A stretch of 64,000 bases of DNA from Methylocystaceae bacterium. Lineage in GTDB: Bacteria > Pseudomonadota > Alphaproteobacteria > Rhodospirillales > Terasakiellaceae. The notes beneath the pieces are model-generated. The model was not told the DNA's origin. It made no database searches and saw only the letters and a list, made by a program, of their open reading frames with translations. The DNA is taken from NCBI GenBank assembly GCA_013373205.1, contig JABXIG010000003.1, forward strand, positions 124,001-188,000. Direction: 5' to 3'. Every line of letters starts with the position of its first letter. Position 1 is the first letter of the stretch. The position numbers and the translations under genes are program-made. Below, piece after piece: positions 1-64,000 of the stretch.

Positions 1-181
1 TGGTCTGGAGTACCATTTCCCCATTCGGGGCAGGTGGTTTCACCAGACCTGTAATCAGGCTATCCAGTGCTTGTCTGGATAGCAGGGCCGAAGCTTGTGC
101 ATCCAGTGTAACAGTCAAAGCCGCCGCATTGCCAGGAACCGCAGGCGGCGGAGGCGGGGGCGGGGGGACGACACTGGTCAT
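1..181 (-). CDS. Partial hypothetical protein with proline-run N-terminus
   Basis: This minus-strand frame opens with ATG at 181 and stays open to the window edge, so about 60 N-terminal residues are visible. An AGGTG ribosome-binding-like sequence lies just upstream. The start reads MTSVV followed by seven consecutive prolines, then a segment rich in Ala, Leu and Thr that ends at the edge. It follows the FlhG-like gene by 14 bp and is probably co-transcribed with it. The function is not recognisable from this piece. A flagellar accessory protein is possible by location only. The proline run would be expected to need EF-P for smooth translation. Confidence 0.5.
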   Translation of the reverse strand, partial: MTSVVPPPPPPPPAVPGNAAALTVTLDAQASALLSRQALDSLITGLVKPPAPNGEMVLQT

Positions 182-195
182 GGGCACCTGTTTTT

Positions 196-987
196 TTAGT
201 AAGTGGTCAATAAACTTTGCGCAATGGCAACAACATCACGGGCTGCCGGGCTGGTTGGGGCATGGGTCAGCAAGGGTTGTTGCGTTTTTATTGTATCACG
301 AACCCGCTTGTCCCAGCGAATCACACCTGCAAGGGGCGGTGAAATACCCAAGAAACCTTCGCATGCGCGACGCAGCGTATTATAGGTTCGTTCGCCATCT
401 CGGATCGAATCGCTTTGGTTTACGATGATGCGCAGATCAAGACCGGGTCGGTCTTTTGCCATGGTTTTGATAAAGGCATAGGCATCGGTCATAGCCGTGG
501 GTTCATCCGCTGTCACCACCAGGCAGGCTCCGGCTTTCGTAGTGAGCTGACGGGTTGGGCGATCAAGCCCGGCGCCTAAATCCACAATCACACGATCATA
601 AGAGGCAGCGAGCACCGCCAGATCATTCCCTAAATGTTGGACTTGATTAGCCGGGATATGGTTGAGCGCACTGGAACCGGATCGGCCTGCGATAATGTCG
701 AAATTGCCTTCATCAAAGGGTTGAACAGCCTGATTAAGGGTCAGGTTTCCGCCAACCACACCGGAAAGATCAGCCTTGGGCATCAATCCCAACTGAATAT
801 CCACATTGGCAAGTCCAAAGTCACCATCAAACAAGAGTGTTCTTTGACCTAGATCCGCGAGTGCATGAGACAGCGTCACGGCGAACCAGGTTTTCCCCAC
901 GCCCCCTTTACCGGAAGCAACGGCAAATACATTGCCGCCCTTACGGGCTGTTGGGGTGGGTGTTGTTTTTGTCATAGCTGCAAACAT
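196..987 (-). CDS. flhG: FlhG/MinD-like P-loop ATPase
   Basis: This is a 263-residue ParA/MinD-family ATPase. The deviant Walker A (GKGGVGKT) lies at about residues 26-33, followed by the switch region DGDFGLANVDIQLG and the Walker B-like segment DRVIVDLGAG. The DGDxGxANxD signature and flagellar context point to FlhG (FleN/YlxH), which controls flagellar number and placement with the GTPase FlhF. No flhF lies in this window. The N-terminus before the P-loop is short and lacks the DQAxxLR helix that stimulates FlhF in classical FlhG, so a different partner, or a ParA-like protein of another role, is possible. The start could be ATG 987 or ATG 975; neither has a strong ribosome-binding site. 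A terminator separates it from the upstream operon, so it probably has its own promoter. Confidence 0.7.
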   Translation of the reverse strand: MFAAMTKTTPTPTARKGGNVFAVASGKGGVGKTWFAVTLSHALADLGQRTLLFDGDFGLANVDIQLGLMPKADLSGVVGGNLTLNQAVQPFDEGNFDIIAGRSGSSALNHIPANQVQHLGNDLAVLAASYDRVIVDLGAGLDRPTRQLTTKAGACLVVTADEPTAMTDAYAFIKTMAKDRPGLDLRIIVNQSDSIRDGERTYNTLRRACEGFLGISPPLAGVIRWDKRVRDTIKTQQPLLTHAPTSPAARDVVAIAQSLLTTY

Positions 988-1068
988 AGCTATAATATGT
1001 AGGGGAAAATGGTTACTGAACAGTTAGGCAAAGATGTTTAATTGGTTAATCGACAGGGTATATATAAG

Positions 1069-1106
1069 AAAACACCGCTGAAACCTTGGATTTTCAGCGG
1101 TGTTTT
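1069..1106. terminator. Bidirectional rho-independent terminator
   Basis: A perfect 15-bp inverted repeat, AAAACACCGCTGAAA (1069-1083) with its complement at 1092-1106, encloses an 8-nt loop. T-rich sequence follows on either strand. It lies just after the stop of the minus-strand aminotransferase gene and most likely ends the flhA-proximal operon before flhG. Confidence 0.85.
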
Positions 1107-1136
1107 TATTCGAAAAAAATAGAAAATATTTAAGCG

Positions 1137-2324
1137 TTAAGAAGTTACAGCAACCAACGCCTTTGACAATTTTTCGATCTTGTCAGCTTGCAGGCCAGCG
1201 ACGTTGATACGTCCACCTTTGACCACATAAATCGCATGATCATCGCGAAGGGCGGCGATTTGGTCATCGTCCAGACCCAGCAGGGTAAACATGCCACGTT
1301 GGTTGGCGATGAAGTCCCAGCGGTTGGTGCCTGTCAATTCACGCAGTTTGTCTGAAAAGGCTTTACGTAGACCATTGACGCGGCCGCGCATTTCGCTCAG
1401 TTCATCTTTCCAGATTTTTTTCAGTTCAGCGTCCTGCATGATGGTGCGCACCACAGCTGCTCCGTGATCTGGCGGCATGGAATAGATGCGCCGTGCAATC
1501 GCGCCCAAGTGGCCCTGGCATGTTTTGGCCAGTTCCGCATCATCAGAAACCACGATGGAGCAACCCACGCGGTCACGATAAACACCGAAGTTTTTGGAAC
1601 AGGACACAGCGATCATGGCTGTCGGGATATGTTTCAACAAGGCTTGCATACCTTTGACGTCTTCTTCCAGACCGTCACCGAAACCCAGATAGGCAAAATC
1701 GATCAGCGGGATCAGGCCTCGTTCTGCCAAGAACTTGCCCAATGTGTCCCATTGTTCAACGGACATATCGCGTCCTGTCGGGTTGTGGCAGCAGCCGTGC
1801 AAAACAACAACGTCGTCTTTTTTCGCTTTTTCAAGGGCAGCGCACATGTCATCGAAACGGACATTCTGTGTGTCGTAATCAAAGTAAGGATAAATTTCAA
1901 TCTTCAGACCAACGCCGGTTCCAAGCAAGGAATGATGGTTCGGCCAGGTCGGATCGCTCAGCCACATGGTCGCATTGGATTTGGCGGTTTTGACCAGTTC
2001 GGACAGAAGACGCAAGGCACCACTGCCGCCTGGTGCTTGTGCAGAACCTGTCAGGCTAAGGTCTGCCTCATCACCGAGCATCAATTTGGTCATTTCTTTG
2101 TTGAATTCCGCATCGCCCGTCATGCCAACGTATTTCTTGGTTTCCTGTGTGGCATGAAGACGGTCTTCTGCAAGGCTGACCGCTTTCATGACCGGGGTCT
2201 GGCCCTTGTCATCCTTATAGATCCCAACGCTAAGATCCACCTTGTCGGCACGATCATCGGCGCTGACTTTTGCCATCAAAGCGATGATGGCATCAACAAC
2301 TGGGGGTTGTAAATTTTGAAACAT
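1137..2324 (-). CDS. Class I aspartate/aromatic amino acid aminotransferase
   Basis: This 395-residue protein matches the AspC/TyrB subgroup of PLP-dependent aminotransferases. Visible landmarks are the N-terminal VDLSVGIYKD motif, the substrate-cofactor motif CCHNPTGRD, DFAYLGFGDG, and the PLP-lysine motif SCSKNFGVYRDRVG near residue 245. It would exchange amino groups between aspartate or aromatic amino acids and 2-oxoglutarate in the cytoplasm. It sits 12 bp downstream of flhA on the same strand and ahead of a strong terminator, so it appears to be the last gene of a flagellar transcription unit. In many polarly flagellated bacteria flhF occupies this place. No flagellar function is known for this family; the linkage may be incidental. 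Confidence 0.9.
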   Translation of the reverse strand: MFQNLQPPVVDAIIALMAKVSADDRADKVDLSVGIYKDDKGQTPVMKAVSLAEDRLHATQETKKYVGMTGDAEFNKEMTKLMLGDEADLSLTGSAQAPGGSGALRLLSELVKTAKSNATMWLSDPTWPNHHSLLGTGVGLKIEIYPYFDYDTQNVRFDDMCAALEKAKKDDVVVLHGCCHNPTGRDMSVEQWDTLGKFLAERGLIPLIDFAYLGFGDGLEEDVKGMQALLKHIPTAMIAVSCSKNFGVYRDRVGCSIVVSDDAELAKTCQGHLGAIARRIYSMPPDHGAAVVRTIMQDAELKKIWKDELSEMRGRVNGLRKAFSDKLRELTGTNRWDFIANQRGMFTLLGLDDDQIAALRDDHAIYVVKGGRINVAGLQADKIEKLSKALVAVTS

Positions 2325-2336
2325 GGCAAGTAACCT

Positions 2337-4463
2337 TTAAATTTGGCCTATGGTTTTAATCTTGGCTTTAGGATGAACTTCACTTTGCGAAATCACCGCC
2401 GTTGACGGGCGGAAACGTTCAATGATGGAACGAACATAAGGCCGAATGGGCGGGCTGGTCAACAGCGCAGGTGTTTCCCCCATCATAGCCTGACGTTCAA
2501 ACGTCTGGCGGACCATATTAATAAATTCCTGCATCTTGCTCGGGGCCATGGATAGCTGACGTTCATCGCCACTGCCGACGAGCGATTCTAAAAAGACCTG
2601 TTCCCATTCAGGCGATAGGGTAATCAGCGGCAGGATACCTTGCGGGTTAGTGAGCATATCACTGATTTGACGTGCCAGTCGCGAGCGCACATGTTCGGTA
2701 ATCATATTGATGTTACGGGTATAGCCTGTTGCTTCTGAAATCCCTTCCAGAATGGTTGGCAAATCGCGAATGGAAATCCGTTCGGTCAACAGGTTCTGCA
2801 ATACGCGTTGAACACCGCCCACACTCATGGCATTCGGGATGATATCGCCGATTAGTTTCTGATGTTCCTTATCCAGATCATCCAGCAATTTTTGCGTTTC
2901 TGTATAAGATAGAAGCTCGGCCATATTGTCTTTGACCAGCTCGGTAATATGGGTGGTGATGACGGTACCGGGTTCAACGACCGTATAGCCACGGAACAGG
3001 GCTTCTTCACGGTTGGTTGAATCGACCCACATGGCAGGCAAACCAAAGGTCGGTTCTTTTGTGGTTTCACCGGGCAAGGTAATGTCTTCGCCGCGTGGAT
3101 CCATAATCATCAACTGGTTGGGGCGCAAATCCCCCCGTCCGGCTTCAATTTCCTTGACGCGGATGACATAATTATTGGCGGGAAGCTGCATGTTGTCCTG
3201 AATCCGTACCGACGGCATAACAAAGCCCATTTCCTGTGCCAATTGTCGGCGCAAGGCTTTGATCTGATCGGTCAGTTTCTGTCCGTCCATTCCCGCATTA
3301 ACCAAAGACAACAATCCATAGCCCAGTTCCAGACGCATCATATCAATCTTCATGGTCTGGGATATGGGTTCTTCGCTTGGTGTCGTTGGTGGCGCGGTGG
3401 TTTCGGCCTGTTCTTTGATCAGTCTTGCGGCAGCTTCTTCTTGCTGTTTTTGATAGACATAATAAGCCCCGCCACCTGTCAATAGCCCTAAGAACATGAA
3501 GGGCAGGATGGGGATACCGGGCATGGTGGACATGGCGATCAAGATGGTGGCACTCACGCCTAATGTTTTAGGGTTTGCACCAAATTGAGAGATCAGGGCT
3601 TTGTCAGCTGTACCAGACACCCCGGCCTTAGTCACCAAAAGACCCGCAGCGGTCGATACAATCAGGGCCGGAATTTGCGACACAAGACCATCCCCAACGG
3701 TTAGACGGGTGTAGCTGTCTGCCGCGTCGGCCATGGCAAGGTCATTTTGCACGACCCCAATGATAATCCCGCCGATGACGTTGATAAAGGTAATCAAGAT
3801 ACCCGCAATGGCATCCCCGCGCACGAATTTGGAGGCACCATCCATGGCCCCGAAAAAGGTGCTTTCATCTTGTAATTCTTGGCGGCGTTCTTTGGCTTGG
3901 TCTTCATCGATCAGGCCTGTAGACAAATCAGCATCAATCGCCATTTGTTTACCGGGCATCGCGTCCAAGGTAAAACGTGCTGTCACTTCCGCGATCCGGC
4001 CAGAACCTTTGGTAATAACGATAAAGTTCACAATTACAAGGATGGCAAAGACAATAATCCCGATGACGAAATTGCCGCCCATGATAAAGCCGCCAAAGGC
4101 TTCAATCACCGCCCCCGCCGCATGGGTGCCTTCGTGCCCGTTGGTCAAAATCAGGCGCGTTGAGGCAAGGTTCAAGGCAAGCCGGATCATGGTCGCGATC
4201 AGCAAAACCGTGGGAAAAGCACTGAATTCTAGCGGTTTTTCAAGAAAAATGACCGTCATCATAATCATGACGGAAAAAGTAAAGGAAAAGGCCAGCGAGA
4301 TATCCAAAAGCCAACTCGGCATTGGGAAGATCAGGACCACCAGAATGGTGGAAATCCCGATCGCCATGCCGAAATCACCCTTCATTAAGGCATTTTTTGC
4401 CTTTTCAAGAAAGGGGCCGAAGCTACTTCCTGTTGCTGCTCCGCTATCGCCTGGTTCTGCCAT
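2337..4463 (-). CDS. flhA: Flagellar export apparatus protein FlhA
   Basis: At 708 residues this has the usual FlhA length. The N-terminal half holds about eight hydrophobic membrane segments with the conserved stretches PTVLLIATMIRLALNLAST and the cytoplasmic-loop segment AEVTARFTLDAMPGKQMAID. The C-terminal half is the soluble domain that forms the nonameric export ring and docks chaperone-substrate complexes. FlhA uses the proton motive force with FlhB/FliPQR to export flagellar subunits. It heads toward the aminotransferase gene (12 bp apart) and follows flbD closely. The partners FlhB, FliP, FliQ and FliR are not in this window. Confidence 0.97.
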   Translation of the reverse strand: MAEPGDSGAATGSSFGPFLEKAKNALMKGDFGMAIGISTILVVLIFPMPSWLLDISLAFSFTFSVMIMMTVIFLEKPLEFSAFPTVLLIATMIRLALNLASTRLILTNGHEGTHAAGAVIEAFGGFIMGGNFVIGIIVFAILVIVNFIVITKGSGRIAEVTARFTLDAMPGKQMAIDADLSTGLIDEDQAKERRQELQDESTFFGAMDGASKFVRGDAIAGILITFINVIGGIIIGVVQNDLAMADAADSYTRLTVGDGLVSQIPALIVSTAAGLLVTKAGVSGTADKALISQFGANPKTLGVSATILIAMSTMPGIPILPFMFLGLLTGGGAYYVYQKQQEEAAARLIKEQAETTAPPTTPSEEPISQTMKIDMMRLELGYGLLSLVNAGMDGQKLTDQIKALRRQLAQEMGFVMPSVRIQDNMQLPANNYVIRVKEIEAGRGDLRPNQLMIMDPRGEDITLPGETTKEPTFGLPAMWVDSTNREEALFRGYTVVEPGTVITTHITELVKDNMAELLSYTETQKLLDDLDKEHQKLIGDIIPNAMSVGGVQRVLQNLLTERISIRDLPTILEGISEATGYTRNINMITEHVRSRLARQISDMLTNPQGILPLITLSPEWEQVFLESLVGSGDERQLSMAPSKMQEFINMVRQTFERQAMMGETPALLTSPPIRPYVRSIIERFRPSTAVISQSEVHPKAKIKTIGQI

Positions 4464-4487
4464 CTACGCGCTACTTTCCTGATAAGC

Positions 4488-5831
4488 TTAAGAGGTGCCG
4501 CCGGCTGCAGGGACGTCAAAACCTTCGTCCCCGTAGAGCTTTAATTTATTGCGCAAGGTGCGAATGGAAATGCCCAGCACATTGGCCGCATGCGTGCGGT
4601 TGCCCAAACAATGATCCAGTGTCGCAATAATGAGTTTACGTTCCATATCCGCAACGGTCTGACCAACAAATTCACCCGGGTTTCCTGACGGGGAAGCCCC
4701 TGAGCCTGCATCTTGTGCAGATGTGCTGCTTGCTGATGGGCTCAGCATAATAGCTTCTTCGCCAATTTCTGTTGGGCCAGCGACAAGGACGGCACGGTGC
4801 ATGGTGTTTTCAAGTTCGCGCACGTTTCCCGGCCAGCCATGTTGCAGGATTTTACGCTTGGCACCATCCGTTAGCGGGCGCACGGTCATATCGTTGGCAG
4901 CGGCATATTTTTTAATGAAATGTTCTGCGAGAACACCGATGTCTTTGGGGCGTTCTTTTAAAGACGGCAGGGCAAGGTTGACGACATTCAAGCGGAAATA
5001 TAAATCTTCGCGAAATTCACCTTTGGCGACGGACTGTTCCATATTGCGGTTGGATGTTGCAAGAACACGCACATTAACAGGTACGGGTTTCTTACCGCCA
5101 ACCCGGTCAATTTCACGTTCCTGCAAAATCCGCAGCAGCTTGGCTTGCAGACGCGGGTCCATTTCTGAAATCTCGTCCAGCAGGATCGTGCCGTTGTTGG
5201 CTTCTTCAAATTTACCGATGCGGCGGGCAACAGCCCCGGTAAAGGCCCCTTTTTCATGACCGAATAATTCTGATTCCAAAAGGTTTTCAGGAATGGCCGC
5301 ACAGTTAACGGCGATAAAGGGACCGTCTTTGCGTTTTGAATTACGATGGATGAAACGGGCCATGATTTCTTTACCGGTTCCGCTTTGTCCGGTGATTAAC
5401 ACACTGGCGTCGCTGGGTGCGATTTGCTTACCTAGGCGCACCACATCATCCATCACCGGATCATTATAGATCATGGCGTGGCTTTCCTCGGCCACAGCAC
5501 TCAGGACAGCACCGATTAGTTCGGCATCGGGCGGAAGTGGAAGATATTCTTGTGCACCAGCACGAATGGCACGTACAGCGGCTTGCGCATCTGTTGCTAC
5601 GCCACAGGCGACCACAGGGGTGTTAATACGTTCTGCATTCAGGTTGATAATGAAGCTTTCGATATCCAGCTGAATGTCGACCAGAACCAAATCCACGCCC
5701 TTGCCTTGGCGTAGTGTTTCCAGACCTTCGCGAATGTCATCGGTATGAATGACTTTCGCGCCGCGCTTGACCGCTATCTGGCTGGCCGCACCGACTTGTC
5801 CATTCAAAGTTCCGACAATCAAAATCTTCAT
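4488..5831 (-). CDS. flbD: Sigma-54-dependent flagellar regulator FlbD
   Basis: This 447-residue protein is an NtrC-type activator. Residues 1-115 form a receiver-like domain in which the acidic pocket is degenerate (the start reads [11 protein letters not shown] rather than carrying an Asp pair). An AAA+ core follows, with Walker A GQSGTGKE at 148-155, the sigma-54 contact loop GAFTGA at 195-200 and Walker B ILLDE near 220. The C-terminus is a Fis-type helix-turn-helix ([18 protein letters not shown]). In Caulobacter, FlbD activates late flagellar operons, represses fliF, and is controlled by FliX rather than by ordinary phosphorylation. A fliX gene is present at 54.5 kb. Palindromes upstream of five operons in this window are likely binding sites. 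Confidence 0.93.
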
Positions 5832-5856
5832 TTATTCCAAACCTCTTTATTGGGCC

Positions 5857-6663
5857 TTAATCAAAATATTGCACGCGTTGATGCGGGGGCAAGATGCTGT
5901 TCAGCATCATTTCCAGCCGACGTGGGTTTTCCTGACGACCAATAGAGGCCGTGGCTAGAATATAAAGCTGGTTGACCAGAATTTCTTCTTCCGAATTGCG
6001 TTCCAGTTTTGCTGCCAGTGGCATCAATACCATATTTGAAAGCACCGCACCATAAAAGGTGGTTAAAAGCGCAACCGCCATGGAAGGGCCAATGGTGGAG
6101 GGGTCATCGAGGTTGCCCAGCATCTGAACCAGACCGATCAAAGTCCCGATCAAACCCATGGCCGGGGCAAATTCGGCTGCTTTTCTAAGAATATTGGCAC
6201 CTTTATGGTGGCGTGCTGCCATGGCTTCCAATTCCCCGATCATCATGTTTTCGACTTCATCAGCTGGGGTTCCATCGACCACAAGAGCCAGACCTTTATG
6301 GAAAAACTGTTCACCTTTGATATTGTCCAAAACCCCTTGAAGCTGCAAAACACCTTGTTTACGCGCAACTTCGGCAATGCGTATGGTTTGAACGGCGATG
6401 GTGCTTGCATCCTGACTGCGATAAAGGACTGTTTTAGCAATCAGCTGACCACTTCTGAGCATTTCACCCAACGAGAAACAGGCACTTGTTACGCCAATAG
6501 TCCCGCCAATAACAATGAGGATAGAGGGCGGGTTGATGAATGAATCCGGCGACCCACCCAGCACAATAGCCGCGATAACCAAGGTAAACGCGACGATAAT
6601 TCCGATGATTGTAGCGGCATCAATACTTGATTTGTTGCCCCCAATTCCTCCGCCCTCAGCCAT
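5857..6663 (-). CDS. motA: Flagellar motor stator protein MotA/PomA
   Basis: This 268-residue protein has the four-helix layout of MotA/PomA. Two N-terminal membrane segments come first (the second around PSILIVIGGTIGV). A cytoplasmic loop with charged residues follows (VENMMIGELEAMAARHHKGA), then the conserved segment APAMGLIGTLIGLVQML and a last membrane segment around FYGAVLSNMVLMPLA. MotA surrounds MotB to form the ion-conducting stator that drives rotor protein FliG. It sits between flbD and fliN, with 25 and 11 bp gaps. No motB lies in the window, so the partner must be elsewhere. The sequence resembles the PomA side of the family, but ion specificity cannot be read from it alone. Confidence 0.92.
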   Translation of the reverse strand: MAEGGGIGGNKSSIDAATIIGIIVAFTLVIAAIVLGGSPDSFINPPSILIVIGGTIGVTSACFSLGEMLRSGQLIAKTVLYRSQDASTIAVQTIRIAEVARKQGVLQLQGVLDNIKGEQFFHKGLALVVDGTPADEVENMMIGELEAMAARHHKGANILRKAAEFAPAMGLIGTLIGLVQMLGNLDDPSTIGPSMAVALLTTFYGAVLSNMVLMPLAAKLERNSEEEILVNQLYILATASIGRQENPRRLEMMLNSILPPHQRVQYFD

Positions 6664-6674
6664 CTTGCTTTGCT

Positions 6675-7049
6675 TTAGCTCCGATCCGATTTAATAATCT
6701 CTGTCATGGTCACGCCCAGACGTTCTTCAACGACCACGACCTCACCACGAGCAACAAGACGATTATTAACATAAATATCAATCGCTTCACCAACTTTTCG
6801 GTCCAGTTCGATGACGGCACCGCGACCCAGCTTTAAAAGATCACTGACGGGCATGGTAGCCTTACCCAAAACGGCACTAACACGAACCGGTATATCATAG
6901 ACGGCTTCCAGCTCACGCGCACTGGAAGGCAAGTCCTGAACCTGACCGCCCATGCCAGCTTGACCCATGCCACCCATTTGGGCTTCTGGCGCCATCGGGC
7001 CTTCCATATTTTCCAGACTGTCGAGTTCTAAATTATTATCATCAGCCAT
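6675..7049 (-). CDS. fliN: Flagellar motor switch protein FliN
   Basis: This 124-residue protein has a Gly/Met-rich N-terminal extension of about 40 residues, then the SpoA (surface presentation of antigens) domain. The landmarks are DIPVRVSAVLGKATMPVSDLLKLGRGAVIELDRKVGEAIDIYVNNRLVARGEVVVVEE read in pieces: the strand-forming VRVSAVLG, the LLKLGRG turn and the final VNNRLVARGEV block. FliN forms the lower C-ring with FliM and helps recruit FliH during export. It is flanked by motA and fliH in the same direction. Confidence 0.95.
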   Translation of the reverse strand: MADDNNLELDSLENMEGPMAPEAQMGGMGQAGMGGQVQDLPSSARELEAVYDIPVRVSAVLGKATMPVSDLLKLGRGAVIELDRKVGEAIDIYVNNRLVARGEVVVVEERLGVTMTEIIKSDRS

Positions 7050-7063
7050 GCTGATTTACTCCT

Positions 7064-7828
7064 TTATCCTGCCTCATTCGGTGCTTGACCTTCAGCAGGC
7101 GTATCATCGACGGGTTGCTCTTGCTGAGTTTCGCCTTGATTGACACCTTCCGTCAAGTTTCGTTCTATTATTTCATCAATTTGTTGCCAAAGGGTTTCAC
7201 TGTTACGTTCCGCCCCGCCTTCTGCCCATTCCACCCGGCAATCACCCGGTACAAGGTCTTCATGGGCCATCACCACAACACGCCCGTCATAGCCGACTTC
7301 GTCCGCTATTTTGGCGACTTTTGTCTGTGTCTCTTCACGCAACGACTCATGGACCTTAATAATCAGGCGCGGTTCTGCACGCAAAGGTTCCAGGCACATG
7401 CTCACGACATGGAGAATTTCATCCAGCCCATGTTTTTCACTATAGGCAGGAATGATTTTTCTGGAAACAGTACGTGCGACAGACAGGGCATGGGCTTCAT
7501 GTTCTTCCTGTGACTGGCTGTGTTGCTGAAAAACTTGCGGAATAGTGGTCGCAATCTGGGTTAATGCACTGGCAATTTGACGTTCAAACTGGGCGTGGGC
7601 TTCCTGAAGCCCGGCTGTTTTACCTTCATCAAAGGCGGACTGTTGGGCCGCAGCGACTTCTTCTTCGCTGTAGGTTGGCGCAGGTGGTTCTTCAAATTCT
7701 TCTTCGGCGGCTTCTTCTTCAGCGGCTTCAACTTGATCTTCTTCAAATTCAAAGCTGTTGGCATCGTTTGGGTCATAATCCGGTGCAAACGTGCGATCTT
7801 CGAACATATATCTTTTGACATTGCTCAT
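7064..7828 (-). CDS. fliH: Flagellar assembly protein FliH
   Basis: This 254-residue protein fits FliH, the peripheral stalk and regulator of the export ATPase FliI. An acidic N-terminal third (a long run of Glu and Ala around residues 27-50) precedes a helical central region. The C-terminal domain contains LRAEPRLIIKVHESLREE and the block RVVVMAHEDLVPGDCRVEWAEGGAERN, which matches the conserved C-terminal FliH/YscL pattern. It lies between fliG (2-bp gap) and fliN. fliI and fliJ are not in the window. Assignment is by domain pattern and operon position; FliH proteins are poorly conserved overall. Confidence 0.88.
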   Translation of the reverse strand: MSNVKRYMFEDRTFAPDYDPNDANSFEFEEDQVEAAEEEAAEEEFEEPPAPTYSEEEVAAAQQSAFDEGKTAGLQEAHAQFERQIASALTQIATTIPQVFQQHSQSQEEHEAHALSVARTVSRKIIPAYSEKHGLDEILHVVSMCLEPLRAEPRLIIKVHESLREETQTKVAKIADEVGYDGRVVVMAHEDLVPGDCRVEWAEGGAERNSETLWQQIDEIIERNLTEGVNQGETQQEQPVDDTPAEGQAPNEAG

Positions 7829-7830
7829 GA

Positions 7831-8850
7831 TTAGAATACCAACTCGTCATCTTCACCCGGTTGCGAGATGTTGATCTCACCGGCATCGGCCAACTGTTTG
7901 GCGACCACAACGATTTCTGCCTGAGCCTCATCCACATCGCGCAGACGCACAGGGCCCATGGCTTCCATATCTTCGCGCATCATTTTGGCAGCACGTTCAG
8001 ACATATTCTTGAAGAACAGATCCTTGACCTCTTCCGAGCCACCTTTCAAAGCCATAGAAAGTTTGTCTTTTTCGGCTTGGCGCAGCAGCACCTGAATACC
8101 AGCTGTATCCACACGTACCAGATCGTCGAAAGTAAACATAAGGGCTTTAATGCGTTCAGCAGACTCACGGTTACGTTCTTCAAGGGCTGTGATGAAGCGG
8201 TTTTCGGTGTTACGGTCCAGGTTGTTGAAGATATCGGCCATAAGTTCGTGGCTGTCGCGGCGCTGTGTGCGCGCCAGGTTGGACATGAATTCAGAACGCA
8301 GTGTCTTTTCAACCCCATCCAGAACTTCTTTTTGGACAGCTTCCATACGCAACAGACGCATGATAACTTCCATCGCGTAGTTTTCAGGCAGCAGGGACAA
8401 AACGCGCGCGGCATGGTCGGGTTTGATCTTGGATAAAACCACGGCCACGGTTTGCGGATATTCGTTTTTGAAATAGTTCGCCAGCACCGCTTCATGCACG
8501 TTACCCAGCTTATCCCACATGGTACGACCCGCCGGACCCCGGATTTCTTCCATGATGTTGGATACACGGTCTTTTGGCAGGGCTTGACGCAGCAAGCGTT
8601 CAGTACTGTCAAACGTACCAACAAGGGAGCCGGCAGAAGAGAGCTGATCGGCAAATTCTACAAACAGGCGTTCAATCACAGTGGAGCTGACAGACCCCAA
8701 TGATGCCATGATTTGGGACAATTCGCGGATTTCTTCATCATCCATCATCTCAAAGAGACGCCCGGAATGTTCCTCTCCAAGGGAAAGCATGAAGATCGCA
8801 GCTTTTTCCTGTCCAGTTAGACTTCGATAATCGTCCTTTACGCGAGCCAT
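7831..8850 (-). CDS. fliG: Flagellar motor switch protein FliG
   Basis: This 339-residue protein has the usual FliG length. The N-terminal domain that binds FliF starts with [23 protein letters not shown] read as the conserved [11 protein letters not shown] core. The middle domain carries [14 protein letters not shown] (the EHPQ-like region is HPQ-poor but aligned). The C-terminal torque-generating domain has charged residues around [21 protein letters not shown] and the late block [25 protein letters not shown]. FliG couples the stator MotA to rotor movement. It lies 12 bp after fliF and 2 bp before fliH, consistent with one fliF-fliG-fliH-fliN-motA-flbD-flhA transcription unit. Confidence 0.96.
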
Positions 8851-8862
8851 TCTTTTTTACCT

Positions 8863-10497
8863 TTATGCTTCCTGATACATCCAGTTGCGGATGATCGCGA
8901 GCGCTTCTTCCGGGTGTTTCTCTACAATTTCGCCGACCTTCTTCACTGAAGACGCTTTCACGCGACCTTCTACGCGGTCGATATCAATTAATTCTTCAAA
9001 TCCGTCATCTTCATCCGGCGCTGCATCACTTGGTACAGGGACGCCAGCCGGACCAGCCAAAGCTTCGGCCTCGGCTTCTGCGAGGGCGGCGGCTTCTGCG
9101 GCGGCTTGTTGTTCGAATACACGTTTGATCAGCGGGCGGATCACTAGCAGGATGACCAGCAGGGCAACCAGACCTAGAACCGTGATCTCGGCATATTTCA
9201 TCAGCTCTTCTTTGGTGAAGATCCAGAAAACGATTTCAGGTGTGTCATCAATCTCTTCAATCGCGGCAAAGCGCATGTTGATGACATCGACGCGATCGCG
9301 CTGTTCTTCGTAGCCAATCGCACTTTGAACCAAGACAGAGATTTGATCCATTTCTTCTTGGGTGCGGGGCTCATAGGTTACTGTGCCGTCTTCGCCACGG
9401 ACGTAATTTCCATCGACCAGAACGGCGACGGACAGGCGATTGACCACAGCAGTTTCACGCACGCGGTTGGTGATTTTTTTGGAAATTTCGTAGTTAACGG
9501 TTTCCTGTGAACGACTGGCGCTGGATCCGGCTGTTGCGCCACCGCCGCCGCCAGCTTGTGCGTCGGGCAGGTTATTGCCGACGGTCACAGCCATATCATT
9601 TTCGCTCTCGTTACTTTGTTCGTTTTCTTCGGTGGTGGAACTGGACCGTACCACCTGACCTTCAGGGTCATATTCTTCTTCCACGGAAGTTTCGCGGGAA
9701 AAATCCATATCGGCATAGACTTCGGCGCGGACTTTGCCAAATCCGACCGTGCGTTCAATCAACCCTTCAATGCGTCGTGCGATGGCTTCCTGTTTTTTCA
9801 GGCGCTGGCGTTCAATTTCCTGAGCTTTATCGGCATTACCCGGCTGGTCAAAACCACGGGCCAAAAGGGTGCCTTTGTCATCGACGATGGAAATACGTTC
9901 TGGTTTCAAGTCCGGTACGGCAGAGGCGACCACGTGTTGAACGGCAGCGACCTGTTGCTTGGTCAGGCGTTCAGCGTTGTTCATTTTTAAAACGATGGAG
10001 GCGCTGGGTTGCTGACGCTCGCGTGAGAAAAGTTCACGGCGTGGTAAAACCAGGTGGACACGGGCGGCGCGCACATTATCAATAGCGCGGATGGTGCGGG
10101 CGAGTTCGCCTTCAAGGGCGCGCACAAGGTTGACGTTTTGCTGGAAGTTTGTGGAGCCGATACTTTCTGCATTGTCAAACACTTCATACCCAACAGAACC
10201 ACCCGTAGGCAGACCGTTTTCAGCGATCTTCAGGCGCATGGCACCAACCTGATCGGACTGCACAAAAATTTCAGCTCCGTCTTGTGCAACATCGTAAGGG
10301 ACTTGTTCTTTCGACAGGATACTGATGATCTGGCTTGAGTCATCCTGACTGAGACCGGAATAGAGCAGTTCCATCTGCGGGGTGCCAAGGCGGGTCATCA
10401 AAAATATAAAAAAGGCGACCAAAGCCAAAATGACACCGCCGACAACAGCCAGGCGCTGCGGTCCTAAATTCTTTAATGTGTCTACAAAACTGCTCAC
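8863..10497 (-). CDS. fliF: Flagellar MS-ring protein FliF
   Basis: This 544-residue protein is FliF. A first membrane segment lies at about residues 18-38 (VVGGVILALVAFFIFL). Ring-building motifs follow, including LPRRELFSRERQQPSASIVLK read around LVLPRRELFSRE. A second membrane segment lies around 430-450 (VLGLVALLVILLVIRPLI), then the acidic C-terminal tail that binds FliG. It starts at GTG (10497), with AAGGA eight bases upstream. The promoter region upstream holds a CtrA-like box and an FlbD-like palindrome but no canonical sigma-54 site, which suggests a class II promoter as in Caulobacter fliF. Confidence 0.96.
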   Translation of the reverse strand: MSSFVDTLKNLGPQRLAVVGGVILALVAFFIFLMTRLGTPQMELLYSGLSQDDSSQIISILSKEQVPYDVAQDGAEIFVQSDQVGAMRLKIAENGLPTGGSVGYEVFDNAESIGSTNFQQNVNLVRALEGELARTIRAIDNVRAARVHLVLPRRELFSRERQQPSASIVLKMNNAERLTKQQVAAVQHVVASAVPDLKPERISIVDDKGTLLARGFDQPGNADKAQEIERQRLKKQEAIARRIEGLIERTVGFGKVRAEVYADMDFSRETSVEEEYDPEGQVVRSSSTTEENEQSNESENDMAVTVGNNLPDAQAGGGGGATAGSSASRSQETVNYEISKKITNRVRETAVVNRLSVAVLVDGNYVRGEDGTVTYEPRTQEEMDQISVLVQSAIGYEEQRDRVDVINMRFAAIEEIDDTPEIVFWIFTKEELMKYAEITVLGLVALLVILLVIRPLIKRVFEQQAAAEAAALAEAEAEALAGPAGVPVPSDAAPDEDDGFEELIDIDRVEGRVKASSVKKVGEIVEKHPEEALAIIRNWMYQEA

Positions 10498-10594
10498 GTG
10501 GTCGATCCTTTTCGACTTTATTTATTCGCCTTTGATATCATACGCAATCACTTTTGCATATGAAACTACACCATGGAATCTAACGTATCACCCC

Positions 10595-10609
10595 TAAACA
10601 AGAAGTTAA
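10595..10609 (-). promoter_or_regulatory. CtrA-like box upstream of fliF
   Basis: On the minus strand the sequence reads TTAA-CTTCTTG-TTTA, one mismatch from the CtrA consensus TTAA-N7-TTAA. It lies about 100 bp upstream of the fliF start and 5 bp from the FlbD-like palindrome. This mirrors Caulobacter fliF, where CtrA activates and FlbD represses. Short AT-rich motifs are easy to match by chance. Confidence 0.4.
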
Positions 10610-10614
10610 TAACC

Positions 10615-10629
10615 CGGCAATTTTTGCCG
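10615..10629. promoter_or_regulatory. FlbD-like palindrome upstream of fliF
   Basis: CGGCAA-TTT-TTGCCG is a perfect 6+6 inverted repeat with a 3-bp centre, located 118-132 bp upstream of the fliF start. Near-copies occur upstream of four sigma-54 flagellar promoters in this window. It resembles the Caulobacter ftr element bound by FlbD. Confidence 0.65.
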
Positions 10630-10714
10630 CCTGCCTTTTAAATCTTGTCTTACCCCTTTAAAATGGCGCTAAATTGATAAGAATTCTAGCATATTTTATA
10701 ACTTAAAGAAAAAT

Positions 10715-10741
10715 GCCCCGGTGCGAAAAACACACCGGGGC
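10715..10741 (-). terminator. Terminator after flgE
   Basis: The inverted repeat GCCCCGGTG / CACCGGGGC (9 bp, 9-nt loop) lies 52 bp past the flgE stop. On the minus strand it is followed by ATTTTTCTTT, giving a standard rho-independent terminator for the fliK-flgD-flgE unit. The rest of the 295-bp gap 10498-10792 holds the fliF promoter region. Confidence 0.85.
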
Positions 10742-10792
10742 CAAGTATAAAGAGAACCGATAAAAATCGGAGATATCTGAAAGAAACGATTA

Positions 10793-13003
10793 TTAACGTT
10801 TCACTCTCAGAAGTTCTTCCAACATCTCATCGGATGTTGAAATGATCTTGGCCGCAGCGGAATAGGCCCGCTGGGTGGTGATCATAGAGGTAAATTCTTC
10901 CCCAAGGTCAACGGTGGAGGCCTCAAGGGAGGATTGTTGAACAGAACCGGATCCGGCAGAGCCGGCTTCACGCACGGTGGGTTGACCGGAAAAGTCTGTT
11001 TCGATCCAGACGTTACCGGACAAGCTATCCATGCCGTTCGGGTTCACCATTGTCGCAACCGGGATCATAAAGACCGGACGGGTTACACCGTTATCGAACA
11101 AGGCGGTTACAACCCCGTCTTCCCCGATGGTGACACCGGCAAAGTTACCGAATGAGGCACCGTTTTGAGAAATAAAGTTGATTTGATAGGTATCCCCAAA
11201 CTGGGTCAGACCATCAGCAACGTTATAGTTACCCAAGGAAACGGAAAGGGCCGGGCTATCTGAACCGTTCATGTCTTCTGCACCGTTCGCCCAGTCGATT
11301 TTATACTGGAGGCGCGGATCAGTCGCAGCTGCTTCATCGGTATTCATGAACTTGTCTGGTGTACCGTCGCCGTTAAAGTTGACAGTGTAGTTGCTTGTAG
11401 ATGTCCATGCAGCCTGTGAGTCAAGTTTTTCAACGGTGTAGAGTGAGTTTTGAACAACTGAGGTCACCCCTCCTGTTGTAAGACCAGACATGTCGACGGT
11501 GATATCAAATGATGTGGAACCATTATGGAAAACAACAGAGTTTTCACCAGCGATCCGTTCACCCCATGAAGAAGGAGGTGATTTTGGTGTCCCGCCATAT
11601 TCTGTCTGGAGAATGTTGTTCACACGGTTAGCCAGTTGGTCCATGACTTGTGATAATGAACGTCCATTCACGTTAATACCCAAAGTACGATCGCCAGCTG
11701 CTGCAAGAGTTGCCGGGCTGAGGCCCGCATCCCCAAAGGTATAGGTGTTGGCCGCTGGTGCAACAACAGGTGGGCCAACTTCACCAGCGTTGTTTGTGGG
11801 GCGTGCAAATGTAACAGTGGTGCCACTGTTTACTGGGTTGTTGAAAGTGAATGTCGTGCCCGTAACACTAAACCAGTCACCTTGTCCTAATTGTGCATCG
11901 GCACTTTCGTTTAGCACAGTCGTCAAGTTACTGACAGTTGCCTGTGGTGTCGAACCGATTGTAACGGCTGTATTGCCTGAGGCAACAACCCCATCATCAT
12001 CAAATTCAAATGTAACGGGTGTACCGTCAATAATCATTTGGAAGGTTTCAGTATCAGCTGGGTTTGATGTGATAGACAGGTCACGTGTTTGAAGTGCTGC
12101 ATCATCCGCACCGGTAAACTCGATGACATAATCCGTACCATCAACTTTGAGTGTCATGTTGGTACCGGAATCCGGAACGGCGGTGAAATCCATTCGTCCC
12201 AAAGACATGTAGTTGTATCGTGCAGAGTTTTGATCTTCGACCACGATAGAGGCAGCGCCTTGAGGTGGGACGACGGATAAATCCCACGCGTTAGAAGCAC
12301 GTTTTGTCCAGGTGTGGTTGATATTGTGCGGTGCGCCTAAAGAGTCATAGATCAAGACATCTGTTTTATGGCTTTTGCCCACATCAGCAGAAGATGGCAG
12401 GTTGGCCCCCATAGAGATGGTAGTAGAGGCAACGGCTGTACCACCGATTGTTTTCAGGTTTAATGGGCGCAGGTTGGTGTTATCAACAATGTTGTCGTTA
12501 ATATAAACCGTATCACCAGCACTGTTCTGGTATGCTTTCATGTAGGTATCATTACCGACATTTTTCTGAACGGCCTGTGTAGAACCGTCCCATGTTTGTA
12601 AAGGCCAGCCTTGAAGATAGTAACCGGATGTATTTTGCAGGTTGCCTTCTTTATCGACTTTGAAAGAACCTGCGCGTGAATAGGCATAAATGTCGCCTGT
12701 AGACGGGTTACCGGACTCGTTTACGATGAAAAAACCTTGGCCGGAAATGGAAATGTCTGTGGCAGACGTCGTTGATTGCAGCAAGCCCTGAACGTCAACA
12801 CCTTGACGCGGTTTGGATTGCACACCACCAGCAGAGTATTTGGTCAAAGACGCTTGTTTGGTAACAAGGGTCTGGAAATTCACTTGAGTTGACTTATAGC
12901 CAATCGTGTTTACGTTTGTCACGTTATCTGCGATTGCGCCCATGGCACTTGATTGTGCCTGTAGGCCTGAAACGCCTGAGAATAATGCACCATAGAGGCT
13001 CAT
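10793..13003 (-). CDS. flgE: Flagellar hook protein FlgE (long form)
   Basis: This 736-residue protein is much longer than enterobacterial FlgE (about 400 residues) but keeps both conserved ends. The N-terminus is MSLYGALFSGVSGLQAQSSA with the rod-hook signature IADNVTNVNTIGYKST. The C-terminus EEFTSMITTQRAYSAAAKIISTSDEML ends in the family LxxxLLRVKR pattern. The central region is a large Gly/Thr/Asp-rich beta insertion forming the outer hook domains. It is the last gene of the sigma-54 driven fliK-flgD-flgE unit and is followed by a terminator. A second FlgE-like protein of 561 residues is encoded at 52.6-54.3 kb; this one, next to flgD and fliK, is the better candidate for the main hook subunit. 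Confidence 0.93.
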   Translation of the reverse strand: MSLYGALFSGVSGLQAQSSAMGAIADNVTNVNTIGYKSTQVNFQTLVTKQASLTKYSAGGVQSKPRQGVDVQGLLQSTTSATDISISGQGFFIVNESGNPSTGDIYAYSRAGSFKVDKEGNLQNTSGYYLQGWPLQTWDGSTQAVQKNVGNDTYMKAYQNSAGDTVYINDNIVDNTNLRPLNLKTIGGTAVASTTISMGANLPSSADVGKSHKTDVLIYDSLGAPHNINHTWTKRASNAWDLSVVPPQGAASIVVEDQNSARYNYMSLGRMDFTAVPDSGTNMTLKVDGTDYVIEFTGADDAALQTRDLSITSNPADTETFQMIIDGTPVTFEFDDDGVVASGNTAVTIGSTPQATVSNLTTVLNESADAQLGQGDWFSVTGTTFTFNNPVNSGTTVTFARPTNNAGEVGPPVVAPAANTYTFGDAGLSPATLAAAGDRTLGINVNGRSLSQVMDQLANRVNNILQTEYGGTPKSPPSSWGERIAGENSVVFHNGSTSFDITVDMSGLTTGGVTSVVQNSLYTVEKLDSQAAWTSTSNYTVNFNGDGTPDKFMNTDEAAATDPRLQYKIDWANGAEDMNGSDSPALSVSLGNYNVADGLTQFGDTYQINFISQNGASFGNFAGVTIGEDGVVTALFDNGVTRPVFMIPVATMVNPNGMDSLSGNVWIETDFSGQPTVREAGSAGSGSVQQSSLEASTVDLGEEFTSMITTQRAYSAAAKIISTSDEMLEELLRVKR

Positions 13004-13097
13004 TGTGATATCTCCTGTTTTACGTTTTTGTTTTGCGTTCTCGCATGTGTTGTTAAGTGTCTCATTCTAAAACACCGGTTCTCAATTATATTTGTCA

Positions 13098-14147
13098 TTA
13101 GGTTGCTTCAGGGTTTGCTTCTGCAACCAGTTGCTTTGCCCGCGCGAGTGCTTGTGCACCTTTTGTGGCTGCAACAAGTGCTTTGGACGATTCCGCAGCG
13201 GCTGTTTGTGCAGCTTCAGCAGCTACGTAAGAGCTTGTCGCATTTTTAGCTGTTTCATAAGCTTCTGTGGCCGCTACGGAAGCCTTGTTAGCGGTTTCCA
13301 TCATTTCAGTTGCAGTCTTGAGTTCTTCGTCCAAGCCACTGATATCGTTTTCGTTAACCAATTCCTGTAGGGCTGTCGCATAGTCTACTGAAGCTTCAGC
13401 GCTTTTCTTGGCATCATCGGAAGAGGCTTTGGCTTTGAGGGTTGCGGCTGCGATTTTATCTACCTCAGATAACTCGATCGCCGTTTCCTTAATTGAGATA
13501 ACTTTGTCTAGTTTGATTGCTTGGTTGGTAAGAAGAAGTTCTGGCTCAGTACCTGCGTAAGAAACACCTGTAACCTTGCCAACGGCTGTTGTTGTGACAT
13601 CCACCGGTGCGCCATCGGCATCAAGGGCGCTGACGGTAAGTTTGTAGATACCATCTGGCAGACGTTGCCCACTAAGGTCCGTGCCATCCCAAATAACACC
13701 GTGTTTACCAGCGGCAACGTTTCCTTCAGCAGAGAAGACAGTACGGCCATTGTCATCAACGATGTTGATAAGGGTAGAGACCGCATCTTCGTGTAGGATG
13801 TAGTTAAAGTCAGCTTCACCGTTGTAGACCTGAACCTGATTGGTTTCAGCTTCAACCATACGACCAACATAACTGGCGACAGAGGCCAATTGTGAGTTTT
13901 CTTGTGCAGCAAGAAGACCTTCAAGGTTGGAGTTTTGCTGAATTTGCTGTTCCACGCTGGCAAATTGCACCAATTGGGTGGTGAATTCGTTTGCATCCAT
14001 GGGATCAAGCGGGTCTTGGTGCTGCAACTGTGTGGTCAGCAGCGTCATGAAATCATCAAGATCATCGGCCAGCTTTTGACGGTCTGCGGCGGCCTGGGAA
14101 GCCCCCGTGCTTGCAGAGGCGCCAATTCCAGAGATTGCTTCAGCCAT
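13098..14147 (-). CDS. flgD: Hook assembly scaffold FlgD with long Ala-rich C-terminal extension
   Basis: Residues 1-220 match FlgD. The N-terminal capping segment DDFMTLLTTQLQHQDPLDPMDANEFTTQLVQFASVEQ is diagnostic in its core LLTTQLQHQDPLDPMD. The FlgD Tudor/FnIII-like fold ends near VSYAGTEPELLL. FlgD caps the growing hook and is not retained in the finished flagellum. About 125 further residues (224-349) are unusual: they are rich in Ala, Lys, Glu and Ser, with few Gly or Pro, and look like a continuous coiled coil or long helix. Most FlgD proteins are 220-240 residues and lack this. It lies between fliK (28-bp gap) and flgE (94-bp gap). Confidence 0.92.
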   Translation of the reverse strand: MAEAISGIGASASTGASQAAADRQKLADDLDDFMTLLTTQLQHQDPLDPMDANEFTTQLVQFASVEQQIQQNSNLEGLLAAQENSQLASVASYVGRMVEAETNQVQVYNGEADFNYILHEDAVSTLINIVDDNGRTVFSAEGNVAAGKHGVIWDGTDLSGQRLPDGIYKLTVSALDADGAPVDVTTTAVGKVTGVSYAGTEPELLLTNQAIKLDKVISIKETAIELSEVDKIAAATLKAKASSDDAKKSAEASVDYATALQELVNENDISGLDEELKTATEMMETANKASVAATEAYETAKNATSSYVAAEAAQTAAAESSKALVAATKGAQALARAKQLVAEANPEAT

Positions 14148-14175
14148 TGTTCAACCCTTCCTTCAAGTCGGTTCT

Positions 14176-15969
14176 TTATGCGCTCATATCCACGCCGCCA
14201 TAGGCAGCACGAAGTTGGGCGCGCAGTTCAAGTGCTTCTTGTTCTGCCGCGGCCAGATCTTCACCGCGAACAGGGCCATCGCTAAGATCCTCAGCAGAGC
14301 CTTTGCCCGCAGATGATCCGTCTTCGGCCATTTGTTGACCTTCACTTTGTTGCTGGCGCAGGTTGAAGTTCATGTCGCCTGTGTCCAGACCGGCTTCACG
14401 CATGGCGCGTTCCAGTTCCTTGGCGTCATTTTTCAACATATCCAGCGTTTCAGGGCGATCTGCCGTCACGGTCATAGTGACTTTGGAGCCAGACATATCG
14501 AGTTGCACATCAATGCGACCAAGGTCTGCTGGTTTTAACTGAATGCTGATTCTATCGGCACCGGCTTTTGCCGCTTTGGTAATTTCGACATTGATTTGTT
14601 CAGGTTTTGCAGATGTATGCACATGATGTTTCGGGGCGGCCGCCTGTTTGGCTTCCGCTGCCTGTTGGGATTGCTGCGTTGTCTGGGTCTGCGTTGTGGA
14701 TTGAGCCTGTGTGCTTTCCCCACCCGTGCTTTGTGCCACTTGCGCGCCCGTGCCTTTACTCGCTGCCTGTGCCCCTTTGGCCTCATTTACCATTTGGGCA
14801 AAATCTTGCTTTTGGGTGTTTTGGGCTGCGTTTTGCTGGGCGTTTTGGGCCTGTGCATTCACCATGGCAGCTTGGGCATTTTGTCCCATGTTGCCTTGTG
14901 TATTATTTTGCTGAGCACCATTTTGTGTGGTGGTGCCAGACTGATTTGTATTGGCAGCAACTGTGGCGGCATTGCTCAGTTGACTTGAGGTTTGTGACGT
15001 GGTTGTTGTAGCCGCGTCATTGACTTTGACCTGAACATTTGCCTGTTGGTTCTGTCCCAATTTCTTGGACAGGTTAGAAGCCTGTTGCTGCGCATTTGTC
15101 TGGGCTTGAACTTCTTGTTGCGGGTCGACATTTTGTTGCTGCATGCCTTTGGCTTGTGCCTGTTGCTGAGCCTGATTCTGTGCTTGTGCCTGCTGGCCGT
15201 TCTGACCTTGCTGGTTGGCATTTTGTGCGGTTGCATTCTGTGCGATGTTCGCTTTATTGCCTGCATTGGCATCCACACCCAAGACTTCCTGAACACCGTC
15301 TTTGACAGCTGAACCCTGATTGGTCGTTTGTTGTGTGGTTGCTGCGGCAACTAAGGACGGATCTGTGCCATTTTGGGCAGCCGCAGCGGCAGCTTGACCC
15401 AGGTTGTTTGTAGCAGCAGCATCCGCAACATCATTGCCTTGAGTGTTTTCACCTGCGGTTTGCTGGTCAGTTTCACCCGAAGTGTCCTTGCTGGCAGTCT
15501 CGTCCTGATTGCCTTCTTTAGAAGATTGTTCCTCAGAAGTGTTATCTTTAGAAGAATCAGCTTCCTGTTTTGGAGCATCATCTTTGGAATGATCGTCGTT
15601 GGAATTTTCCGAAGTATCACGCTGACTGTCGTCGCTGCGTTCAGCAGGACGATCATCATCGTGGCTGTAATCATTATCTTCTGTACGTTCGTGCCCGTTA
15701 TCGTCAGCACGGGTGTCTACTTTATCTGAACGTGGTTCATCATTATAAGACTGATCATAACCTTGATCGCTCGACGTATCGTAAGATGTATCGCTAGACT
15801 GGCGCGCTGTTGACATGGTCAACGAGTTATTCATGTTGGTGCCCGAAAACGCCAGTAGGTCGGCAAACCCAGCGCCATTTCCACCTTTGGTCTTGGTTTG
15901 ACCAGGTACGGATGTCGCCATAGCACCGGCTACATTGTTTTTCGCGTTTATCGCTAAATTATTTTCCAT
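14176..15969 (-). CDS. fliK: Hook-length control protein FliK
   Basis: This 597-residue protein has a C-terminal FliK (Flg_hook) domain at about residues 450-550, with the block KAGADRISIQLKPADLGRIDV and the following VTMTVTADRPETLDML. The first 440 residues are low complexity: an Asp/Ser-rich stretch, then long Gln/Asn/Ala-rich segments, as expected for the ruler part that measures hook length during secretion. ATG 15969 is chosen as start because GAGGAAG precedes it and the sigma-54 promoter predicts transcription starting near 15999. The earlier ATG at 15996 would have almost no leader. It is first in the fliK-flgD-flgE unit. Confidence 0.92.
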   Translation of the reverse strand: MENNLAINAKNNVAGAMATSVPGQTKTKGGNGAGFADLLAFSGTNMNNSLTMSTARQSSDTSYDTSSDQGYDQSYNDEPRSDKVDTRADDNGHERTEDNDYSHDDDRPAERSDDSQRDTSENSNDDHSKDDAPKQEADSSKDNTSEEQSSKEGNQDETASKDTSGETDQQTAGENTQGNDVADAAATNNLGQAAAAAAQNGTDPSLVAAATTQQTTNQGSAVKDGVQEVLGVDANAGNKANIAQNATAQNANQQGQNGQQAQAQNQAQQQAQAKGMQQQNVDPQQEVQAQTNAQQQASNLSKKLGQNQQANVQVKVNDAATTTTSQTSSQLSNAATVAANTNQSGTTTQNGAQQNNTQGNMGQNAQAAMVNAQAQNAQQNAAQNTQKQDFAQMVNEAKGAQAASKGTGAQVAQSTGGESTQAQSTTQTQTTQQSQQAAEAKQAAAPKHHVHTSAKPEQINVEITKAAKAGADRISIQLKPADLGRIDVQLDMSGSKVTMTVTADRPETLDMLKNDAKELERAMREAGLDTGDMNFNLRQQQSEGQQMAEDGSSAGKGSAEDLSDGPVRGEDLAAAEQEALELRAQLRAAYGGVDMSA

Positions 15970-16010
15970 GGTTGCTTCCTCGCAGGTTCCACGCATTCAG
16001 CGGAGTATTT

Positions 16011-16025
16011 GCAAAGGGTGTGCCA
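16011..16025 (-). promoter_or_regulatory. Sigma-54 promoter of fliK-flgD-flgE
   Basis: On the minus strand, TGGCACACCCTTTGC matches the sigma-54 -24/-12 consensus TGGCACGN4TTGC with exact spacing. The predicted transcript start is near 15999, about 30 bases before the fliK ATG. The FlbD-like element at 16131-16145 lies about 105 bp upstream. Confidence 0.88.
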
Positions 16026-16099
16026 GAAAAATAGATATCCTTAAGTTATTGTTTTATATATTTATTTTTTTTAAAGAGGGAGAGGGCTGTAGAAAAAAT

Positions 16100-16130
16100 A
16101 AAGAGGGGTAGAAATTTCTTACCCCTCTTT
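16100..16130 (-). terminator. Terminator of the unknown 373-residue gene
   Basis: An 11-bp inverted repeat, AAAGAGGGGTA with its complement, encloses a 9-nt loop about 35 bp past the stop of the gene at 16166-17287. It is followed on the minus strand by a TATTTTTTCT tract. This isolates that gene from fliK. Confidence 0.88.
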
Positions 16131-16145
16131 AGGAAAAAATTGCCT
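16131..16145. promoter_or_regulatory. FlbD-like element upstream of fliK
   Basis: AGGAAAAAATTGCCT agrees with CGGCAAGAATTGCCG at 11 of 15 positions. The right arm is good and the left arm is weak. It lies about 105 bp upstream of the fliK sigma-54 promoter, a normal enhancer distance. Confidence 0.45.
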
Positions 16146-16165
16146 GCCTAGAACAGGCGTTGAAA

Positions 16166-17287
16166 TCAAACCTGGACATTCATCAGGCGCATAGTCAGCG
16201 GGTCATTAGAAATCCCGGGAAACAGTGACTTGTATTCATTTTGAACAACAAGAGACTGTGCGAGTGCACTTTGAACAGATTGGTATTGAAGCATCATTTC
16301 TTGTTGTTTTAAAGAAATAGCTTCCGCGGCCTCGCTTTGTATTGTGATGCGTTCTTCCCGAATGCCATGGATTTGATCAGCTGCAATTTCATCGTAATAA
16401 TTAAGTGTTGTGGTGACGAGATCATAACGGGCAAGTTCAACTTTAACAGCTTCTTTGGCTGCATAGAGGTCTTCAAGCGCTCTATCGCGTCCATCTTGCG
16501 TTTCCATCCCGTCATATAGCCATGAATTAAGAACTTCCAGACCTTCACGGTGTAACGTTCCGCTATAGCTTTGCGGGGATGCACCGTTTGCACCAATCGT
16601 GAAGTCGACGTCAGTGCCCGAAATGCTATCGACAGTCAAACCTTGACCATAAATCATCGAAACTGATTCGTCGCCCTCGGTGAAGGGATAGTCAGAATAG
16701 TCTCTGAAAATCTGAGAACTTTGATCCGGGTACCATTTGGTACCATCGGCTTCTTCGATGTAATATTTTGTGGTTAAATCATTCCCGTATACTTGGGATG
16801 TTGTTCCATTGAGATTGATCGGGTAGCGTGTTGAAGAGGTGTTTGAAGATAACAGGTTATCATTAACGCGCGTATTTTGGATCAGATCATCAAGTTGTCT
16901 GAAATAGGAATCATGAGCAGCAGCATAGCCTGCGGGTCTGAAAAATTCGTCCGGGTCTTCTGAGGTTTGTTGTGCCTGATTGATGTTGCGGATCATACTA
17001 TCGAGGCGATTGAGTACCCCGTCGAGGCGCGTCGATGTATTTTTGATGGTATCAAGCGCTTCGCCGATGTCGGTCCTGTAGCGCGTGTATTTATCTTCAT
17101 CTATGACCGTGCTATTCAATTCGCTGGCAAAAGACGATTCAATACGGCTTACTTCATCGTTCACACGCTGTTCAAAATTCCGACTCATCTGATTATTCAG
17201 ACGGGTGGTCGTCATGTTTGTTTGAGCTGAAAATATAGTTGTCTCACCACCGGCAGCTGCAGCAAGCGTGCTAAATATATTAACCAT
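16166..17287 (-). CDS. Unknown 373-residue protein with flagellin/HAP-like helical ends
   Basis: No family was recognised with certainty. The N-terminal 120 residues look helical and polar (for example MTTTRLNNQMSRNFEQRVND and SRIESSFASELNS), with Thr/Asn/Gln-rich heptad-like spacing. A middle section around residues 140-260 is Tyr/Asp/Ser rich and probably beta. The last 100 residues are helical again and end with a conserved-looking tail (LTMRLMNVQV). Helical ends around a beta middle are typical of flagellar axial proteins, so an export substrate is plausible, but the usual FlgE/FlgL/flagellin signatures are absent. It is a single-gene unit: a terminator follows it and 107 bp separate it from the acetyltransferase stop. 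No cysteine or signal peptide is evident. Confidence 0.55.
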   Translation of the reverse strand: MVNIFSTLAAAAGGETTIFSAQTNMTTTRLNNQMSRNFEQRVNDEVSRIESSFASELNSTVIDEDKYTRYRTDIGEALDTIKNTSTRLDGVLNRLDSMIRNINQAQQTSEDPDEFFRPAGYAAAHDSYFRQLDDLIQNTRVNDNLLSSNTSSTRYPINLNGTTSQVYGNDLTTKYYIEEADGTKWYPDQSSQIFRDYSDYPFTEGDESVSMIYGQGLTVDSISGTDVDFTIGANGASPQSYSGTLHREGLEVLNSWLYDGMETQDGRDRALEDLYAAKEAVKVELARYDLVTTTLNYYDEIAADQIHGIREERITIQSEAAEAISLKQQEMMLQYQSVQSALAQSLVVQNEYKSLFPGISNDPLTMRLMNVQV

Positions 17288-17394
17288 TCTTGGTACCTCG
17301 CAGTCTAATCAATTTAGACGGTCATATTCTTTGACTCTTGTATTTTATATATTTATTGCCAAAATGTCAATCTGCCATTGATGGTGTGTGCGGG

Positions 17395-18039
17395 TTAGCC
17401 TTTTATAAATCTTAATGTCTCAATACAGGCTTGAATGTTGTCCTGAGGGAGTTTTTCAATAGCGGTTTCCGGCAAGGTCCACCATTTGGTTTCGAGCAGT
17501 CCTTTAATGGTCTCTGTGTCAAAGCGATATTTAATGACAGTAGCAGGGTTGCCAACCGCTATAGCATAAGGTGGTATGTCTTTGGTGACAACGCTTCCTG
17601 CACCAATGACAGCGCCATGACCGACGTTTCGTCCTTGTAAAATGGTGGAATTTGCACCAATCCAAACGTCGCAACCGATGATGGTGTATTTTTCAGGGGG
17701 CGTTTCGGGTCTATCCGGCCAGGGGGTTGAACCTGTGCTTAGAAACTGCATGGGGTGGTTGGAGTTGCCGATAAATACACTTCGAGAGATGGAGCAATAG
17801 CGACCGATTACAGTGTGTGGGCTTAACATGCCGCCATCAAGCATGTAGGTCTTTCTGCCAATAAAGATATCTTCTATGTGGTGGATGGCCTGAATTAAAT
17901 CAGAGTTGGTTCCTTCTTCTGTAAAAGATAGGTGCTTTTCAGAAAAAGCAGCGATCTCCATGCTCCAGCCATCCTGGTTCCAGCCCGCCGAACTTAACAT
18001 TTTGTTGAGGTGCTGGATCATTTGTTCTTGGTTTTCCAT
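17395..18039 (-). CDS. CatB/Xat-like hexapeptide-repeat O-acetyltransferase
   Basis: This 214-residue protein has the left-handed beta-helix pattern of hexapeptide acetyltransferases. Repeats are visible around [22 protein letters not shown] and again in [36 protein letters not shown], read as the [22 protein letters not shown] repeats. NSNHPM contains a candidate catalytic His. The C-terminal [11 protein letters not shown] segment is the usual family cap. The family transfers acetyl from acetyl-CoA to hydroxyls of sugars, antibiotics or polysaccharides. It is divergent from the flagellin gene (193-bp shared upstream region) and beside a flagellin-glycosylation locus, so acetylation of a surface glycan is a reasonable inference. 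Confidence 0.85.
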
Positions 18040-18133
18040 GATGTTCTGTTTCCTCTGAATGTTTAAGCCAAAAAGGCCCCGTCAAACCTGCGATGAAATG
18101 TAAGCTGTAAAGGTTTAGAAAAAGATAATTTTA

Positions 18134-18163
18134 TTGACAGTCTATTTTAAAGGTGAGAATATT
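18134..18163 (+). promoter_or_regulatory. Sigma-70-like promoter of the flagellin gene
   Basis: TTGACA at 18134-18139 and AATATT at 18158-18163 are separated by 18 bp, in the 193-bp gap between the acetyltransferase and flagellin. Transcription would start near 18170 and give a leader of about 60 nt. No correctly spaced sigma-54 site was found here. Confidence 0.5.
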
Positions 18164-18193
18164 TGCATTGTAAGCGCAGTACGCGCATTTAAC

Positions 18194-18208
18194 GCACCGC
18201 TATGGTGC
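18194..18208 (+). promoter_or_regulatory. Hairpin in the flagellin mRNA leader
   Basis: GCACC-GCTAT-GGTGC forms a 5-bp stem with a 5-nt loop, 25 bases upstream of the flagellin start and before its GGAG ribosome-binding site. In Caulobacter FlbT acts on the 5' leader of flagellin mRNA; flbT is the next gene here, so this hairpin is a candidate target. Confidence 0.4.
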
Positions 18209-18232
18209 ACTCTATAGAAATGGAGACTTATT

Positions 18233-19150
18233 ATGGCTGATATCGCACTTTCCACATCAGTACGTTCAAACCTTTTGGCACTTCAAAATACTTCCGATTT
18301 TATCGGTCGTACTCAAGGCCGCTTGTCCACTGGACTGGCTGTGTCATCACCGGTTGACGATGCTGTGAAATTCTTCCAAGCAAAATCATTGAGCAACCGC
18401 GCGAGCGATTTGCTTGAGCGTAAAGACTCTGTGGATCAAGGTGTTAACGCTTTGAAAACCGCATTGACTGCAACAGATGCGATGGAAGATCTCGTTAAAC
18501 AAATGAAGGGTGTTATTGACTCTGCACGTTCCGCTGATAAAACTCAGCGTACAGCGTACACTGTTCAATTTGAAGAGCTTGCAAAACAAATCGAGAAGCT
18601 TGTTGATGACGCTTCTTACCAAGGTTTGAACTTGCTGAACTCTACAGCATCTAAACTTTCTGTTCGCTTTAGTGATAAATCCGATTCAAAACTTGAAGTC
18701 GATGGCGTTAACTTTAAAACGTCTGCCTTCTTTAAGGATGATGGTGGTTCTACTGCTTCTGCTGCTACAGAGAAAACGCTGTTGAGCTCTATCGGTTTCA
18801 CCTCTGTTGCGGGTGATGGTTTCGAAGATTATAACGTGTCTCAAGCTTCAATCTTGGCGAGTTTTAACTCCGATGCCGATAAAGCGATCAACGCTCTTGA
18901 TCAAACGATTTCTAACCTTCGTTCTGAAGCCGCTAAAATCGCTGGTAACGTTGCGATTTTGCAAGTGCGTTCTAACTTCACTGAAGAATATTCGAACGTA
19001 TTGGAAGAGGGCGCTGGCCAACTGACTCTTGCCGACCTGAACGCTGAAGGTGCCAACTTGTTGGCTCTTCAAACCCGTCAACAAATGGGTATTCAGGCTT
19101 TGTCATTTGCCGGTCAATCCGAGCAAGCTGTACTTGGTCTGTTCAGATAA
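18233..19150 (+). CDS. fliC: Flagellin
   Basis: This 305-residue flagellin has the conserved helical D0/D1 ends. The N-terminal part contains SVRSNLLALQNTSDFIGRTQGRLSTGL, read around NLLALQNT and RLSTGL. The C-terminal part contains LTLADLNAEGANLLALQTRQQ and ends FAGQSEQAVLGLFR. The middle is short, so the outer D2/D3 domains are absent or minimal, as is common in alphaproteobacteria. It has no Cys or Trp, and its Ser/Thr-rich central portion offers sites for O-glycosylation. It is followed by a strong terminator, then flbT, flaF and putative flagellin glycosyltransferases. It is the only flagellin gene in the window. Confidence 0.96.
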   Translation: MADIALSTSVRSNLLALQNTSDFIGRTQGRLSTGLAVSSPVDDAVKFFQAKSLSNRASDLLERKDSVDQGVNALKTALTATDAMEDLVKQMKGVIDSARSADKTQRTAYTVQFEELAKQIEKLVDDASYQGLNLLNSTASKLSVRFSDKSDSKLEVDGVNFKTSAFFKDDGGSTASAATEKTLLSSIGFTSVAGDGFEDYNVSQASILASFNSDADKAINALDQTISNLRSEAAKIAGNVAILQVRSNFTEEYSNVLEEGAGQLTLADLNAEGANLLALQTRQQMGIQALSFAGQSEQAVLGLFR

Positions 19151-19167
19151 GCAAGATAAAGTATTGG

Positions 19168-19205
19168 AAAAGTCGGGGGAGTTTTCCCTCGGCTTTTTCA
19201 TTTTT
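19168..19205 (+). terminator. Terminator after flagellin
   Basis: A 12-bp stem (19169-19180 with 19185-19196, two G-U pairs) and a GTTT tetraloop are followed by a T-rich tail, TTTTTCATTTTT. It lies 18 bp past the flagellin stop. Confidence 0.88.
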
Positions 19206-19211
19206 GTTATA

Positions 19212-19240
19212 TTTTCAAAATTTTTTATGTATTATATAAA
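19212..19240 (+). promoter_or_regulatory. Possible promoter for flbT-flaF and the glycosylation operon
   Basis: TTTTCA at 19212-19217 and TATAAA at 19235-19240 are 17 bp apart, between the flagellin terminator and flbT. The -35 match is weak and the region is AT-rich, so chance is likely. Confidence 0.3.
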
Positions 19241-19272
19241 CTGAACACGCTTTTTATCGTTGGGATCGCATC

Positions 19273-19719
19273 ATGCCATTGAAAATAAATCTAAAAAAAG
19301 GGCAAAAAATTATCTTAAATGGCGCTGTCATTGAGAACACAAACCCTCGATCTGTGAGTTTTACATTAATGAACGAGGCGTCTATTTTGCGTGATAACGA
19401 CGTTTTGACAGCTGAAGAGGCTTGTACGCCGGCAAGTCGGGTTTATTTCAATGTTCAAGGAATGTATTTGTTCCCCGATAAAAGAGAGCAATATTATCAA
19501 AATGTTAATCAGTTTTTGGAAGATTATGAACGTGCGGCAAAATCTGCACTGCCGATAACCTATGCAATTCGCGAAGCGCTGCTTGATGGCGAATTTTATA
19601 GTGCGCTTAAACAAGCTCGACATCTGATTGAACATGAAAACAAGGTGTTATGTAATGTACAAGAATCCGATCCGGAGTTACTCGACTACACCAGTGGAGG
19701 GGAATCCGACGCAAAGTGA
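19273..19719 (+). CDS. flbT: Flagellin translation regulator FlbT
   Basis: This 148-residue protein opens with MPLKINLKKGQKIILNGAVI (the KxGEkixINGAVI-type FlbT start) and contains ASRVYFNVQGMYLFPDK. FlbT is an alphaproteobacterial cytoplasmic protein that controls flagellin synthesis after transcription by acting on flagellin mRNA, in balance with FlaF. It lies 122 bp downstream of flagellin and overlaps flaF by 65 bp, which implies coupled translation. Confidence 0.93.
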   Translation: MPLKINLKKGQKIILNGAVIENTNPRSVSFTLMNEASILRDNDVLTAEEACTPASRVYFNVQGMYLFPDKREQYYQNVNQFLEDYERAAKSALPITYAIREALLDGEFYSALKQARHLIEHENKVLCNVQESDPELLDYTSGGESDAK

Positions 19720-20107
19720 AGCCTGGGCTTTAACTCAAGCTGCTTTGAAAATGAAGGATGCGCTGGAAAGTGGTGATCTTGATGAAATGAAGGCTGCGGT
19801 TCGATTGAATTGGCGCTTATGGACCATTTTTCAAGCAGAATTGCTCTCTCCAAATTGCGTGATACCGATAGAAATACGCCAGAATGTTCTTTCCCTTGCA
19901 AATTTCATCGATAAGCATTCTGTCAATTTTATGGGTAGTCCTGACCCAAATGGCGTAGATGTTTTAATTAACATTAATCGGGAAATAGCAGGCGGACTGC
20001 ACGAGGGGGCAAAAAATGCCTCAATGCAAGAAAATCCACAAGAAGAGAATGCTCAGGAAGAGGCTCCAGGTTTGTCAGCCATTGATTTGTCTAACTTGGA
20101 AGCATAA
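19655..20107 (+). CDS. flaF: Flagellar biosynthesis regulator FlaF
   Basis: The chosen start ATG 19655 (MYKNPIRSY) gives 150 residues. AAGGTG precedes it by about 8 bases, and the sequence then aligns with FlaF (SEAWALTQAALKMKDA, NWRLWTIFQAEL, LSLANFIDKHS). An upstream TTG at 19628 is unlikely. FlaF works with FlbT to balance flagellin translation and secretion in alphaproteobacteria. The last 35 residues are Glu/Gln/Ala rich and not part of the conserved core. The coding region overlaps the end of flbT by 65 bp in another frame, a longer overlap than the usual 4 bp. Confidence 0.92.
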   Translation: MYKNPIRSYSTTPVEGNPTQSEAWALTQAALKMKDALESGDLDEMKAAVRLNWRLWTIFQAELLSPNCVIPIEIRQNVLSLANFIDKHSVNFMGSPDPNGVDVLININREIAGGLHEGAKNASMQENPQEENAQEEAPGLSAIDLSNLEA

Positions 20108-20129
20108 TCATTTAGAATAGGGGATTGGT

Positions 20130-22004
20130 ATGAGTGACCTTAAAACGTTGGTCAAGTCTGGGCAATGGGAAGAAGTGATTGAAACACTTGATGAAAAATG
20201 GGCAAGTTCAGAACCAACCGCTCTTGAGTGTTTCTATCGATCTTTAGCAGCTTTTAAAATAGACGATTATTTTTCAGCTTACAATTTGGCGCTTCAGGCA
20301 TTTGAAATGGATGGAGAGAGCGCAGAAATTTCAAGTTACCTCTCCTCTCTCTGTGTCTTGGTGGGGAAAGTTAAAGATTCTTATTTTTACCGAAAGATTC
20401 TCTCTACATTATCGGAAAATAAAGAAATTCAAGAGACTTTGCCAGACGGCATTATTCCTGATTATACAGATCTTCTTGAACAGCTTGAAGAAAAGCCGCT
20501 TTTGCATTTGGCAACAAAGCATGAGCTTTATCGCGAATGGGATCTCGCTGAGCATTGGTATCAGCAGTATATTGCTTTTGAACCTCACGACCGCGATGGC
20601 TATATTTCGCTTGTGCGTTGTCAGATCTCGCAGGAAAGGTTCCGTGCTGCTTCTGAAAACTTGAAAGGCGCGCGGGCCATTTTTCCGGTGGATACGGCTT
20701 TTGCAGGTTTGTTAGGTGATGTTTTGGGCGAGCTTGGTCAGCACCAAGAAGCAGAAGCCTGTCACCAATGGGCAATTGATTGCGATGAGACGGACAGTCA
20801 GGTTTATGTTCGCTATCTGCGCAGTATGATTGCAAATCCGCAGCACGATTTTAATGATTGTGTGATGGCGTTTGATAAATGGCAGAAACAGTATGTCGCT
20901 GAGATTAAGGGTGCTATTCCTGTCACGCAATTAGGGGAGCGCCTCTTCCTGCGTGTTGGGTTTATCGTTACCGGATTGGATCGCGGACGGGTTGCACCGG
21001 CTTTGGGTGCGGTTTTAAGCTGGTATGATGAGAATAAATTTGAATTTATCGGATATGGTGAAGGTGATCTGACTAATCCGTTGAACAGGTACTTTAAAAC
21101 ATCCTTTAAAGAGTGGCGTGATGTGTCGGACACGGACTCTATGACATTGTTCAATATGGTTCGGGCTGACGGTATTGATATTTTAATTAATCTGAGTGGG
21201 ATGGCATCAACTGAAACGTTGCTTTGTTTTGGGTCTCGTCTCGCCCCTGTTCAAATCTTATGGGCCGAGAATACCTTGCCGGGCTGTTTGCCGGAATTTG
21301 ATTATGTCGTTTCTGATCGCTGTCAGGAAGAACTTGCATCAAAGCATTTACCACTTGAGGGATCGAGTGTATTTGTTGCGCGACGTGAGGTTTTGGATAA
21401 TGACTCGCGGCGAAAAGATGATCGTTTTTCCTTTTTAGCTGATGCCAGCCTGTCAAAATTAACGTTGGAGACCGCATCGGTTTGGGCAAAAATTCTGTTG
21501 TTAAACCCCGACACGATGTTACTTCTGCGCAGTCATGATTTTTATGCAGAAGATAATAGCCGGGCATTGATTGAATTGTTTGGTTTGTTTGGTGTTGCTC
21601 ATCGAATTGATATTATTGAAGAAAGTGATCGTCGCGATTTCTTTGCGCAAGGTGACGTTGTACTTTTGCCTACCAATGGGGAAAGTGCTGAAATCGTTGT
21701 TGATGCGCTTTGTTGTTCGAAGCCTGTTTTTGGATCGATTGAGAATGATTACCACCTATCATCCGGTGTGGATTTAATTAATGCACTGGGGCTGGGAGAT
21801 GATCTGGTCTTTGATACCAACGATAAGTATATCGAAGCGGTTTCTAAATATGTTCAAAATCCTGCTCAGCATCAGGTTCTTGAAGAAAAGATTAAGGCAA
21901 GTTTCATAGATAACCCTTTCTTTGATGAGAAACAACGGATGAGACATATTGAAACGATGCTGACGTCTTTATGGCAAAAGGTTTGTGCGCAAGGGGGCGC
22001 CTGA
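20130..22004 (+). CDS. FlmG-like TPR/GT41-type flagellin glycosyltransferase (putative)
   Basis: This 624-residue protein has TPR-like helical repeats over about residues 1-240 (for example LAEHWYQQYIAFEPHDRDGYISLVRCQ, read as the W..Y..fepHD repeat). It then has a domain resembling the O-GlcNAc transferase (GT41/SPINDLY) fold: LFLRVGFIVTGLDRGRVAPALGAVL, GIDILINLSGMASTETLLCF, APVQILWAEN, a NPDTMLLLRSHDF segment, and a nucleotide-site-like VVLLPTNGESAEIVVDALCC. The TPR plus GT41 layout and position after flagellin/flbT/flaF match Caulobacter FlmG, which glycosylates flagellin with a nonulosonic acid. Donor and specificity are inferred. Its stop overlaps the Maf start by one base. Confidence 0.7.
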   Translation: MSDLKTLVKSGQWEEVIETLDEKWASSEPTALECFYRSLAAFKIDDYFSAYNLALQAFEMDGESAEISSYLSSLCVLVGKVKDSYFYRKILSTLSENKEIQETLPDGIIPDYTDLLEQLEEKPLLHLATKHELYREWDLAEHWYQQYIAFEPHDRDGYISLVRCQISQERFRAASENLKGARAIFPVDTAFAGLLGDVLGELGQHQEAEACHQWAIDCDETDSQVYVRYLRSMIANPQHDFNDCVMAFDKWQKQYVAEIKGAIPVTQLGERLFLRVGFIVTGLDRGRVAPALGAVLSWYDENKFEFIGYGEGDLTNPLNRYFKTSFKEWRDVSDTDSMTLFNMVRADGIDILINLSGMASTETLLCFGSRLAPVQILWAENTLPGCLPEFDYVVSDRCQEELASKHLPLEGSSVFVARREVLDNDSRRKDDRFSFLADASLSKLTLETASVWAKILLLNPDTMLLLRSHDFYAEDNSRALIELFGLFGVAHRIDIIEESDRRDFFAQGDVVLLPTNGESAEIVVDALCCSKPVFGSIENDYHLSSGVDLINALGLGDDLVFDTNDKYIEAVSKYVQNPAQHQVLEEKIKASFIDNPFFDEKQRMRHIETMLTSLWQKVCAQGGA

Positions 22005-24028
22005 TGGGGGGAGCTGTCGTTGCATCCGAAGCACAAACTGAAGTGTTAAGAGATAAAAACCTTACATATTTAAAAGATAACTTACCCGGCCTTTATCGAA
22101 CCGTTGTCGATTGGCCTTCTTTATCATCCGAGCTTCAAATCTGTGATGGAAAGGTTGAAAACCTTCTCGTAAATGGGACCCCTTTATATGGGCGCAATTT
22201 TACGGATTATTGCCGCGCTCAAATGGATGACTTTTGGGACAATATGGAACGAATTAAGTTCAGTTCCATGAAGAATTGTAATCCAAGCAATATATCGCGG
22301 GGAATGGTGGTCAATATCCATCAGTATTTCTTTAAAGACGAAGAAGAAATGCCCTCGGATGTTGTTCCCGTTGTGGATAGTGGGTTTTGTTTTGTCTTTG
22401 GCCTTGGACTTGGTGGTTTTTTACGGGAACTTATAGAAAAGAAAATTGCCCGTAATCTTGTCATTATAGAGCCCTTAACGGAACTGTTTGTTCAGTCCTT
22501 GTCGGTTGTAGATTGGGAGGAGGTCTATCAAAAAGCAGAAGAGAATGGGATTGCAATCCATTTCTTTTTGGGTAAAACACCACGAGAACTTGCTCATGAC
22601 GTAGAGGGGTTTGTTCGAAGAACAGGTAACACTTTTATCGAAGGTTCTTCATTTCTCATACATTATCCATCATGGGAATTGCAGGAAGCATATCGAATTC
22701 TGCGTGAGCAGTTAAAAACGTACTATATCACCTCTGGTTTTTTTGAAGATGAACTTGTGATGATGCGTAATGGTTTTTTAAACGCGTCATTTACAGACTT
22801 TCGCATTATACGGCGTAAGCCTTATATGTTGCAGGAATATCCGGTATTTATTGTTGCTTCAGGCCCATCGCTTGAATTTGATTTGGAAAATATCAGAAAG
22901 ATCCGCGATCAAATTATTCTCGTTTCTTCCGGGACAACTCTTCATCTTTTAATGAAAAAGGGTCTACGTCCTGACTTTCATACAGAGTTGGAAAATGGTG
23001 AGGTCATCTACGATTTTTTGAAAAAAACCGATGAAAAGTACAGCTTAAAAGGGGTTTCTCTTCTGGCAAGTCTTACGGTAGACCCACGAATCCCTGATCT
23101 GTTTGACGATGTCTATTATTATGCGCGTGGTAGTGTCAGTTCCACCACTGTTTTTATGAAAGGTGTGGGGAGTCTAACAGAGGTTGCGCCAATGTCCGCA
23201 AATTCGGCGATCACTTGTATGGCAACGCTGGGCTTTAGAAACTTTTATCTTGCAGGTGTTGACTGTGGTCGCTATGTCGGGGCACATCATCATGCCGATG
23301 GGTCTGTCTACGATGGATTGGATATCGACGAGCAGATCGATAAAAACTACAATGTTGTTCCAAAAGTGCCCGGGAATTTCGGCGGTGAAGTCGAAACGAC
23401 AATTTTCCTTGATATGTCACGTAAACTTATATCAGCGTTGATTAAGAGACTGAATTTAAATGTCTATAACTGTAGCCATGGTGCACGGATTGAGTTAACG
23501 AAACCTTTGGCTTCCGGTTCGATAAAGCTAAATAGTAAGCCGGGTAAGCAGGAACATATTAAACAGCTACTTCGTGATCAGTGCAAGTTATATAAGAATG
23601 GCGAGTTCGTTGATCATGCCAAATTGGAACGAAATGTAGCGAATGTGGATTTGCTAAAAGAGCGTATGGCTGATTTTTTAAAAGATCAGAAAGATAATTT
23701 TCAGTCATTCTATGATTTTGATCGCGATTTTCATGATTTTTGGAACAGTAACTGGGAAGATTTTGGTGATTTGTTCATCATTATGGGCGGTTCCTACGCT
23801 AGTATGATTCGAATGGGCGTTTTTATGGGTAATCGCTTGAAAAGTGAAGAGCATAGAAAAAAGTTTTTCTGTGTTTTTGCCGATTGTTTTTTGGAACAAT
23901 GTAATTGGATGGTAGAAGTTTTAAGGGACTTTTATTCTAAAATGGTTGCTGGTGAGAGGAATATCGACATCCCTCCTGATTTTGAGATTAAGGAACATGA
24001 CAAAGATGATGCTTCGATCCAATTATGA
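22004..24028 (+). CDS. maf: Maf-type motility-associated glycosyltransferase
   Basis: Start ATG 22004 overlaps the previous stop (TGATG) and has AAGGGGG just upstream, giving 674 residues; an in-frame ATG at 21971 is less likely. The central MAF/DUF115 domain is recognisable: YPVFIVASGPSLEFDLENI carries the GPSL motif, followed by ILVSSGTTLHLLMKKGLRPDFHTELE, read as the LLxxGLRPDF core. LGFRNFYLAGVDCGRY is also typical. Maf proteins transfer pseudaminic or legionaminic acid from CMP donors to flagellin Ser/Thr before export. It is translationally coupled to an FlmG-like gene and directly followed by pseB, so a pseudaminic donor is the likely substrate. Confidence 0.88.
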   Translation: MGGAVVASEAQTEVLRDKNLTYLKDNLPGLYRTVVDWPSLSSELQICDGKVENLLVNGTPLYGRNFTDYCRAQMDDFWDNMERIKFSSMKNCNPSNISRGMVVNIHQYFFKDEEEMPSDVVPVVDSGFCFVFGLGLGGFLRELIEKKIARNLVIIEPLTELFVQSLSVVDWEEVYQKAEENGIAIHFFLGKTPRELAHDVEGFVRRTGNTFIEGSSFLIHYPSWELQEAYRILREQLKTYYITSGFFEDELVMMRNGFLNASFTDFRIIRRKPYMLQEYPVFIVASGPSLEFDLENIRKIRDQIILVSSGTTLHLLMKKGLRPDFHTELENGEVIYDFLKKTDEKYSLKGVSLLASLTVDPRIPDLFDDVYYYARGSVSSTTVFMKGVGSLTEVAPMSANSAITCMATLGFRNFYLAGVDCGRYVGAHHHADGSVYDGLDIDEQIDKNYNVVPKVPGNFGGEVETTIFLDMSRKLISALIKRLNLNVYNCSHGARIELTKPLASGSIKLNSKPGKQEHIKQLLRDQCKLYKNGEFVDHAKLERNVANVDLLKERMADFLKDQKDNFQSFYDFDRDFHDFWNSNWEDFGDLFIIMGGSYASMIRMGVFMGNRLKSEEHRKKFFCVFADCFLEQCNWMVEVLRDFYSKMVAGERNIDIPPDFEIKEHDKDDASIQL

Positions 24029-24043
24029 TGATGGAAAATAGCC

Positions 24044-25075
24044 ATGCGTAGTTTTGATGGTGATTTTTCGTTTTTCGATAATAAATCTGTACTTGTGACA
24101 GGCGGTACGGGTTCATTTGGGAACGCATTTATTAGGGCGGTTTTAGATCAGGCTAAACCGCGGCGTTTGATTGTTTATTCTCGCGATGAATTAAAACAAT
24201 ATGAAATGCAGCAAAAATTTGCGGATCATCCACAAGTTGGTGTGCTCCGGCTTTTTATCGGGGATGTCAGAGATCCGCAACGTTTAAGAATGTCGTTTCG
24301 CGATGTGGATTATGTCGTACATGCTGCAGCCCTTAAACAAGTGCCTGCTGCTGAATATAACCCAACTGAATGTATTCATACGAATATTACGGGTGCAGAA
24401 AATGTTGTTCGTGCAGCCATTGAATGTGGTGTGAAAGGCGTTGTAGCCTTGTCGACAGATAAAGCGGCTAACCCGATCAATCTCTATGGTGCAACGAAGC
24501 TGGCATCCGATAAAATTTTTGTAGCAGCCAATAACCTTTCTGGAGAAAATGGCACGCGTTTTAGCATTGTAAGGTATGGTAATGTTGTTGGGTCTCGGGG
24601 AAGTGTTGTGCCTTTTTTCCAAAAGCTGATTGAGGAAGGCAAAACAGAATTACCGATTACCGATAAGAATATGACTCGGTTCTGGATTACGTTATCGCAA
24701 GGGGTGGACTTTGTGGTTCGGGCTTTCAATGTGATGGCAGGTGGGGAAACATTCGTACCCAAAATTCCGAGCATGCGCATTACGGATTTGGCAAAGGCGC
24801 TGTTACCAGAGGGTACATTTAAGGAAATTGGGATACGACCGGGTGAGAAGCTACATGAAATGATGATTTCGGCTGATTACGCACGCTCGACGATTGAGTA
24901 TGACAATTACTATGTAATTCAACCTGAATTCGCCTTTTGGACACGACGTGATGCCTCTTTCAAAGCCCATGGTCAACCTGTTGAGAACGCTTTCCAATAT
25001 TCAAGCGACGAAAATAGCGAGTGGCTAGACCGCGACGGGTTGATGGAAATGATTGAAATGAGCAGGAAAGACTAA
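24044..25075 (+). CDS. pseB: UDP-GlcNAc 4,6-dehydratase (inverting), PseB
   Basis: This 343-residue extended SDR performs the first step of pseudaminic acid synthesis, converting UDP-GlcNAc to the 4-keto-6-deoxy-L-arabino sugar nucleotide. The NAD(P)-binding motif GGTGSFG is at 20-26. SRDELKQYEMQQ at about 46-57 is characteristic of PseB/FlaA1. The catalytic TDK is at 138-140 with YGATK at 148-152, so Tyr and Lys are both kept, as in soluble PseB and unlike the WbpM/PglF branch with Met in place of Tyr. It follows maf by 15 bp. A LegB-like role is less likely given the pseI, pseG and pseF genes nearby. Confidence 0.9.
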   Translation: MRSFDGDFSFFDNKSVLVTGGTGSFGNAFIRAVLDQAKPRRLIVYSRDELKQYEMQQKFADHPQVGVLRLFIGDVRDPQRLRMSFRDVDYVVHAAALKQVPAAEYNPTECIHTNITGAENVVRAAIECGVKGVVALSTDKAANPINLYGATKLASDKIFVAANNLSGENGTRFSIVRYGNVVGSRGSVVPFFQKLIEEGKTELPITDKNMTRFWITLSQGVDFVVRAFNVMAGGETFVPKIPSMRITDLAKALLPEGTFKEIGIRPGEKLHEMMISADYARSTIEYDNYYVIQPEFAFWTRRDASFKAHGQPVENAFQYSSDENSEWLDRDGLMEMIEMSRKD

Positions 25076-25100
25076 GAAAGAACAAAAAAGAGTAGTTCTG

Positions 25101-26441
25101 ATGGCAGGGATGAAACCATATCAAGAGACAGAAGCATTCTTTAGTGATTTGTTTGATGACCTGTTTCCTCTTTTAAGAAGTATCACGGGGCCGGGTCTGC
25201 GTGAAAGTTATCGTATTCTTGGACAGTACATGCCGTTTGAGAAGATGCGGGTGAATTCGGGTGAAAAGGTTTTTGACTGGACTGTGCCTGAAGAATGGCG
25301 GTGTAGCGAAGCATATCTGGAAGGTCCGGACGGTACACGTGTTGTTGATATGGCTGTATCCAATCTGCATGTTCTTAACTATTCTGCCCCGGTTGATGAG
25401 ACTTTATCGTTAGAAGATCTGCAAGCGCATTTATACAGTAATCCTGATTTGCCGACAGCTGTGCCTTACGTTGCGAGTTATTATAGTCGCAAATGGGGGT
25501 TTTGCCTAAGTCATCAGCAAAGGGAACAGCTTGATCCTGGCATGTATCGCGCGGTTATTAAAAGTGAGTTTATCCAGGGCGGTGTCGACCTTGTGCAATC
25601 CCAATTATCGGGTCAGAGCGATAAAGAAATTCTTCTGTCCTCTTATATGTGCCACCCTTCCTTGGCGAATAATGAACTCAGTGGCCCCCTTGTATTACTG
25701 GGGCTCTATCACCGAATAAAAAGTTGGAAGAGCCGACGACACAACTTTCGTTTTGTGCTTCATCCAGAAACCATTGGCAGTTTATGCTTCCTTCATCTCC
25801 ATCATGAGGAGCTGCGGAAAAATTTGGTAGGTGGTGCGGTTTTAAACATGATGGGGGGGAAGCAAACCTCATTAATGTTCAAGCATTCTGTGTTGGAAAA
25901 TGGTGTCATTGATAAAGCGGTTACACATTTATCGAAACTTGGGCATGATGTGCGCACTATGGGCTTTGACCCGAACAGTGGGGCAGATGAACGCCAGTAT
26001 GCCTCGCCCGGTTTTCAATTTCCTGTGTTGAATGTCAGTCGGGACTTTTATCCGGGATATGAAGGTTATCATAGCTCTTTGGATACCAAAGAATATATGG
26101 ATATTAAACAAATTATGCGCTCCATTGACGAGCTCGAACAGGTTCTTAAAGCGGCGGATGAATGTGTGAAATATCAAAACTTGGCCCCGTATGGTGAACC
26201 TCAGCTGGGGCCGCGCGGGTTATACGAAACGTTTTCGTATGTCGACCCAGACCTTTCGGATCAAGAAAATCGACAAAAAAGATTTGAGGAAATGTGCCGC
26301 ATTAAAATGTTGTTGACCTATTGTGATGGCAAAAATGATGCAATTGATATCGCAGAGAAATATAATTGTTCAGTTTTGGATATGAGCCAAACGATAGAAA
26401 CGCTGGAACATCATGATTTGCTCCAAATGATTAAGCTGTGA
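25101..26441 (+). CDS. DUF4910 aminopeptidase-like protein of polysaccharide loci
   Basis: This 446-residue protein resembles the family with an M28-peptidase-like core, an inserted DUF2172 domain and a C-terminal winged helix. Possible metal ligands are seen in MCHPSLANNELSGP, HPETIGS, GADERQ and YHSSLDT. The last 70 residues (MLLTYCDGKNDAIDIAEKYN onward) look like a winged helix. Members occur in polysaccharide and flagellin-modification clusters, but their substrate is unknown to me; hydrolysis or transfer at an amide bond on a sugar is a possibility. It is 25 bp from pseB and 129 bp ahead of an ACP gene, so a new translational block begins after it. A G7 run lies within it at about 25853-25859. 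Confidence 0.75.
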   Translation: MAGMKPYQETEAFFSDLFDDLFPLLRSITGPGLRESYRILGQYMPFEKMRVNSGEKVFDWTVPEEWRCSEAYLEGPDGTRVVDMAVSNLHVLNYSAPVDETLSLEDLQAHLYSNPDLPTAVPYVASYYSRKWGFCLSHQQREQLDPGMYRAVIKSEFIQGGVDLVQSQLSGQSDKEILLSSYMCHPSLANNELSGPLVLLGLYHRIKSWKSRRHNFRFVLHPETIGSLCFLHLHHEELRKNLVGGAVLNMMGGKQTSLMFKHSVLENGVIDKAVTHLSKLGHDVRTMGFDPNSGADERQYASPGFQFPVLNVSRDFYPGYEGYHSSLDTKEYMDIKQIMRSIDELEQVLKAADECVKYQNLAPYGEPQLGPRGLYETFSYVDPDLSDQENRQKRFEEMCRIKMLLTYCDGKNDAIDIAEKYNCSVLDMSQTIETLEHHDLLQMIKL

Positions 26442-26570
26442 TGCCATTCGCTAGAGGTGTAATGACAATATTTGCCATCCCCTTTTACCCGTTGTTTTGT
26501 GTTGGTGCTTCTGTTATTGATTTAAGGTGAAATCAACCTAGAATGATCCGAAAAAGTGAGAGGTAAGGTA

Positions 26571-26810
26571 GTGAATAACAAGGAAAAATACGATCAAGCA
26601 TTCATCGAGAGTTTTTCTGTTGAAGCAGATGCACTTAATGAAAACCTGACTTATCAATCAATTGCAGAATGGGATTCAGTCGGTCATATGGGATTGATCG
26701 CAGCGTTGGAAGATGCCTTCGATATCATGATGGATACAGAAGATATCATTGAGTTTGGCTCTTATACAATTGGTATCGATATTATGAAAAAATATAAGGT
26801 TGAGATTTGA
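26571..26810 (+). CDS. Acyl carrier protein 1
   Basis: This 79-residue acidic ACP begins at GTG 26571, five bases after AGGTAAGG; an upstream GTG at 26556 lacks such a site. The phosphopantetheine serine is in EWDSVGHMGLIAALED (the DS motif), followed by an acidic helix II and FDIMMDTEDIIEFGS. It is unlike the generic fatty-acid ACP (GADSLD) and belongs to the stand-alone type used with dedicated ligases. The next gene, an acyl-AMP ligase, starts at TTG inside the ACP stop (TTGA), so the two are coupled and the ligase is the probable loading enzyme. Confidence 0.88.
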   Translation: MNNKEKYDQAFIESFSVEADALNENLTYQSIAEWDSVGHMGLIAALEDAFDIMMDTEDIIEFGSYTIGIDIMKKYKVEI

Positions 26811-28231
26811 CAAACGGCTTCATTTGCCAGAACAACCCAACAGGCCTCGCCGTTGTCACTCATGACGGCACGCATATAACCTATCAGCAGCTCCTCAAGG
26901 ACGTCCACAAGAGTGCCAGCTTCCTTTTTGAACGGGAGCTGTTATTCATTGTTGGCGCAAATGATTATCCGACCCTTTTGTTTTATCTTGCGGCCCTGGA
27001 GTGTGGCGCAGTCCCGCTTATCCTGAGCGCGGATGTGGATGCACAACTGCTCACGAATTTGATCAATATTTATGCGCCGAATAAAGTTTTAATCGGGGCC
27101 TTACCAGATAGTTTGTCTACGCAATATGAAAAATGCGGGCAACATGCGGCGTTGTCACTTTTTCAACAGGTTAATCCCCGTTCGTTAGAGGTCCACCCGG
27201 ATCTTGGTTTTCTTGCGGCAACATCGGGTTCAACAGGTGCCCCAAAACTTGTTCGATTATCTGTTGAGAATTTGGTCGAGAATGCCAAATCAATTTCACA
27301 ATATCTTGAGATCGCTCAAGATGATCGGGCGATGGCCTCGCTTCCCATTAGTTATTCTTACGGCCTGTCTATTATTAATAGTCATCTTTATGCGGGTGGT
27401 TCCATTATATTGTCTAATCGCTCTATCTTGGAGCCAGAATATTGGCAGAGCATAAGGGACCATCAGGTGACGAGTTTCGCAGGTGTCCCATTTCATTACG
27501 AGATGTTGTTGCGTTTGCGCCTGGAACGATTAAATGTCCCCTCCTTACGTAAAATGACCCAGGCCGGGGGCAAGCTAAAACCCACATATATTAAAAAAAT
27601 ATACAATTCCTGTAGAGATTTAGGGATAAAATTCTGGACCATGTATGGGCAAACTGAAGCATCCCCGCGAATTTCCTATTTAGCGCCTGAAAAAACATTG
27701 GATAAGCTTTCCAGCATCGGACAGGCTATTCCGAATGGGCGCCTGTGGGTCCGAAATCAGGAGGGGGAGGATATATCTTTTACGAACCAAGTTGGCGAAC
27801 TGGTGTATGAAGGTCCGAATGTGTGCTTGGGCTATGCGGAAAGTGAACAAGATCTGTCACTGGGGGATGTAAATGATAAAAGGCTAAACACCGGGGATCT
27901 TGCACGCTGTGATGAAGACGGGTATTTCTTTATTGAAGGTCGGATGAGCCGTTTTCTGAAAATTTACGGAAACCGAATTTCGCTTGATCAGGTGGAAAAA
28001 GTTGTCTGTGCAAAGGGCATGGAATGCGCAGCCTATGGTGAGGATGACCATTTATGGGTTAGCATTGTCTCTGAAAATGCTGAGGAAACAGAAAATTTGA
28101 AGCTTGAAATTGCAAAGATTTTGGGCCTAAATTCAAAAGCAATTACCTGTGTAGAAACAACCGATCTGCCGCGAATGGCTTCAGGAAAGGTAGACTATCA
28201 ATGTCTGAAGAGGGCGATGCAGGAAGCATAA
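26807..28231 (+). CDS. Acyl-AMP/acyl-CoA ligase 1 (ANL family)
   Basis: This 474-residue adenylating enzyme starts at TTG overlapping the ACP stop. The phosphate-binding motif TSGSTGAPK is at 139-147. MYGQTEASPRISYL and LNTGDLARCDEDGYFFIEGR follow, and the C-terminal catalytic lysine motif is LPRMASGKVD. It would activate a carboxylic acid as the acyl-adenylate and load it on the neighbouring ACP or CoA. Its 3' end overlaps the LuxE-like gene by 31 bp. The acid it uses cannot be read from sequence. It is roughly 30-50 residues shorter than typical family members, with a reduced N-terminus. Confidence 0.88.
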   Translation: MTNGFICQNNPTGLAVVTHDGTHITYQQLLKDVHKSASFLFERELLFIVGANDYPTLLFYLAALECGAVPLILSADVDAQLLTNLINIYAPNKVLIGALPDSLSTQYEKCGQHAALSLFQQVNPRSLEVHPDLGFLAATSGSTGAPKLVRLSVENLVENAKSISQYLEIAQDDRAMASLPISYSYGLSIINSHLYAGGSIILSNRSILEPEYWQSIRDHQVTSFAGVPFHYEMLLRLRLERLNVPSLRKMTQAGGKLKPTYIKKIYNSCRDLGIKFWTMYGQTEASPRISYLAPEKTLDKLSSIGQAIPNGRLWVRNQEGEDISFTNQVGELVYEGPNVCLGYAESEQDLSLGDVNDKRLNTGDLARCDEDGYFFIEGRMSRFLKIYGNRISLDQVEKVVCAKGMECAAYGEDDHLWVSIVSENAEETENLKLEIAKILGLNSKAITCVETTDLPRMASGKVDYQCLKRAMQEA

Positions 28232-29286
28232 CGGACTGGCCGACCTACGGCTGGTCAGGACCTCAAAAAGAAAAGTATTTTCTTTCAGAGATGAAGCGTT
28301 TGACGCAATTGCACCGTCAGGCATGCCCGGCTTATGATAAAATTGTTGGGAAAATTGACTTTTTGTCTCAGGATATGATCTCGCTTGAAACGATACCTTT
28401 TATTCCGGTCAGGTTGTTTAAGTTACAAAAGCTGTTGAGCGTTTCCAAAGAAGAAATCATTAAAACGATGACGTCGTCGGGCACAAGTGGCCAAGCTGTC
28501 TCCCAGATTTTTCTGGATAAGCAGACCTCAGCTTTACAGGTAAAGGTTCTGGCTCGGATTATGGCTGATGTGATTGGGTCCAAACGTTTACCCATGCTGG
28601 TTATTGATTGTAAAGCAACGGTATCTGATCGTTTGCGGTTTTCAGCGCGGACGGCTGGTATCCTCGGGTTTTCAATGTTTGGGCGTCAGGTGGAATATGC
28701 GCTGGATGATGATATGACCCTGAATTTGGAGCGTGTGGAAAAGTTTGTGTCCAAACACGCAGGTCAGCCTATCCTTGTCTTTGGTTTTACTTTTATGGTC
28801 TGGCAACACCTTGTACGTACCTTAGAGGAGTCTGGACAAAAGATAAATTTGGAAGGGGCAATCCTTATTCATGGTGGGGGATGGAAGAAATTAATTTCAG
28901 ACGCTGTTGATCCACAGGAATATAAGGAACGCATAAAAAGCGTATTGAATATCAAGAAAGTTCATAACTATTACGGGATGGTTGAACAGACAGGGTCCAT
29001 CTTTATGGAATGTGAATATGGTCATTTGCATGCGTCTGCATGGTCTGATGTTATTATCAGGGATAGTCGAGATTTTTCAGTGTGCAAAGATGGTCAAACG
29101 GGGCTTGTTCAGCTTCTATCCGTCATCCCGCACAGTTATCCAGGCCATTCTATCCTGAGTGAAGATATCGGGCGGGTGCTTGGCCGTGACGATTGTCCAT
29201 GTCAACGCAAAGGAACGTATTTTGCGATTGAAGGTCGTCTGGAAAATGCAGAGATAAGAGGCTGTAGTGATACCTTTAATGGATGA
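28201..29286 (+). CDS. LuxE-like acyl-protein synthetase
   Basis: This 361-residue protein matches the LuxE/PaaK-like adenylating family. Landmarks are TMTSSGTSGQAVSQIFLD (the phosphate loop SSGTSG), ILIHGGGWKKL, KVHNYYGMVEQTGSIFMECE and a late SILSEDIGRVLGRDDCPC. The C-terminal tail contains RGCS with Cys355, matching the position of the acyl-accepting Cys near the LuxE C-terminus. LuxE activates a fatty acid and passes the acyl group to LuxC for reduction to an aldehyde. No luxA, luxB or luxD is present, so bioluminescence is not implied. It overlaps both the ligase before it and the LuxC-like gene after it. Confidence 0.87.
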   Translation: MSEEGDAGSITDWPTYGWSGPQKEKYFLSEMKRLTQLHRQACPAYDKIVGKIDFLSQDMISLETIPFIPVRLFKLQKLLSVSKEEIIKTMTSSGTSGQAVSQIFLDKQTSALQVKVLARIMADVIGSKRLPMLVIDCKATVSDRLRFSARTAGILGFSMFGRQVEYALDDDMTLNLERVEKFVSKHAGQPILVFGFTFMVWQHLVRTLEESGQKINLEGAILIHGGGWKKLISDAVDPQEYKERIKSVLNIKKVHNYYGMVEQTGSIFMECEYGHLHASAWSDVIIRDSRDFSVCKDGQTGLVQLLSVIPHSYPGHSILSEDIGRVLGRDDCPCQRKGTYFAIEGRLENAEIRGCSDTFNG

Positions 29287-30484
29287 TATTCAAGCGGATA
29301 TGAACGTGCTGGTCGGAGATCTCGCAACTCTTTCCAATCGGCCGGCCATCGCATGGGAGCCCATGAGACTGGCATTTTTGGCTGATCTTTCCAGATCATT
29401 ACTGAAACACCCCCTTTGTAAGACGATGGCGGATGTTACGACTTTTGCCTATTGGATCCGTAAAGCCAATTTGCAGACTTTGAAAGACAGGTTTACGTCT
29501 GATGCAGGGATGCAAGTTGGTGTGGGGGTGACGTTTCATATCTGTCCTTCGAATGTTGCGGTTAATTTCGCCTATTCCTTAGTTTTTGGCTTATTGGCGG
29601 GGAATACATGTGTTTTACGCCTTGCAACAAAGGAAACGCCTGTTGACAGACTTATTGTCGAGGCCATCCGTGATGTCCTTAGTCAAGCGATGTATCAAGA
29701 CCTTAAAGATGCTATTCTTTTGATGCGCTACGAGAGAAATGAAAAATTGAATGCTTACTGGCTGGGGCAGGCAGATGGGCGTGTGATTTGGGGCGGAGAT
29801 GAGACAGTCAATCACATGCGCCGCTATCAAACACCACCGCGATCCCGCGAAATTACTTTTGCGGACCGTTACTCATTTTGTGCCCTAAAACCGGACGCAG
29901 TCTTGGCGTGTTCTGAGGAGGACCTGCTGAAAATCTGTCAGAAGCTGTTTTATGACATTTATTTGATGGACCAGGCTGCGTGTTCGTCTCCTCAGTTGAT
30001 TGTCTGGGTTGGGGAACAGGACAAAATAAGGGCGGCAAAAGAAAAGCTATGGTCACTTTTTTACAGCTTTTGTCAGACACAATATGAAATCACCCCCATT
30101 CAAGTGATGAATAAGTTCAGTCAGATTTGCGTTAATGCGTCTGAATATGACGCAATTGATCAAGTTGTCAGTCATGATAATTTACTCTATCGATCACAAC
30201 TGAATGACGTTAAGAATGGTTTGGAACATTATCGGGGGTATGCGGGGGCTGTTTTAGAAGCCTCACTCTCGCATCTTTCAGAAATGGAAAAGGTGGTGAC
30301 GCAAACCTATCAAACCATGACCTATTTCGGGTTTGAACAGGTCGAACTGGAAGATTTTATGCGAACAAGTCGGGTGCGTGGGATTGATCGCATCGTGCCA
30401 ATCGGGCAAGCTGTTGATATGGATATCATATGGGATGGCTATGAAATTATTTCGAGTCTCTCGCGCCTCGTCGATATCCGTTAA
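29267..30484 (+). CDS. LuxC-like acyl reductase (aldehyde-forming)
   Basis: This 405-residue protein belongs to the LuxC acyl-CoA reductase family, an aldehyde-dehydrogenase-like fold. The catalytic cysteine motif LMDQAACSSPQ is present (Cys239). FHICPSNVAVNFAYSLVFGLLAGN and VIWGGDETVNHMR also match. It would reduce an acyl group received from LuxE to an aldehyde with NADPH. GTG 29267 is taken as start because AAGAGG lies six bases upstream; ATG 29279 is the alternative. Both overlap the LuxE-like gene. In this operon it stands beside a two-subunit transketolase, whose usual acceptors are aldehydes. Confidence 0.9.
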   Translation: MIPLMDDIQADMNVLVGDLATLSNRPAIAWEPMRLAFLADLSRSLLKHPLCKTMADVTTFAYWIRKANLQTLKDRFTSDAGMQVGVGVTFHICPSNVAVNFAYSLVFGLLAGNTCVLRLATKETPVDRLIVEAIRDVLSQAMYQDLKDAILLMRYERNEKLNAYWLGQADGRVIWGGDETVNHMRRYQTPPRSREITFADRYSFCALKPDAVLACSEEDLLKICQKLFYDIYLMDQAACSSPQLIVWVGEQDKIRAAKEKLWSLFYSFCQTQYEITPIQVMNKFSQICVNASEYDAIDQVVSHDNLLYRSQLNDVKNGLEHYRGYAGAVLEASLSHLSEMEKVVTQTYQTMTYFGFEQVELEDFMRTSRVRGIDRIVPIGQAVDMDIIWDGYEIISSLSRLVDIR

Positions 30485-30519
30485 TTTGATCTAATGATTT
30501 TTTAAACTATGGGGGCCTC

Positions 30520-30990
30520 ATGGATAAACTAACTTTGAACTGTCGCGAGCTGCAAGAGTACCAGCCCAATCGCTACCCGTTTTTGATGATAGATCATGTG
30601 GATGAGGTCGTGCCTGGTCAATATGCTAAAGGTTATAAAAACCTGACCAATAATGAATGGTACTTTCCCGTTCATTTTCCCGAAGGACCCAATATGCCCG
30701 GCGCTTTACAGCTAGAGGCACTGGCGCAGATGTTGACGGTTGCGATTACGACATTGCCCGGATTAAAGGGGAAAGTGACACACGCCTTGCAACATACCGT
30801 ACGCTTTAAACGCGAGGTGCTGCCGGGGGAAAAGCTGGATATCTCATGTGAAGTCCTGTCATGGAAACGTGGAATTTGTAAAGGTAAGGGAATTGCGTCG
30901 GTGAATGGTGAACCTGCTTGTGAAGCCGAAATGATGATCACTATTCCTGAAATTCTTGAAGAGTTTTTGCCGAAAGCAAAGGGAAAATGA
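30520..30990 (+). CDS. FabZ/FabA-like hotdog dehydratase 1
   Basis: This 156-residue hotdog-fold protein has the FabZ pattern NRYPFLMIDHVDEVVPGQYAKGYKNLTNNEWYF, read in its parts YPFLMID and KNLTNNEWYF. The catalytic His is in VHFPEGPNMPG and the catalytic Glu in LQLEALAQM. FabZ dehydrates 3-hydroxyacyl-ACP. Here a dedicated copy outside the fatty-acid genes suggests action on an acyl chain bound to the local ACP. It overlaps the GMC oxidoreductase start by 4 bp (ATGA). A second, more divergent FabZ-like gene lies in the convergent operon. Confidence 0.88.
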   Translation: MDKLTLNCRELQEYQPNRYPFLMIDHVDEVVPGQYAKGYKNLTNNEWYFPVHFPEGPNMPGALQLEALAQMLTVAITTLPGLKGKVTHALQHTVRFKREVLPGEKLDISCEVLSWKRGICKGKGIASVNGEPACEAEMMITIPEILEEFLPKAKGK

Positions 30991-32579
30991 ATAAGGCCGA
31001 TGTGCTTATTATCGGATCCGGGGCAAGTGGGGCAGCTGCTGCGTGGAGCCTAAGCAGGAATACTTCAAACCGTATCGTCTGTTTGGAACAAGGTGACGCC
31101 ACGAAAGCTGGTGACTACCCGACAAATAAAGTGAATTGGGAATTAGCACGTCATGGCACAGCCAGTTCAAACCCGAACGAGCGAAAGAATAAAGCGGATT
31201 ACCCCATTGATGACAACGGTTCCCCCATATCTTTAGCAAACTTTAACGGGTTTGGGGGGAGCACGATTTTATATTCTGGGCATTTTCCACGTTTTCATCC
31301 CTCTGACTTTGCAACATGTTCTTTGGATGGGGTCGGGGATGATTGGCCGCTGTGCTATGAGGACTTGGAACCCTATTTTAATGAAAATGAAAAAATGATG
31401 GGGGTTGCGGGTTTGGTCGGGGATCCTGCTTATCCTGAATATGACCGCTTGTTACCTCCTGTGCCTTTGGGAAAAGCTGGCCGTAAAATGGCCGAAACGT
31501 TTAACGAATTGGGCTGGCATTGGTGGCCGTCTTACAGTGCTATAAATACGTCGTCCCATGGTGGGCGGGCATCTTGTGTGAACTTGGGACCCTGCAATAC
31601 GGGCTGTGCACAAGGGGCGAAAGGCAGCGTCGATGTGACCTATTGGCCGCAGGCGCTGCGCCAAGGCGTAGAAGTGCGCACTGGCTGTTGCGTCTATGAA
31701 ATTTGTGTGGATAAATTTCATAAGATAACGGGTGTAAAGTATCTGAATGAAAAGGGTGAAGATTGTTTTATCGGGGCGAGCATTGTCGTGGTTGCTTGCA
31801 GTGGCATTGGGACGCCCCGCCTTTTGCTTAATTCTAAATCAGCAGCTTTTCCAGATGGTTTGTTGAACAATCATGATCTTGTTGGGCGAAACCTGATGGT
31901 GCATCCGCTAGGATATACCGAAGGTGTCTTTGAAGATGATCTACAATCAAGCGTAGGTCCACAAGGGTGCTGCATTTTATCCCAACAGTTTTATGAAAGC
32001 GATCCGGCAAATAAGTTCAAGCGAGGCTATACCATGCAGGTGCTACGGGGTAGTCCCGCTATGGAAACGGCAGTTTCTGCTTACATGATGCGAAGACTGC
32101 CTTTAGGCCCGGATCATCACAAAACATTCATGTCGCTTTTTAATCATAATATGGGCATTGCGGTTATATCAGAGGATTTACCGGAACATCATAATCGGGT
32201 TGAACTGGATGAACAGAATTGCGACGCAAACGGCATGCCGGGACTTAAAGTGAGTTATCGAGTGAGCGAAAATACCCAAGAGATGCTGAAACACGGTTTG
32301 GAGAAAAGCAAACTGCTCTTTCAACAGGCTGGGGCCAGGGTGACAGCGTCTTTTGCGCCGGTTAAACATGCAGGATGGCATTTGATGGGTACGGCAAGAA
32401 TGGGGAATGATCCTGAAAAATCGGTGGTCTCTCCTTTAGGGCAAGCGCATGCAGTGGAAAACCTTTTTATTGTAGATAGCAGTATTTTCGTAACCTCCGG
32501 CGCGGTCAACCCGGTCGCAACGGCGCAGGCTTTAACCCTTCGAATATGCGACCATATTCGGCAAAAGTTTGTGAACTAG
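30987..32579 (+). CDS. GMC-family FAD oxidoreductase
   Basis: This 530-residue flavoenzyme shows the N-terminal ADP-binding fold (VLIIGSGASG, residues 6-15), FGGSTILYSGHFPRFHPSDF and the C-terminal GMC block LMGTARMGNDPEKSVV then VDSSIFVTSGAVNPVATAQALTLR, read as SSIFVTSGAVNP. GMC enzymes oxidise alcohols or sugars at a primary or secondary hydroxyl. No Tat or Sec signal is visible, so it should be cytoplasmic. It is immediately followed by a small protein that may be its partner subunit, an arrangement known for gluconate 2-dehydrogenase-type enzymes. The substrate is unknown; a hydroxyl on a sugar or acyl intermediate is an inference from context. Confidence 0.87.
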   Translation: MNKADVLIIGSGASGAAAAWSLSRNTSNRIVCLEQGDATKAGDYPTNKVNWELARHGTASSNPNERKNKADYPIDDNGSPISLANFNGFGGSTILYSGHFPRFHPSDFATCSLDGVGDDWPLCYEDLEPYFNENEKMMGVAGLVGDPAYPEYDRLLPPVPLGKAGRKMAETFNELGWHWWPSYSAINTSSHGGRASCVNLGPCNTGCAQGAKGSVDVTYWPQALRQGVEVRTGCCVYEICVDKFHKITGVKYLNEKGEDCFIGASIVVVACSGIGTPRLLLNSKSAAFPDGLLNNHDLVGRNLMVHPLGYTEGVFEDDLQSSVGPQGCCILSQQFYESDPANKFKRGYTMQVLRGSPAMETAVSAYMMRRLPLGPDHHKTFMSLFNHNMGIAVISEDLPEHHNRVELDEQNCDANGMPGLKVSYRVSENTQEMLKHGLEKSKLLFQQAGARVTASFAPVKHAGWHLMGTARMGNDPEKSVVSPLGQAHAVENLFIVDSSIFVTSGAVNPVATAQALTLRICDHIRQKFVN

Positions 32580-33008
32580 ATGATGAAGTTAAAAGATATA
32601 TTTTACGATACGATTTTGCCGGGAGATCAGGATTTAAATTTGCCCGCAGCATCAAGGCTTGAGATAGATGACTATATGGCATCTGTGGGCGCAACAGAGA
32701 TGTTGGCACGCTACCTTGACTTACTTGATACACTGGCCCATGAAAAATTTAATCATGGTTTTGTGGACCTTTCAGCCGAAGACAGGTTGGCTTGCGTGAC
32801 ATTCAGCAAACGAAAAGATATAAGACTTTCAACGGCCATAATTGTAAACTGCCTAAAGTCCTACTATACTTGCGAGAGCGTTTTAAATATTTTGCCAACA
32901 GGAAGTGTCCCGCCATTTCCAGAGGGTAACGTGGTCGAAGGCGACGATTGGTCCATACTTGAAGATGTCTATGAAAGAGGGACGATTTATCGTCATATTC
33001 CTGAATGA
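32580..33008 (+). CDS. Small protein following GMC oxidoreductase (possible subunit-3-like partner)
   Basis: This 142-residue protein starts directly after the GMC stop. Its layout (KDIFYDTILPGDQDLNLPAA, a helix with a conserved DTILPG turn, then EKFNHGFVDLSAEDRLACV) resembles the gluconate 2-dehydrogenase subunit 3 family, which pairs with GMC dehydrogenases. Unlike exported members it has no Tat signal, in agreement with its signal-less partner. Similarity is weak and judged by eye. It overlaps the SDR gene by 4 bp. ATG 32583 is an equally possible start. Confidence 0.55.
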   Translation: MMKLKDIFYDTILPGDQDLNLPAASRLEIDDYMASVGATEMLARYLDLLDTLAHEKFNHGFVDLSAEDRLACVTFSKRKDIRLSTAIIVNCLKSYYTCESVLNILPTGSVPPFPEGNVVEGDDWSILEDVYERGTIYRHIPE

Positions 33009-33754
33009 CAGAAGAATCTGAAAACCTGCTACTTAAAGATCAAATCGCGATTGTCACTGGTGCAAATCGTGGGATTGGTAAAGCGGTGTGCGAAAAATTT
33101 ATGGAACATGGGGCGCAAGTGATTGCCTGTGTTCGCACAGTTTGCCCTTCCTTGCAGGAATGGGCAGAACCGCGGGGTGTCTTACATCAAGTCGAGCTGG
33201 ATTTAAGGGACGACGATGTGATTAAACAGGCAGTTAAATCGGTCCGCAGCTTATCGTCCAAGCCTGATATTTTAGTTAACTGTGCAGGCATTGCCAGCGG
33301 CGGCCTTTTTCAAATGGCTTCAATGCAGGAAATGCGTTCAGTCTTTGATGTTAACTTTTTTGGACTGATTGCCTTTAGTCAGGGGGTGTCTCGTTTGATG
33401 GCCCGCCAAAAGTCTGGGGCTATCGTGAATATATCATCGGCAACTGCGTCTTATATTGCATCTGGTACACTTTCATATGGCGCTGGTAAGGCTGCGCTGG
33501 AACGTGCCACACAAAGTATGGCAATGGAATTGGGGGCGATGGGCATTCGGGTGAATGCGGTTGCACCGGGCGTCACCCAAACCGATATGGCCGATTTGAT
33601 GGATGAACAGGCGCTAAGCGAAATGGTCAATCGTTCAGCCCTTAAAAAGGTAGCCCAACCGGAAGATATTGCCAATGCAGCTTTATTTCTGGCATCGGGC
33701 CTGTCCACACATTTAACGGGCCAGATTTTGCATGTCGATGGAGGTCTTTTCTAA
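33005..33754 (+). CDS. Short-chain dehydrogenase/reductase (FabG-like)
   Basis: This 249-residue classical SDR carries the cofactor motif TGANRGIG at 18-25, NCAG at 92-95, Ser144/145, Tyr158 and Lys162 (SYGAGK). The typical C-terminus is ASGLSTHLTGQILHVDGG. It would reduce a ketone or oxidise a hydroxyl using NAD(P)H. FabG-type activity on 3-ketoacyl-ACP or reduction of a ketol product of the neighbouring transketolase both fit; the sequence does not decide. It overlaps the genes on both sides, with ATGA at its start and a shared A at its stop. Confidence 0.92.
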   Translation: MTEESENLLLKDQIAIVTGANRGIGKAVCEKFMEHGAQVIACVRTVCPSLQEWAEPRGVLHQVELDLRDDDVIKQAVKSVRSLSSKPDILVNCAGIASGGLFQMASMQEMRSVFDVNFFGLIAFSQGVSRLMARQKSGAIVNISSATASYIASGTLSYGAGKAALERATQSMAMELGAMGIRVNAVAPGVTQTDMADLMDEQALSEMVNRSALKKVAQPEDIANAALFLASGLSTHLTGQILHVDGGLF

Positions 33755-34593
33755 TGGTCATTTCAGAAAAAATCGAAAACTTAGCCCTCTTTATGCGTCG
33801 AAAAATCATCGACATCAGCTTTCATAGTGGGACATCAACCCATGTTGGCGGCGCTTTGTCTATGACGGATATAATGGCAACGCTTTATGGACATATTCTG
33901 AATATTGATCCTCAAAACCCGACTTGGGAAGATCGCGATCGTTTTATTCTCAGCAAAGGTCATGGTGTTCTTGGGTTTTACCCGGCGCTTTTGGGGGTCG
34001 GCCTGATCAGTGAAGAAAAATTCAATAGCTTTCAAACCAATGGCAGCGATTTAATTGCGCATCCCGTGATGAATATTGATTTGGGCATTGAATCATCCAA
34101 TGGCAGTCTGGGACAAGGATTATCCATGGGGGTGGGCATTGCTCTATCTGCCAAGAAGCAGAAAAAAAGTTTTAAGACATATGTTTTGATGGGGGACGGT
34201 GAAACTAATGAAGGGTCCGTTTGGGAAGCTGTAATGTTGGCAGCACAACAGGGCTTGGATAATCTTGTTGCCATCGTTGATAACAACGCCATGCAAAATG
34301 ATGGTCAAGGGGAAGATATCATCGACAATCGTAACCTTCACAAACGGTTTGAAGCCTTTGGATGGGATGTGTTTAACATCGATGGACACGATATTACGGC
34401 ATTGATTGATGCATTCGAAACCCCAGTGCAATCAGGCAAGCCCAAAATGGTTGTTGCAAATACTGTGAAAGGAAAGGGCATTTCCTTTATGGAAGGCGAT
34501 AATGCTTGGCATCATAATCGTTTGGCACAAAGCAAGTACGATATTGCTTGGGCAGAATTGAATGAACCACTCGCGACTGAGGAGACAGTTTAA
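33754..34593 (+). CDS. Transketolase N-terminal subunit
   Basis: This 279-residue protein is the thiamine-diphosphate-binding half of a split transketolase. SKGH at 67-70, the GSLGQGLSMGVGIAL block and the TPP/Mg motif GDGETNEGSVWEA at 147-159 with NN further on are seen. It needs the C-terminal subunit, encoded by the next gene with a one-base stop/start overlap (TAATG). Transketolases move a two-carbon ketol unit from a ketose phosphate to an aldehyde. Split enzymes in biosynthetic clusters are often specialised rather than pentose-phosphate housekeeping enzymes. Confidence 0.92.
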   Translation: MVISEKIENLALFMRRKIIDISFHSGTSTHVGGALSMTDIMATLYGHILNIDPQNPTWEDRDRFILSKGHGVLGFYPALLGVGLISEEKFNSFQTNGSDLIAHPVMNIDLGIESSNGSLGQGLSMGVGIALSAKKQKKSFKTYVLMGDGETNEGSVWEAVMLAAQQGLDNLVAIVDNNAMQNDGQGEDIIDNRNLHKRFEAFGWDVFNIDGHDITALIDAFETPVQSGKPKMVVANTVKGKGISFMEGDNAWHHNRLAQSKYDIAWAELNEPLATEETV

Positions 34594-35561
34594 TGGAAAT
34601 TTCAGCGCGTACAGCAAGACAATGGGCCCGCTTGGGGCCGCGCGGTGTTTTTGGGCAGGCTGTTTTATCTATCGCTGAGAATTGTCCGGATCTGATGGTC
34701 ATGTCTGCTGATTTAGGAAGCTCGTCTGGTTTAGAGCGTTTTCGCCAGTCTTATCCTGACAGATTTTTGAATACGGGGATTGCAGAACAGAATTTAATTG
34801 GTGTCGCAGGCGGGATGGCAAAGGAAGGCTATAATGTTTTTGCCACGTCCTTTTCCCCGTTTATTGCTATGCGTGCAAGTGATCAGGTGCGTATGAACTT
34901 GGGTTACATGCAGTTAAACGTGAAGGCTGTTGCGATCGGGAGTGGGATCGGAATGGGTTTTCTGGGGAACTCGCATTTCGGGATTGAAGATGCCGCTGTG
35001 ATGCGTTCTATCCCGAATATGACGGTTGTTTGTCCCGCAGATTGTAGCGAAATTGTAAAAACTGTTCAGGCGGCGGCCAACTTTACAGGGCCAATGTACA
35101 TTCGATTGACGGGCGCACCGAATATGGCAGCTGTTTACAATGACGATTATGACTTTGAATTTGGTAAAGCGATTACATTGCGCGAAGGCAAGGATGTCGG
35201 GATTATCGCCTGTGGTGCAATGGTTGGCCAATCTATGAAAGCAGCTGACATGCTGGCTGAGAACGGCATTGAAGCAACGGTTTTGAACATGCATACGATT
35301 AAGCCGTTGGATAAAGCTGCCTTGTCTAAATTAGCGACAACTGTGCCAAGGATTGTTACGGTTGAGGAGCATTCCGTCATTGGTGGATTGGGGAGTGCGG
35401 TTGCAGAATATTTTGCTCCACACGGGCAGCGCCCGGCCCATAAATTAATCGGTATTCAGGATAAATATATCAAAACAGGCGAGTATGGTTATATGCTTGA
35501 ACAAGAAAAACTGGATGCGACATCTTTGTGCGAAACGATATCTGCTTTTCTTGAGTCGTAA
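34593..35561 (+). CDS. Transketolase C-terminal subunit
   Basis: This 322-residue partner contains the pyrimidine-binding domain with the catalytic Glu65 in NTGIAEQNLIGVAGGMA, ATSFSPFIAMRASDQVRM, and a C-terminal transketolase domain ending in the VTVEEHSVIGGLGSAVAE segment, read as EEHSVIGGLG. Together with the preceding subunit it should give a complete thiamine-diphosphate enzyme. DXP synthase-like or pyruvate-dehydrogenase-like chemistry cannot be excluded, but the lengths and motifs fit transketolase best. The nearby LuxE/LuxC pair offers a source of aldehyde acceptor. Confidence 0.92.
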   Translation: MEISARTARQWARLGPRGVFGQAVLSIAENCPDLMVMSADLGSSSGLERFRQSYPDRFLNTGIAEQNLIGVAGGMAKEGYNVFATSFSPFIAMRASDQVRMNLGYMQLNVKAVAIGSGIGMGFLGNSHFGIEDAAVMRSIPNMTVVCPADCSEIVKTVQAAANFTGPMYIRLTGAPNMAAVYNDDYDFEFGKAITLREGKDVGIIACGAMVGQSMKAADMLAENGIEATVLNMHTIKPLDKAALSKLATTVPRIVTVEEHSVIGGLGSAVAEYFAPHGQRPAHKLIGIQDKYIKTGEYGYMLEQEKLDATSLCETISAFLES

Positions 35562-35564
35562 TAT

Positions 35565-36482
35565 ATGATGATAGATAAGCTGAATGATGATTGCGCTTTA
35601 GAAGTTGAAAAGCTGGTCAAGGAAGTTCTTCCTTTTTTTAAAGAGAGAGCGAATGGCGTTTTTTGGCTATCGCTTGACTTCAGGACCATGTTGCTGACCT
35701 TGAAGGTGCCCGCGAAGCAAGCTGAAGAATTTACAGATTATTTTATGAAGCAGTTGTTGATAGCGGTTGGTCCGCAAGCAACTATTCTTGTACCTGCCTT
35801 TAATCTGGAATTTCCCAGCTCAAAAGAATTCGATGTCACAACAAGCGGCACCATGACGGGTGCCTTTGGTGGGCTTTTGGTCAAACGCTATCCCGTAAAA
35901 CGACTGGCCCATCCTTTCTATTCTTTCTTGGCCTTTGGTGAAAAAGCTCCTGAATTCCTGCGAAAGAAATTTCCTCATAGTACGGGGCCGGGCTCTGTTT
36001 TTGAATGGATCATGGATCATGAAACTCAGTTGATTGTTATCGGCCATCATTATGTAAAATCTTTGACGAATGTGCACCATGCAGAAGATCTTGCAGGTGT
36101 TAAATACCGTTACAGAAAGCCTTTTAAAGGTACTGTCATTGATGCAGAGGGACGAGCGATGCAAACCACTTGTTCGTTTTTCGTACGTGAGCTTGAAACG
36201 TGTGATTTTTCGTCTGTCACAGAGCGTGGTGATCGGATATTAAGGCAGAAAGATATCGTTCGTGCGCTTTATGTCAGCCAGTTTGATCGTCATTTTATAA
36301 TTTACACACTTAATTTGACGGAGCTTCATGACCTTTTCATGAAGGATCTGGAACAGGTTGAACCTGAGCTGATAGACTACTTTGGGCCCCAGCGTGAAAA
36401 TGTGGATGTGATTACAGCAAAAGTGGCCGATCAACTCTATAGTCGCGAGCTTGGTTATTTTAAAAATCAGCTGTCAGCTTGA
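35565..36482 (+). CDS. AAC(3)-family N-acyltransferase
   Basis: This 305-residue protein has the fold pattern of aminoglycoside 3-N-acetyltransferases (YokD/AAC(3) family). Visible are ILVPAFNLEFP, SGTMTGAFGG, RLAHPFYSFLAFG at 113-125, and TNVHHAE at 168-174, which fits the family TxxHxxE active-site motif. The family transfers an acyl group from CoA or a carrier to an amine. In a nonulosonate locus the natural substrate is more likely an aminosugar than an antibiotic. The N-terminus is less conserved than usual. It is the last gene of the plus-strand operon and overlaps the end of the convergent hydrolase gene by 16 bp; no terminator is seen between them. Confidence 0.82.
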   Translation: MMIDKLNDDCALEVEKLVKEVLPFFKERANGVFWLSLDFRTMLLTLKVPAKQAEEFTDYFMKQLLIAVGPQATILVPAFNLEFPSSKEFDVTTSGTMTGAFGGLLVKRYPVKRLAHPFYSFLAFGEKAPEFLRKKFPHSTGPGSVFEWIMDHETQLIVIGHHYVKSLTNVHHAEDLAGVKYRYRKPFKGTVIDAEGRAMQTTCSFFVRELETCDFSSVTERGDRILRQKDIVRALYVSQFDRHFIIYTLNLTELHDLFMKDLEQVEPELIDYFGPQRENVDVITAKVADQLYSRELGYFKNQLSA

Positions 36483-37615
36483 TATTCAAAGCTGTAGGTG
36501 TAGTCATCTGAAAATGCAATTTTAAAAGCACCTGATGGCGTTTTAAGCTCTCTTTTTACCTGTAAGGTAAAGTCGTTGTGGTCTTTAACAGCGGTATCTA
36601 GCGGGACGCGATCTACTGCATAGTCGAGCAGTCCTTTCAAGGAGGCCTCTAACCCATGGGCGGTTGTTTTAAAAAGGCGCCCATCAATATCTTCTTCTTT
36701 AATATGTACGGCGTGAAGGTCGAATTTATCTTTTAGGATTTCCCAAGAGTGTTTTTTACCTTTGATTGAAACGAGTGTGTCATCTTCGCCATGGAAAGAA
36801 AAGAGTGGGATATCGCTGTCGATGAAATGTTCAGCAATTTTCAAATCCCTAATAGCGGCGTTGTTTTCATCAAAGAAGTGGGGATGTTGCGGGTCCAAGG
36901 TATCCCAAACCGGGGGGGGCGCGATATGATATTCAACGCCATCTCGTTTTAAGGTGTGACCTGCATTTGCCTGAAGGAAATTTAATTCGGCTTTGTTTGT
37001 TTCATGAAAGCCTGAATTTTCAATAATATATGAAATACTGTTTGGCATCAGCTTTGCCATGAGCATGGCTATATATCCACCAAAGGACGAACCGTATAGA
37101 GTGACCTGTTTGTGTTTGATGTTAAAGGATTTGTGTAGGTCAGCAAAAACAGAAACATAGTCTAAGGCAGATAGTAAGCCAAAGGACTGGTAATCGGGGT
37201 CTGTTTCTAAAAGAAACATCAAATGGCGCGGTAGTTTTTTGATGTCATGAGCAGATAAAATTCTAAAAATATCATCAAAATCTGAGGGCATTGGAAGTTG
37301 ATGTTGTTGAAAAAAGTGTATGAGTTCTTTTAACGGTGGGATACGGCGAAATTTTTTAGTTTTTGTTGGAACTTTCAGATTAATACCAAAATAATCCGCA
37401 CACACACAGCAATACCCTGTTTTTTCATGTAGGTAAGGCATTAAGGCGTTTCGTGTATAGGTTTGGTTTGTGTGTCCACCCATAGGAAAAATGTAGAACA
37501 GCAGACCTTTACATTCTTCGGGGTTTCCATAAATTTCGTAATAGATTTCCCCTAAAGACACACCATTTTCGACATCTGTATGTTGGGGTTGTGTTGTTCG
37601 GTAAAGAAGGTCCAT
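36467..37615 (-). CDS. Alpha/beta hydrolase, DUF2920-like
   Basis: This 382-residue protein has the nucleophile elbow GSSFGGY at 175-181 (Ser177). An acid is probably in HGEDDTLVS near 278, and a late His in TAHGLEAS near 317, giving a plausible Ser-Asp-His triad. The start resembles DUF2920 proteins of Campylobacter flagellin-modification loci, though only by general layout. Esterase or thioesterase action on an acyl intermediate or on acylated glycan would suit the neighbouring ACP and ligase; a LuxD-like acyl-release role is another option. It is last in the minus-strand glycan operon. A C8 run (36912-36919) within it could cause slippage. Confidence 0.65.
   Translation of the reverse strand: MDLLYRTTQPQHTDVENGVSLGEIYYEIYGNPEECKGLLFYIFPMGGHTNQTYTRNALMPYLHEKTGYCCVCADYFGINLKVPTKTKKFRRIPPLKELIHFFQQHQLPMPSDFDDIFRILSAHDIKKLPRHLMFLLETDPDYQSFGLLSALDYVSVFADLHKSFNIKHKQVTLYGSSFGGYIAMLMAKLMPNSISYIIENSGFHETNKAELNFLQANAGHTLKRDGVEYHIAPPPVWDTLDPQHPHFFDENNAAIRDLKIAEHFIDSDIPLFSFHGEDDTLVSIKGKKHSWEILKDKFDLHAVHIKEEDIDGRLFKTTAHGLEASLKGLLDYAVDRVPLDTAVKDHNDFTLQVKRELKTPSGAFKIAFSDDYTYSFEYQADS
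36912..36919. repeat. G8/C8 homopolymer in hydrolase gene
   Basis: Eight consecutive G on the plus strand (C8 in the coding strand) encode part of an APPPV stretch. Tracts of this kind can change length and switch a gene off. The annotated frame is intact here. Confidence 0.7.
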
Positions 37616-37665
37616 GACATACCTGTCTGTGAAAGAAAACCAGTCTTGAGCTTAAGACGGAAACC

Positions 37666-38142
37666 TTAATTTTCTTTTACCGATAGCGCGCCGGACACAG
37701 GGGTGGGCATCAGCGAAGGAGAGGCATAGGTAAATTCGCCTCTGCATAAGGTTTTGGAGTTACAGGTCCCGATGACCTTTCCTTTTGTGATCCCTCTTTT
37801 GTGCGAGATTAATTCCGCTTCAAAGATAATATCTTCTGTGGGAAAGACGGAAGACAGCAATTTAACGTTAATATCTGTGATGAAAGCACGTGCCTCGCCA
37901 TGGTCATAGGTCAGATAAATCAGGGATACGAGCGTTTGAAGCATGCCTTCAATTTGTAATGTTGCGGGCATGACTCTTTCTTTGGGAAGGTGGCAGTCAA
38001 AAAACCATTCGTCGTTTTTAATGAGTTTTCGGGCTTTTGCGGTTTTTCCTTCATCCTGCACTTCAAATTCATCAATCATCAAAAAAGGATCAGTGATATC
38101 AAGCAGGTGTGAGAGGTCTTTTTTTTCTATAGTATGTGTCAT
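37666..38142 (-). CDS. FabZ-like hotdog protein 2
   Basis: This 158-residue hotdog protein is related to FabZ but more divergent than the copy at 30.5 kb. It keeps DPFLMIDEFEV, NDEWFFDCHLP with the catalytic His, and LQIEGMLQTL with the catalytic Glu. The usual MPG after the His loop is MPA here. Dehydration of a 3-hydroxyacyl-ACP or a binding-only role are both possible. It lies between the AcuI/YhdH-like reductase (9-bp gap) and the hydrolase (50-bp gap). An A8 coding run lies near its N-terminus (38119-38126). Confidence 0.8.
   Translation of the reverse strand: MTHTIEKKDLSHLLDITDPFLMIDEFEVQDEGKTAKARKLIKNDEWFFDCHLPKERVMPATLQIEGMLQTLVSLIYLTYDHGEARAFITDINVKLLSSVFPTEDIIFEAELISHKRGITKGKVIGTCNSKTLCRGEFTYASPSLMPTPVSGALSVKEN
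38119..38126. repeat. T8/A8 homopolymer in FabZ-like 2
   Basis: Eight T on the plus strand (A8 coding, in GAAAAAAAAGAC) lie within the first ten codons of the FabZ-like gene. A length change would truncate nearly the whole protein. Confidence 0.6.
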
Positions 38143-38151
38143 TAAAATCGC

Positions 38152-39150
38152 CTAACGCATGTCTATAACATAACGCCCGGATTGATGTTGATTAGCGAAG
38201 ATAGCATCAAGTGTATCCGAGAGTTGATCAAGTGTGATGACATGATACAGTCGCTCGAAATTTTCGGGCATCCATTCGCCCATCATTTTTCGCCAAATTT
38301 GTTGTCTTGTTGGCTGGTCTGCACTTTCGGCATTGACGCCGAGTAACTTTACACCGCGTAAGATAAAGGGCAGAACGTTAGCATCAAAGGATGTGTTACT
38401 GACCATGCCTGTGGCAGCGATGGTTCCATTATCATTCATACTTTTCAACATTCTTGACAGGATCGAACCTCCCGCAATATCTACGCCAATGTCCCATTTT
38501 TGAGACAATAGGTTTTGGGGCGCGTCTTCTTCAAATTGCTGGCGGTCCAAAATGTCACGGGCACCAATTTCCAATAAAAAGTCATGTGTCTCTTTTTTGC
38601 CGTTTAGGGCAGTAACGTCACATCCCAGCTTGTTCAAGATAGCGACAGCTATAGATCCAAGCCCGCCTGTTGCGCCACTCACAATGGCCTGTTTGCCTTT
38701 AAGGTCGCCAACATATTTTTGGAGTTGGTCAATGGATAACGCTGCACTGAAACCGGCCGTACCAAAAGCCATAGCTTTTTCTAAATTAAAGTTAGGCGTA
38801 ACTTTCATCGCCCAGTTTGCGGGGATGCGAATATATTGACTGAAACCACCATTATGGTTCATTCCCATAGGATAGGTATAAACCAGAACCTTATCTCCCA
38901 CCTTAAACTGCGTGCTGGTCGATTGAATAACCTCACCTGCTGCATCGGTACCGGGCGTATGGGGAAAACGGCGGGTCACGGCCGGATTACCCTGACAAGA
39001 CATCAAATCTTTATAATTAATTGAGGAATAAGCAACCCGGATCGTCAGCTCTCCTTTTGGTAGATTTTCTAATTCACACGCTTCGATGCCATACGTGAAG
39101 GTTCGATTTTCTCCTTTTCTGACGACTAAGGCTTGATATTGATCTTTCAT
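38152..39150 (-). CDS. AcuI/YhdH-like medium-chain reductase
   Basis: This 332-residue zinc-independent MDR protein fits the YhdH/AcuI group (acrylyl-CoA reductase or quinone oxidoreductase). The start YQALVVRKGENRTF and SSINYKDLMSCQGNPAVTRRFPHTPGTDAAGEV read as INYKD and PGTDAAGEV are characteristic. IVSGATGGLGSIAVAILNKLG is the NADPH-binding motif, and the ending is HQSGRYVIDM. AcuI reduces the double bond of acrylyl-CoA with NADPH. Next to an ACP, a ligase and a dehydratase it could reduce an enoyl-ACP or enoyl-CoA produced by the FabZ-like protein, replacing FabI. Confidence 0.85.
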   Translation of the reverse strand: MKDQYQALVVRKGENRTFTYGIEACELENLPKGELTIRVAYSSINYKDLMSCQGNPAVTRRFPHTPGTDAAGEVIQSTSTQFKVGDKVLVYTYPMGMNHNGGFSQYIRIPANWAMKVTPNFNLEKAMAFGTAGFSAALSIDQLQKYVGDLKGKQAIVSGATGGLGSIAVAILNKLGCDVTALNGKKETHDFLLEIGARDILDRQQFEEDAPQNLLSQKWDIGVDIAGGSILSRMLKSMNDNGTIAATGMVSNTSFDANVLPFILRGVKLLGVNAESADQPTRQQIWRKMMGEWMPENFERLYHVITLDQLSDTLDAIFANQHQSGRYVIDMR

Positions 39151-39161
39151 TCATTCGTCCC

Positions 39162-40232
39162 TTAAATTTTGGGTATGCAATAGAGAACAGTTTCTAATAG
39201 CATATCGCCATAAACTCTTAGGTACATATCGTATCCGTCATTGAGTTCATGAATCTTTTGCGGAATTTCCCACAAATCTGAAGGTTTATGATAAAGGCTG
39301 ATGGCAAGTACAGGAGAATACTCTTTAATGATGCATTTTGCACCTTCCAGAGCAGATATTTCGGCTCCTTCCACATCCATTTTTATAAAGTTTGGTTGTG
39401 CTTGTTTCAGGCATTGATCTAGAGAAAAACCAGTAACCGCTGTAACTGTTTCTTGGTCCAGGTGATCCGTTTCTAAATGGCTTGAAGCTTTTTGTCCCAT
39501 TTGGAAGTGTAAGATTTCATGTTTGGACCATACGGCACCAGGATAGACAAAAAATCGTGTTTTTGTGTCAGGGATCTTTTCAGATTTAATTGTTTGGTGA
39601 AGTTTTTCGAGGTTGAAGGGGTCCGGTTCAAAGCTTGCTATGTATTCAATCGGGACATTTTGCTTGAGTAGTGATTGAACGGTATCACCGATATAAGCAC
39701 CAGCATCAATAAAACGCAGGCTGTTTAGCTGTTCAAATACAGGAACATCTTTTGCAAAATATTGTGTTTCTATATCAGGTATGATGTAGTCTTCGGCTTT
39801 GAAGTCAGTTCTGAATCGTATGATTTGATCCAAAAGCTGTTTGCTTTTCTTATCAACGAGCAAGCTTTTAAATTCAGATAGTTTTTCCAAGTTTACACGT
39901 TTTTCCAGTTCGGCACTGTACCATAGGCTATGGTGTTTTAGTTCGTGTATAATCGTGGGAATCTTGAGCACGCTTTGTGTATAAGAAAAAACATTCGTAA
40001 ATCCTTTTGCTTCAAGATCAGATTTAATTTTTTCGCTGTAAAGGCCAACTGAAATATAGATTTCAGCGTCTTTTGTTTTTAGTTCTTCCGGCTTAAGAAC
40101 GGGCAAATCATTGTAGTGGGGCTTTGTGGAAAAGTTGTCCAAAAAACCATCTAATGAAATGTTCTCTTTGTTGAAGGCAGTGTGAAAGCAATTGCCTTGA
40201 ATTCCTGCGCCTAAGATATAACGCTTTTTCAT
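39162..40232 (-). CDS. FkbM-family methyltransferase
   Basis: The start is placed at ATG 40232 (MKKRYILGAG), three bases after the ligase stop and preceded by GGA; this gives 356 residues. An in-frame ATG at 40301 would overlap the ligase by 68 bp. The N-terminal third resembles a nucleotide-binding or sugar-pathway fold (ILGAGIQGNCFHTAF). The C-terminal FkbM domain contains LRFIDAGAYIGDTVQSLL, IASFEPDPFNLEKL, and FIKMDVEGAEISALEGA, which is the diagnostic KMDVEGAE motif. FkbM enzymes O-methylate sugars and secondary metabolites with S-adenosylmethionine. Methylation of the flagellin glycan is likely by context. Confidence 0.88.
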   Translation of the reverse strand: MKKRYILGAGIQGNCFHTAFNKENISLDGFLDNFSTKPHYNDLPVLKPEELKTKDAEIYISVGLYSEKIKSDLEAKGFTNVFSYTQSVLKIPTIIHELKHHSLWYSAELEKRVNLEKLSEFKSLLVDKKSKQLLDQIIRFRTDFKAEDYIIPDIETQYFAKDVPVFEQLNSLRFIDAGAYIGDTVQSLLKQNVPIEYIASFEPDPFNLEKLHQTIKSEKIPDTKTRFFVYPGAVWSKHEILHFQMGQKASSHLETDHLDQETVTAVTGFSLDQCLKQAQPNFIKMDVEGAEISALEGAKCIIKEYSPVLAISLYHKPSDLWEIPQKIHELNDGYDMYLRVYGDMLLETVLYCIPKI

Positions 40233-40233
40233 T

Positions 40234-41742
40234 TTATTTTCCGTATAGTAATGCGCGTAATGCCATCGTCCAATCTGTGTTCTGGGGGGTATATTCATCA
40301 CGCAGGGCTTGTTTTGATAATTTACCAGATGGTGTCAGAGGCAGGCTTGATACAAAAAAGTATTTTAGCGGTCTCTGAAATGGTGCGAGTTGTTGGTTTG
40401 CGATTTTTCTCAGCTCCCTTTCACAGGGGATATCTGCAACGCATATCGCAACAATTACTTCACCCAACAATGAATCTTTGACACCAATCACGGCGATTTC
40501 TTTCAGAATATCTAGTTCGGATAAGACATTTTCTATGTCTTCAGGATAAATATTAATTCCTCCGCATATAATAACATCTTTTTTTCGAGATACGTAGGAT
40601 AGGAAAAAATTTTTATCCATAAACCCAAGATCGCCTGTTTTGAAGAAGCCGTCTTGAAAGGATTTCTGCGTGAGTTCTGGTTTTTTATAATATTCCTCAA
40701 ACCTCAGGGGGGATTTTACAGCGATTTCACCAATGCTGTTTGGGGGGACATCTTGACCGTTATCATCAAGGATACGGATTTCTACGTTTTCGCATGCATG
40801 GCCGACCGTTGAATATTTTTCGGCTTTAAAGCGAGGGTATAGATTTGTTGCACACGCTATCTCTGTAGCGCCGTAAATTTCGTGAAAATCACAACCGACT
40901 TCTTGGAAAAATTGTTCCTTGAAATGCACATCAATAGGGGCTGAGGAGGTAACGATGGTTTTTAACGATTTGATTTTCGACGCCTGTTTTAAAAGTTGAT
41001 CTTTCAGCGCATATAAATGAGAAGAAACGCTGGTGGTGTACGTGACTTTATGCTGATGAACAGCTTCAATCCATTTTGCCGGGGTGAATGGGTGGATATG
41101 AACACACGTCGCACCGAGCAATAGAGGTGTAAAAACAAGGCGTTGCCCCAGAGAATGGAAAAAAGGTGACGCACATAAGATGATATCATCTGCGCACAGT
41201 TCATACATGCGCCAAGCTTGTTCGGCACGTTTGAGTTTGACTGTTTGTGAAATGACAATTGGTTTGGGCGCACCCGTTGATCCTGAAGACAGGGTAATTA
41301 GAAAGTCATCTGACCCTTGCCAGGCCTGTTCATTGTTTTCTGATGAATGGTGACTTTCCAAGTCGTTCGTGCATATAAAAAGGGGGCCTTTGCCTTTGAG
41401 GGCGGCAACCTTTTTTTTTTGCGCATCGTCATAAAAGACAATAGTTGTATCGGTGTCTTTCCAACCTTGAAGAAGTTGTTCTGGCATCATTTGGGAATTG
41501 ACCGGGATGCAAACACCATCTAGTCGCGCAATCGCAAAACTGAGAGCTGCAGTTTCAAACGGATCATCACAAAGAAGGGATATCCTGGGACGCGAGGTTG
41601 AGATATCAGCAATGAGGTCCGCTAGTTTGTCGCTATGTTCACGCAACTGCGCATAACTATAATTTGTCGTCTGTGTTATCAAGGCCGCTTTTTGCGGTGT
41701 TTTTTCGGCAAACCGGGCAAAGGTATCGTAGATGATCCCCAT
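40234..41742 (-). CDS. Acyl-AMP/acyl-CoA ligase 2 (ANL family)
   Basis: This 502-residue ANL enzyme carries LSSGSTGAPKPIV (residues 151-163), EIYGATEIACATN, FFKTGDLGFMD, the GGINIYPEDIENVLSEL hinge, and the C-terminal catalytic-lysine motif LTPSGKLSKQ. It should activate a carboxylic acid and load it onto the ACP encoded four bases upstream. It differs clearly from ligase 1, so the two ACP modules probably use different acids. An A10 run in its coding strand (41411-41420) is the longest homopolymer seen in the glycan loci. Confidence 0.88.
   Translation of the reverse strand: MGIIYDTFARFAEKTPQKAALITQTTNYSYAQLREHSDKLADLIADISTSRPRISLLCDDPFETAALSFAIARLDGVCIPVNSQMMPEQLLQGWKDTDTTIVFYDDAQKKKVAALKGKGPLFICTNDLESHHSSENNEQAWQGSDDFLITLSSGSTGAPKPIVISQTVKLKRAEQAWRMYELCADDIILCASPFFHSLGQRLVFTPLLLGATCVHIHPFTPAKWIEAVHQHKVTYTTSVSSHLYALKDQLLKQASKIKSLKTIVTSSAPIDVHFKEQFFQEVGCDFHEIYGATEIACATNLYPRFKAEKYSTVGHACENVEIRILDDNGQDVPPNSIGEIAVKSPLRFEEYYKKPELTQKSFQDGFFKTGDLGFMDKNFFLSYVSRKKDVIICGGINIYPEDIENVLSELDILKEIAVIGVKDSLLGEVIVAICVADIPCERELRKIANQQLAPFQRPLKYFFVSSLPLTPSGKLSKQALRDEYTPQNTDWTMALRALLYGK
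41411..41420. repeat. T10/A10 homopolymer in ligase 2
   Basis: Ten consecutive T on the plus strand (A10 in the coding strand, encoding QKKK around residue 110). The frame is intact. Such a run is a hotspot for replication or transcriptional slippage. Confidence 0.75.
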
Positions 41743-41746
41743 TTAT

Positions 41747-41989
41747 TTAATCCATTTTATGCGAAATAACGTCGGCGAGGGTTGAAATAACCCTTATATC
41801 GGGGTTGGCGAGCTCTTGCGGCTGGAATTTGATATTGAATTCACTTTCAATGGTCATGATGAAATTTAAAATTTCAAATGAGTCCAACAATCCACATTCC
41901 ACAAAGTTTGTTGATCTACTCAGTGGTTCGTTCAAGTCGGGGGTATGATCGGATATGTAGTCAAAAATGAATTGTTCGATGGTGTTCAT
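41747..41989 (-). CDS. Acyl carrier protein 2
   Basis: This 80-residue ACP has the phosphopantetheine serine in CGLLDSFEILNFIM (LDS motif) and an acidic composition. The C-terminal part reads FNIKFQPQELANPDIRVISTLADV, like carrier proteins that serve stand-alone ligases. Its start overlaps the pseI stop by 4 bp, and the ligase follows four bases after its stop, so the ACP-ligase pair is tightly coupled to the sugar genes. It is distinct from ACP 1 at 26.6 kb. Confidence 0.88.
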   Translation of the reverse strand: MNTIEQFIFDYISDHTPDLNEPLSRSTNFVECGLLDSFEILNFIMTIESEFNIKFQPQELANPDIRVISTLADVISHKMD

Positions 41990-43038
41990 GAAATAACATC
42001 CCAGTCTAGTCTGTCACCAACTTCAAGGTCACGATTGGCTTTTTTATTAAGGATAATTTTTTTAAATTTTGGTTCAAGCCCCAATCCGGGCCGGACGGAT
42101 TTGATGTTGTCTTCACTAAAGGCCTCGCCAGCTTTAATCGCACGGCTGACATAGAGAGAGCGCCGACCATTTTTATTTTTGCTGGCTTCGGGTGTGAGAT
42201 CGTATTTGACTTGACCAACGGCGAGTTCAGCGCGACGAATTTCCGTAATCATATTTTGGAAATCTTGTGGAGTGAGAGAGAAAAAACTATCGACCGTTTC
42301 GTCTTCGTTATTTAATTTAACATGTTTTTCAATGACTTTGGCGCCAAGAGCAACTGCTGCAATGGATACACCTATGCCTATTGTGTGATCTGATAACCCG
42401 GCATAACAGCCAAAGGTTTCTTCCAAATTTTTAATGGTTTTTAGGTTTACTTCTTCTGGTGGCGTTGGATAGGCCGTTGTACATTTTAAGAGAATAATAT
42501 CGTCGCAACCATGTTCACGCAGACAGCTTACCGCGTCGTAGATATCACCAATATTGGCCAGTCCTGTTGAAACAATGACGGGCTTTCCTGTAGCAGCTAC
42601 TTTTTCTAATAAGGCTGTGTCTACAATTTCAGGAGAGGCGATTTTATAAGCTTTACAGTTGTATTTCTCTAATTCATCAACGGAAGTGACATCAAACACA
42701 GACCCGAAAAGTTCAACGCCTCTTTGTTGAGCAGCTTCGAATAATGCAGGAAACCATTCCCAAGGGGTATGGGCATATTGGTATAAATTGTAGAGGTTTT
42801 CATATGCAGCCCACGCATTGTCCTGCGGAATTTTAAAATCACCGTTACTGGTGTTCATGGTGATTGTATCGGGGGTGTAGGCTTGCAGTTTTATGGCATC
42901 CGCTCCTGCATCGCAGGCGGCATGGAGAAGGTCTAAGCATTTGTTAAGGTCCCCCCCATGATTGCCTGATAATTCTGCAATGATATAAGTTTCTTCGTCT
43001 AAGCCAATACGTTTATGACCGATGGAAATATGTTTCAT
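41986..43038 (-). CDS. pseI: Pseudaminic acid synthase PseI
   Basis: The start ATG 43038 overlaps the upstream stop (ATGA) and gives 350 residues with GGAAA upstream; ATG 43068 is less likely. The NeuB family motif IIAELSGNHGGDLNKC, DAIKLQAYTPDTITMN, GLSDHTIGIGVSIAAVALGAKVIEKH (read as LSDHTIGIG) and the C-terminal SAF domain with SVRPGLGLEPKF are seen. AYTPD and the SVRPGxGL ending fit PseI better than NeuB or LegI. It condenses phosphoenolpyruvate with the 2,4-diacetamido-hexose released by PseG to form pseudaminic acid. Confidence 0.9.
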   Translation of the reverse strand: MKHISIGHKRIGLDEETYIIAELSGNHGGDLNKCLDLLHAACDAGADAIKLQAYTPDTITMNTSNGDFKIPQDNAWAAYENLYNLYQYAHTPWEWFPALFEAAQQRGVELFGSVFDVTSVDELEKYNCKAYKIASPEIVDTALLEKVAATGKPVIVSTGLANIGDIYDAVSCLREHGCDDIILLKCTTAYPTPPEEVNLKTIKNLEETFGCYAGLSDHTIGIGVSIAAVALGAKVIEKHVKLNNEDETVDSFFSLTPQDFQNMITEIRRAELAVGQVKYDLTPEASKNKNGRRSLYVSRAIKAGEAFSEDNIKSVRPGLGLEPKFKKIILNKKANRDLEVGDRLDWDVIS

Positions 43039-44183
43039 TGCTCGGTTTCCTTTGAAAGAGAAATCCAATTTTTCTGTTTATTCGCTCGTGCCGCGCCAGT
43101 AAGTAACGTCAATCCTTCGTGGGCATGTTCCCAGCCAAAGACATAGGGGTTGGTGTGACTCCCTGTTGCCGTAAATTCTTCATATGCATCCGCAATATCG
43201 CTATATAAATTGGCAAAAGCTTCAACAAAGCCACCTGGGTGACCGGGTTTGAAGCGATCGCGGATGACGTCGGGGTGTTTACAATTGCCGCGATCATAGG
43301 TTATCCGGCTTGTATCTTTCTGGAAGATATGAAGCCGTTCCGGTTCTTCCTGAAGCCATTCAGCGCTTGCCTTATCACCGAATAAACGTAATTTTAAACC
43401 GTTGCGATACCCGAGGGCTGACTTGCTAACCCACATGGAAGCCCTGAAATCCTGTTCAAATTTCACCCATAAATAAGCATCATCGACAATGTTATCAAAA
43501 ATACTGTCATGGTGGAAGTCTGCGTTGACGTGAGCGGGTTTCAAACCATTCGTGACAAAGCTACACAGATGATGCACATGAACAGCCAGATCTAATAAAA
43601 TCGTTGGAATTTCCCCATCGCTGAGCCGCCATTCTTGAGGTTTCATTTTTTCCTTATCTTGTATAAACGCATCCGAAGGCATCTCGATTTGAATTTGTGT
43701 GAGCTTGCCAAGAGTGCCTTCTTGAACATGACGTTGGAGATCGCGCAAAAGAGGATAGCCGCTGTAATTGAACGTAACGGCTAAAAATCCTTTGGTTTTT
43801 GATAGGCTTTCTTGGATTTGACGGGACTGGGCCAGATTTGCGGTCATGGCTTTTTCGCAAATAACGCCAAGACCGGCCTCTAACGAAGCGCACACGATGT
43901 CATGATGATGAGGGGTAGGCGTCAGAACGACAACCGCATCAAGGTGATCTTTTTCCTTGGCAATGAGTTCTTGCCAATCGAGATAAAGATGGTTTTCTGG
44001 AATATTCCACGCTTGGGCTGTTGACATATTTTCTTGCGCGTTACGACTAAAGCAGCCGGCAACCACTTGCCATCTTTGGTCAAGTTGACAGGCTGACCAA
44101 TGCGCATAACCAACAGCTGAGGAAAGTGCACCGCCAATAAAGCCCAGACGTAAGGTCTTTTGATGTAAAGATGGAAGGTTCAT
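43035..44183 (-). CDS. Gfo/Idh/MocA-family oxidoreductase
   Basis: This 382-residue protein has the N-terminal dinucleotide fold (LRLGFIGGALSSAVGYAH), the family block VVVLTPTPHHHDIVCASLEAGLGVICEKAM with the EKAM(P)-type motif, and the C-terminal GFO_IDH_MocA substrate domain. The family oxidises or reduces sugar or inositol hydroxyls with NAD(P). In surface-glycan loci such enzymes make altered sugars; here it may act on a nonulosonate precursor or on another sugar of the glycan. It sits between the pseG fusion and pseI, with 4-bp overlaps on both sides, so its product is probably made with them. Confidence 0.87.
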   Translation of the reverse strand: MNLPSLHQKTLRLGFIGGALSSAVGYAHWSACQLDQRWQVVAGCFSRNAQENMSTAQAWNIPENHLYLDWQELIAKEKDHLDAVVVLTPTPHHHDIVCASLEAGLGVICEKAMTANLAQSRQIQESLSKTKGFLAVTFNYSGYPLLRDLQRHVQEGTLGKLTQIQIEMPSDAFIQDKEKMKPQEWRLSDGEIPTILLDLAVHVHHLCSFVTNGLKPAHVNADFHHDSIFDNIVDDAYLWVKFEQDFRASMWVSKSALGYRNGLKLRLFGDKASAEWLQEEPERLHIFQKDTSRITYDRGNCKHPDVIRDRFKPGHPGGFVEAFANLYSDIADAYEEFTATGSHTNPYVFGWEHAHEGLTLLTGAARANKQKNWISLSKETEQ

Positions 44184-45772
44184 GACGTGCTCGCTTGTGC
44201 TTGAGGTTCACGGATAACATAGTGGAACTCTTTAGGGTCGGCATCTTTGAAGTAGTTTGCTGTCGCTTGATAGTAGGGATGATGGGGGTCGATTTCCTTA
44301 AAACCAACATAATCATTCATCAATTTCACGTATTTGTTGTGTTTATTGATGACTGCGATCCAAGGAACATCGGGGTTTATTTTATCGCAATGTTCTAATT
44401 GCCAGTTTAAAGCGATCAAAGCATCCTGAAAATCGGTTTGTTCACTACAGACAAACCAGCCCCCAACGAGAAAGGAGAGCTGTTCAAACATGATCTGTTC
44501 GTGCCAGATGTAGAGGCAGGGCTTCCCTTTCTTTTTGAGAAGGAAATTTTCACGCTTGGCATCAAACCACCAACAAAAATGATCTATCCTGTTGATTTCG
44601 CTGACCGATGTCATGTTTTGTCGGTTCGCCGGTAAGTTTCGACTATTGAGATAGTGATTGATATCCTTATCTATGCAGGGCCTTAATGTGTGTTCAACGG
44701 ACAAAGTTGTTTCAACACAGGAACGATGACGGAGGGCAGGAGGGCTTATTCTTCCTGTGAGCAGGCCATTGCAGACGCGTTGACAGCCACATGCATCAAT
44801 AGGAACCAGGGCTTCGGATCCGAGCTCTTTGATTCTCTGATAGTTTGTTGCAATCTTTGCGGCAAAGTTGGCGACTTTGGAATAGTCGTGAATGATCTCA
44901 TTAATGTGAAAATGGTGGCCAATATCTTCCAAGTTAGAAATGTTCGTGTGTTGATTTGATGCAATAGAAAATGTGAACGCAGGAATATTTAAGGCACGAA
45001 TTTGATATAAAGTCCCACCGGCAGCACCTATAAAAAGATGTGTATGTTTTAGATAGGGATAAATATCTGTGATCCCTACAAGAGGTGTAACAAAATCATC
45101 CTTGGTAAATTCGGCAATAAATTTATCTTTGCCTAAACTTAAAGGACCAATCAGGGCATAGATATGGGCGCTGGGCAGTGCTTTTTTTAGCGGATTGATC
45201 AGGTTATTGAGAATGTTTAAATCACCACTGCCCCCAAGGCTCAGCATGATATTAAAAGTATCGCATTTTTCGGGTGTTTGATTTTTATAGGTTCTGTTCA
45301 ATAGTGCATACTGTGGGCCTAGCATTTTTTTGCAATGGGCGGGAACTTTGCCCTCATAGCGACTTTCTGTCTTGGGGCCACACCATTTCATGTCAATGAG
45401 TGCATCGCACGTATGGCAACGTTCAAGGTCATCTATCACGCAAATTTTATAACCTTTGGCTGAAACTAGGTTTTCCCACTCCTGAGCGATGCGGTAATCG
45501 TCGACAATAATCCAGTCTATTTTTTTGCTGGCGCAGATATGGAGGAATTTTTTTGCGTCTTCACGTTCATTCAAACTGTCGGGGGGGGAGTCATACAGGC
45601 AATGCGTCGTAAAAGATCCGATGAAGTCGGCAATGCTCTCTTCAATTGTATCAATGGCAAAACTGCAAAACGCGCCCTGTCTTTCCAGTTCGCGCGCGAG
45701 CTCCAGACATCGGGTTAAATGTCCAAGGCCTGATTTCTTTCCCGCGTTTGTTCTAAACAGTACTGATGTCAT
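44180..45772 (-). CDS. pseG: PseG hydrolase fused to a GNAT domain (PseG-PseH-like)
   Basis: This 530-residue protein is longer than single-domain PseG (about 275-340). Residues 1-330 match PseG, the UDP-sugar hydrolase that removes UDP from UDP-2,4-diacetamido-trideoxy-altrose. They carry FRTNAGKKSGLGHLTRCLELA with catalytic His18, DDYRIAQEW, MLSLGGSGD and LFIGAAGGTLYQ. Residues about 355-530 look like a GNAT acetyltransferase: LRPCIDKDINHYLNSRNLPANR, INRIDHFCWWFD, and a late PWIAVINKHNKYVKLMNDYVGF acetyl-CoA-site-like helix. This part may supply PseH, which N-acetylates the amino sugar, since no separate pseH is seen. It overlaps pseF and the oxidoreductase by 4 bp each and has a C8 run at 45581-45588. 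Confidence 0.82.
   Translation of the reverse strand: MTSVLFRTNAGKKSGLGHLTRCLELARELERQGAFCSFAIDTIEESIADFIGSFTTHCLYDSPPDSLNEREDAKKFLHICASKKIDWIIVDDYRIAQEWENLVSAKGYKICVIDDLERCHTCDALIDMKWCGPKTESRYEGKVPAHCKKMLGPQYALLNRTYKNQTPEKCDTFNIMLSLGGSGDLNILNNLINPLKKALPSAHIYALIGPLSLGKDKFIAEFTKDDFVTPLVGITDIYPYLKHTHLFIGAAGGTLYQIRALNIPAFTFSIASNQHTNISNLEDIGHHFHINEIIHDYSKVANFAAKIATNYQRIKELGSEALVPIDACGCQRVCNGLLTGRISPPALRHRSCVETTLSVEHTLRPCIDKDINHYLNSRNLPANRQNMTSVSEINRIDHFCWWFDAKRENFLLKKKGKPCLYIWHEQIMFEQLSFLVGGWFVCSEQTDFQDALIALNWQLEHCDKINPDVPWIAVINKHNKYVKLMNDYVGFKEIDPHHPYYQATANYFKDADPKEFHYVIREPQAQASTS
45581..45588. repeat. G8/C8 homopolymer in pseG
   Basis: Eight G on the plus strand (C8 coding, giving DSPPDS around residues 61-66 of the pseG fusion). 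A one-base change would stop pseudaminic acid synthesis at this step. Confidence 0.7.
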
Positions 45773-46470
45773 CTTTGAACGTCCTGCAAGGCCTTGAACA
45801 TTAATTCTGCGCGGATCCAGTCTTCTTGTGTATCGATATCCTGCGCTCTATATGAGGGAAGAATGTAAGCGCAGGTCGTTTCTCCCCAGGGATGGTCATC
45901 TGAGAAAAAACGCTCATAAGTATACCAGTAGAATTGCCCTGCATCATGGTAGGCGGCTTCAAGGTCCTGGGAGCGTGTTTGGAAGTATTCAGGATGAAAC
46001 ATTTTGACACTTCCCCCGGATTGAACTGAAATGGCGCGCTGGATGGGATAATCAAATCTTGTCGCACTCAGGCAATGGGTTTGCTTTGGACGTTTTGTCG
46101 TAAAATAAGCTTCCGAAGCTTGAAGGTCCTGGGCCGTAATGAAGGGGGCAGTCGGATAAAGCGAACATACAATATTGGGCTTTGCCTCATGTTCGTTCAG
46201 CCAATTTACACAATGTAATACGGCATCACCCGATGACGCAAAGTCATCGGCGAGTTCACGTGGCCTGATAAACGGAATTTCAGCTCCGTAATGTTTGGAA
46301 ATGTCAGCAATTTCGCCGTCATCGGTGGTAACGATAACACGATCAAAGCACCCACTCTGGAGCGCCGCTTCTATAGAGTATGCGATAACCGGTTTGCCAC
46401 AGAATTCCTTGATGTTTTTACGCGGAATCCGTTTGCTACCGCCCCGAGCGGGAATAATACATGCTTTAAT
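45769..46470 (-). CDS. pseF: CMP-pseudaminic acid cytidylyltransferase PseF with ATT start
   Basis: The open frame runs from 46470 to 45769 (233 codons plus stop), the length expected for PseF. It reads IKACIIPARGGSKRIPRKNI, the family N-terminus in which the first residue is normally Met. SLYPTAPFITAQDL, then MFHPEYFQTRSQDLE and YHDAGQFYW follow, all typical of PseF. No ATG, GTG or TTG occurs in frame until residue 157, and the frame is closed by TGA at 46480-46482. ATT at 46470-46468 is therefore the best start, with GAGG seven bases upstream. A two-codon ORF (ATG AGG TAG) covers that GAGG. It activates pseudaminic acid with CTP. Earlier ORF prediction would see only its last third. Confidence 0.85.
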   Translation of the reverse strand: MKACIIPARGGSKRIPRKNIKEFCGKPVIAYSIEAALQSGCFDRVIVTTDDGEIADISKHYGAEIPFIRPRELADDFASSGDAVLHCVNWLNEHEAKPNIVCSLYPTAPFITAQDLQASEAYFTTKRPKQTHCLSATRFDYPIQRAISVQSGGSVKMFHPEYFQTRSQDLEAAYHDAGQFYWYTYERFFSDDHPWGETTCAYILPSYRAQDIDTQEDWIRAELMFKALQDVQR

Positions 46471-46512
46471 GACGCTACCTCATGATCTTGGTTTCTACCA
46501 GCAAATGAGCTT

Positions 46513-46532
46513 GGAAATATTTCTATATTTCC
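46513..46532. promoter_or_regulatory. AT-rich perfect hairpin upstream of pseF
   Basis: GGAAATAT-TTCT-ATATTTCC is an 8-bp perfect stem with a 4-nt loop, 43-62 bases upstream of the pseF ATT codon and within the 123-bp gap to flgL. No T tract follows on the minus strand, so it is not a normal terminator; flgL transcripts may continue into pseF. Confidence 0.45.
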
Positions 46533-46593
46533 CTTAATTTATAGCATGTTTTCTCGTTATATCTACCTAAATAAAGATGTTAGAAAAGATCGT

Positions 46594-48123
46594 CTACAAG
46601 AAGTTTGCCAGACCCAGTTTCTGCGTTCTTGAAAGGACCTGATAAGATGCTTGTAAAGCGCGATCAATATCGAGTAATTCGGTTGTCGCTTCAAGCATAT
46701 TAATGTTTTCAACTTCGCCAATGCTTGTTTCAAGAAAATTGATCGTACGTTTTTCACGGTCAATTGAATTGGTCATTTGCTGACGGTTAAAGGCCGTGTT
46801 AAAGCGGATCTGTTCGATGCTGTCGTTTTCTTCTGCACCGTAAGGCGGTGTTCCATCTGTCGGAGAATCCAAAGCGGAGTCTAAAAGCCAGAGTGCATCA
46901 TCGGCCCGCCCGGTGTTTTGATCCAATCCACCGGCTGTCCCAAATTGCCCTTGTGCAATGATGGACAGTGCGCGAATAGCTTTGTCGAAGGCAGGGTTAA
47001 GGGCATTTGTATCAAAATCAATAGTGCGGTTTTCGTCGACCCTGTGTTTGGTCGTCATCAAGTCACCATTGTAGTAATTTGAAACACTGATCGTTCCGGC
47101 TTCTGCCCCGCCAGGGACGGTAGCTGTTTTTTCAGAAACTGTGATCGAGCTGCCATCTGAACTGACGCCAGTAACAGTGACCGTCATCGTGTTGTTGCCA
47201 GAACCAGAGTTGATACTGATTGTGGCCGGGACTTCGATGTTGCTAAACGTCCCCGCACCACCAGCAGCAGTTACAGTTGTTCCTGTATAGGTCATGGTAT
47301 CTGATATCGTAATTGGCTCATCTGAGCCTCGAGTAAAGGTGAATGTATCCGCAGAGGTTTCATCGGTCAGGTCTTTGCGGTTGACACGAATGTACCCCGT
47401 TGTTGTATCAACGGCACTGATGGTCCAGTCACCGTCATTTGATGTACCGCCTGAAATGTTGATGCTGGAGCCAACCTCGAAGGTGTCGTAATCAGCTGCG
47501 GCATAACCCGCGAGACTCACCTGCATATATTGATTGTCACCCGTTCCGCCAGTTGTGAAGGTGAAGGTATCAGAGACGCCAAATTCAGAAATATTCGCAT
47601 CGCGTGTTTCTGGAAATTTATGAACTTGACCATCCCAATTGCTTTGGAAGTCACTAAGGTTTTCACCAAGGTTTAAATCAGCCGGAGCCACTGACGTACG
47701 TGACCCTGAAAATAAATAGCGTCCTGCAACTGATTCATTCAGAAAACCTTGAATGTCGCGCAGCGCCTGATAGGCAAATTTTTGCACCTGTTCGACTTGC
47801 TCGGGGTCGCGGCGTTCCCCTGCACTGTAATCTGAAATCATGTCGTACATATTGGCAAGAGTATCTTCAATCCCGACAAGGGCAATATCTTGTGTTTCCA
47901 TACGCAGGTCGGCGACTTCGTTATTTGTAATATATTGTTCAGACTGATTGACAAGGTGCTCTAGGCGGACCAGACGCTCTGATTGGTCTGGGATGCCTGA
48001 ATATTGTTGGGTTTTTTTCTCAGTCGCAACAGCAATTTGAGCATCGAACAGGTTGCTCTGTAGCTTAAACAGGTGCGAGTTTAAGAGTTGATGATGGGCA
48101 AAATTTGCAAGTCGGTTTACCAT
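46594..48123 (-). CDS. flgL: Hook-filament junction protein FlgL (HAP3)
   Basis: This 509-residue protein keeps FlgL ends. The N-terminal helical part includes TEKKTQQYSGIPDQSERLVRLEHLV and the segment SVAGRYLFSGSRT (YLFSGxxT is diagnostic). The C-terminal helix contains LLDIDRALQASYQVLSRTQKLGLANFL. FlgL joins the hook to the flagellin filament. Between about residues 185 and 390 there is a Gly/Thr/Ser-rich beta insertion, making the protein about 200 residues longer than usual FlgL. It is last in the flgI-flgJ-flgN-flgK-flgL unit and precedes pseF. Confidence 0.93.
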   Translation of the reverse strand: MVNRLANFAHHQLLNSHLFKLQSNLFDAQIAVATEKKTQQYSGIPDQSERLVRLEHLVNQSEQYITNNEVADLRMETQDIALVGIEDTLANMYDMISDYSAGERRDPEQVEQVQKFAYQALRDIQGFLNESVAGRYLFSGSRTSVAPADLNLGENLSDFQSNWDGQVHKFPETRDANISEFGVSDTFTFTTGGTGDNQYMQVSLAGYAAADYDTFEVGSSINISGGTSNDGDWTISAVDTTTGYIRVNRKDLTDETSADTFTFTRGSDEPITISDTMTYTGTTVTAAGGAGTFSNIEVPATISINSGSGNNTMTVTVTGVSSDGSSITVSEKTATVPGGAEAGTISVSNYYNGDLMTTKHRVDENRTIDFDTNALNPAFDKAIRALSIIAQGQFGTAGGLDQNTGRADDALWLLDSALDSPTDGTPPYGAEENDSIEQIRFNTAFNRQQMTNSIDREKRTINFLETSIGEVENINMLEATTELLDIDRALQASYQVLSRTQKLGLANFL

Positions 48124-48134
48124 CGTGATATCTC

Positions 48135-50297
48135 CTATCTTACCGCGCCTTCAAGGGTTTCGAACATACTTTGAATGACGCCAATCACGCGTGCTGCTGC
48201 AGAATAAGCTTGTTCATACAAAATCAATTGTGACAGTTCTTCGTCCAAGTTTACACCTTTTTGTGAATCACTTCTATTTTGAAGACTATTGACCAGTGAT
48301 GACTGGATTTCGACATCGAGTTCGGTATTCGATGCTTTGGAAGAATTAAGTGCAAGAATAGAAGAGGCATAATCGATAAATGTCTCAGAAACCTCGCTTA
48401 ATCCGCCAGCACCTGAAAATGACTGTGCATTGTTGAATACGCTGGACATTTCAGATGCGATCTTGTTGTCACCGGCACTGACATAATATTCGCCGCCTGT
48501 ACCTAAGGAGGCGTCCCAGCGCAAAATCCCGCGTGAGATGTTCCCCGGTGTCGATTCGATATCACTTCGGACATTTAATGCTTGGGCAACGCGCACATCG
48601 GATACTTCAAAGCCAGTATTGCTGACAAAGCTGCCACTATTTTGGACAACTTCCATATTGTTGCCGGCTTCATTGGTGAAGCGAAGACGTTTCCCGTCCC
48701 CTTCAGTGATGACGGTGGCACGTACGCCCATGTTTTGATCGTTGATATGACTGGCAATCTCATCAAGGCTACCGGAAATAGGTACGGAGCCTAATGCGGT
48801 TAAGGTACCGTTACCATTGTCATCATAAAACGTTAATGTGGAACCACTTTCCGTATAGGAAGGTGACAGGATACTGGTATCCCAAATGTTTGAGCCAAGA
48901 TCATCTGTGAAGAAGTCGTTCAACCCAAAGAAATCGGAAAAGCCAGAATGAGTCCCTGTAACGTTGGTACCATCACCATAAAAATTGATGGTGGCGTCCT
49001 GCATATCAGAGCCAGCAGTTGTGCCTGCCTCATCCCGAAAACTTAGATAATTAGATGTGTTACTGAGGCTGATTTCAAGTTTGCCGTTGACAAATTGTGC
49101 CGTGCCGCCACCGGCATTGGCATCAAGCCAGTTGTCAATTGTGGTCGCGACTTCGTCGAGCGTCCAGGGGCCTGCACCATGATCCGCGGCCAATTGAGTG
49201 CTGAGCGAAATGGTCGCAACTTGGTTGCCCTCTCCATCCATGACCGCCATGCGGGTGTCGCCACTTCCAAAGTCGATTTGTTGCGCGGAGCTATCTAAAA
49301 AAGCGGTTGACCCGTTCATGGATTGTTGACCGGGAAAGGCCAGTCCACGGTTATGGACCGCATTCATGCTGTCGCGCAATGTGGCGCTCAGTTGATCGAT
49401 TTCTGATTGCAGGCCTTGAAGGATATCATCTCGCATGTCGATAAGACCTTTGAGCTTACCGCCTAATACATCTTCGGTAATATCGTTTGCGAGTACTTTT
49501 TCACCGACATATATCGGGGAGAAATCGCCTTCTTCATGTGTGGTCACGGGGCTGACACTTGCGCCCAGATTGTGGCTGATCCCGACAGATTCCTCGTCAA
49601 CAAGCACGCGACCGCCTTTGGTAAAGACGGACATTTCACCATTGCTACGTTCAAAGTATGTAATGTCGATCAGCTTTGACAGTTCGTTTAATGCCATATC
49701 ACGTTTATCCAATAAGGCGGATACGTCATTGTTTGCTACATCGTTACGCACAATTTTATGGTTTAGATCTGCAATTTCAGAGAGATAGTTATCAACCTCT
49801 TTAACGGCCTGGTGAATTGAATCGTCAGCTTGTTTACGCAAATCCTGAATAGAGTCGGTCATATCCTGTAACTGATAAACCGCATTTTGTGCCCATCTTA
49901 CGACTTCACTTTGTTCCAGTGAACGTTCAGGTGTTACGGAGAGCTGTTCCATTGCCAATGAAAATTCCGATAAAGTATGGGCTATGGAGCTGTTGTCACC
50001 CGGCGCACCAAATAATTCCTGCATACGGCTGTAAAAGGTGGTTTGTGAGTCCATTGCATAAAGCTGTGACAATTCGTCACGGACGTCACGCATGAGCTCT
50101 TGATCTACGGCGCGACCGACGTCTGCGATATTGACACCAGCACCGACGCCCGCCAGAACGTTCGTTTCAAATTGGACGATTTTTCGGGAATAGCCTACGG
50201 TATTCGCGTTTGCCACGTTGTCAGAGATGGTCCCCAAAGCAGACTGTGTTGCTAAAAGGCCACCGGCAGCGACGTTAAGTGCGTGTGTAATGGACAT
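48135..50297 (-). CDS. flgK: Hook-associated protein FlgK (HAP1)
   Basis: This 720-residue protein begins with SITHALNVAAGGLLATQSALGTISDNVANANTVGYSRK, read as the NVANANTVGYSR signature, and ends with EELSQLILYEQAYSAAARVIGVIQSMFETL, the FlgK family terminus. The middle is a large variable beta-rich region, so the protein is longer than enterobacterial FlgK (about 550). FlgK forms the first hook-filament junction ring with FlgL. flgN, the chaperone gene, lies 32 bp upstream, and flgL lies 11 bp downstream. Confidence 0.95.
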   Translation of the reverse strand: MSITHALNVAAGGLLATQSALGTISDNVANANTVGYSRKIVQFETNVLAGVGAGVNIADVGRAVDQELMRDVRDELSQLYAMDSQTTFYSRMQELFGAPGDNSSIAHTLSEFSLAMEQLSVTPERSLEQSEVVRWAQNAVYQLQDMTDSIQDLRKQADDSIHQAVKEVDNYLSEIADLNHKIVRNDVANNDVSALLDKRDMALNELSKLIDITYFERSNGEMSVFTKGGRVLVDEESVGISHNLGASVSPVTTHEEGDFSPIYVGEKVLANDITEDVLGGKLKGLIDMRDDILQGLQSEIDQLSATLRDSMNAVHNRGLAFPGQQSMNGSTAFLDSSAQQIDFGSGDTRMAVMDGEGNQVATISLSTQLAADHGAGPWTLDEVATTIDNWLDANAGGGTAQFVNGKLEISLSNTSNYLSFRDEAGTTAGSDMQDATINFYGDGTNVTGTHSGFSDFFGLNDFFTDDLGSNIWDTSILSPSYTESGSTLTFYDDNGNGTLTALGSVPISGSLDEIASHINDQNMGVRATVITEGDGKRLRFTNEAGNNMEVVQNSGSFVSNTGFEVSDVRVAQALNVRSDIESTPGNISRGILRWDASLGTGGEYYVSAGDNKIASEMSSVFNNAQSFSGAGGLSEVSETFIDYASSILALNSSKASNTELDVEIQSSLVNSLQNRSDSQKGVNLDEELSQLILYEQAYSAAARVIGVIQSMFETLEGAVR

Positions 50298-50329
50298 ATT
50301 TTATCTCCCTTGTGTTCTACAAGGTTTTC

Positions 50330-50761
50330 TTACAGGGTTTCGTTTAATGAAATCGGTGCAGTTGCTTCTGCTTTTACACCAATATTTGCATCTTGGGCGT
50401 AGGTGCCGGAATGCGGGGTCATTTTTTTGGCGACATCGGCAAACTTGAAGAGCACCCGGCGGTTGAGTTCCATATTCATCTTGAGCATACGGGCATTTCG
50501 CTCAACCAATTTATCCATTTCCGCGTTCAGTTCTTTAAGATGTGCACGTACATCTTCGTCAACCTTTGCAAAGCTTTCTGCGTCGCGTTCGATGCCGCGT
50601 GCGTGGCGTTCGTAAAGACGACTTAGCTTATCTTTTTCAGTTATGGTTTCTGCTAATGCTTTCGGATTTTCAGCTTCTAAAGCATCATTTTCTTTCGTTA
50701 GAATTTCGATCATGCGTTCACACACATAGGTCAATTCACTGATGCGTTCGTTCATATCCAT
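50330..50761 (-). CDS. flgN: FlgN-like export chaperone
   Basis: This 143-residue, nearly all-helical protein (ELTYVCERMIEILTKENDALEAENP, then EMDKLVERNARMLKMNMELNRRVL) has the size and coiled-coil shape of FlgN, the cytoplasmic chaperone for FlgK and FlgL. It is directly upstream of flgK and flgL, and 2 bp after flgJ. FlgN sequences are variable, so the call leans on gene order and general pattern. The C-terminal tail is short and polar. Confidence 0.75.
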   Translation of the reverse strand: MDMNERISELTYVCERMIEILTKENDALEAENPKALAETITEKDKLSRLYERHARGIERDAESFAKVDEDVRAHLKELNAEMDKLVERNARMLKMNMELNRRVLFKFADVAKKMTPHSGTYAQDANIGVKAEATAPISLNETL

Positions 50762-50763
50762 TG

Positions 50764-51159
50764 TTATCTTCCTTCCTGTGCGCGCAGTAACTGTTTTTGG
50801 ACTTCATCGGCCAGACCAATGCCACCGGATTGTGCCAGTGATTTGCCATATTCCTGAACCAGCATAGATTGCCACATTTTTTCGGCAGATCCGCCGCTGA
50901 AGGGTTCTTCCGCTTCGATACCTTCAAACATGGGTTGCAGCATTTGGCTTAAGAACTGGGCTTCAAATTCAACAGCCGTTTCACGGATTTTACGTTTTTG
51001 CATAGCTGCTGTGAAGCTGGGGTCCTGCATTTGTTTAGCGCTCAGTGCGGCAAAGCTGTTTTGAGCATCTTGATCTTGTTGCCCACCCAGTTTGGTTTGT
51101 GATTGTGCCTGCTGATAGATCATTTGGCTTTGGCTCATAATACTTAAATCAGTCATCAC
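50764..51159 (-). CDS. flgJ: Rod-binding protein FlgJ (muramidase-less)
   Basis: This 131-residue protein contains the FlgJ N-terminal rod-binding domain: IRETAVEFEAQFLSQMLQPMF and GGSAEKMWQSMLVQEYGKSLAQSGGIGLADEVQKQL, read as the WQSML..YGK..A..GGIGLA core. The peptidoglycan-hydrolase domain present in gammaproteobacterial FlgJ is missing, as in most alphaproteobacteria. It would cap the growing rod. It overlaps the flgI stop by 4 bp. Confidence 0.9.
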   Translation of the reverse strand: MMTDLSIMSQSQMIYQQAQSQTKLGGQQDQDAQNSFAALSAKQMQDPSFTAAMQKRKIRETAVEFEAQFLSQMLQPMFEGIEAEEPFSGGSAEKMWQSMLVQEYGKSLAQSGGIGLADEVQKQLLRAQEGR

Positions 51160-52322
51160 ATCACCTCGATCTGGGCTTGAAGGGCACCTGCGGATTTGAT
51201 CGCCTGTAAGATGGTAATCAGGTCGCGTGGGCCAATGCCCAGTGCATTTAAGCCATTGACCAGCTCTTGCAGGGAAACGCCATCATCAAGGACCGTCAGT
51301 TTATTTTCTGCGCCTTCATCAATTTCTGTGTTGGTTCGATCCACAACTTCGGTTGTGCCAACTTCAGCAAAGGGACCGGGTTGGGAAACCTGCTGGTTTT
51401 CCGTAATCCGGATGGTTAGGTTGCCCTGTGCAATCGCAACGGTCGAGATACGTACATTTTCCCCCATGACAATGGTGCCTGTGGTTTCATCAATTACCAC
51501 ACGGGCCATCTGGTCAGGATCGACGCGCAATTGTTCAATATCAGTCAGAAGGTTCACTACGTTACCTTCATAGCTGTCGGGGATATCCATATGCACTGTG
51601 CCCGGGTCTGTCGGACGTGACGCGCTGGTGCCTAAAAATGCATTGATGGCCTGGGAAACGCGACGTGCTGTCGTGAAATCAGGGTTACGCAAGGAGATTT
51701 TTACATCATCCATTTCCGCCATTTCAAAGTTTAGCTCGCGTTCAATGATCGCCCCATTGGCAATGCGTCCAGATGTAGGCACGCCTTTGGTGACGGTTTC
51801 TGCAGCCCCGGCAGCACTAAAACCACCGACGGCCAGCTGACCTTGTGCAACGGCATAAACTTCGCCGTCCGCACCAATAAGCGGGGTAACCAATAAAGTT
51901 CCGCCAAGCAAACTGTCCGCATCGCCTAAGGCGCTGACAGTCACATCAATGCGGGAGCCTTGACGTGCAAAGGGTTTCAACGCGGCTGTTACCATAACGG
52001 CGGCAACATTATCACTGTCCAGCCCGGCTTCGGTTGGTTTAACCCCAAGACGTTCCAGCATGGAAAGAAGGCTTTGCTTGGTGAAATGACCATCTTCCAG
52101 ACCGTCACCCGTGCCATTGAGGCCGACAACCAGGCCGTATCCGACCAGCATGTTGTCACGCACGCCTTCAAAGGTCACGATATCCTTGATCCGTGAAGAT
52201 GCAGATGCTTGTGTCGCACTTATCAAAAGACCAAAAACCAATAAGCCGGCAAGTGCCGCTTTCAGGCTTTTCTCTTTTGCGCTCATAAGCGCGTGATGGG
52301 TTCTCTTTATGACGGCAGTCAT
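51156..52322 (-). CDS. flgI: Flagellar P-ring protein FlgI
   Basis: This 388-residue protein has a Sec signal (LAGLLVFGLLISATQASA) followed by SRIKDIVTFEGVRDNMLVGYGLVVGLNGTGDGL, the conserved FlgI start. It also carries NVAAVMVTAALKPFARQGSRIDVTVSALGDA and the ending LVNGLNALGIGPRDLITILQAIKSAGALQA. FlgI forms the periplasmic P ring around the rod. It is first in a unit with flgJ, flgN, flgK and flgL. A canonical sigma-54 promoter at 52397-52411 lies upstream. Confidence 0.97.
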   Translation of the reverse strand: MTAVIKRTHHALMSAKEKSLKAALAGLLVFGLLISATQASASSRIKDIVTFEGVRDNMLVGYGLVVGLNGTGDGLEDGHFTKQSLLSMLERLGVKPTEAGLDSDNVAAVMVTAALKPFARQGSRIDVTVSALGDADSLLGGTLLVTPLIGADGEVYAVAQGQLAVGGFSAAGAAETVTKGVPTSGRIANGAIIERELNFEMAEMDDVKISLRNPDFTTARRVSQAINAFLGTSASRPTDPGTVHMDIPDSYEGNVVNLLTDIEQLRVDPDQMARVVIDETTGTIVMGENVRISTVAIAQGNLTIRITENQQVSQPGPFAEVGTTEVVDRTNTEIDEGAENKLTVLDDGVSLQELVNGLNALGIGPRDLITILQAIKSAGALQAQIEVM

Positions 52323-52396
52323 GGTGTTTTTCCTATAAAAAGCCGTTGTTTGTCGTGACTCAGTATATAAGTCTTTTTTATCTATTATTTAATATA

Positions 52397-52411
52397 GCAA
52401 ATTCAGTGCCA
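52397..52411 (-). promoter_or_regulatory. Sigma-54 promoter of flgI operon
   Basis: The minus strand reads TGGCACTGAATTTGC, matching the -24/-12 consensus with exact spacing. Transcription would start near 52385, 63 bases before the flgI ATG. The FlbD-like element is 83 bp further upstream. Confidence 0.88.
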
Positions 52412-52493
52412 ATAATTTTACCGTTAAAATACAATGCTTTATTTTGTTGTTTTCTCAATTCTGCCCGTTTTGGCCTGCAGAAAAATCCTACGG

Positions 52494-52508
52494 GGGAAAG
52501 AATTGCCG
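52494..52508. promoter_or_regulatory. FlbD-like element upstream of flgI
   Basis: GGGAAAGAATTGCCG matches CGGCAAGAATTGCCG at 13 of 15 positions. It lies in the 256-bp gap between flgI and the second hook gene, at enhancer distance from the flgI sigma-54 promoter. Confidence 0.5.
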
Positions 52509-52578
52509 GGTGAAAAAAGAACGGCCAACCTTTGTTTAAAAGGTCGGCCATTCTAGAGAATAAATGCAAAATTCTTAT

Positions 52579-54264
52579 TTATCGTTTCAGGTCACGGGCG
52601 ACTTGGCTCATTTCATCGATGGTCTTAAAGGTGGTCGATCCCATGTTATAGGCTTTTTGGGTCATGATCATGGAGGTAAATTCATCAGCCATATCCACGT
52701 TGGAAATTTCGCGGGCATTGGGGACGAATTGTCCCGCACCTTGTCCGCCAGCCACCCGGATCACAGGGGCACTTGTTTCCCCGGAAACCTTAAAAACGTT
52801 TCCATTAATGGGGTCGAGTGAATTTGGGTTGGTGAAGGTCGCCAAAGGCAATTTATAAATCGGACGGGTTGTGGCATCGGCAAAGTGACCGATCATTTCC
52901 CCGCTGGCGTTAAAGCTGACATGATCCAGACGCGCGTTGGACCGTCCATTGTAGTCATAGCTGTTTTCAACCAGTGTACCCGATGCATAATTGGTTACAT
53001 TCTGCATATCCAGTGTGAAGCTTGGAGCACCAGTTGCTGTGCCCGTAATCGTAATGCTGGTTGGGCTTTGAAGTTTTGCACTGCCATCAAAAGTCACAGT
53101 CATGACTGTCGGTGTGCTGTCACCGGAAGCTGAGTCAATATCCAACGGTATGCCATTTTCCAGTACTTCAAGCGAATATTTATTCTTGTCTGCGGCTGCA
53201 ACGGTTCCGTCTTGTGTGAAACCTGTTTCTGTGAGCGCACCCACGGCCGACCCACCAATAGGCTGTGATATTGAACTTAAATCAAGGGTAAAGGTTTCAT
53301 CCCAATCCCCGGTCCCCGTAACGCTGACGGATGCAGGGCTGATAATGTCACCAGTGACCGGATCAAAGGTCACGGTGACTGATGTCGGCGTGGCATCGGT
53401 GTCAATATTAAGGGCCGTACTTCCTTCCTGAACGGCAAGTTCCCAAGTGTTTGCGCCAGAACGCGTCCATTCCAGATTTAAGTCTTTTTCATAACCGCGG
53501 TTATTATAAGTGGTGATGGAACTTGTTGTGGGTGTCCCGATTGCAAGCGCTTCAGGAAGCTGCCAGTTCGGAGTTGCGGTTTGGGTATGGCTGCCCAAAA
53601 CAATATTTGTCCAGCGCAATTGGAAGGTTTTGGATGCCCCGGTGGCATCAAAGGTTTTAATGTAGGTCGATTCTGAATAATTCACCGCAGCATCGGAGGG
53701 GACGTTCAATCCGATGGAGGCTGTGGTCGTGGCTTCGCCGTTATTGGTAAAAGTTTCCGGGTCAATTCGCATAGGGGCAAGGGAGCCTTCATCTGTCGGG
53801 AAGGTTTCTTGGTCCGCATTCACCGGCCAACCCATAACGTAGTAGCCATTTTTATCAACCACATAGCCTTCGCGTGTGGTGACCGTATTGCCATTAAGTG
53901 TGGTGGTGATTTCATTCCCCAAGGACATGCCTAACATGCCGTCACGGCCGTAATAAGTCGTCCCATTACCATCAAGTTGTGTATTTAAAACGAAAAAACC
54001 ATTACCATTGATGGCGACATCCAGATTACTGTCACTACCAAGCAACTGGCCTTGCTGGTCAACCAATGTGCGGGTGATGCCGTTGACACCACCGATATCA
54101 TGGTTATTGCCATAGGTTCGCGCGACCATCGTATAGAAGTTGGTTTGACTTCTTTTGTACCCCCCTGTGTTCAGGTTGGCGATGTTCATGCCGATGACTT
54201 CCATGGCCTTGCTTTGGGCCAGCATCGCACCGACAGGGGCTGCGAATTGTCCAAGCAAACTCAT
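52579..54264 (-). CDS. Second FlgE-like hook/basal-body protein
   Basis: This 561-residue paralogue of FlgE has the N-terminal signature MEVIGMNIANLNTGGYKRSQ, the FlgE block DVAINGNGFFVLNTQ, and the C-terminal VDMADEFTSMIMTQKAYNMGSTTFKTIDEM. The middle contains two related beta modules (around residues 275-335 and 355-425), each with a TxxTVTFD...SPxSxxxTGT...FTLD pattern, suggesting an internal duplication. It has its own sigma-54 promoter and FlbD-like site and lies upstream of flgI, apart from flgD/fliK. It may be a specialised hook, distal rod or alternative hook subunit; FlgG-like length rules are not met. Confidence 0.85.
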   Translation of the reverse strand: MSLLGQFAAPVGAMLAQSKAMEVIGMNIANLNTGGYKRSQTNFYTMVARTYGNNHDIGGVNGITRTLVDQQGQLLGSDSNLDVAINGNGFFVLNTQLDGNGTTYYGRDGMLGMSLGNEITTTLNGNTVTTREGYVVDKNGYYVMGWPVNADQETFPTDEGSLAPMRIDPETFTNNGEATTTASIGLNVPSDAAVNYSESTYIKTFDATGASKTFQLRWTNIVLGSHTQTATPNWQLPEALAIGTPTTSSITTYNNRGYEKDLNLEWTRSGANTWELAVQEGSTALNIDTDATPTSVTVTFDPVTGDIISPASVSVTGTGDWDETFTLDLSSISQPIGGSAVGALTETGFTQDGTVAAADKNKYSLEVLENGIPLDIDSASGDSTPTVMTVTFDGSAKLQSPTSITITGTATGAPSFTLDMQNVTNYASGTLVENSYDYNGRSNARLDHVSFNASGEMIGHFADATTRPIYKLPLATFTNPNSLDPINGNVFKVSGETSAPVIRVAGGQGAGQFVPNAREISNVDMADEFTSMIMTQKAYNMGSTTFKTIDEMSQVARDLKR

Positions 54265-54325
54265 TATGGGCCTCGTTTCGTTTTAGTTTACAACAAAGAA
54301 GGTACATTGACCTGTAAAGGTAAAA

Positions 54326-54340
54326 GCAAAGGCTGTGCCA
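54326..54340 (-). promoter_or_regulatory. Sigma-54 promoter of second hook gene
   Basis: The minus strand reads TGGCACAGCCTTTGC, with correct -24/-12 spacing, 62 bases upstream of the gene start. The predicted transcript start is about 54315. Confidence 0.88.
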
Positions 54341-54411
54341 TATATTTTTTGTTTTAAAACAATGGATTAAAAATATCACATCAAAGAGAAACAGGTATAA
54401 ACTGCCATACC

Positions 54412-54426
54412 CGGCAAGAATTGCCC
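54412..54426. promoter_or_regulatory. FlbD-like palindrome between second hook gene and fliX
   Basis: CGGCAA-GAA-TTGCCC is a near-perfect inverted repeat, 72 bp upstream of the sigma-54 promoter and 83 bp before fliX. Because fliX is divergent, the site could also affect fliX. Confidence 0.65.
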
Positions 54427-54508
54427 GGTTAAATTGACAGGCTATCATTTGTTAAGTGATTCAGGTTATACTATAGGGAAATCAGCTTAAATACGTGCGG
54501 ATAAAATT

Positions 54509-54949
54509 ATGAAAATTTCCAATACAGGACCGACAAAAGGGGTAACAAGCACCTCTAAAAAATCCAAATCCTCTTCAAGCGAGAAAAGCAGCTTTGCCTC
54601 ACATCTGGATAAGGCGCCTGGTGGGGAAGGACATACGGAAGTTATGGAAACCATGCCTGTGGCTTCTATGGATTCGATTTTATCCCTTCAAGAAGTGGGT
54701 GACAGTACTGAAGAAGAACATCGCCGTGCGCTTTACATGCGCGGTGAAGATATTCTGGACCGTCTAAGTGAAATCCAACGTGAAATCTTAAGCGGGGCGA
54801 TTTCAGTAGATCGTTTGCAAAATTTAGCTCATTTACTGCGCTCGCGTCGTCAAACGGTTGATGATCCTGAGCTTGCGCAGATTATTGACGAGATCGAATT
54901 GCGTGCCGAAGTTGAAATTGCCAAATGGGGCCGTACCCGTAAAACATGA
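54509..54949 (+). CDS. fliX: Flagellar assembly regulator FliX
   Basis: This 146-residue protein has a Ser/Lys-rich N-terminus and a helical C-terminal domain (RRALYMRGEDILDRLSEIQREILSGAISVDRLQNLAHLLR, with the core LDRLSEIQREIL) that matches FliX. FliX is an alphaproteobacterial protein that links completion of early basal-body assembly to FlbD activity. It is divergent from a sigma-54 hook gene. flbD itself is at 4.5 kb, so the pair are about 50 kb apart in this window. Confidence 0.88.
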   Translation: MKISNTGPTKGVTSTSKKSKSSSSEKSSFASHLDKAPGGEGHTEVMETMPVASMDSILSLQEVGDSTEEEHRRALYMRGEDILDRLSEIQREILSGAISVDRLQNLAHLLRSRRQTVDDPELAQIIDEIELRAEVEIAKWGRTRKT

Positions 54950-55008
54950 TTTAGGCCGTACATTTTTCCTTTTTTACAATAAACTTTTCCAATAGGTAAG
55001 AAAACCTC

Positions 55009-55037
55009 TTGCGATTGAAGTCGACTCTCCTTATATT
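55009..55037 (+). promoter_or_regulatory. Sigma-70-like promoter of dksA
   Basis: TTGCGA at 55009-55014 and TATATT at 55032-55037 are separated by 17 bp, 48 bp upstream of the dksA start. Both hexamers are close to consensus. Confidence 0.55.
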
Positions 55038-55084
55038 GCGGCGCAATTTAATAGGATTGCCCATGTCATGAAGGAATACAGGGG

Positions 55085-55501
55085 ATGACCGTCACATTGG
55101 CGCATGATTATAAACCTTCGTCTGACGAAGAGTTTATGAACGACAACATGAAAGAATACTTTCGCCAGAAGCTTCTGGACTGGAAGGATGAACTTATTCG
55201 TGAATCCAACGAAACCCTTGAGCATCTACAACATGAAAATAACCAGGCACCGGACCTGGCAGATCGTGCTTCAATGGAAACAGATCGTGCGCTGGAATTG
55301 CGTACCCGTGATCGTGCCCGCAAGCTGATCAACAAAATTGATGCGGCGCTGGAACGTATCGACGATGGCACCTATGGCTACTGTGAAGAAACAGATGAGC
55401 CCATTGGCATTCGCCGCTTGGAAGCCCGTCCTATTGCGACCTTGAGCATTGAAGCTCAGGAACGTCACGAACGTTTGGAAAAGACACATCGCGACGATTA
55501 A
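55085..55501 (+). CDS. dksA: RNA polymerase-binding protein DksA
   Basis: This 138-residue DksA has the coiled-coil arm with the tip motif DLADRAS and the C-terminal YGYCEETDEPIGIRRLEARPIATL. DksA binds the RNA polymerase secondary channel and, with ppGpp, adjusts transcription. Of the four zinc-finger cysteines only the first remains (Cys100; the others are Thr103, Ser121 and Ala124), so no classical zinc site is expected. It sits between fliX and pseC, with its own promoter and terminator. A GTG or internal Met start (EEFMNDNM) is possible but ATG 55085 has GGGG upstream. Confidence 0.93.
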   Translation: MTVTLAHDYKPSSDEEFMNDNMKEYFRQKLLDWKDELIRESNETLEHLQHENNQAPDLADRASMETDRALELRTRDRARKLINKIDAALERIDDGTYGYCEETDEPIGIRRLEARPIATLSIEAQERHERLEKTHRDD

Positions 55502-55525
55502 GTCTTTCGGATTAGTGAATTAAAG

Positions 55526-55558
55526 AAAAAGCGATAATCTACGGGTTGTCGCTTTTTT
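55526..55558 (+). terminator. Terminator after dksA
   Basis: AAAAAGCGATAA pairs with TTGTCGCTTTTT (one G-U pair) around a short loop, with a T7 run at the end. It lies 25 bp after the dksA stop and 40 bp before pseC. Confidence 0.85.
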
Positions 55559-55597
55559 TGTTCCGTGTCATCTTTTAAAAAATGAAAAGGATACACG

Positions 55598-56734
55598 ATG
55601 AAACCCTATGCTCGCCCGGACGTAACCCCAGAAGATATTGAGGCGGTTACAGCTGTTTTGAAAAGTCAGTTTTTGACCACAGGCCCCAAAGTGCCTGAGT
55701 TGGAACAGCTGTTTGCAAAACTGGTAGAGGCAAAAGAAGCGGTTGCCTGTAGTAATGGAACGACGGCCCTTCATCTGGCTTCATTGGCGATTGGTCTGAA
55801 GCCGGGAGATAAAGTTATTGTGCCAAGTTTGACATTTTTATCCACAGCAAATGCAGTCAGAATGTGCGGTGCAGATGTCGTCTTCTGTGATGTTGATCCT
55901 GAAACTGGGATCATGACGCTGGATGATTTAAAAGTGGCCGCGGATAAAGCAGGCGCAGGAGTTGTTGCAGTCTATCCGGTCCATATTGGTGGGCATTGTG
56001 CGGATATGAAAGCAATCTCAAGCTTTGCACGTGAACGGGGCTGGAAAATCGTCGAAGATGCCTGTCATGCCTTGGGCGGGACAAATCAGGGCTTTAAGGT
56101 TGGGGCCTGTGGGTATAGTGATCTGGCGTGTTTTTCCCTGCATGCGACGAAATGTTTTACCACCTGTGAAGGCGGCATGATCTCAACAAATGATCCTTAT
56201 TATGCGGAAAAAATGCGTATCTTGCGTTGTCATGGGATGGAACGCGATCCTGAAACAGGCCCTTGGGCCTATAAAATGGACGCTCTAGGTTATAATTACC
56301 GTTTAACTGATGTGCAGGCTGCCCTCGGGATCAGTCAGCTTGGACGTGTTGAAAATGTTCGACAGCGCAGAAAAGAAATCGTTGAACGATATCGCAAAGC
56401 CCTTGATGGCCTGACCCCGCACATGAAATCGGTGGAACCAACAGGGCAGGGGGAACCTTTGTTGCATCTTTTTCAGTTATTGATCGATTTTGATGCATTG
56501 GGCAAAAGCCGGGCACAGGTGGTGACAGAATTAATGGCGCTTGGGGTTGGCACGCAGGTTCATTATATTCCGGTTTCCGCACAACCTTATTATGAAAATC
56601 TATATGGAAAGTCAGATTGCCAACATGCACAAAAATTTTATCAACGTGTCTTGGCGTTGCCGCTTTATGTTGGGCTGGCGGATGATGATGTAGATAATAT
56701 TATAAAAGCCGTTAAGTCAGTTTGTGCTTTATAA
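55598..56734 (+). CDS. pseC: PLP-dependent sugar aminotransferase, probable PseC
   Basis: This 378-residue DegT/DnrJ/EryC1-family enzyme has SNGTTALHLASLAIG for phosphate binding, VEDACHALGG (Asp154), and the internal aldimine lysine at 185 in LHATKCFTTCEGGMI. NYRLTDVQAALG is also present. The start KPYARPDVTPEDIEAV and the LTTGP block resemble PseC, which adds the 4-amino group in pseudaminic acid synthesis. PseC is otherwise missing from the two glycan clusters at 24 and 42-46 kb, so this is the natural candidate although it is 9 kb from pseF. The dksA terminator precedes it, so it may rely on readthrough or a weak promoter of its own. Confidence 0.8.
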   Translation: MKPYARPDVTPEDIEAVTAVLKSQFLTTGPKVPELEQLFAKLVEAKEAVACSNGTTALHLASLAIGLKPGDKVIVPSLTFLSTANAVRMCGADVVFCDVDPETGIMTLDDLKVAADKAGAGVVAVYPVHIGGHCADMKAISSFARERGWKIVEDACHALGGTNQGFKVGACGYSDLACFSLHATKCFTTCEGGMISTNDPYYAEKMRILRCHGMERDPETGPWAYKMDALGYNYRLTDVQAALGISQLGRVENVRQRRKEIVERYRKALDGLTPHMKSVEPTGQGEPLLHLFQLLIDFDALGKSRAQVVTELMALGVGTQVHYIPVSAQPYYENLYGKSDCQHAQKFYQRVLALPLYVGLADDDVDNIIKAVKSVCAL

Positions 56735-56737
56735 AAA

Positions 56738-56765
56738 AAGGCCGAAGCTTGAGGGCTTCGGCCTT
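56738..56765. terminator. Terminator between pseC and flgH
   Basis: An 11-bp perfect stem, AAGGCCGAAGC with its complement, and a 6-nt loop lie between convergent pseC and flgH. A T7 run follows on the minus strand, so it best serves flgH; the plus-side tail is weaker. Confidence 0.85.
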
Positions 56766-56827
56766 GAGTTTACCTAGTGTCTTAGAGCGATAAGAGCTAG
56801 GGCATTGGTTAGCTGAAACAGGTCAGC

Positions 56828-57583
56828 TTAGAAGGGTGAGAGGACGTCCAGCACCTGCATACCCCAACGAGGTTGCTGCAGTTCGCTGACATTGCCGCGA
56901 CCACCGTAGGTCACACGCATCTCTGCAATTTTTGTATGGTCGATTGAATTGGACGAGGAAATATCTTCCGGGCGGATGATGCCTGTGATGTTCAGCTCGC
57001 GCAGTTCATAGTTTACCAGTGTTTCCTGACGGCCATTGATGACCAGATTGCCATTAGGTAAAATTTGAGTAATCACAGCGGCAACAGTCAAGGCGATGGT
57101 TTCATCCCGGGCAATTTTACCTTCACCCGTTGTGGTGTGATCTGTATCCAAGCTGACCGTGGATGTATTTAGAACGTTACCGGAAACAATCTTGCCAAGG
57201 CCGGCTTCAAAGCCAAACAGGTTGGTGATGTTGCCATCTTCGGTGTCATCCCGGGTCCGGGTGGTTTTGTTGTTAATCGCCGCACTGTCTGAAATCGCAA
57301 CGGTGACGGTCAGGATATCACCAATTTCATTGGCACGATTATCTTTAAAGAAGGCACGCGCCCCGCTGCGCCACAAAGAATTCGGGTTCACAAAATTAGC
57401 ATGTGGCGTTGGCATGGGCATGCTGACCGGTTGATAATCCGGACGATGGGTCGGGTTAACGATCTCGGTCGTTTTCGGGCCGTCACCAATTTGGGACAGG
57501 CGGGTAAACAGGTTACAGGCGGATAAAGAAGACATCATTAAGATGAGGGCTGCAACCCGGAGAATGTGTTTTCTATGTAACAT
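56828..57583 (-). CDS. flgH: Flagellar L-ring lipoprotein FlgH
   Basis: This 251-residue protein has a lipoprotein signal with LSAC lipobox (Cys23) and the FlgH core: NPNSLWRSGARAFFKDNRANEIGDILTVTVAI, and later NGNLVINGRQETLVNYELRELNITGIIRPEDIS, read as INGRQE and LNITGIIRPEDI. It forms the outer-membrane L ring. It ends the flgF-flgG-flgA-flgH unit and is followed by a terminator. Confidence 0.97.
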   Translation of the reverse strand: MLHRKHILRVAALILMMSSLSACNLFTRLSQIGDGPKTTEIVNPTHRPDYQPVSMPMPTPHANFVNPNSLWRSGARAFFKDNRANEIGDILTVTVAISDSAAINNKTTRTRDDTEDGNITNLFGFEAGLGKIVSGNVLNTSTVSLDTDHTTTGEGKIARDETIALTVAAVITQILPNGNLVINGRQETLVNYELRELNITGIIRPEDISSSNSIDHTKIAEMRVTYGGRGNVSELQQPRWGMQVLDVLSPF

Positions 57584-57634
57584 TTTCGATCTCCTAACTT
57601 TTTGCTCTAAGATTTAACAACGTGCCGATTTAAT

Positions 57635-58645
57635 TTAATTATTGAGGGCAAGTTGGGCGTTGTATTGTCCTGTCGGCAAGACAGTGACGACTGAACTTCC
57701 AACCACAACCGCTTCGATCGTACGGCTAGTGTTGGTATTGGTGATGCGGATAGTTTCGCCATCAGCACCGTTTTGCATAGCTTTGCCCCGCGAGGTCAGC
57801 ATCATGCCCGGTTTTTTCAAAATGATTGTTACCAGACTGCCTTTTTCGACCAAAACAGGACGTTGAATGTCAGATGCACGGATCGGTTTTTCCTGGCGTA
57901 GGTGACGTTTCGGGCTCATGCCCACCAAGCTGTGGACATCGGTGATGATGTCACGTTGGGCGCGGTCAGCACGCATCTGGATCCAGTGAATATCATTTTC
58001 TGAAATGACATCGCCCTTTGCGACCCGGCGTGCCAATGTGGGAACGTCGATCATTTTCAAAACCTGACCGGTGACGCGAACGCGTTGGATCGCATTCATA
58101 TTTTTTTCACCGACCGCAACGATGGCGGCAAAGCGCATGGATCTGCGGTTAAAGGTCACGTCTTCAATTTTGATTTCCGGCATGATTTCTGTCGGCACAT
58201 GAAGGCGCAGATTGCGGTTACTCAGCTGAATTTTTGCATTTTGCGGCAAGTCATACTGCATCATGGCCGTCATCAGGCTGTCCTGAATTTCGTCACGGTT
58301 GATGATAATGCTGTCCCGGCTGACCATAGCACGCAGGTCAGCAGAAAGGGGACGCCATTGCAGACCATAGGCCCGTGCCACGCGAAACAGCCAACGCGCA
58401 TCAAAAGAGGCGCGGCGTCCCGGTTTTGGGGCGTAAGCTACGGCGGTTTCGGCTTTATCCAGAGGGACATTGTCAAAAAGATCACCCAAGCGGATATACG
58501 AGCCTGACACAATGATATTTTCGCGCAATGTGACAGGACCATCGTTGCCCAAGGCCAAATCTTCGTCTGTCTGATCTGCCGAGATCGCAGGGGCGGCCAG
58601 CAAAAGCAAAGTGAAGAAAGTTATATATGAAATAAAACGTTTCAT
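57635..58645 (-). CDS. flgA: Flagellar P-ring assembly chaperone FlgA
   Basis: This 336-residue protein has a Sec signal (ISYITFFTLLLLAAPAISA) and a C-terminal SAF domain with RRVAKGDVISENDIHWIQM, SLVGMSPKRHLRQEKPIRASDIQRP, and LVTIILKKPGMMLTSRGKAMQNGADGETIRI. FlgA assists P-ring formation by FlgI in the periplasm. It is longer than enterobacterial FlgA (about 220) because of an extra N-terminal half. It lies between flgG and flgH. Confidence 0.93.
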   Translation of the reverse strand: MKRFISYITFFTLLLLAAPAISADQTDEDLALGNDGPVTLRENIIVSGSYIRLGDLFDNVPLDKAETAVAYAPKPGRRASFDARWLFRVARAYGLQWRPLSADLRAMVSRDSIIINRDEIQDSLMTAMMQYDLPQNAKIQLSNRNLRLHVPTEIMPEIKIEDVTFNRRSMRFAAIVAVGEKNMNAIQRVRVTGQVLKMIDVPTLARRVAKGDVISENDIHWIQMRADRAQRDIITDVHSLVGMSPKRHLRQEKPIRASDIQRPVLVEKGSLVTIILKKPGMMLTSRGKAMQNGADGETIRITNTNTSRTIEAVVVGSSVVTVLPTGQYNAQLALNN

Positions 58646-58659
58646 GGATCAAACCCTCC

Positions 58660-59445
58660 CTAGCGCATTTGCGACAAGGTGCCCATCATCTCATCAGAGG
58701 TGGAGATCACCTTGGAGTTCATTTCATAGGCACGTTGGGCGGAAATCAGGTTGGTCACTTCGGAAACCGCATTCACGTTGGAGGTTTCCAAAAAGCCTTG
58801 CAGGATGCTGCCGTAGCCTGTTGTTGCAGGTGCAGCTGTTGCCGGCTGACCGGAAGCTTCTGTTTCCAGATAATAGTTCGACCCTTGTGCACTAAGGCCT
58901 GCCGGGTTGGCGAAGGACGCAAGTGTCAGTTGACCAACGTTTTGCAAAGCGATTTGACCATCAATTTTTGCCAGAACTTCACCACTAGAGTTCACCGTCA
59001 CATCAACGGCGTTGGCTGGGATCGTCAGACCGGGCTGAACCAGATAGCCGTCGTGTGTCACCAGTTCGCCACTGCCGTTGAGCTGGAACGTGCCGTCACG
59101 GGTATAAGCCGTTTCCCCACTGGGTAGCGTGATTTGAAAAAAGCCGTTCCCTTGAATAGCAAGGTCAAATGTGTTGTCAGTGGCGCTCAGGTTACCTTGT
59201 TCGTGGATACGGTAAACGGCAGCCAGTTTCACACCCAGACCCAACTGAACCCCGGTTGGTACAACAGAACCATCTTGGCCGGATGTTGAACCGACACGAC
59301 GCAGGTTTTGATACAAAAGGTCGTGGAATTCTGTACGACGGCGTTGAAACGCTGTGGTGTTCATGTTCGCCAGGTTGTTCGAAATGACTTCAACATTTTG
59401 TTGTTGAGCCAGCATGCCTGTTGCACCGATACTTAATGATCTCAT
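58660..59445 (-). CDS. flgG: Distal rod protein FlgG
   Basis: This 261-residue protein has the usual FlgG length and signatures: MRSLSIGATGMLAQQQNVEVISNNLANMNTTAFQRRR, read as MLAQQQNVEVISNNLAN and the rod motif, DLAIQGNGFFQITLPSG, and SNVNAVSEVTNLISAQRAYEMNSKVISTSDEMM. It forms the distal rod. It follows flgF by 49 bp and is 14 bp ahead of flgA. Confidence 0.97.
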   Translation of the reverse strand: MRSLSIGATGMLAQQQNVEVISNNLANMNTTAFQRRRTEFHDLLYQNLRRVGSTSGQDGSVVPTGVQLGLGVKLAAVYRIHEQGNLSATDNTFDLAIQGNGFFQITLPSGETAYTRDGTFQLNGSGELVTHDGYLVQPGLTIPANAVDVTVNSSGEVLAKIDGQIALQNVGQLTLASFANPAGLSAQGSNYYLETEASGQPATAAPATTGYGSILQGFLETSNVNAVSEVTNLISAQRAYEMNSKVISTSDEMMGTLSQMR

Positions 59446-59494
59446 TGTTTTAACTCCTAACTTATTCGCTCTTTGTTAGCCGTTTGATCGGCGC

Positions 59495-60226
59495 TTACTG
59501 ACTTCTGATGAGGCTTGTTGCTTTTTTGATGCGCTCATCTTCTTTTTCGATAATGTTTTTCGCCCTGTTGTAAGAACGATGAACTTCAATCATCCGTGTC
59601 ATCTCAATAATTGGCTCGACGTTAGACATCTCCAGCTTGCCTTGATGGACATCGGGGTTTTCGACCTGAGTGCCCGCTTCTTTTGAACTCATCAGCGTGT
59701 TGGAAACTTTTTCCAGTTCCTGCGGGTTGTTGAATTCGACGATGCGCAACTTACCGATGGGACCAGCATCTGTATGGATCTCGCCATTGCGGCTAATCTC
59801 GATGCGGGTGTCTGTGGCGGTTGTCTCAATTGGTTCGCCATCTTCTGTTAAAACCGGATGACCGTCCGTGTTCACAACAATCCCGTCACTGTTTAATTGA
59901 AAATGACCGTTGCGGGTGTAGCGGTTGCCTTGTGGTGTATCGACAACGAAATAACCATCACCGTGGATGGCCACATCCAGCGGGTTACCTGTTTCTTCGA
60001 AATGGCCCTCTGAAAGGTCACGGTACTGGGCGATATCACGCACAAACATTAGTTTGTCACCCATGATCCGTTCGCCCCCATCACTGCGCATGAGGTAATC
60101 GTCAAACATCATGGACTCACGCTTGTATGCCTGTGTGTTCATGTTGGCGATGTTGTTTGCCACAGAAGTCATTTCACGGCGCAAGGTTGTCTGGCGCGAC
60201 AGTGCGATGAGTAATGTATTTTCCAT
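59495..60226 (-). CDS. flgF: Proximal rod protein FlgF
   Basis: This 243-residue protein contains the rod signature TSVANNIANMNTQAYKRESMMF, DVAIHGDGYFVVDTPQGNRYTRNGHF, and the C-terminal VEPIIEMTRMIEVHRSYNRAKNIIEKED typical of FlgF. It is the first gene of flgF-flgG-flgA-flgH and has a sigma-54 promoter at 60296-60310. Confidence 0.95.
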   Translation of the reverse strand: MENTLLIALSRQTTLRREMTSVANNIANMNTQAYKRESMMFDDYLMRSDGGERIMGDKLMFVRDIAQYRDLSEGHFEETGNPLDVAIHGDGYFVVDTPQGNRYTRNGHFQLNSDGIVVNTDGHPVLTEDGEPIETTATDTRIEISRNGEIHTDAGPIGKLRIVEFNNPQELEKVSNTLMSSKEAGTQVENPDVHQGKLEMSNVEPIIEMTRMIEVHRSYNRAKNIIEKEDERIKKATSLIRSQ

Positions 60227-60295
60227 TTGGCTATGCCTCTAAACTTATTCGCTCTAGGTTTTGCAGTCATTTCGCTGCGGTTTGCTAGAGTATAT

Positions 60296-60310
60296 GCAGA
60301 AGGTGTGCCA
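60296..60310 (-). promoter_or_regulatory. Sigma-54 promoter of flgF operon
   Basis: The minus strand reads TGGCACACCTTCTGC: a full -24 element and a -12 element with one change (CTGC for TTGC) at the correct spacing. It lies 70 bases upstream of the flgF start. Confidence 0.8.
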
Positions 60311-60395
60311 ACTTGAAAATATGTTTAAATTCAGCAGGTTAATATTACAAAATATGGTTTGGTTTGCATTTTTTACCGGGGCAATAATGTATCAG

Positions 60396-60410
60396 CGGCA
60401 AGAAATTCCT
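60396..60410. promoter_or_regulatory. FlbD-like element in the flgF/fliL intergenic region
   Basis: CGGCAAGAAATTCCT matches CGGCAAGAATTGCCG at 12 of 15 positions, with a good left arm and a poor right arm. It is 86 bp upstream of the flgF sigma-54 promoter. Confidence 0.4.
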
Positions 60411-60463
60411 GCCTAAGACGGCATAGAAGACCCAGAAAAATAAAGAAAAAGAAAAAAAACCTG

Positions 60464-60490
60464 TTAAACCAGTTGTTAACCACTTGCTTA
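60464..60490 (+). promoter_or_regulatory. TTAA-rich CtrA-like cluster upstream of fliL
   Basis: TTAA elements at 60464 and 60476, then CTTA at 60487, lie about 80-105 bp upstream of fliL. TTAA-N7-CTTA is one mismatch from the CtrA box. In Caulobacter the fliLM promoter is CtrA-dependent. The rest of the 342-bp gap 60227-60568 holds the flgF promoter and the FlbD-like site. Chance matches are likely in this AT-rich stretch. Confidence 0.25.
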
Positions 60491-60568
60491 TTATGGTGTA
60501 AATAAGGGTAATCGTATTAACGTGCGGTTCGAATAGATTTTGTTTTTATAAATATGTGAGCAAAAGAC

Positions 60569-61123
60569 ATGGCTGATGACGATCTCGACGACGACATGGA
60601 TGACGACGACGAGTTTGACGATGAAGAAGGTGGTGGCTCCGGCGGGGGTGGCAAGAAAAAGATCTTGCTGCTGGCTATTCCGTTGGTTCTGATCCTTGGC
60701 GGCGCGGCCGGTGCTTATTTTACCGGGTTGCTTGATCCGTTATTGGGTGTTGAAGAAACAGTTGAAGGCGAAGATGGCGAAGGTCCCGCAGTTGGTCCTG
60801 ATGGGGAACCGTTACAGGTTGCCTTTACCGATTTGCCAGAAATTCTCGTCAACCTGAATACAACAGGGCGAAAATCCAGCTTTTTGAAAATCCGTGTCAG
60901 TCTGGAACTTGCAAACGCTTTGGATGTGCCGCAGGTCGAAGCAGTACAGGATCGGGTCGTTGATGCATTTCAGGTTTACCTGCGTGAACTGCGCGTGGAA
61001 GATTTAAAAGGATCTGCTGGTATGTATCGTCTGCGCGAAGAACTTCTGGCGCGTGTGAACGCGGCCGTTGGGCCAGGCGTAAAAGTCAACGATGTGCTTT
61101 TTAAGGAAATGTTGGTACAATAA
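60569..61123 (+). CDS. fliL: Flagellar basal body-associated protein FliL
   Basis: This 184-residue protein has a very acidic cytoplasmic N-terminus (about 20 Asp/Glu in the first 24 residues), a Gly/Lys linker, one membrane segment (ILLLAIPLVLILGGAAGAYF) and a periplasmic FliL domain: FTDLPEILVNLNTTGRKSSFLKIRVSLEL. The C-terminus KVNDVLFKEMLVQ is typical. FliL surrounds and supports the stator. It is followed by fliM in the same direction (56 bp). Confidence 0.93.
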   Translation: MADDDLDDDMDDDDEFDDEEGGGSGGGGKKKILLLAIPLVLILGGAAGAYFTGLLDPLLGVEETVEGEDGEGPAVGPDGEPLQVAFTDLPEILVNLNTTGRKSSFLKIRVSLELANALDVPQVEAVQDRVVDAFQVYLRELRVEDLKGSAGMYRLREELLARVNAAVGPGVKVNDVLFKEMLVQ

Positions 61124-61179
61124 TTGTGTGTACTTTTCATGATGAAGGCGAATATGGAACGACGTAAAGGACAGGGTTT

Positions 61180-62316
61180 ATGACTGTCGCCGATGATGAA
61201 GGTGAAGATCTCGCTGCTGAATGGGAAGCTGCCCTTGGTGATGACGAAGATGGCGGTGAAGACGACGATCTCGCAGCAGAATGGGAGTCCATGGTCGGGG
61301 ACGACGATGGCGGTGCCGGTGCTGACCTTTTAGGGGCGGTTGGCGGGCGTGAGTCTACGCGCGTTCTGAACCAGGATGAGATTGATAGCCTTCTTGGTTT
61401 TGACGAAGATCATGATGAGGATGGCGGTCAAAGCGGCATTCAGGCGATCCTGAACTCTGCGCTGGTTTCCTACGAACGTCTTCCGATGTTGGAGGTGGTC
61501 TTTGACCGTCTGGTACGTATGATGTCGACCTCCATGCGTAATTTTACATCCGATAACGTGGAAGTTTCGCTGGATAACATTGTATCTATCCGTTTCGGTG
61601 ACTATCTTAACTCTATCCCACTTCCTGCCATGCTCGGCGTGTTTAAAGCAGAAGAGTGGGATAACTACGGTCTTTTAACCATCGACAGTTCCATGATCTA
61701 TTCTATCGTGGACGTGTTGTTGGGTGGACGTCGCGGTACAGCGGCCATGCGGATTGAAGGCCGACCTTATACGACCATTGAACGTAACCTTGTGGAACGG
61801 ATGGTCCATGTGGTGTTGAACGACTTATCGGCTGCGTTTGATCCGCTGTCACCTGTAACGTTCCGATTTGACCGTTTGGAAACAAACCCGCGTTTTGCAA
61901 CCATTTCGCGTCCCAGTAACGCCGCAATTGTCGCAAAACTGCGGATTGATATGGAAGACCGTGGCGGTCGTGTTGAGATGCTGTTGCCTTATGCGACGCT
62001 TGAACCTGTTCGTGAACTTCTTCTTCAGATGTTCATGGGTGAAAAATTTGGTCGTGACAGTATTTGGGAAACCCACTTGGCGCGTGAATTGTGGCAGACT
62101 GAAGTGGATTTGGAAGCGGTTCTGGACGAACAATATATGGAATTGACCGATATTATTAACCTGAAAATCGGTTCGCAAATCATGTTTAACGCCACGCCGG
62201 ACTCAGATATTGAAATTCGTTGTGGCGGTGTATCTATGTATACTGGTAAAATGGGCCGTAAGGGCCAGTATATCGCCGTTCGAATTGACGACGAGATTAC
62301 TAAGCAGAAAGGATAA
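61180..62316 (+). CDS. fliM: Flagellar motor switch protein FliM
   Basis: This 378-residue FliM has the CheY-P binding motif LNQDEIDSLLGF at 63-74, placed after an acidic leader. The CheC-like middle domain and C-terminal SpoA domain follow, the latter with LEAVLDEQYMELTDIINLKIGSQIMF. The leader contains two similar units (DLAAEWEAALGDDED and DLAAEWESMVGDDD) separated by acidic linkers. The family motif usually starts within the first 20 residues, so here it is displaced by about 60. FliM passes the chemotaxis signal to the motor switch. A cheY-like gene starts at 63.8 kb. Confidence 0.96.
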   Translation: MTVADDEGEDLAAEWEAALGDDEDGGEDDDLAAEWESMVGDDDGGAGADLLGAVGGRESTRVLNQDEIDSLLGFDEDHDEDGGQSGIQAILNSALVSYERLPMLEVVFDRLVRMMSTSMRNFTSDNVEVSLDNIVSIRFGDYLNSIPLPAMLGVFKAEEWDNYGLLTIDSSMIYSIVDVLLGGRRGTAAMRIEGRPYTTIERNLVERMVHVVLNDLSAAFDPLSPVTFRFDRLETNPRFATISRPSNAAIVAKLRIDMEDRGGRVEMLLPYATLEPVRELLLQMFMGEKFGRDSIWETHLARELWQTEVDLEAVLDEQYMELTDIINLKIGSQIMFNATPDSDIEIRCGGVSMYTGKMGRKGQYIAVRIDDEITKQKG

Positions 62317-62321
62317 AGACG

Positions 62322-62819
62322 GTGCCGTTTGCTTTGATCTTAGACATGCTGATTGCGATCTTGCTGATCGCAACCATCACCTATGCGGTGATGTTAAACC
62401 GTCGTTTGTCCGAACTACGCAAAGACCAGTCGGAACTTGAAAAACTGGCGCAAAGTTTTAATGATGCGACCCTTCGCGCTGAAGAAAGCATCCACAAGCT
62501 GACGGGATCAGCCGATGAAATGAAGCGCGATGTGCAAGATACCCTGAAAAAGGCAGAAGCGTTGCGTGATGATTTGAACTTTCTGATTGACCGTGCGGGC
62601 ACCTCTGCGGACAAGCTCGAAGAAAAAGTGCGCAACAACCGACCGGAACCACCGTCTTATTCAGGTAAAAAAGTCAAAGACACCGTTGCACCGCCAGAAC
62701 CGAAACCCGCCGCGAAACCAGCTGTGCCGCAAGAAGATTTTGCACCTGCTGAAGACGATTATAAGCCGAAGACCGATGCGGAACGCGAGCTGTTGAAAGC
62801 TCTTGAGTCTGTACGCTAA
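62322..62819 (+). CDS. Membrane-anchored coiled-coil protein (DUF6468-like)
   Basis: This 165-residue protein starts at GTG 62322, five bases after the fliM stop. It has an N-terminal membrane helix (ALILDMLIAILLIATITYAVML), then a long coiled coil (ELRKDQSELEKLAQSFNDATLRAEESI and so on) and a Pro/Lys-rich tail. It resembles the alphaproteobacterial DUF6468 proteins encoded between fliM and motE-like genes, by layout only. The function is not established; a role near the stator or C-ring is suggested by neighbours. Confidence 0.65.
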   Translation: MPFALILDMLIAILLIATITYAVMLNRRLSELRKDQSELEKLAQSFNDATLRAEESIHKLTGSADEMKRDVQDTLKKAEALRDDLNFLIDRAGTSADKLEEKVRNNRPEPPSYSGKKVKDTVAPPEPKPAAKPAVPQEDFAPAEDDYKPKTDAERELLKALESVR

Positions 62820-62836
62820 GTCGAAGGAGAGGCACC

Positions 62837-63622
62837 ATGATGGAAATGTTAAGTAAATTGCGTGTTTTGCCGGTAACAATCTTTGTTGCCTTTTTCTTGC
62901 TGACCATCAAAGTGGGATCTATCTGGGAAGGTGTCGGGGACTGGATGGACGGTGTGAGCATTTCGCAAGCCGAAGCAGAACAGGGTAATGACGCTCTTCG
63001 TCCAAAATCGGCTAAAGAAATTCTGGAAAAACGCCACCCTTCACCGCCTAAGGTGCTGGAGCTTGCTCAGGCTGATACACAAGACCTGACCGAAGAAGAA
63101 AAAGCCATGATCGCCGAAGAAGAAGAAGCGATTAAAGCAGAAGAAGAATCACAGGCTTCAGATAGTTCTTTTATTGATGATCCGACCTTTTACACGCAGG
63201 CCGAAGTCGATTTGTTGCAAAAGCTTGCGGAACGACGCGAAGAGATCGAAGCGCGCGCACGCGAACAGGATGTACGCGAAAATCTGTTAAAGGCTGCTGA
63301 AGCCCGGATTGATAAAAAAGTTCAGTCCCTGAAAGCCCTGCAACGCACCATTGAAGAAAAGATGATCAAATATGATGAAGAGCAGGAAACCAAGCTGCAG
63401 AATTTGGTCAAGATTTATGAGAATATGAAGCCCAAGGATGCTGGACGAATCTTTGAAGAGTTAGAGATGGATGTCCTGCTCGAAGTGGCGGAAAAAATGA
63501 ATAAACGTCGCCTTGCACCGATTTTGGCTAAAATGGACCCCAAAAAAGCGCGCGATGTAACCGAAGAGTTGTTTCGTCTACGCAGTTTACCTAAGCCGGG
63601 TGAGCTTGCGGTGGGGCAATAA
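62837..63622 (+). CDS. motE: MotE-like protein with MgtE N-terminal domain
   Basis: This 261-residue protein has an N-terminal membrane segment or signal (LPVTIFVAFFLLTIKVG), a Glu-rich coiled-coil middle (residues 90-175) and a C-terminal MgtE_N/FliG-like domain: LVKIYENMKPKDAGRIFEELEMDVLLEVAEKMNKRRLAPILAKMDPKKARDVTEEL, with core YENMKPKDAGRIFEEL. This arrangement matches MotE, a periplasmic chaperone of the stator-stabilising protein MotC in rhizobia. Here it follows fliL, fliM and the coiled-coil gene. No motC is in view, so a motC-independent role is possible. Confidence 0.78.
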   Translation: MMEMLSKLRVLPVTIFVAFFLLTIKVGSIWEGVGDWMDGVSISQAEAEQGNDALRPKSAKEILEKRHPSPPKVLELAQADTQDLTEEEKAMIAEEEEAIKAEEESQASDSSFIDDPTFYTQAEVDLLQKLAERREEIEARAREQDVRENLLKAAEARIDKKVQSLKALQRTIEEKMIKYDEEQETKLQNLVKIYENMKPKDAGRIFEELEMDVLLEVAEKMNKRRLAPILAKMDPKKARDVTEELFRLRSLPKPGELAVGQ

Positions 63623-63798
63623 CTGCTAATTATTGAGAAAATGACCAAAAAAATGCACTAACGCGTTGCTTTCCCTTTTAAAAAGGTTGCATCATGCGCT
63701 ATGGTCAATTACTAAATTTATACAGGCTTTTGAAAAGGGCAACTTTTCTATAAGCTATAGCCGATTGAAAAATATTTCTTCTGGGAGTGGAGTGCTAA

Positions 63799-64000
63799 AT
63801 GGCTGTCGATCCTAATATGCCCATCCTGATTGTGGATGACTACAAAACAATGTTGCGTATTATCCGCAACCTTCTTCGTCAATTGGGTTTCACCAATATC
63901 GATGAAGCAACAGATGGTAGCCAAGCTTTGCAAAAGCTGCGTCAAGCCAATTTCGATCTGATCATTTCCGATTGGAACATGGAACCAATGACAGGGCTTC
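63799..64000 (+). CDS. cheY: CheY-like response regulator (partial)
   Basis: The frame opens at ATG 63799 and is cut by the window end after 67 codons. The start is MAVDPNMPILIVDDYKTMLRIIRNLLRQLGFTNIDEATDGSQAL, followed by FDLIISDWNMEPMTGL. The Asp-Asp pair (VDD) and phosphoacceptor Asp in SDWNMEPMTG are typical of stand-alone CheY. It would bind FliM when phosphorylated. The 176-bp gap before it (63623-63798) contains an inverted repeat GAAAAG-N5-CTTTTC at 63732-63748 and no clear terminator. Confidence 0.9.
   Translation, partial: MAVDPNMPILIVDDYKTMLRIIRNLLRQLGFTNIDEATDGSQALQKLRQANFDLIISDWNMEPMTGL

Follow-up and report, generated by a model that had tools for sequence, protein, structure and literature searches.

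What could a LuxE/LuxC-type acyl reduction pair and a split transketolase (TK) be doing in one run of genes, amid genes for flagellin glycosylation? The question arises from the window analyzed here, a 64,000-nucleotide stretch of a Methylocystaceae bacterium genome (contig JABXIG010000003.1). A sequence-only reading of the window had proposed that an aldehyde formed by the LuxE/LuxC pair is joined to a two-carbon ketol by the TK instead of normal chain elongation, to give a side chain bearing a hydroxyketone or diol.

Gene content of the island

The window contains a flagellin glycosylation island of the pseudaminic acid (Pse) type, in which PseB, PseC, PseF, PseG, and PseI all score above their curated cut-offs. 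Within it, a single run (26556-35561) encodes an acyl carrier protein (ACP), an AMP ligase, LuxE, LuxC, FabZ, a GMC dehydrogenase, a short-chain dehydrogenase (SDR), and the split TK. The ACP and AMP ligase genes that open this run were absent from the sequence-only reading, as were the AAC(3)-like acyltransferase gene that follows it and the flagellin glycosylation context. The features are as follows (scores in bits, with cut-offs where given):

18233-19150, +, flagellin (PF00669, PF00700)
21971-24028, +, Maf flagellin glycosyltransferase (PF20157, PF01973)
24044-25075, +, PseB, UDP-GlcNAc 4,6-dehydratase (inverting) (TIGR03589, 535, cut-off 407.75)
25101-26441, +, DUF2172/DUF4910/HTH_47 protein, candidate N-deacylase (PF16254, PF09940, PF16221)
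26556-26810, +, acyl carrier protein ACP1 (ACP model E 1.4e-5, below cut-off; no Pfam match)
26807-28231, +, AMP-forming acyl ligase 1 (PF00501, 149.9; TTG start as listed)
28201-29286, +, LuxE-like acyl-protein synthetase (PF04443, 193.7, cut-off 24.9; profile matches 7xc6 LuxE)
29267-30484, +, LuxC-like acyl reductase (PF05893, 91.1, cut-off 21; profile matches 7xc6 reductase)
30520-30990, +, FabZ-like dehydratase (PF07977; NF000582, 122.4, cut-off 113)
30987-32579, +, GMC oxidoreductase (PF00732, PF05199; nearest solved structure fructose dehydrogenase large subunit, PDB E 7e-43)
32580-33008, +, small partner of the GMC protein, 142 aa, weakly Gluconate_2-dh3-like (20.3, cut-off 23.4)
33005-33754, +, SDR, FabG-like (PF13561, 192.4)
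33754-34593, +, TK N half (TK-N), ThDP-binding (PF00456, 163.8, cut-off 22; 6yak N chain E 5e-59)
34593-35561, +, TK C half (TK-C) (PF02779, Transket_pyr, 125.9, cut-off 27; PF02780, Transketolase_C, 96.2, cut-off 25.9; 6yaj E 2e-65)
35565-36482, +, AAC(3)-type N-acyltransferase, candidate for the acyl transfer step (PF02522, 62.7; AAC(3) structures E 1e-5)
36467-37615, -, DUF2920 protein, alpha/beta hydrolase-like (PF11144)
37666-41989, -, second acyl block: FabZ-like, MDR, FkbM methyltransferase, AMP ligase 2, ACP2 (PF07977, PF08240/PF00107, PF05050, PF00501/PF13193, PF00550)
41986-43068, -, PseI, pseudaminic acid synthase (TIGR03586, 445, cut-off 340.25)
43035-44183, -, Gfo/Idh/MocA oxidoreductase (PF01408)
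44180-45772, -, PseG with a C-terminal extension (TIGR03590, 174.3, cut-off 153.55)
45769-46467, -, PseF, pseudaminic acid cytidylyltransferase (TIGR03584, 307.6, cut-off 205.7)
55598-56734, +, PseC aminotransferase (TIGR03588, 428.6, cut-off 423.5; match at G000:C59:179601-180725)

PseG is 530 aa long, of which the TIGR03590 model spans residues 3-280 only. Judging by its domain names, we take the DUF2172/DUF4910/HTH_47 protein to be of the Cj1295 type.

The genes that the sequence-only reading had named are largely as it described them. LuxE, LuxC, and both TK halves are intact ORFs, with the TK halves located after the LuxE/LuxC pair and all three TK domains above cut-off. The two cysteines it had singled out are invariant among homologous ORFs at least 300 aa long (shorter ones excluded), namely the acyl-accepting Cys355 near the C terminus of LuxE in 89/89 and the catalytic Cys239 of LuxC in 88/88, eight of the latter being LuxC parts of fusions. 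Ser41 in the DSxGHM motif of ACP1 is likewise conserved (71/71 homologues). Pfam scans of 30 window proteins matched no ketosynthase family, as the reading had stated, and no 2-oxoacid dehydrogenase E2 or lipoyl family. The GMC oxidoreductase (H465 and N508 conserved in 6/6) and the SDR do lie between LuxC and the TK, together with FabZ; the "possible partner" of the GMC protein has only the sub-cut-off Gluconate_2-dh3 match, which recurs at E ≤ 0.01 in five of seven homologues, the window's copy included. For this small protein (AF2 model, pLDDT 80.5), Foldseek returned no fold relatives at E ≤ 0.001, VIA-align none at Z 5 or more, and a profile search against the PDB nothing below E 0.13.

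Bioluminescence was considered and rejected: LuxE and LuxC score far under the NCBIfam long-chain equivalog cut-offs (70 vs. 550 and 36 vs. 750 bits, respectively), and the genes around them are those of a glycan island. No luciferase family (luxA/luxB) was found among the 30 window proteins scanned, as expected for a pseudaminic acid flagellin glycosylation island.

Co-occurrence of LuxE and transketolase

We examined 85 LuxE loci, of which 63 are well flanked, with 5 kb or more of sequence to either side; the 22 with less were excluded from the following counts. Within 8 kb of LuxE, the well-flanked loci encode AMP ligase 1 (n = 63), ACP1 (n = 59), LuxC (n = 57, fusions uncounted), SDR (n = 47), TK-N (n = 33), and TK-C (n = 32), the TK pair being present in 32; these loci were chosen by LuxE, which favours linkage, and the counts leave aside ORF families that overlap known genes but are read in a different frame (families 5, 6, 9, 15, 18, 29, 31, and 43). 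LuxE accompanies LuxC throughout the loci and is fused to it in eight. Across all 85 loci, 42 TK pairs occur in 38; the closest LuxE shares the strand of the pair in 42/42, and the SDR is directly upstream of TK-N in 32/42. The flagellar setting is not general, since only 2/63 loci have flagellin, and 1/63 a Maf protein like the window's, at 8 kb or less from LuxE. LuxE relatives were also found on 34 of 72,556 plasmid records.

Two reverse tests, a search of the class and one of the Butyrivibrio family, are the only ones to avoid the bias towards linkage, and the genomes concerned are few. In the class, a TK-C of this kind (E ≤ 1e-90) is present in 3/385 genomes, all three with LuxE, which itself occurs in 10/385; this line was set after the list had been seen, the next match being at 1.8e-72 and the 26 following rows that entered the tree described below falling outside the clade there. 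Typing of loci covered the 30 best TK-C places on the list. In the Butyrivibrio family, TK-C (E ≤ 1e-75, a line that may miss clade members) is present in 4/200 genomes, with LuxE on the same contig in 4/4 and LuxE overall in 11/200. Without the query genomes, the proportions are 2/2 and 3/3, respectively. The sequence-only reading had staked its interpretation on LuxE/LuxC and TK occurring together in other genomes, and the well-flanked loci and both reverse tests agree that they do.

LuxE/LuxC do not need the TK, since 17 of the 63 well-flanked loci encode neither a TK nor a NeuB-like enzyme. Of the remainder, 32 have the TK pair and 18 a NeuB-like enzyme (a family that includes ordinary PseI/NeuB-type genes), with both in four (Fisher p 0.005, kinship ignored); as this statistic is uncorrected for relatedness, the apparent avoidance is a lead only.

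Transketolase lineage and acceptor site

In the TK-C tree, 44/45 LuxE-associated sequences form a single clade (support 100/99) that spans seven phyla, the exception being the LuxE-linked TK of locus L069. This clade, and the presence of LuxE in every genome with a TK of this kind in two linkage-blind samples, are new here. Three further loci encode similar TKs with no LuxE in the stretch examined and LuxE elsewhere in the same genomes. In L155 (20 kb), the TK lies inside the clade and is accompanied by a FabD-like protein, ACP1, AMP ligase 1, and KSIII; the TKs of L199 (4.6-kb contig, with SDR, KSIII, and DegT) and L198 (first 8 kb of a contig, with FabZ, SDR, and ACP1) are outside the tree sample. 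As KSIII also occurs within 8 kb of LuxE in 8/63 loci, the earlier suggestion that ketol transfer stands in for normal chain elongation fails as a general rule.

The nearest solved sequences to both window halves are those of the split-gene TK of Carboxydothermus hydrogenoformans (6YAK/6YAJ), described as an active alpha2beta2 enzyme that uses hydroxypyruvate and bulky aldehydes (PMC7661550). The window TK keeps the ThDP-binding and catalytic residues H26, H66, H100, G114, D155, E160, N185, H261, E411, and H473. Among 43 LuxE-linked TK pairs, the catalytic Glu411 as well as G114, E160, and N185 are conserved in all, H100 and D155 are variable, and two pairs have leucine in place of H473. At the acceptor-site positions of E. 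coli TktA, H461 is replaced by glycine and D469 by leucine in the window, whereas the C. hydrogenoformans TK retains both His and Asp in the alignment. Both residues are gone in all 43 linked pairs first checked; other split TKs from LuxE-locus genomes keep both in 18 of 22 fetched. The latter come from a same-genome search of 27 of the 80 named loci, mostly long ones, in 22 of which the coordinates put a TK-C inside the LuxE locus or at its edge; the set comprises 20 other TK places, then two more and the L090 edge, with weaker, mostly full-length or DXS-like places left out. The window genome itself encodes another four Transket_pyr proteins (657, 647, 1007, and 461 aa by frame), so the TK of the LuxE run is not its sole TK. 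A predicted model of TK-C (pLDDT 65.7) was left unused.

The residue loss fits a non-phosphorylated aldehyde as the acceptor, which lends the sequence-only idea of ketol transfer to an aldehyde its rationale, and a TK restricted to pentose phosphates appears less likely given the loss in all 43 linked pairs. Directed evolution of E. coli TK towards non-phosphorylated aldehydes, first aliphatic and then aromatic ones, led to a variant with S385Y/D469T/R520Q (PMC5073344). The loss is weakened as a hallmark of the module: one or both residues are missing in 21/27 TKs from class genomes without a LuxE match (among the best 30 TK-C places listed), several of these TKs sit in sugar clusters, and L198 (G/L) and L199 (A/Q) have lost both. 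As these LuxE-less TKs share it, the loss is no proof that the acceptor comes from LuxC. Position 520 was rejected as a diagnostic, with R520 replaced by glycine in 41/43 linked and 16/20 other split TKs.

A proposed route and its alternatives

We regard it as roughly an even call that the run from 26556 to 36482 builds an uncommon acyl group, destined for an amino position of the pseudaminic acid that flagellin carries, with the TK extending the LuxC aldehyde. For this route, we infer the substrate, the action of the TK on that aldehyde, the order of the steps, and the final structure. AMP ligase 1 would load a small acid onto ACP1; LuxE would activate a carboxylate and hand it to LuxC for reduction to the aldehyde, to which the dedicated split TK would add a two-carbon ketol. 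The SDR and the fructose-dehydrogenase-like GMC pair may then tune the hydroxyl/keto state, FabZ may dehydrate, and the AAC(3)-type enzyme would place the acyl group on a Pse amino group that the DUF2172/DUF4910 protein had freed. A dicarboxylic acid, bound to ACP at one end and reduced at the other, is the favoured substrate because no later re-oxidation would be needed, and the product is likely an N-acyl decoration of the sugar. For TK-bearing clusters, the literature consulted on such islands reported neither a substrate nor an enzyme assay, and no structure of the glycan.

Alternatively, the TK could make or branch the sugar itself, transferring a ketol to an NDP-sugar or other sugar intermediate, while ACP, AMP ligase, LuxE, and LuxC build an acyl group separately and are co-located with it because both decorate one glycan. 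LuxE-less split TK pairs indeed adjoin DegT, PseB-like, and epimerase-like genes, and some share G/L at positions 461 and 469; however, the LuxE-associated TKs form a clade separate from the sugar-cluster TKs and follow LuxE in both reverse tests, and we consider this explanation unlikely. Less probable still is that the alcohol or aldehyde from LuxE/LuxC goes into a lipid-like chain and the TK merely supplies a two-carbon unit to ACP, for which glycolyl-ACP formation in some antibiotics is an analogue. In the parts of their reports available, the authors who described such LuxE/LuxC sets read them as fatty acid genes and proposed a "liposugar" (PMC4875605, PMC7874193, PMC7575072), and the TKs of L155 and L199 lie beside KSIII. 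Against this stand the LuxE/LuxC scores far under the long-chain cut-offs and the lack of E2 and lipoyl matches among the 30 proteins scanned. A LuxC running oxidatively, so that the TK splits a ketose and the leftover aldehyde passes as an acyl thioester to ACP, would suit the aldehyde-dehydrogenase-type fold of LuxC but is very improbable, as LuxE, which in known lux systems uses ATP to activate acids, is LuxC's constant companion, and 16/85 loci have a thioesterase at 8 kb or less from LuxE, as lux operons have LuxD.

Returning to extension of the LuxC aldehyde by the TK, we tentatively raise the wider possibility that the seven-phylum TK lineage is dedicated to two-carbon extension of LuxE/LuxC aldehydes, a ketosynthase-free lengthening of an ACP-linked acid. 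Related islands may swap in an acetolactate-synthase-like/NeuB-like pair as an alternative C-C former, and surface sugars would come to bear acyl groups of polyhydroxy or hydroxyketone type. While support for the genes is good, the predicted chemistry, from acid to aldehyde to two-carbon extension by a dedicated TK, would be an unusual route to a sugar side chain. If true, a central-metabolism enzyme has been recruited in many phyla to build surface sugar side chains, its natural acceptor-site change resembles the directed evolution of E. coli TK (positions 385, 469, and 520), and natural carboligases for non-phosphorylated aldehydes are at hand. The "fatty acid" or "liposugar" gene lists of flagellin islands would become a testable pathway with predicted glycan masses: by our own arithmetic, flagellin pseudaminic acid of ~420.17 or 436.17 Da instead of 316.13 Da in the window's island (with succinate or malate as the source of a C6H10O4 or C6H10O5 acyl group).

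Comparison with described islands

The window pathway appears to be of the same general kind as acyl-reduction pathways such as that for tetronate in Vibrio cholerae O1, with the TK in the position of an alcohol dehydrogenase. We take RfbL/WbeL of V. cholerae to be an AMP ligase, and an ACP presumably belongs to its tetronate set. As far as the available texts go, the region encodes RfbL/WbeL (471 aa), the acyl protein synthase/acyl-CoA reductase RfbN (VC0251), and the acetyltransferase VC0252, and tetronate is the N-acyl group of an amino sugar (PMC3441752, PMC9201469). Compared by descriptions, AMP ligase, ACP, LuxE, and LuxC occur together in the window too. In contrast, V. cholerae has the iron-containing alcohol dehydrogenase VC0250 where the island has the TK pair (no member of this family among the 30 window proteins scanned), and the sugar is perosamine of the O-antigen rather than pseudaminic acid of flagellin.

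The gene list luxC-luxE-fadD-tktA-tktB has already been published for Dickeya, as have LuxE/LuxC in flagellin islands ("liposugar"). In the available texts, Dickeya shares LuxC, LuxE, an AMP ligase, the TK pair, SDR, and ACP adjoining flagellin genes (PMC7575072, PMC4522980, PMC6206727), whereas the published list is without FabZ, GMC, and the small partner and the amino sugar is of the DegT/VioA type rather than pseudaminic acid. A Dickeya-like order is also found at locus L195, beside a sigma factor read as fliA, with A/F at TK positions 461 and 469. For Campylobacter jejuni, the available text reports a non-acetyl N-acyl group (di-O-methylglyceroyl) on flagellin pseudaminic acid, proposes that Cj1295 frees the amino group, and places an N-acetyltransferase gene (Cj1296/7) in the same locus, but mentions neither LuxE/LuxC nor a TK there (PMC3068675).

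Flagellin islands of Aeromonas group II and of enterobacteria likewise combine ACP, FabG, an AMP synthetase or CoA ligase, LuxE, and LuxC, but the word "transketolase" is absent from the main texts (PMC7874193, PMC4875605). In the available text, A. piscicola AH-3 carries a 376.14 Da pseudaminic derivative and a 102 Da end moiety described as unknown (PMC7874193). By arithmetic, and with other compositions fitting too, 376.14 Da corresponds to Pse5Ac7Ac (316.127) with one acetyl exchanged for C4H6O3 (376.148). The 102 Da moiety also fits C4H6O3 (102.032), among other compositions; this is the composition of a dihydroxybutyryl or tetronyl group.

Gene content and setting of the run

The sequence-only reading had placed a LuxE/LuxC pair close to the two separately encoded halves of a split transketolase (TK-N and TK-C), and these four genes are correctly named and present as intact ORFs in the window. 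The run, all of it on the + strand, also includes ACP1, AMP ligase 1 and an AAC(3)-like acyltransferase, which that reading had not listed; intergenic gaps are short or absent.

Features of the run and its surroundings
26556 (start), +, ACP1
26807 (start), +, AMP ligase 1
28201 (start), +, LuxE
29267 (start), +, LuxC
30520 (start), +, FabZ
30987 (start), +, GMC protein
32580 (start), +, small partner of GMC
33005 (start), +, SDR
33754 (start), +, TK-N
34593 (start), +, TK-C
35565 (start), +, AAC(3)-like acyltransferase
Beyond the run, -, DUF2920, second acyl block, PseI, Gfo/Idh enzyme, PseG, PseF
Upstream of the run, flagellin, glycosyltransferase-41-like protein, Maf, PseB, DUF2172/DUF4910 protein
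55598-56734, PseC
Downstream, FlgK, FlgI, FlgE-type protein

PseB, PseC, PseF, PseG and PseI all pass their NCBIfam cut-offs (5/5), and the region is a pseudaminic-acid flagellin glycosylation island; that the block belongs to a glycan island is nearly certain. The divergent second acyl block (37666-41989, -), with ACP2, AMP ligase 2, FkbM, MDR and FabZ-like genes, suggests that this glycan carries a further acyl group. The PseF frame (45769-46479, -) scores above the TIGR03584 cut-off when read from 46467; because no ATG, GTG or TTG precedes its internal ATG at 46002, it has either a rarer start codon or a sequence error. Between the window and the homologous loci L014-L019, conservation is much higher for FabZ (30520-30990; 78-88%) than for LuxC (36-51%).

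Linkage of LuxE and the transketolase

A scan with a LuxE alignment yielded at least 593 stretches, including 529 relatives. The 80 top-scoring ones (L014-L093), together with five loci from the taxonomic order of the window, make up 85 loci, and the 63 with at least 5 kb on each side of LuxE were used for counts within 8 kb. AMP ligase 1 (63/63), ACP1 (59/63) and LuxC (57/63) are near-constant neighbours, followed by SDR (47/63), TK-N (33/63) and TK-C (32/63), so that the luxE/luxC-transketolase neighbourhood sought in other genomes does recur. FabZ and DegT (23/63 each), NeuB-like (18/63), NeuD-type acyltransferase (14/63), thioesterase (13/63), acetolactate-synthase-like (12/63), KSIII and lactate/malate-dehydrogenase-like genes (8/63 each) are less frequent, with new neighbour families named by the Pfam match of one member each. 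GMC (6/63), flagellin (2/63) and Maf (1/63) are rare. From these counts, the module appears to be general for surface sugars, the flagellar setting being one case. The complete window-type block including FabZ, GMC and its small partner occurs at six loci (L014, L015, L016, L018, L019 and L036). Cultured bacteria are among their sources, namely Roseospira marina for L014, Herbaspirillum for L015, Curvibacter for L018 and Duganella for L019. At eight others LuxE and LuxC are fused into a single protein of 763-795 aa (L031, L037, L049, L059, L061, L070, L074 and L089).

Since the main loci had been selected by LuxE, we also searched in reverse from TK-C. Among 385 genomes of the window's class, three encode TK-C (E<=1e-90, a line set after the fact at a clear gap in the matches) and all three encode LuxE, which is found in 10/385 overall; the two genes share a contig in the window's genome and G451 and lie on two short contigs in G350. 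The family of a Butyrivibrio locus was sampled with 200 genomes. Four of them encode TK-C (E<=1e-75), and in all four LuxE shares its contig, separated from it by about 2, 4, 16 and 26 kb, compared to LuxE in 11/200 overall. With the query genomes excluded, LuxE is found in 2/2 and 3/3 TK-C genomes, respectively, for which random draws uncorrected for relatedness give chances of 5e-4 and 9e-5. The converse fails, as LuxE frequently occurs without the transketolase. Similar transketolases also lie away from LuxE at L155, L198 and L199, in genomes that carry LuxE elsewhere.

Of the 45 LuxE-associated rows in a 93-sequence TK-C tree, 44 form a single group (support 100/99), the linked TK-C of L069 falling outside; for one of the 45, L159, LuxE is in the same genome on a different contig. 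According to record titles, the clade spans Pseudomonadota, Bacillota, Melainabacteria, Synergistota, Elusimicrobiota, Bacteroidota and Planctomycetota, with many metagenome bins. It also takes in one unlinked sequence, L155 (present twice), where SDR, TK-N, TK-C, FabD-like, metallo-beta-lactamase-like, ACP1, AMP ligase 1, carboxyltransferase-like and KSIII genes are found (the FabD-like and carboxyltransferase-like labels are our reading of the sequence); LuxE of this genome is at L086.

The transketolase acceptor site

Compared with E. coli TktA (residue letters verified at 17 positions), the TK pair of the window retains the cofactor and catalytic residues, and H461 and D469 are replaced by G and L. 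We take H461 to bind phosphate and D469 the C2 hydroxyl of the acceptor. Both are lost in all 43 pairs linked to LuxE and likewise in the later pairs L159, L160, L178, L179, L180, L195 and L200 (L090 side). Of 22 further split pairs in the genomes of the LuxE loci, 18 keep both (18/20 of the first set). Some pairs additionally lack R358 and S385, and in 12/43 position 385 is F or Y. The available text on a laboratory-evolved E. coli variant (S385Y/D469T/R520Q) describes a shift from phosphorylated to aliphatic and aromatic aldehydes, with Y385 expected to clash with phosphate (PMC5073344). Judging from these residues, the acceptor is probably not a sugar phosphate. As H461 and/or D469 are missing in 21/27 transketolases from genomes of the class in which LuxE has no match, including some in sugar clusters, the loss of these residues does not point specifically to a LuxC-made aldehyde. 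The TK pairs of L155 and L199 have A and Q at 461/469 and adjoin SDR and KSIII instead of LuxE.

Published gene sets and a proposed pathway

The LuxE/LuxC and transketolase pairing is already listed in print. Excerpts of earlier reports place LuxE and LuxC with ACP, FabG and AMP synthetase in flagellin islands of both Aeromonas group II (98 strains; PMC7874193) and Enterobacteriaceae (LuxE in 73 and LuxC in 80 strains; PMC4875605), both sets being read by their authors as possible liposugar; for Dickeya zeae, a LuxE/LuxC set with both TK genes is described (PMC4522980, PMC6206727, PMC7575072). In the family around L092, one of 119 genomes has TK-C (E<=1e-60). Its cluster runs LuxC, LuxE, AMP ligase, TK-C, SDR, SDR, ACP, NeuD-type, DegT, the TK-N frame being masked in the ORF listing by a longer overlapping ORF. 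This cluster looks like that of D. zeae, and the adjoining sigma factor may be read as fliA. Among the open PMC papers listed by our searches, none proposes aldehyde-plus-ketol chemistry for these genes, as judged by title and the opening of the abstract; if true, the mechanism is new.

Such chemistry, suggested by the sequence-only reading, remains plausible and is strengthened by the patterns described here. We infer all pathway steps, from reduction and ketol transfer through SDR and GMC to N-acylation, from protein families. LuxC and LuxE match 7xc6 in a profile search, and known LuxC/LuxE systems reduce acids to aldehydes. A comparison is offered by the tetronate pathway of V. cholerae O1, reportedly termed putative by Morona in 1995. 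In its region, acyl protein synthase and acyl-CoA reductase are encoded as one fusion protein, alongside RfbL and an alcohol dehydrogenase, and tetronate acylates perosamine, according to the parts of these reports available (PMC3441752, PMC9201469). In the simplest reading, the same acid reduction would take place here, but ketol transfer by the transketolase would replace reduction to the alcohol. A possible donor is hydroxypyruvate, which a Carboxydothermus split transketolase is described as using (excerpt of PMC7661550). The SDR lies immediately upstream of TK-N in 32/42 pairs, so that the TK product or donor is its probable substrate. Fructose dehydrogenase, which the GMC protein resembles, oxidizes a hydroxyl to a ketone. 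Finally, the DUF2172/DUF4910 protein would deacylate first and the AAC(3)-type enzyme would then perform the final N-acylation, an order copied from the model proposed for C. jejuni Cj1295 in the text available (PMC3068675). An N-acyl group is the likely product, and the chance that the transketolase acts on the LuxC-made aldehyde is about even.

Variation among LuxE loci

AAC(3)-like and DUF2172/DUF4910-like genes accompany LuxE/LuxC at L014 and at L162, the latter without the transketolase. The order FabZ, acetolactate-synthase-like ThDP enzyme, NeuB-like synthase recurs at L011, L022, L025, L048, L049, L057, L074, L076, L092 and L093, and the TK pair is absent from all ten of these LuxE loci; NeuB enzymes likewise make a carbon-carbon bond. 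A lactate/malate-dehydrogenase-like gene lies by LuxE/LuxC at L023, L025, L032, L035, L047, L048, L050, L051, L060, L086, L087 and L088. Lactate dehydrogenases carry Gln102, and Arg at this position in the L035 copy, judged by eye, hints at a dicarboxylic substrate; however, among NCBIfam models the L060 copy matches L-lactate dehydrogenase best, at 292 bits and so slightly short of the cut-off of 303.55. A PF00975 thioesterase is found within 8 kb of LuxE at L035 and 15 other loci, and the L035 copy, directly upstream of LuxE, is reminiscent of LuxD in lux operons.
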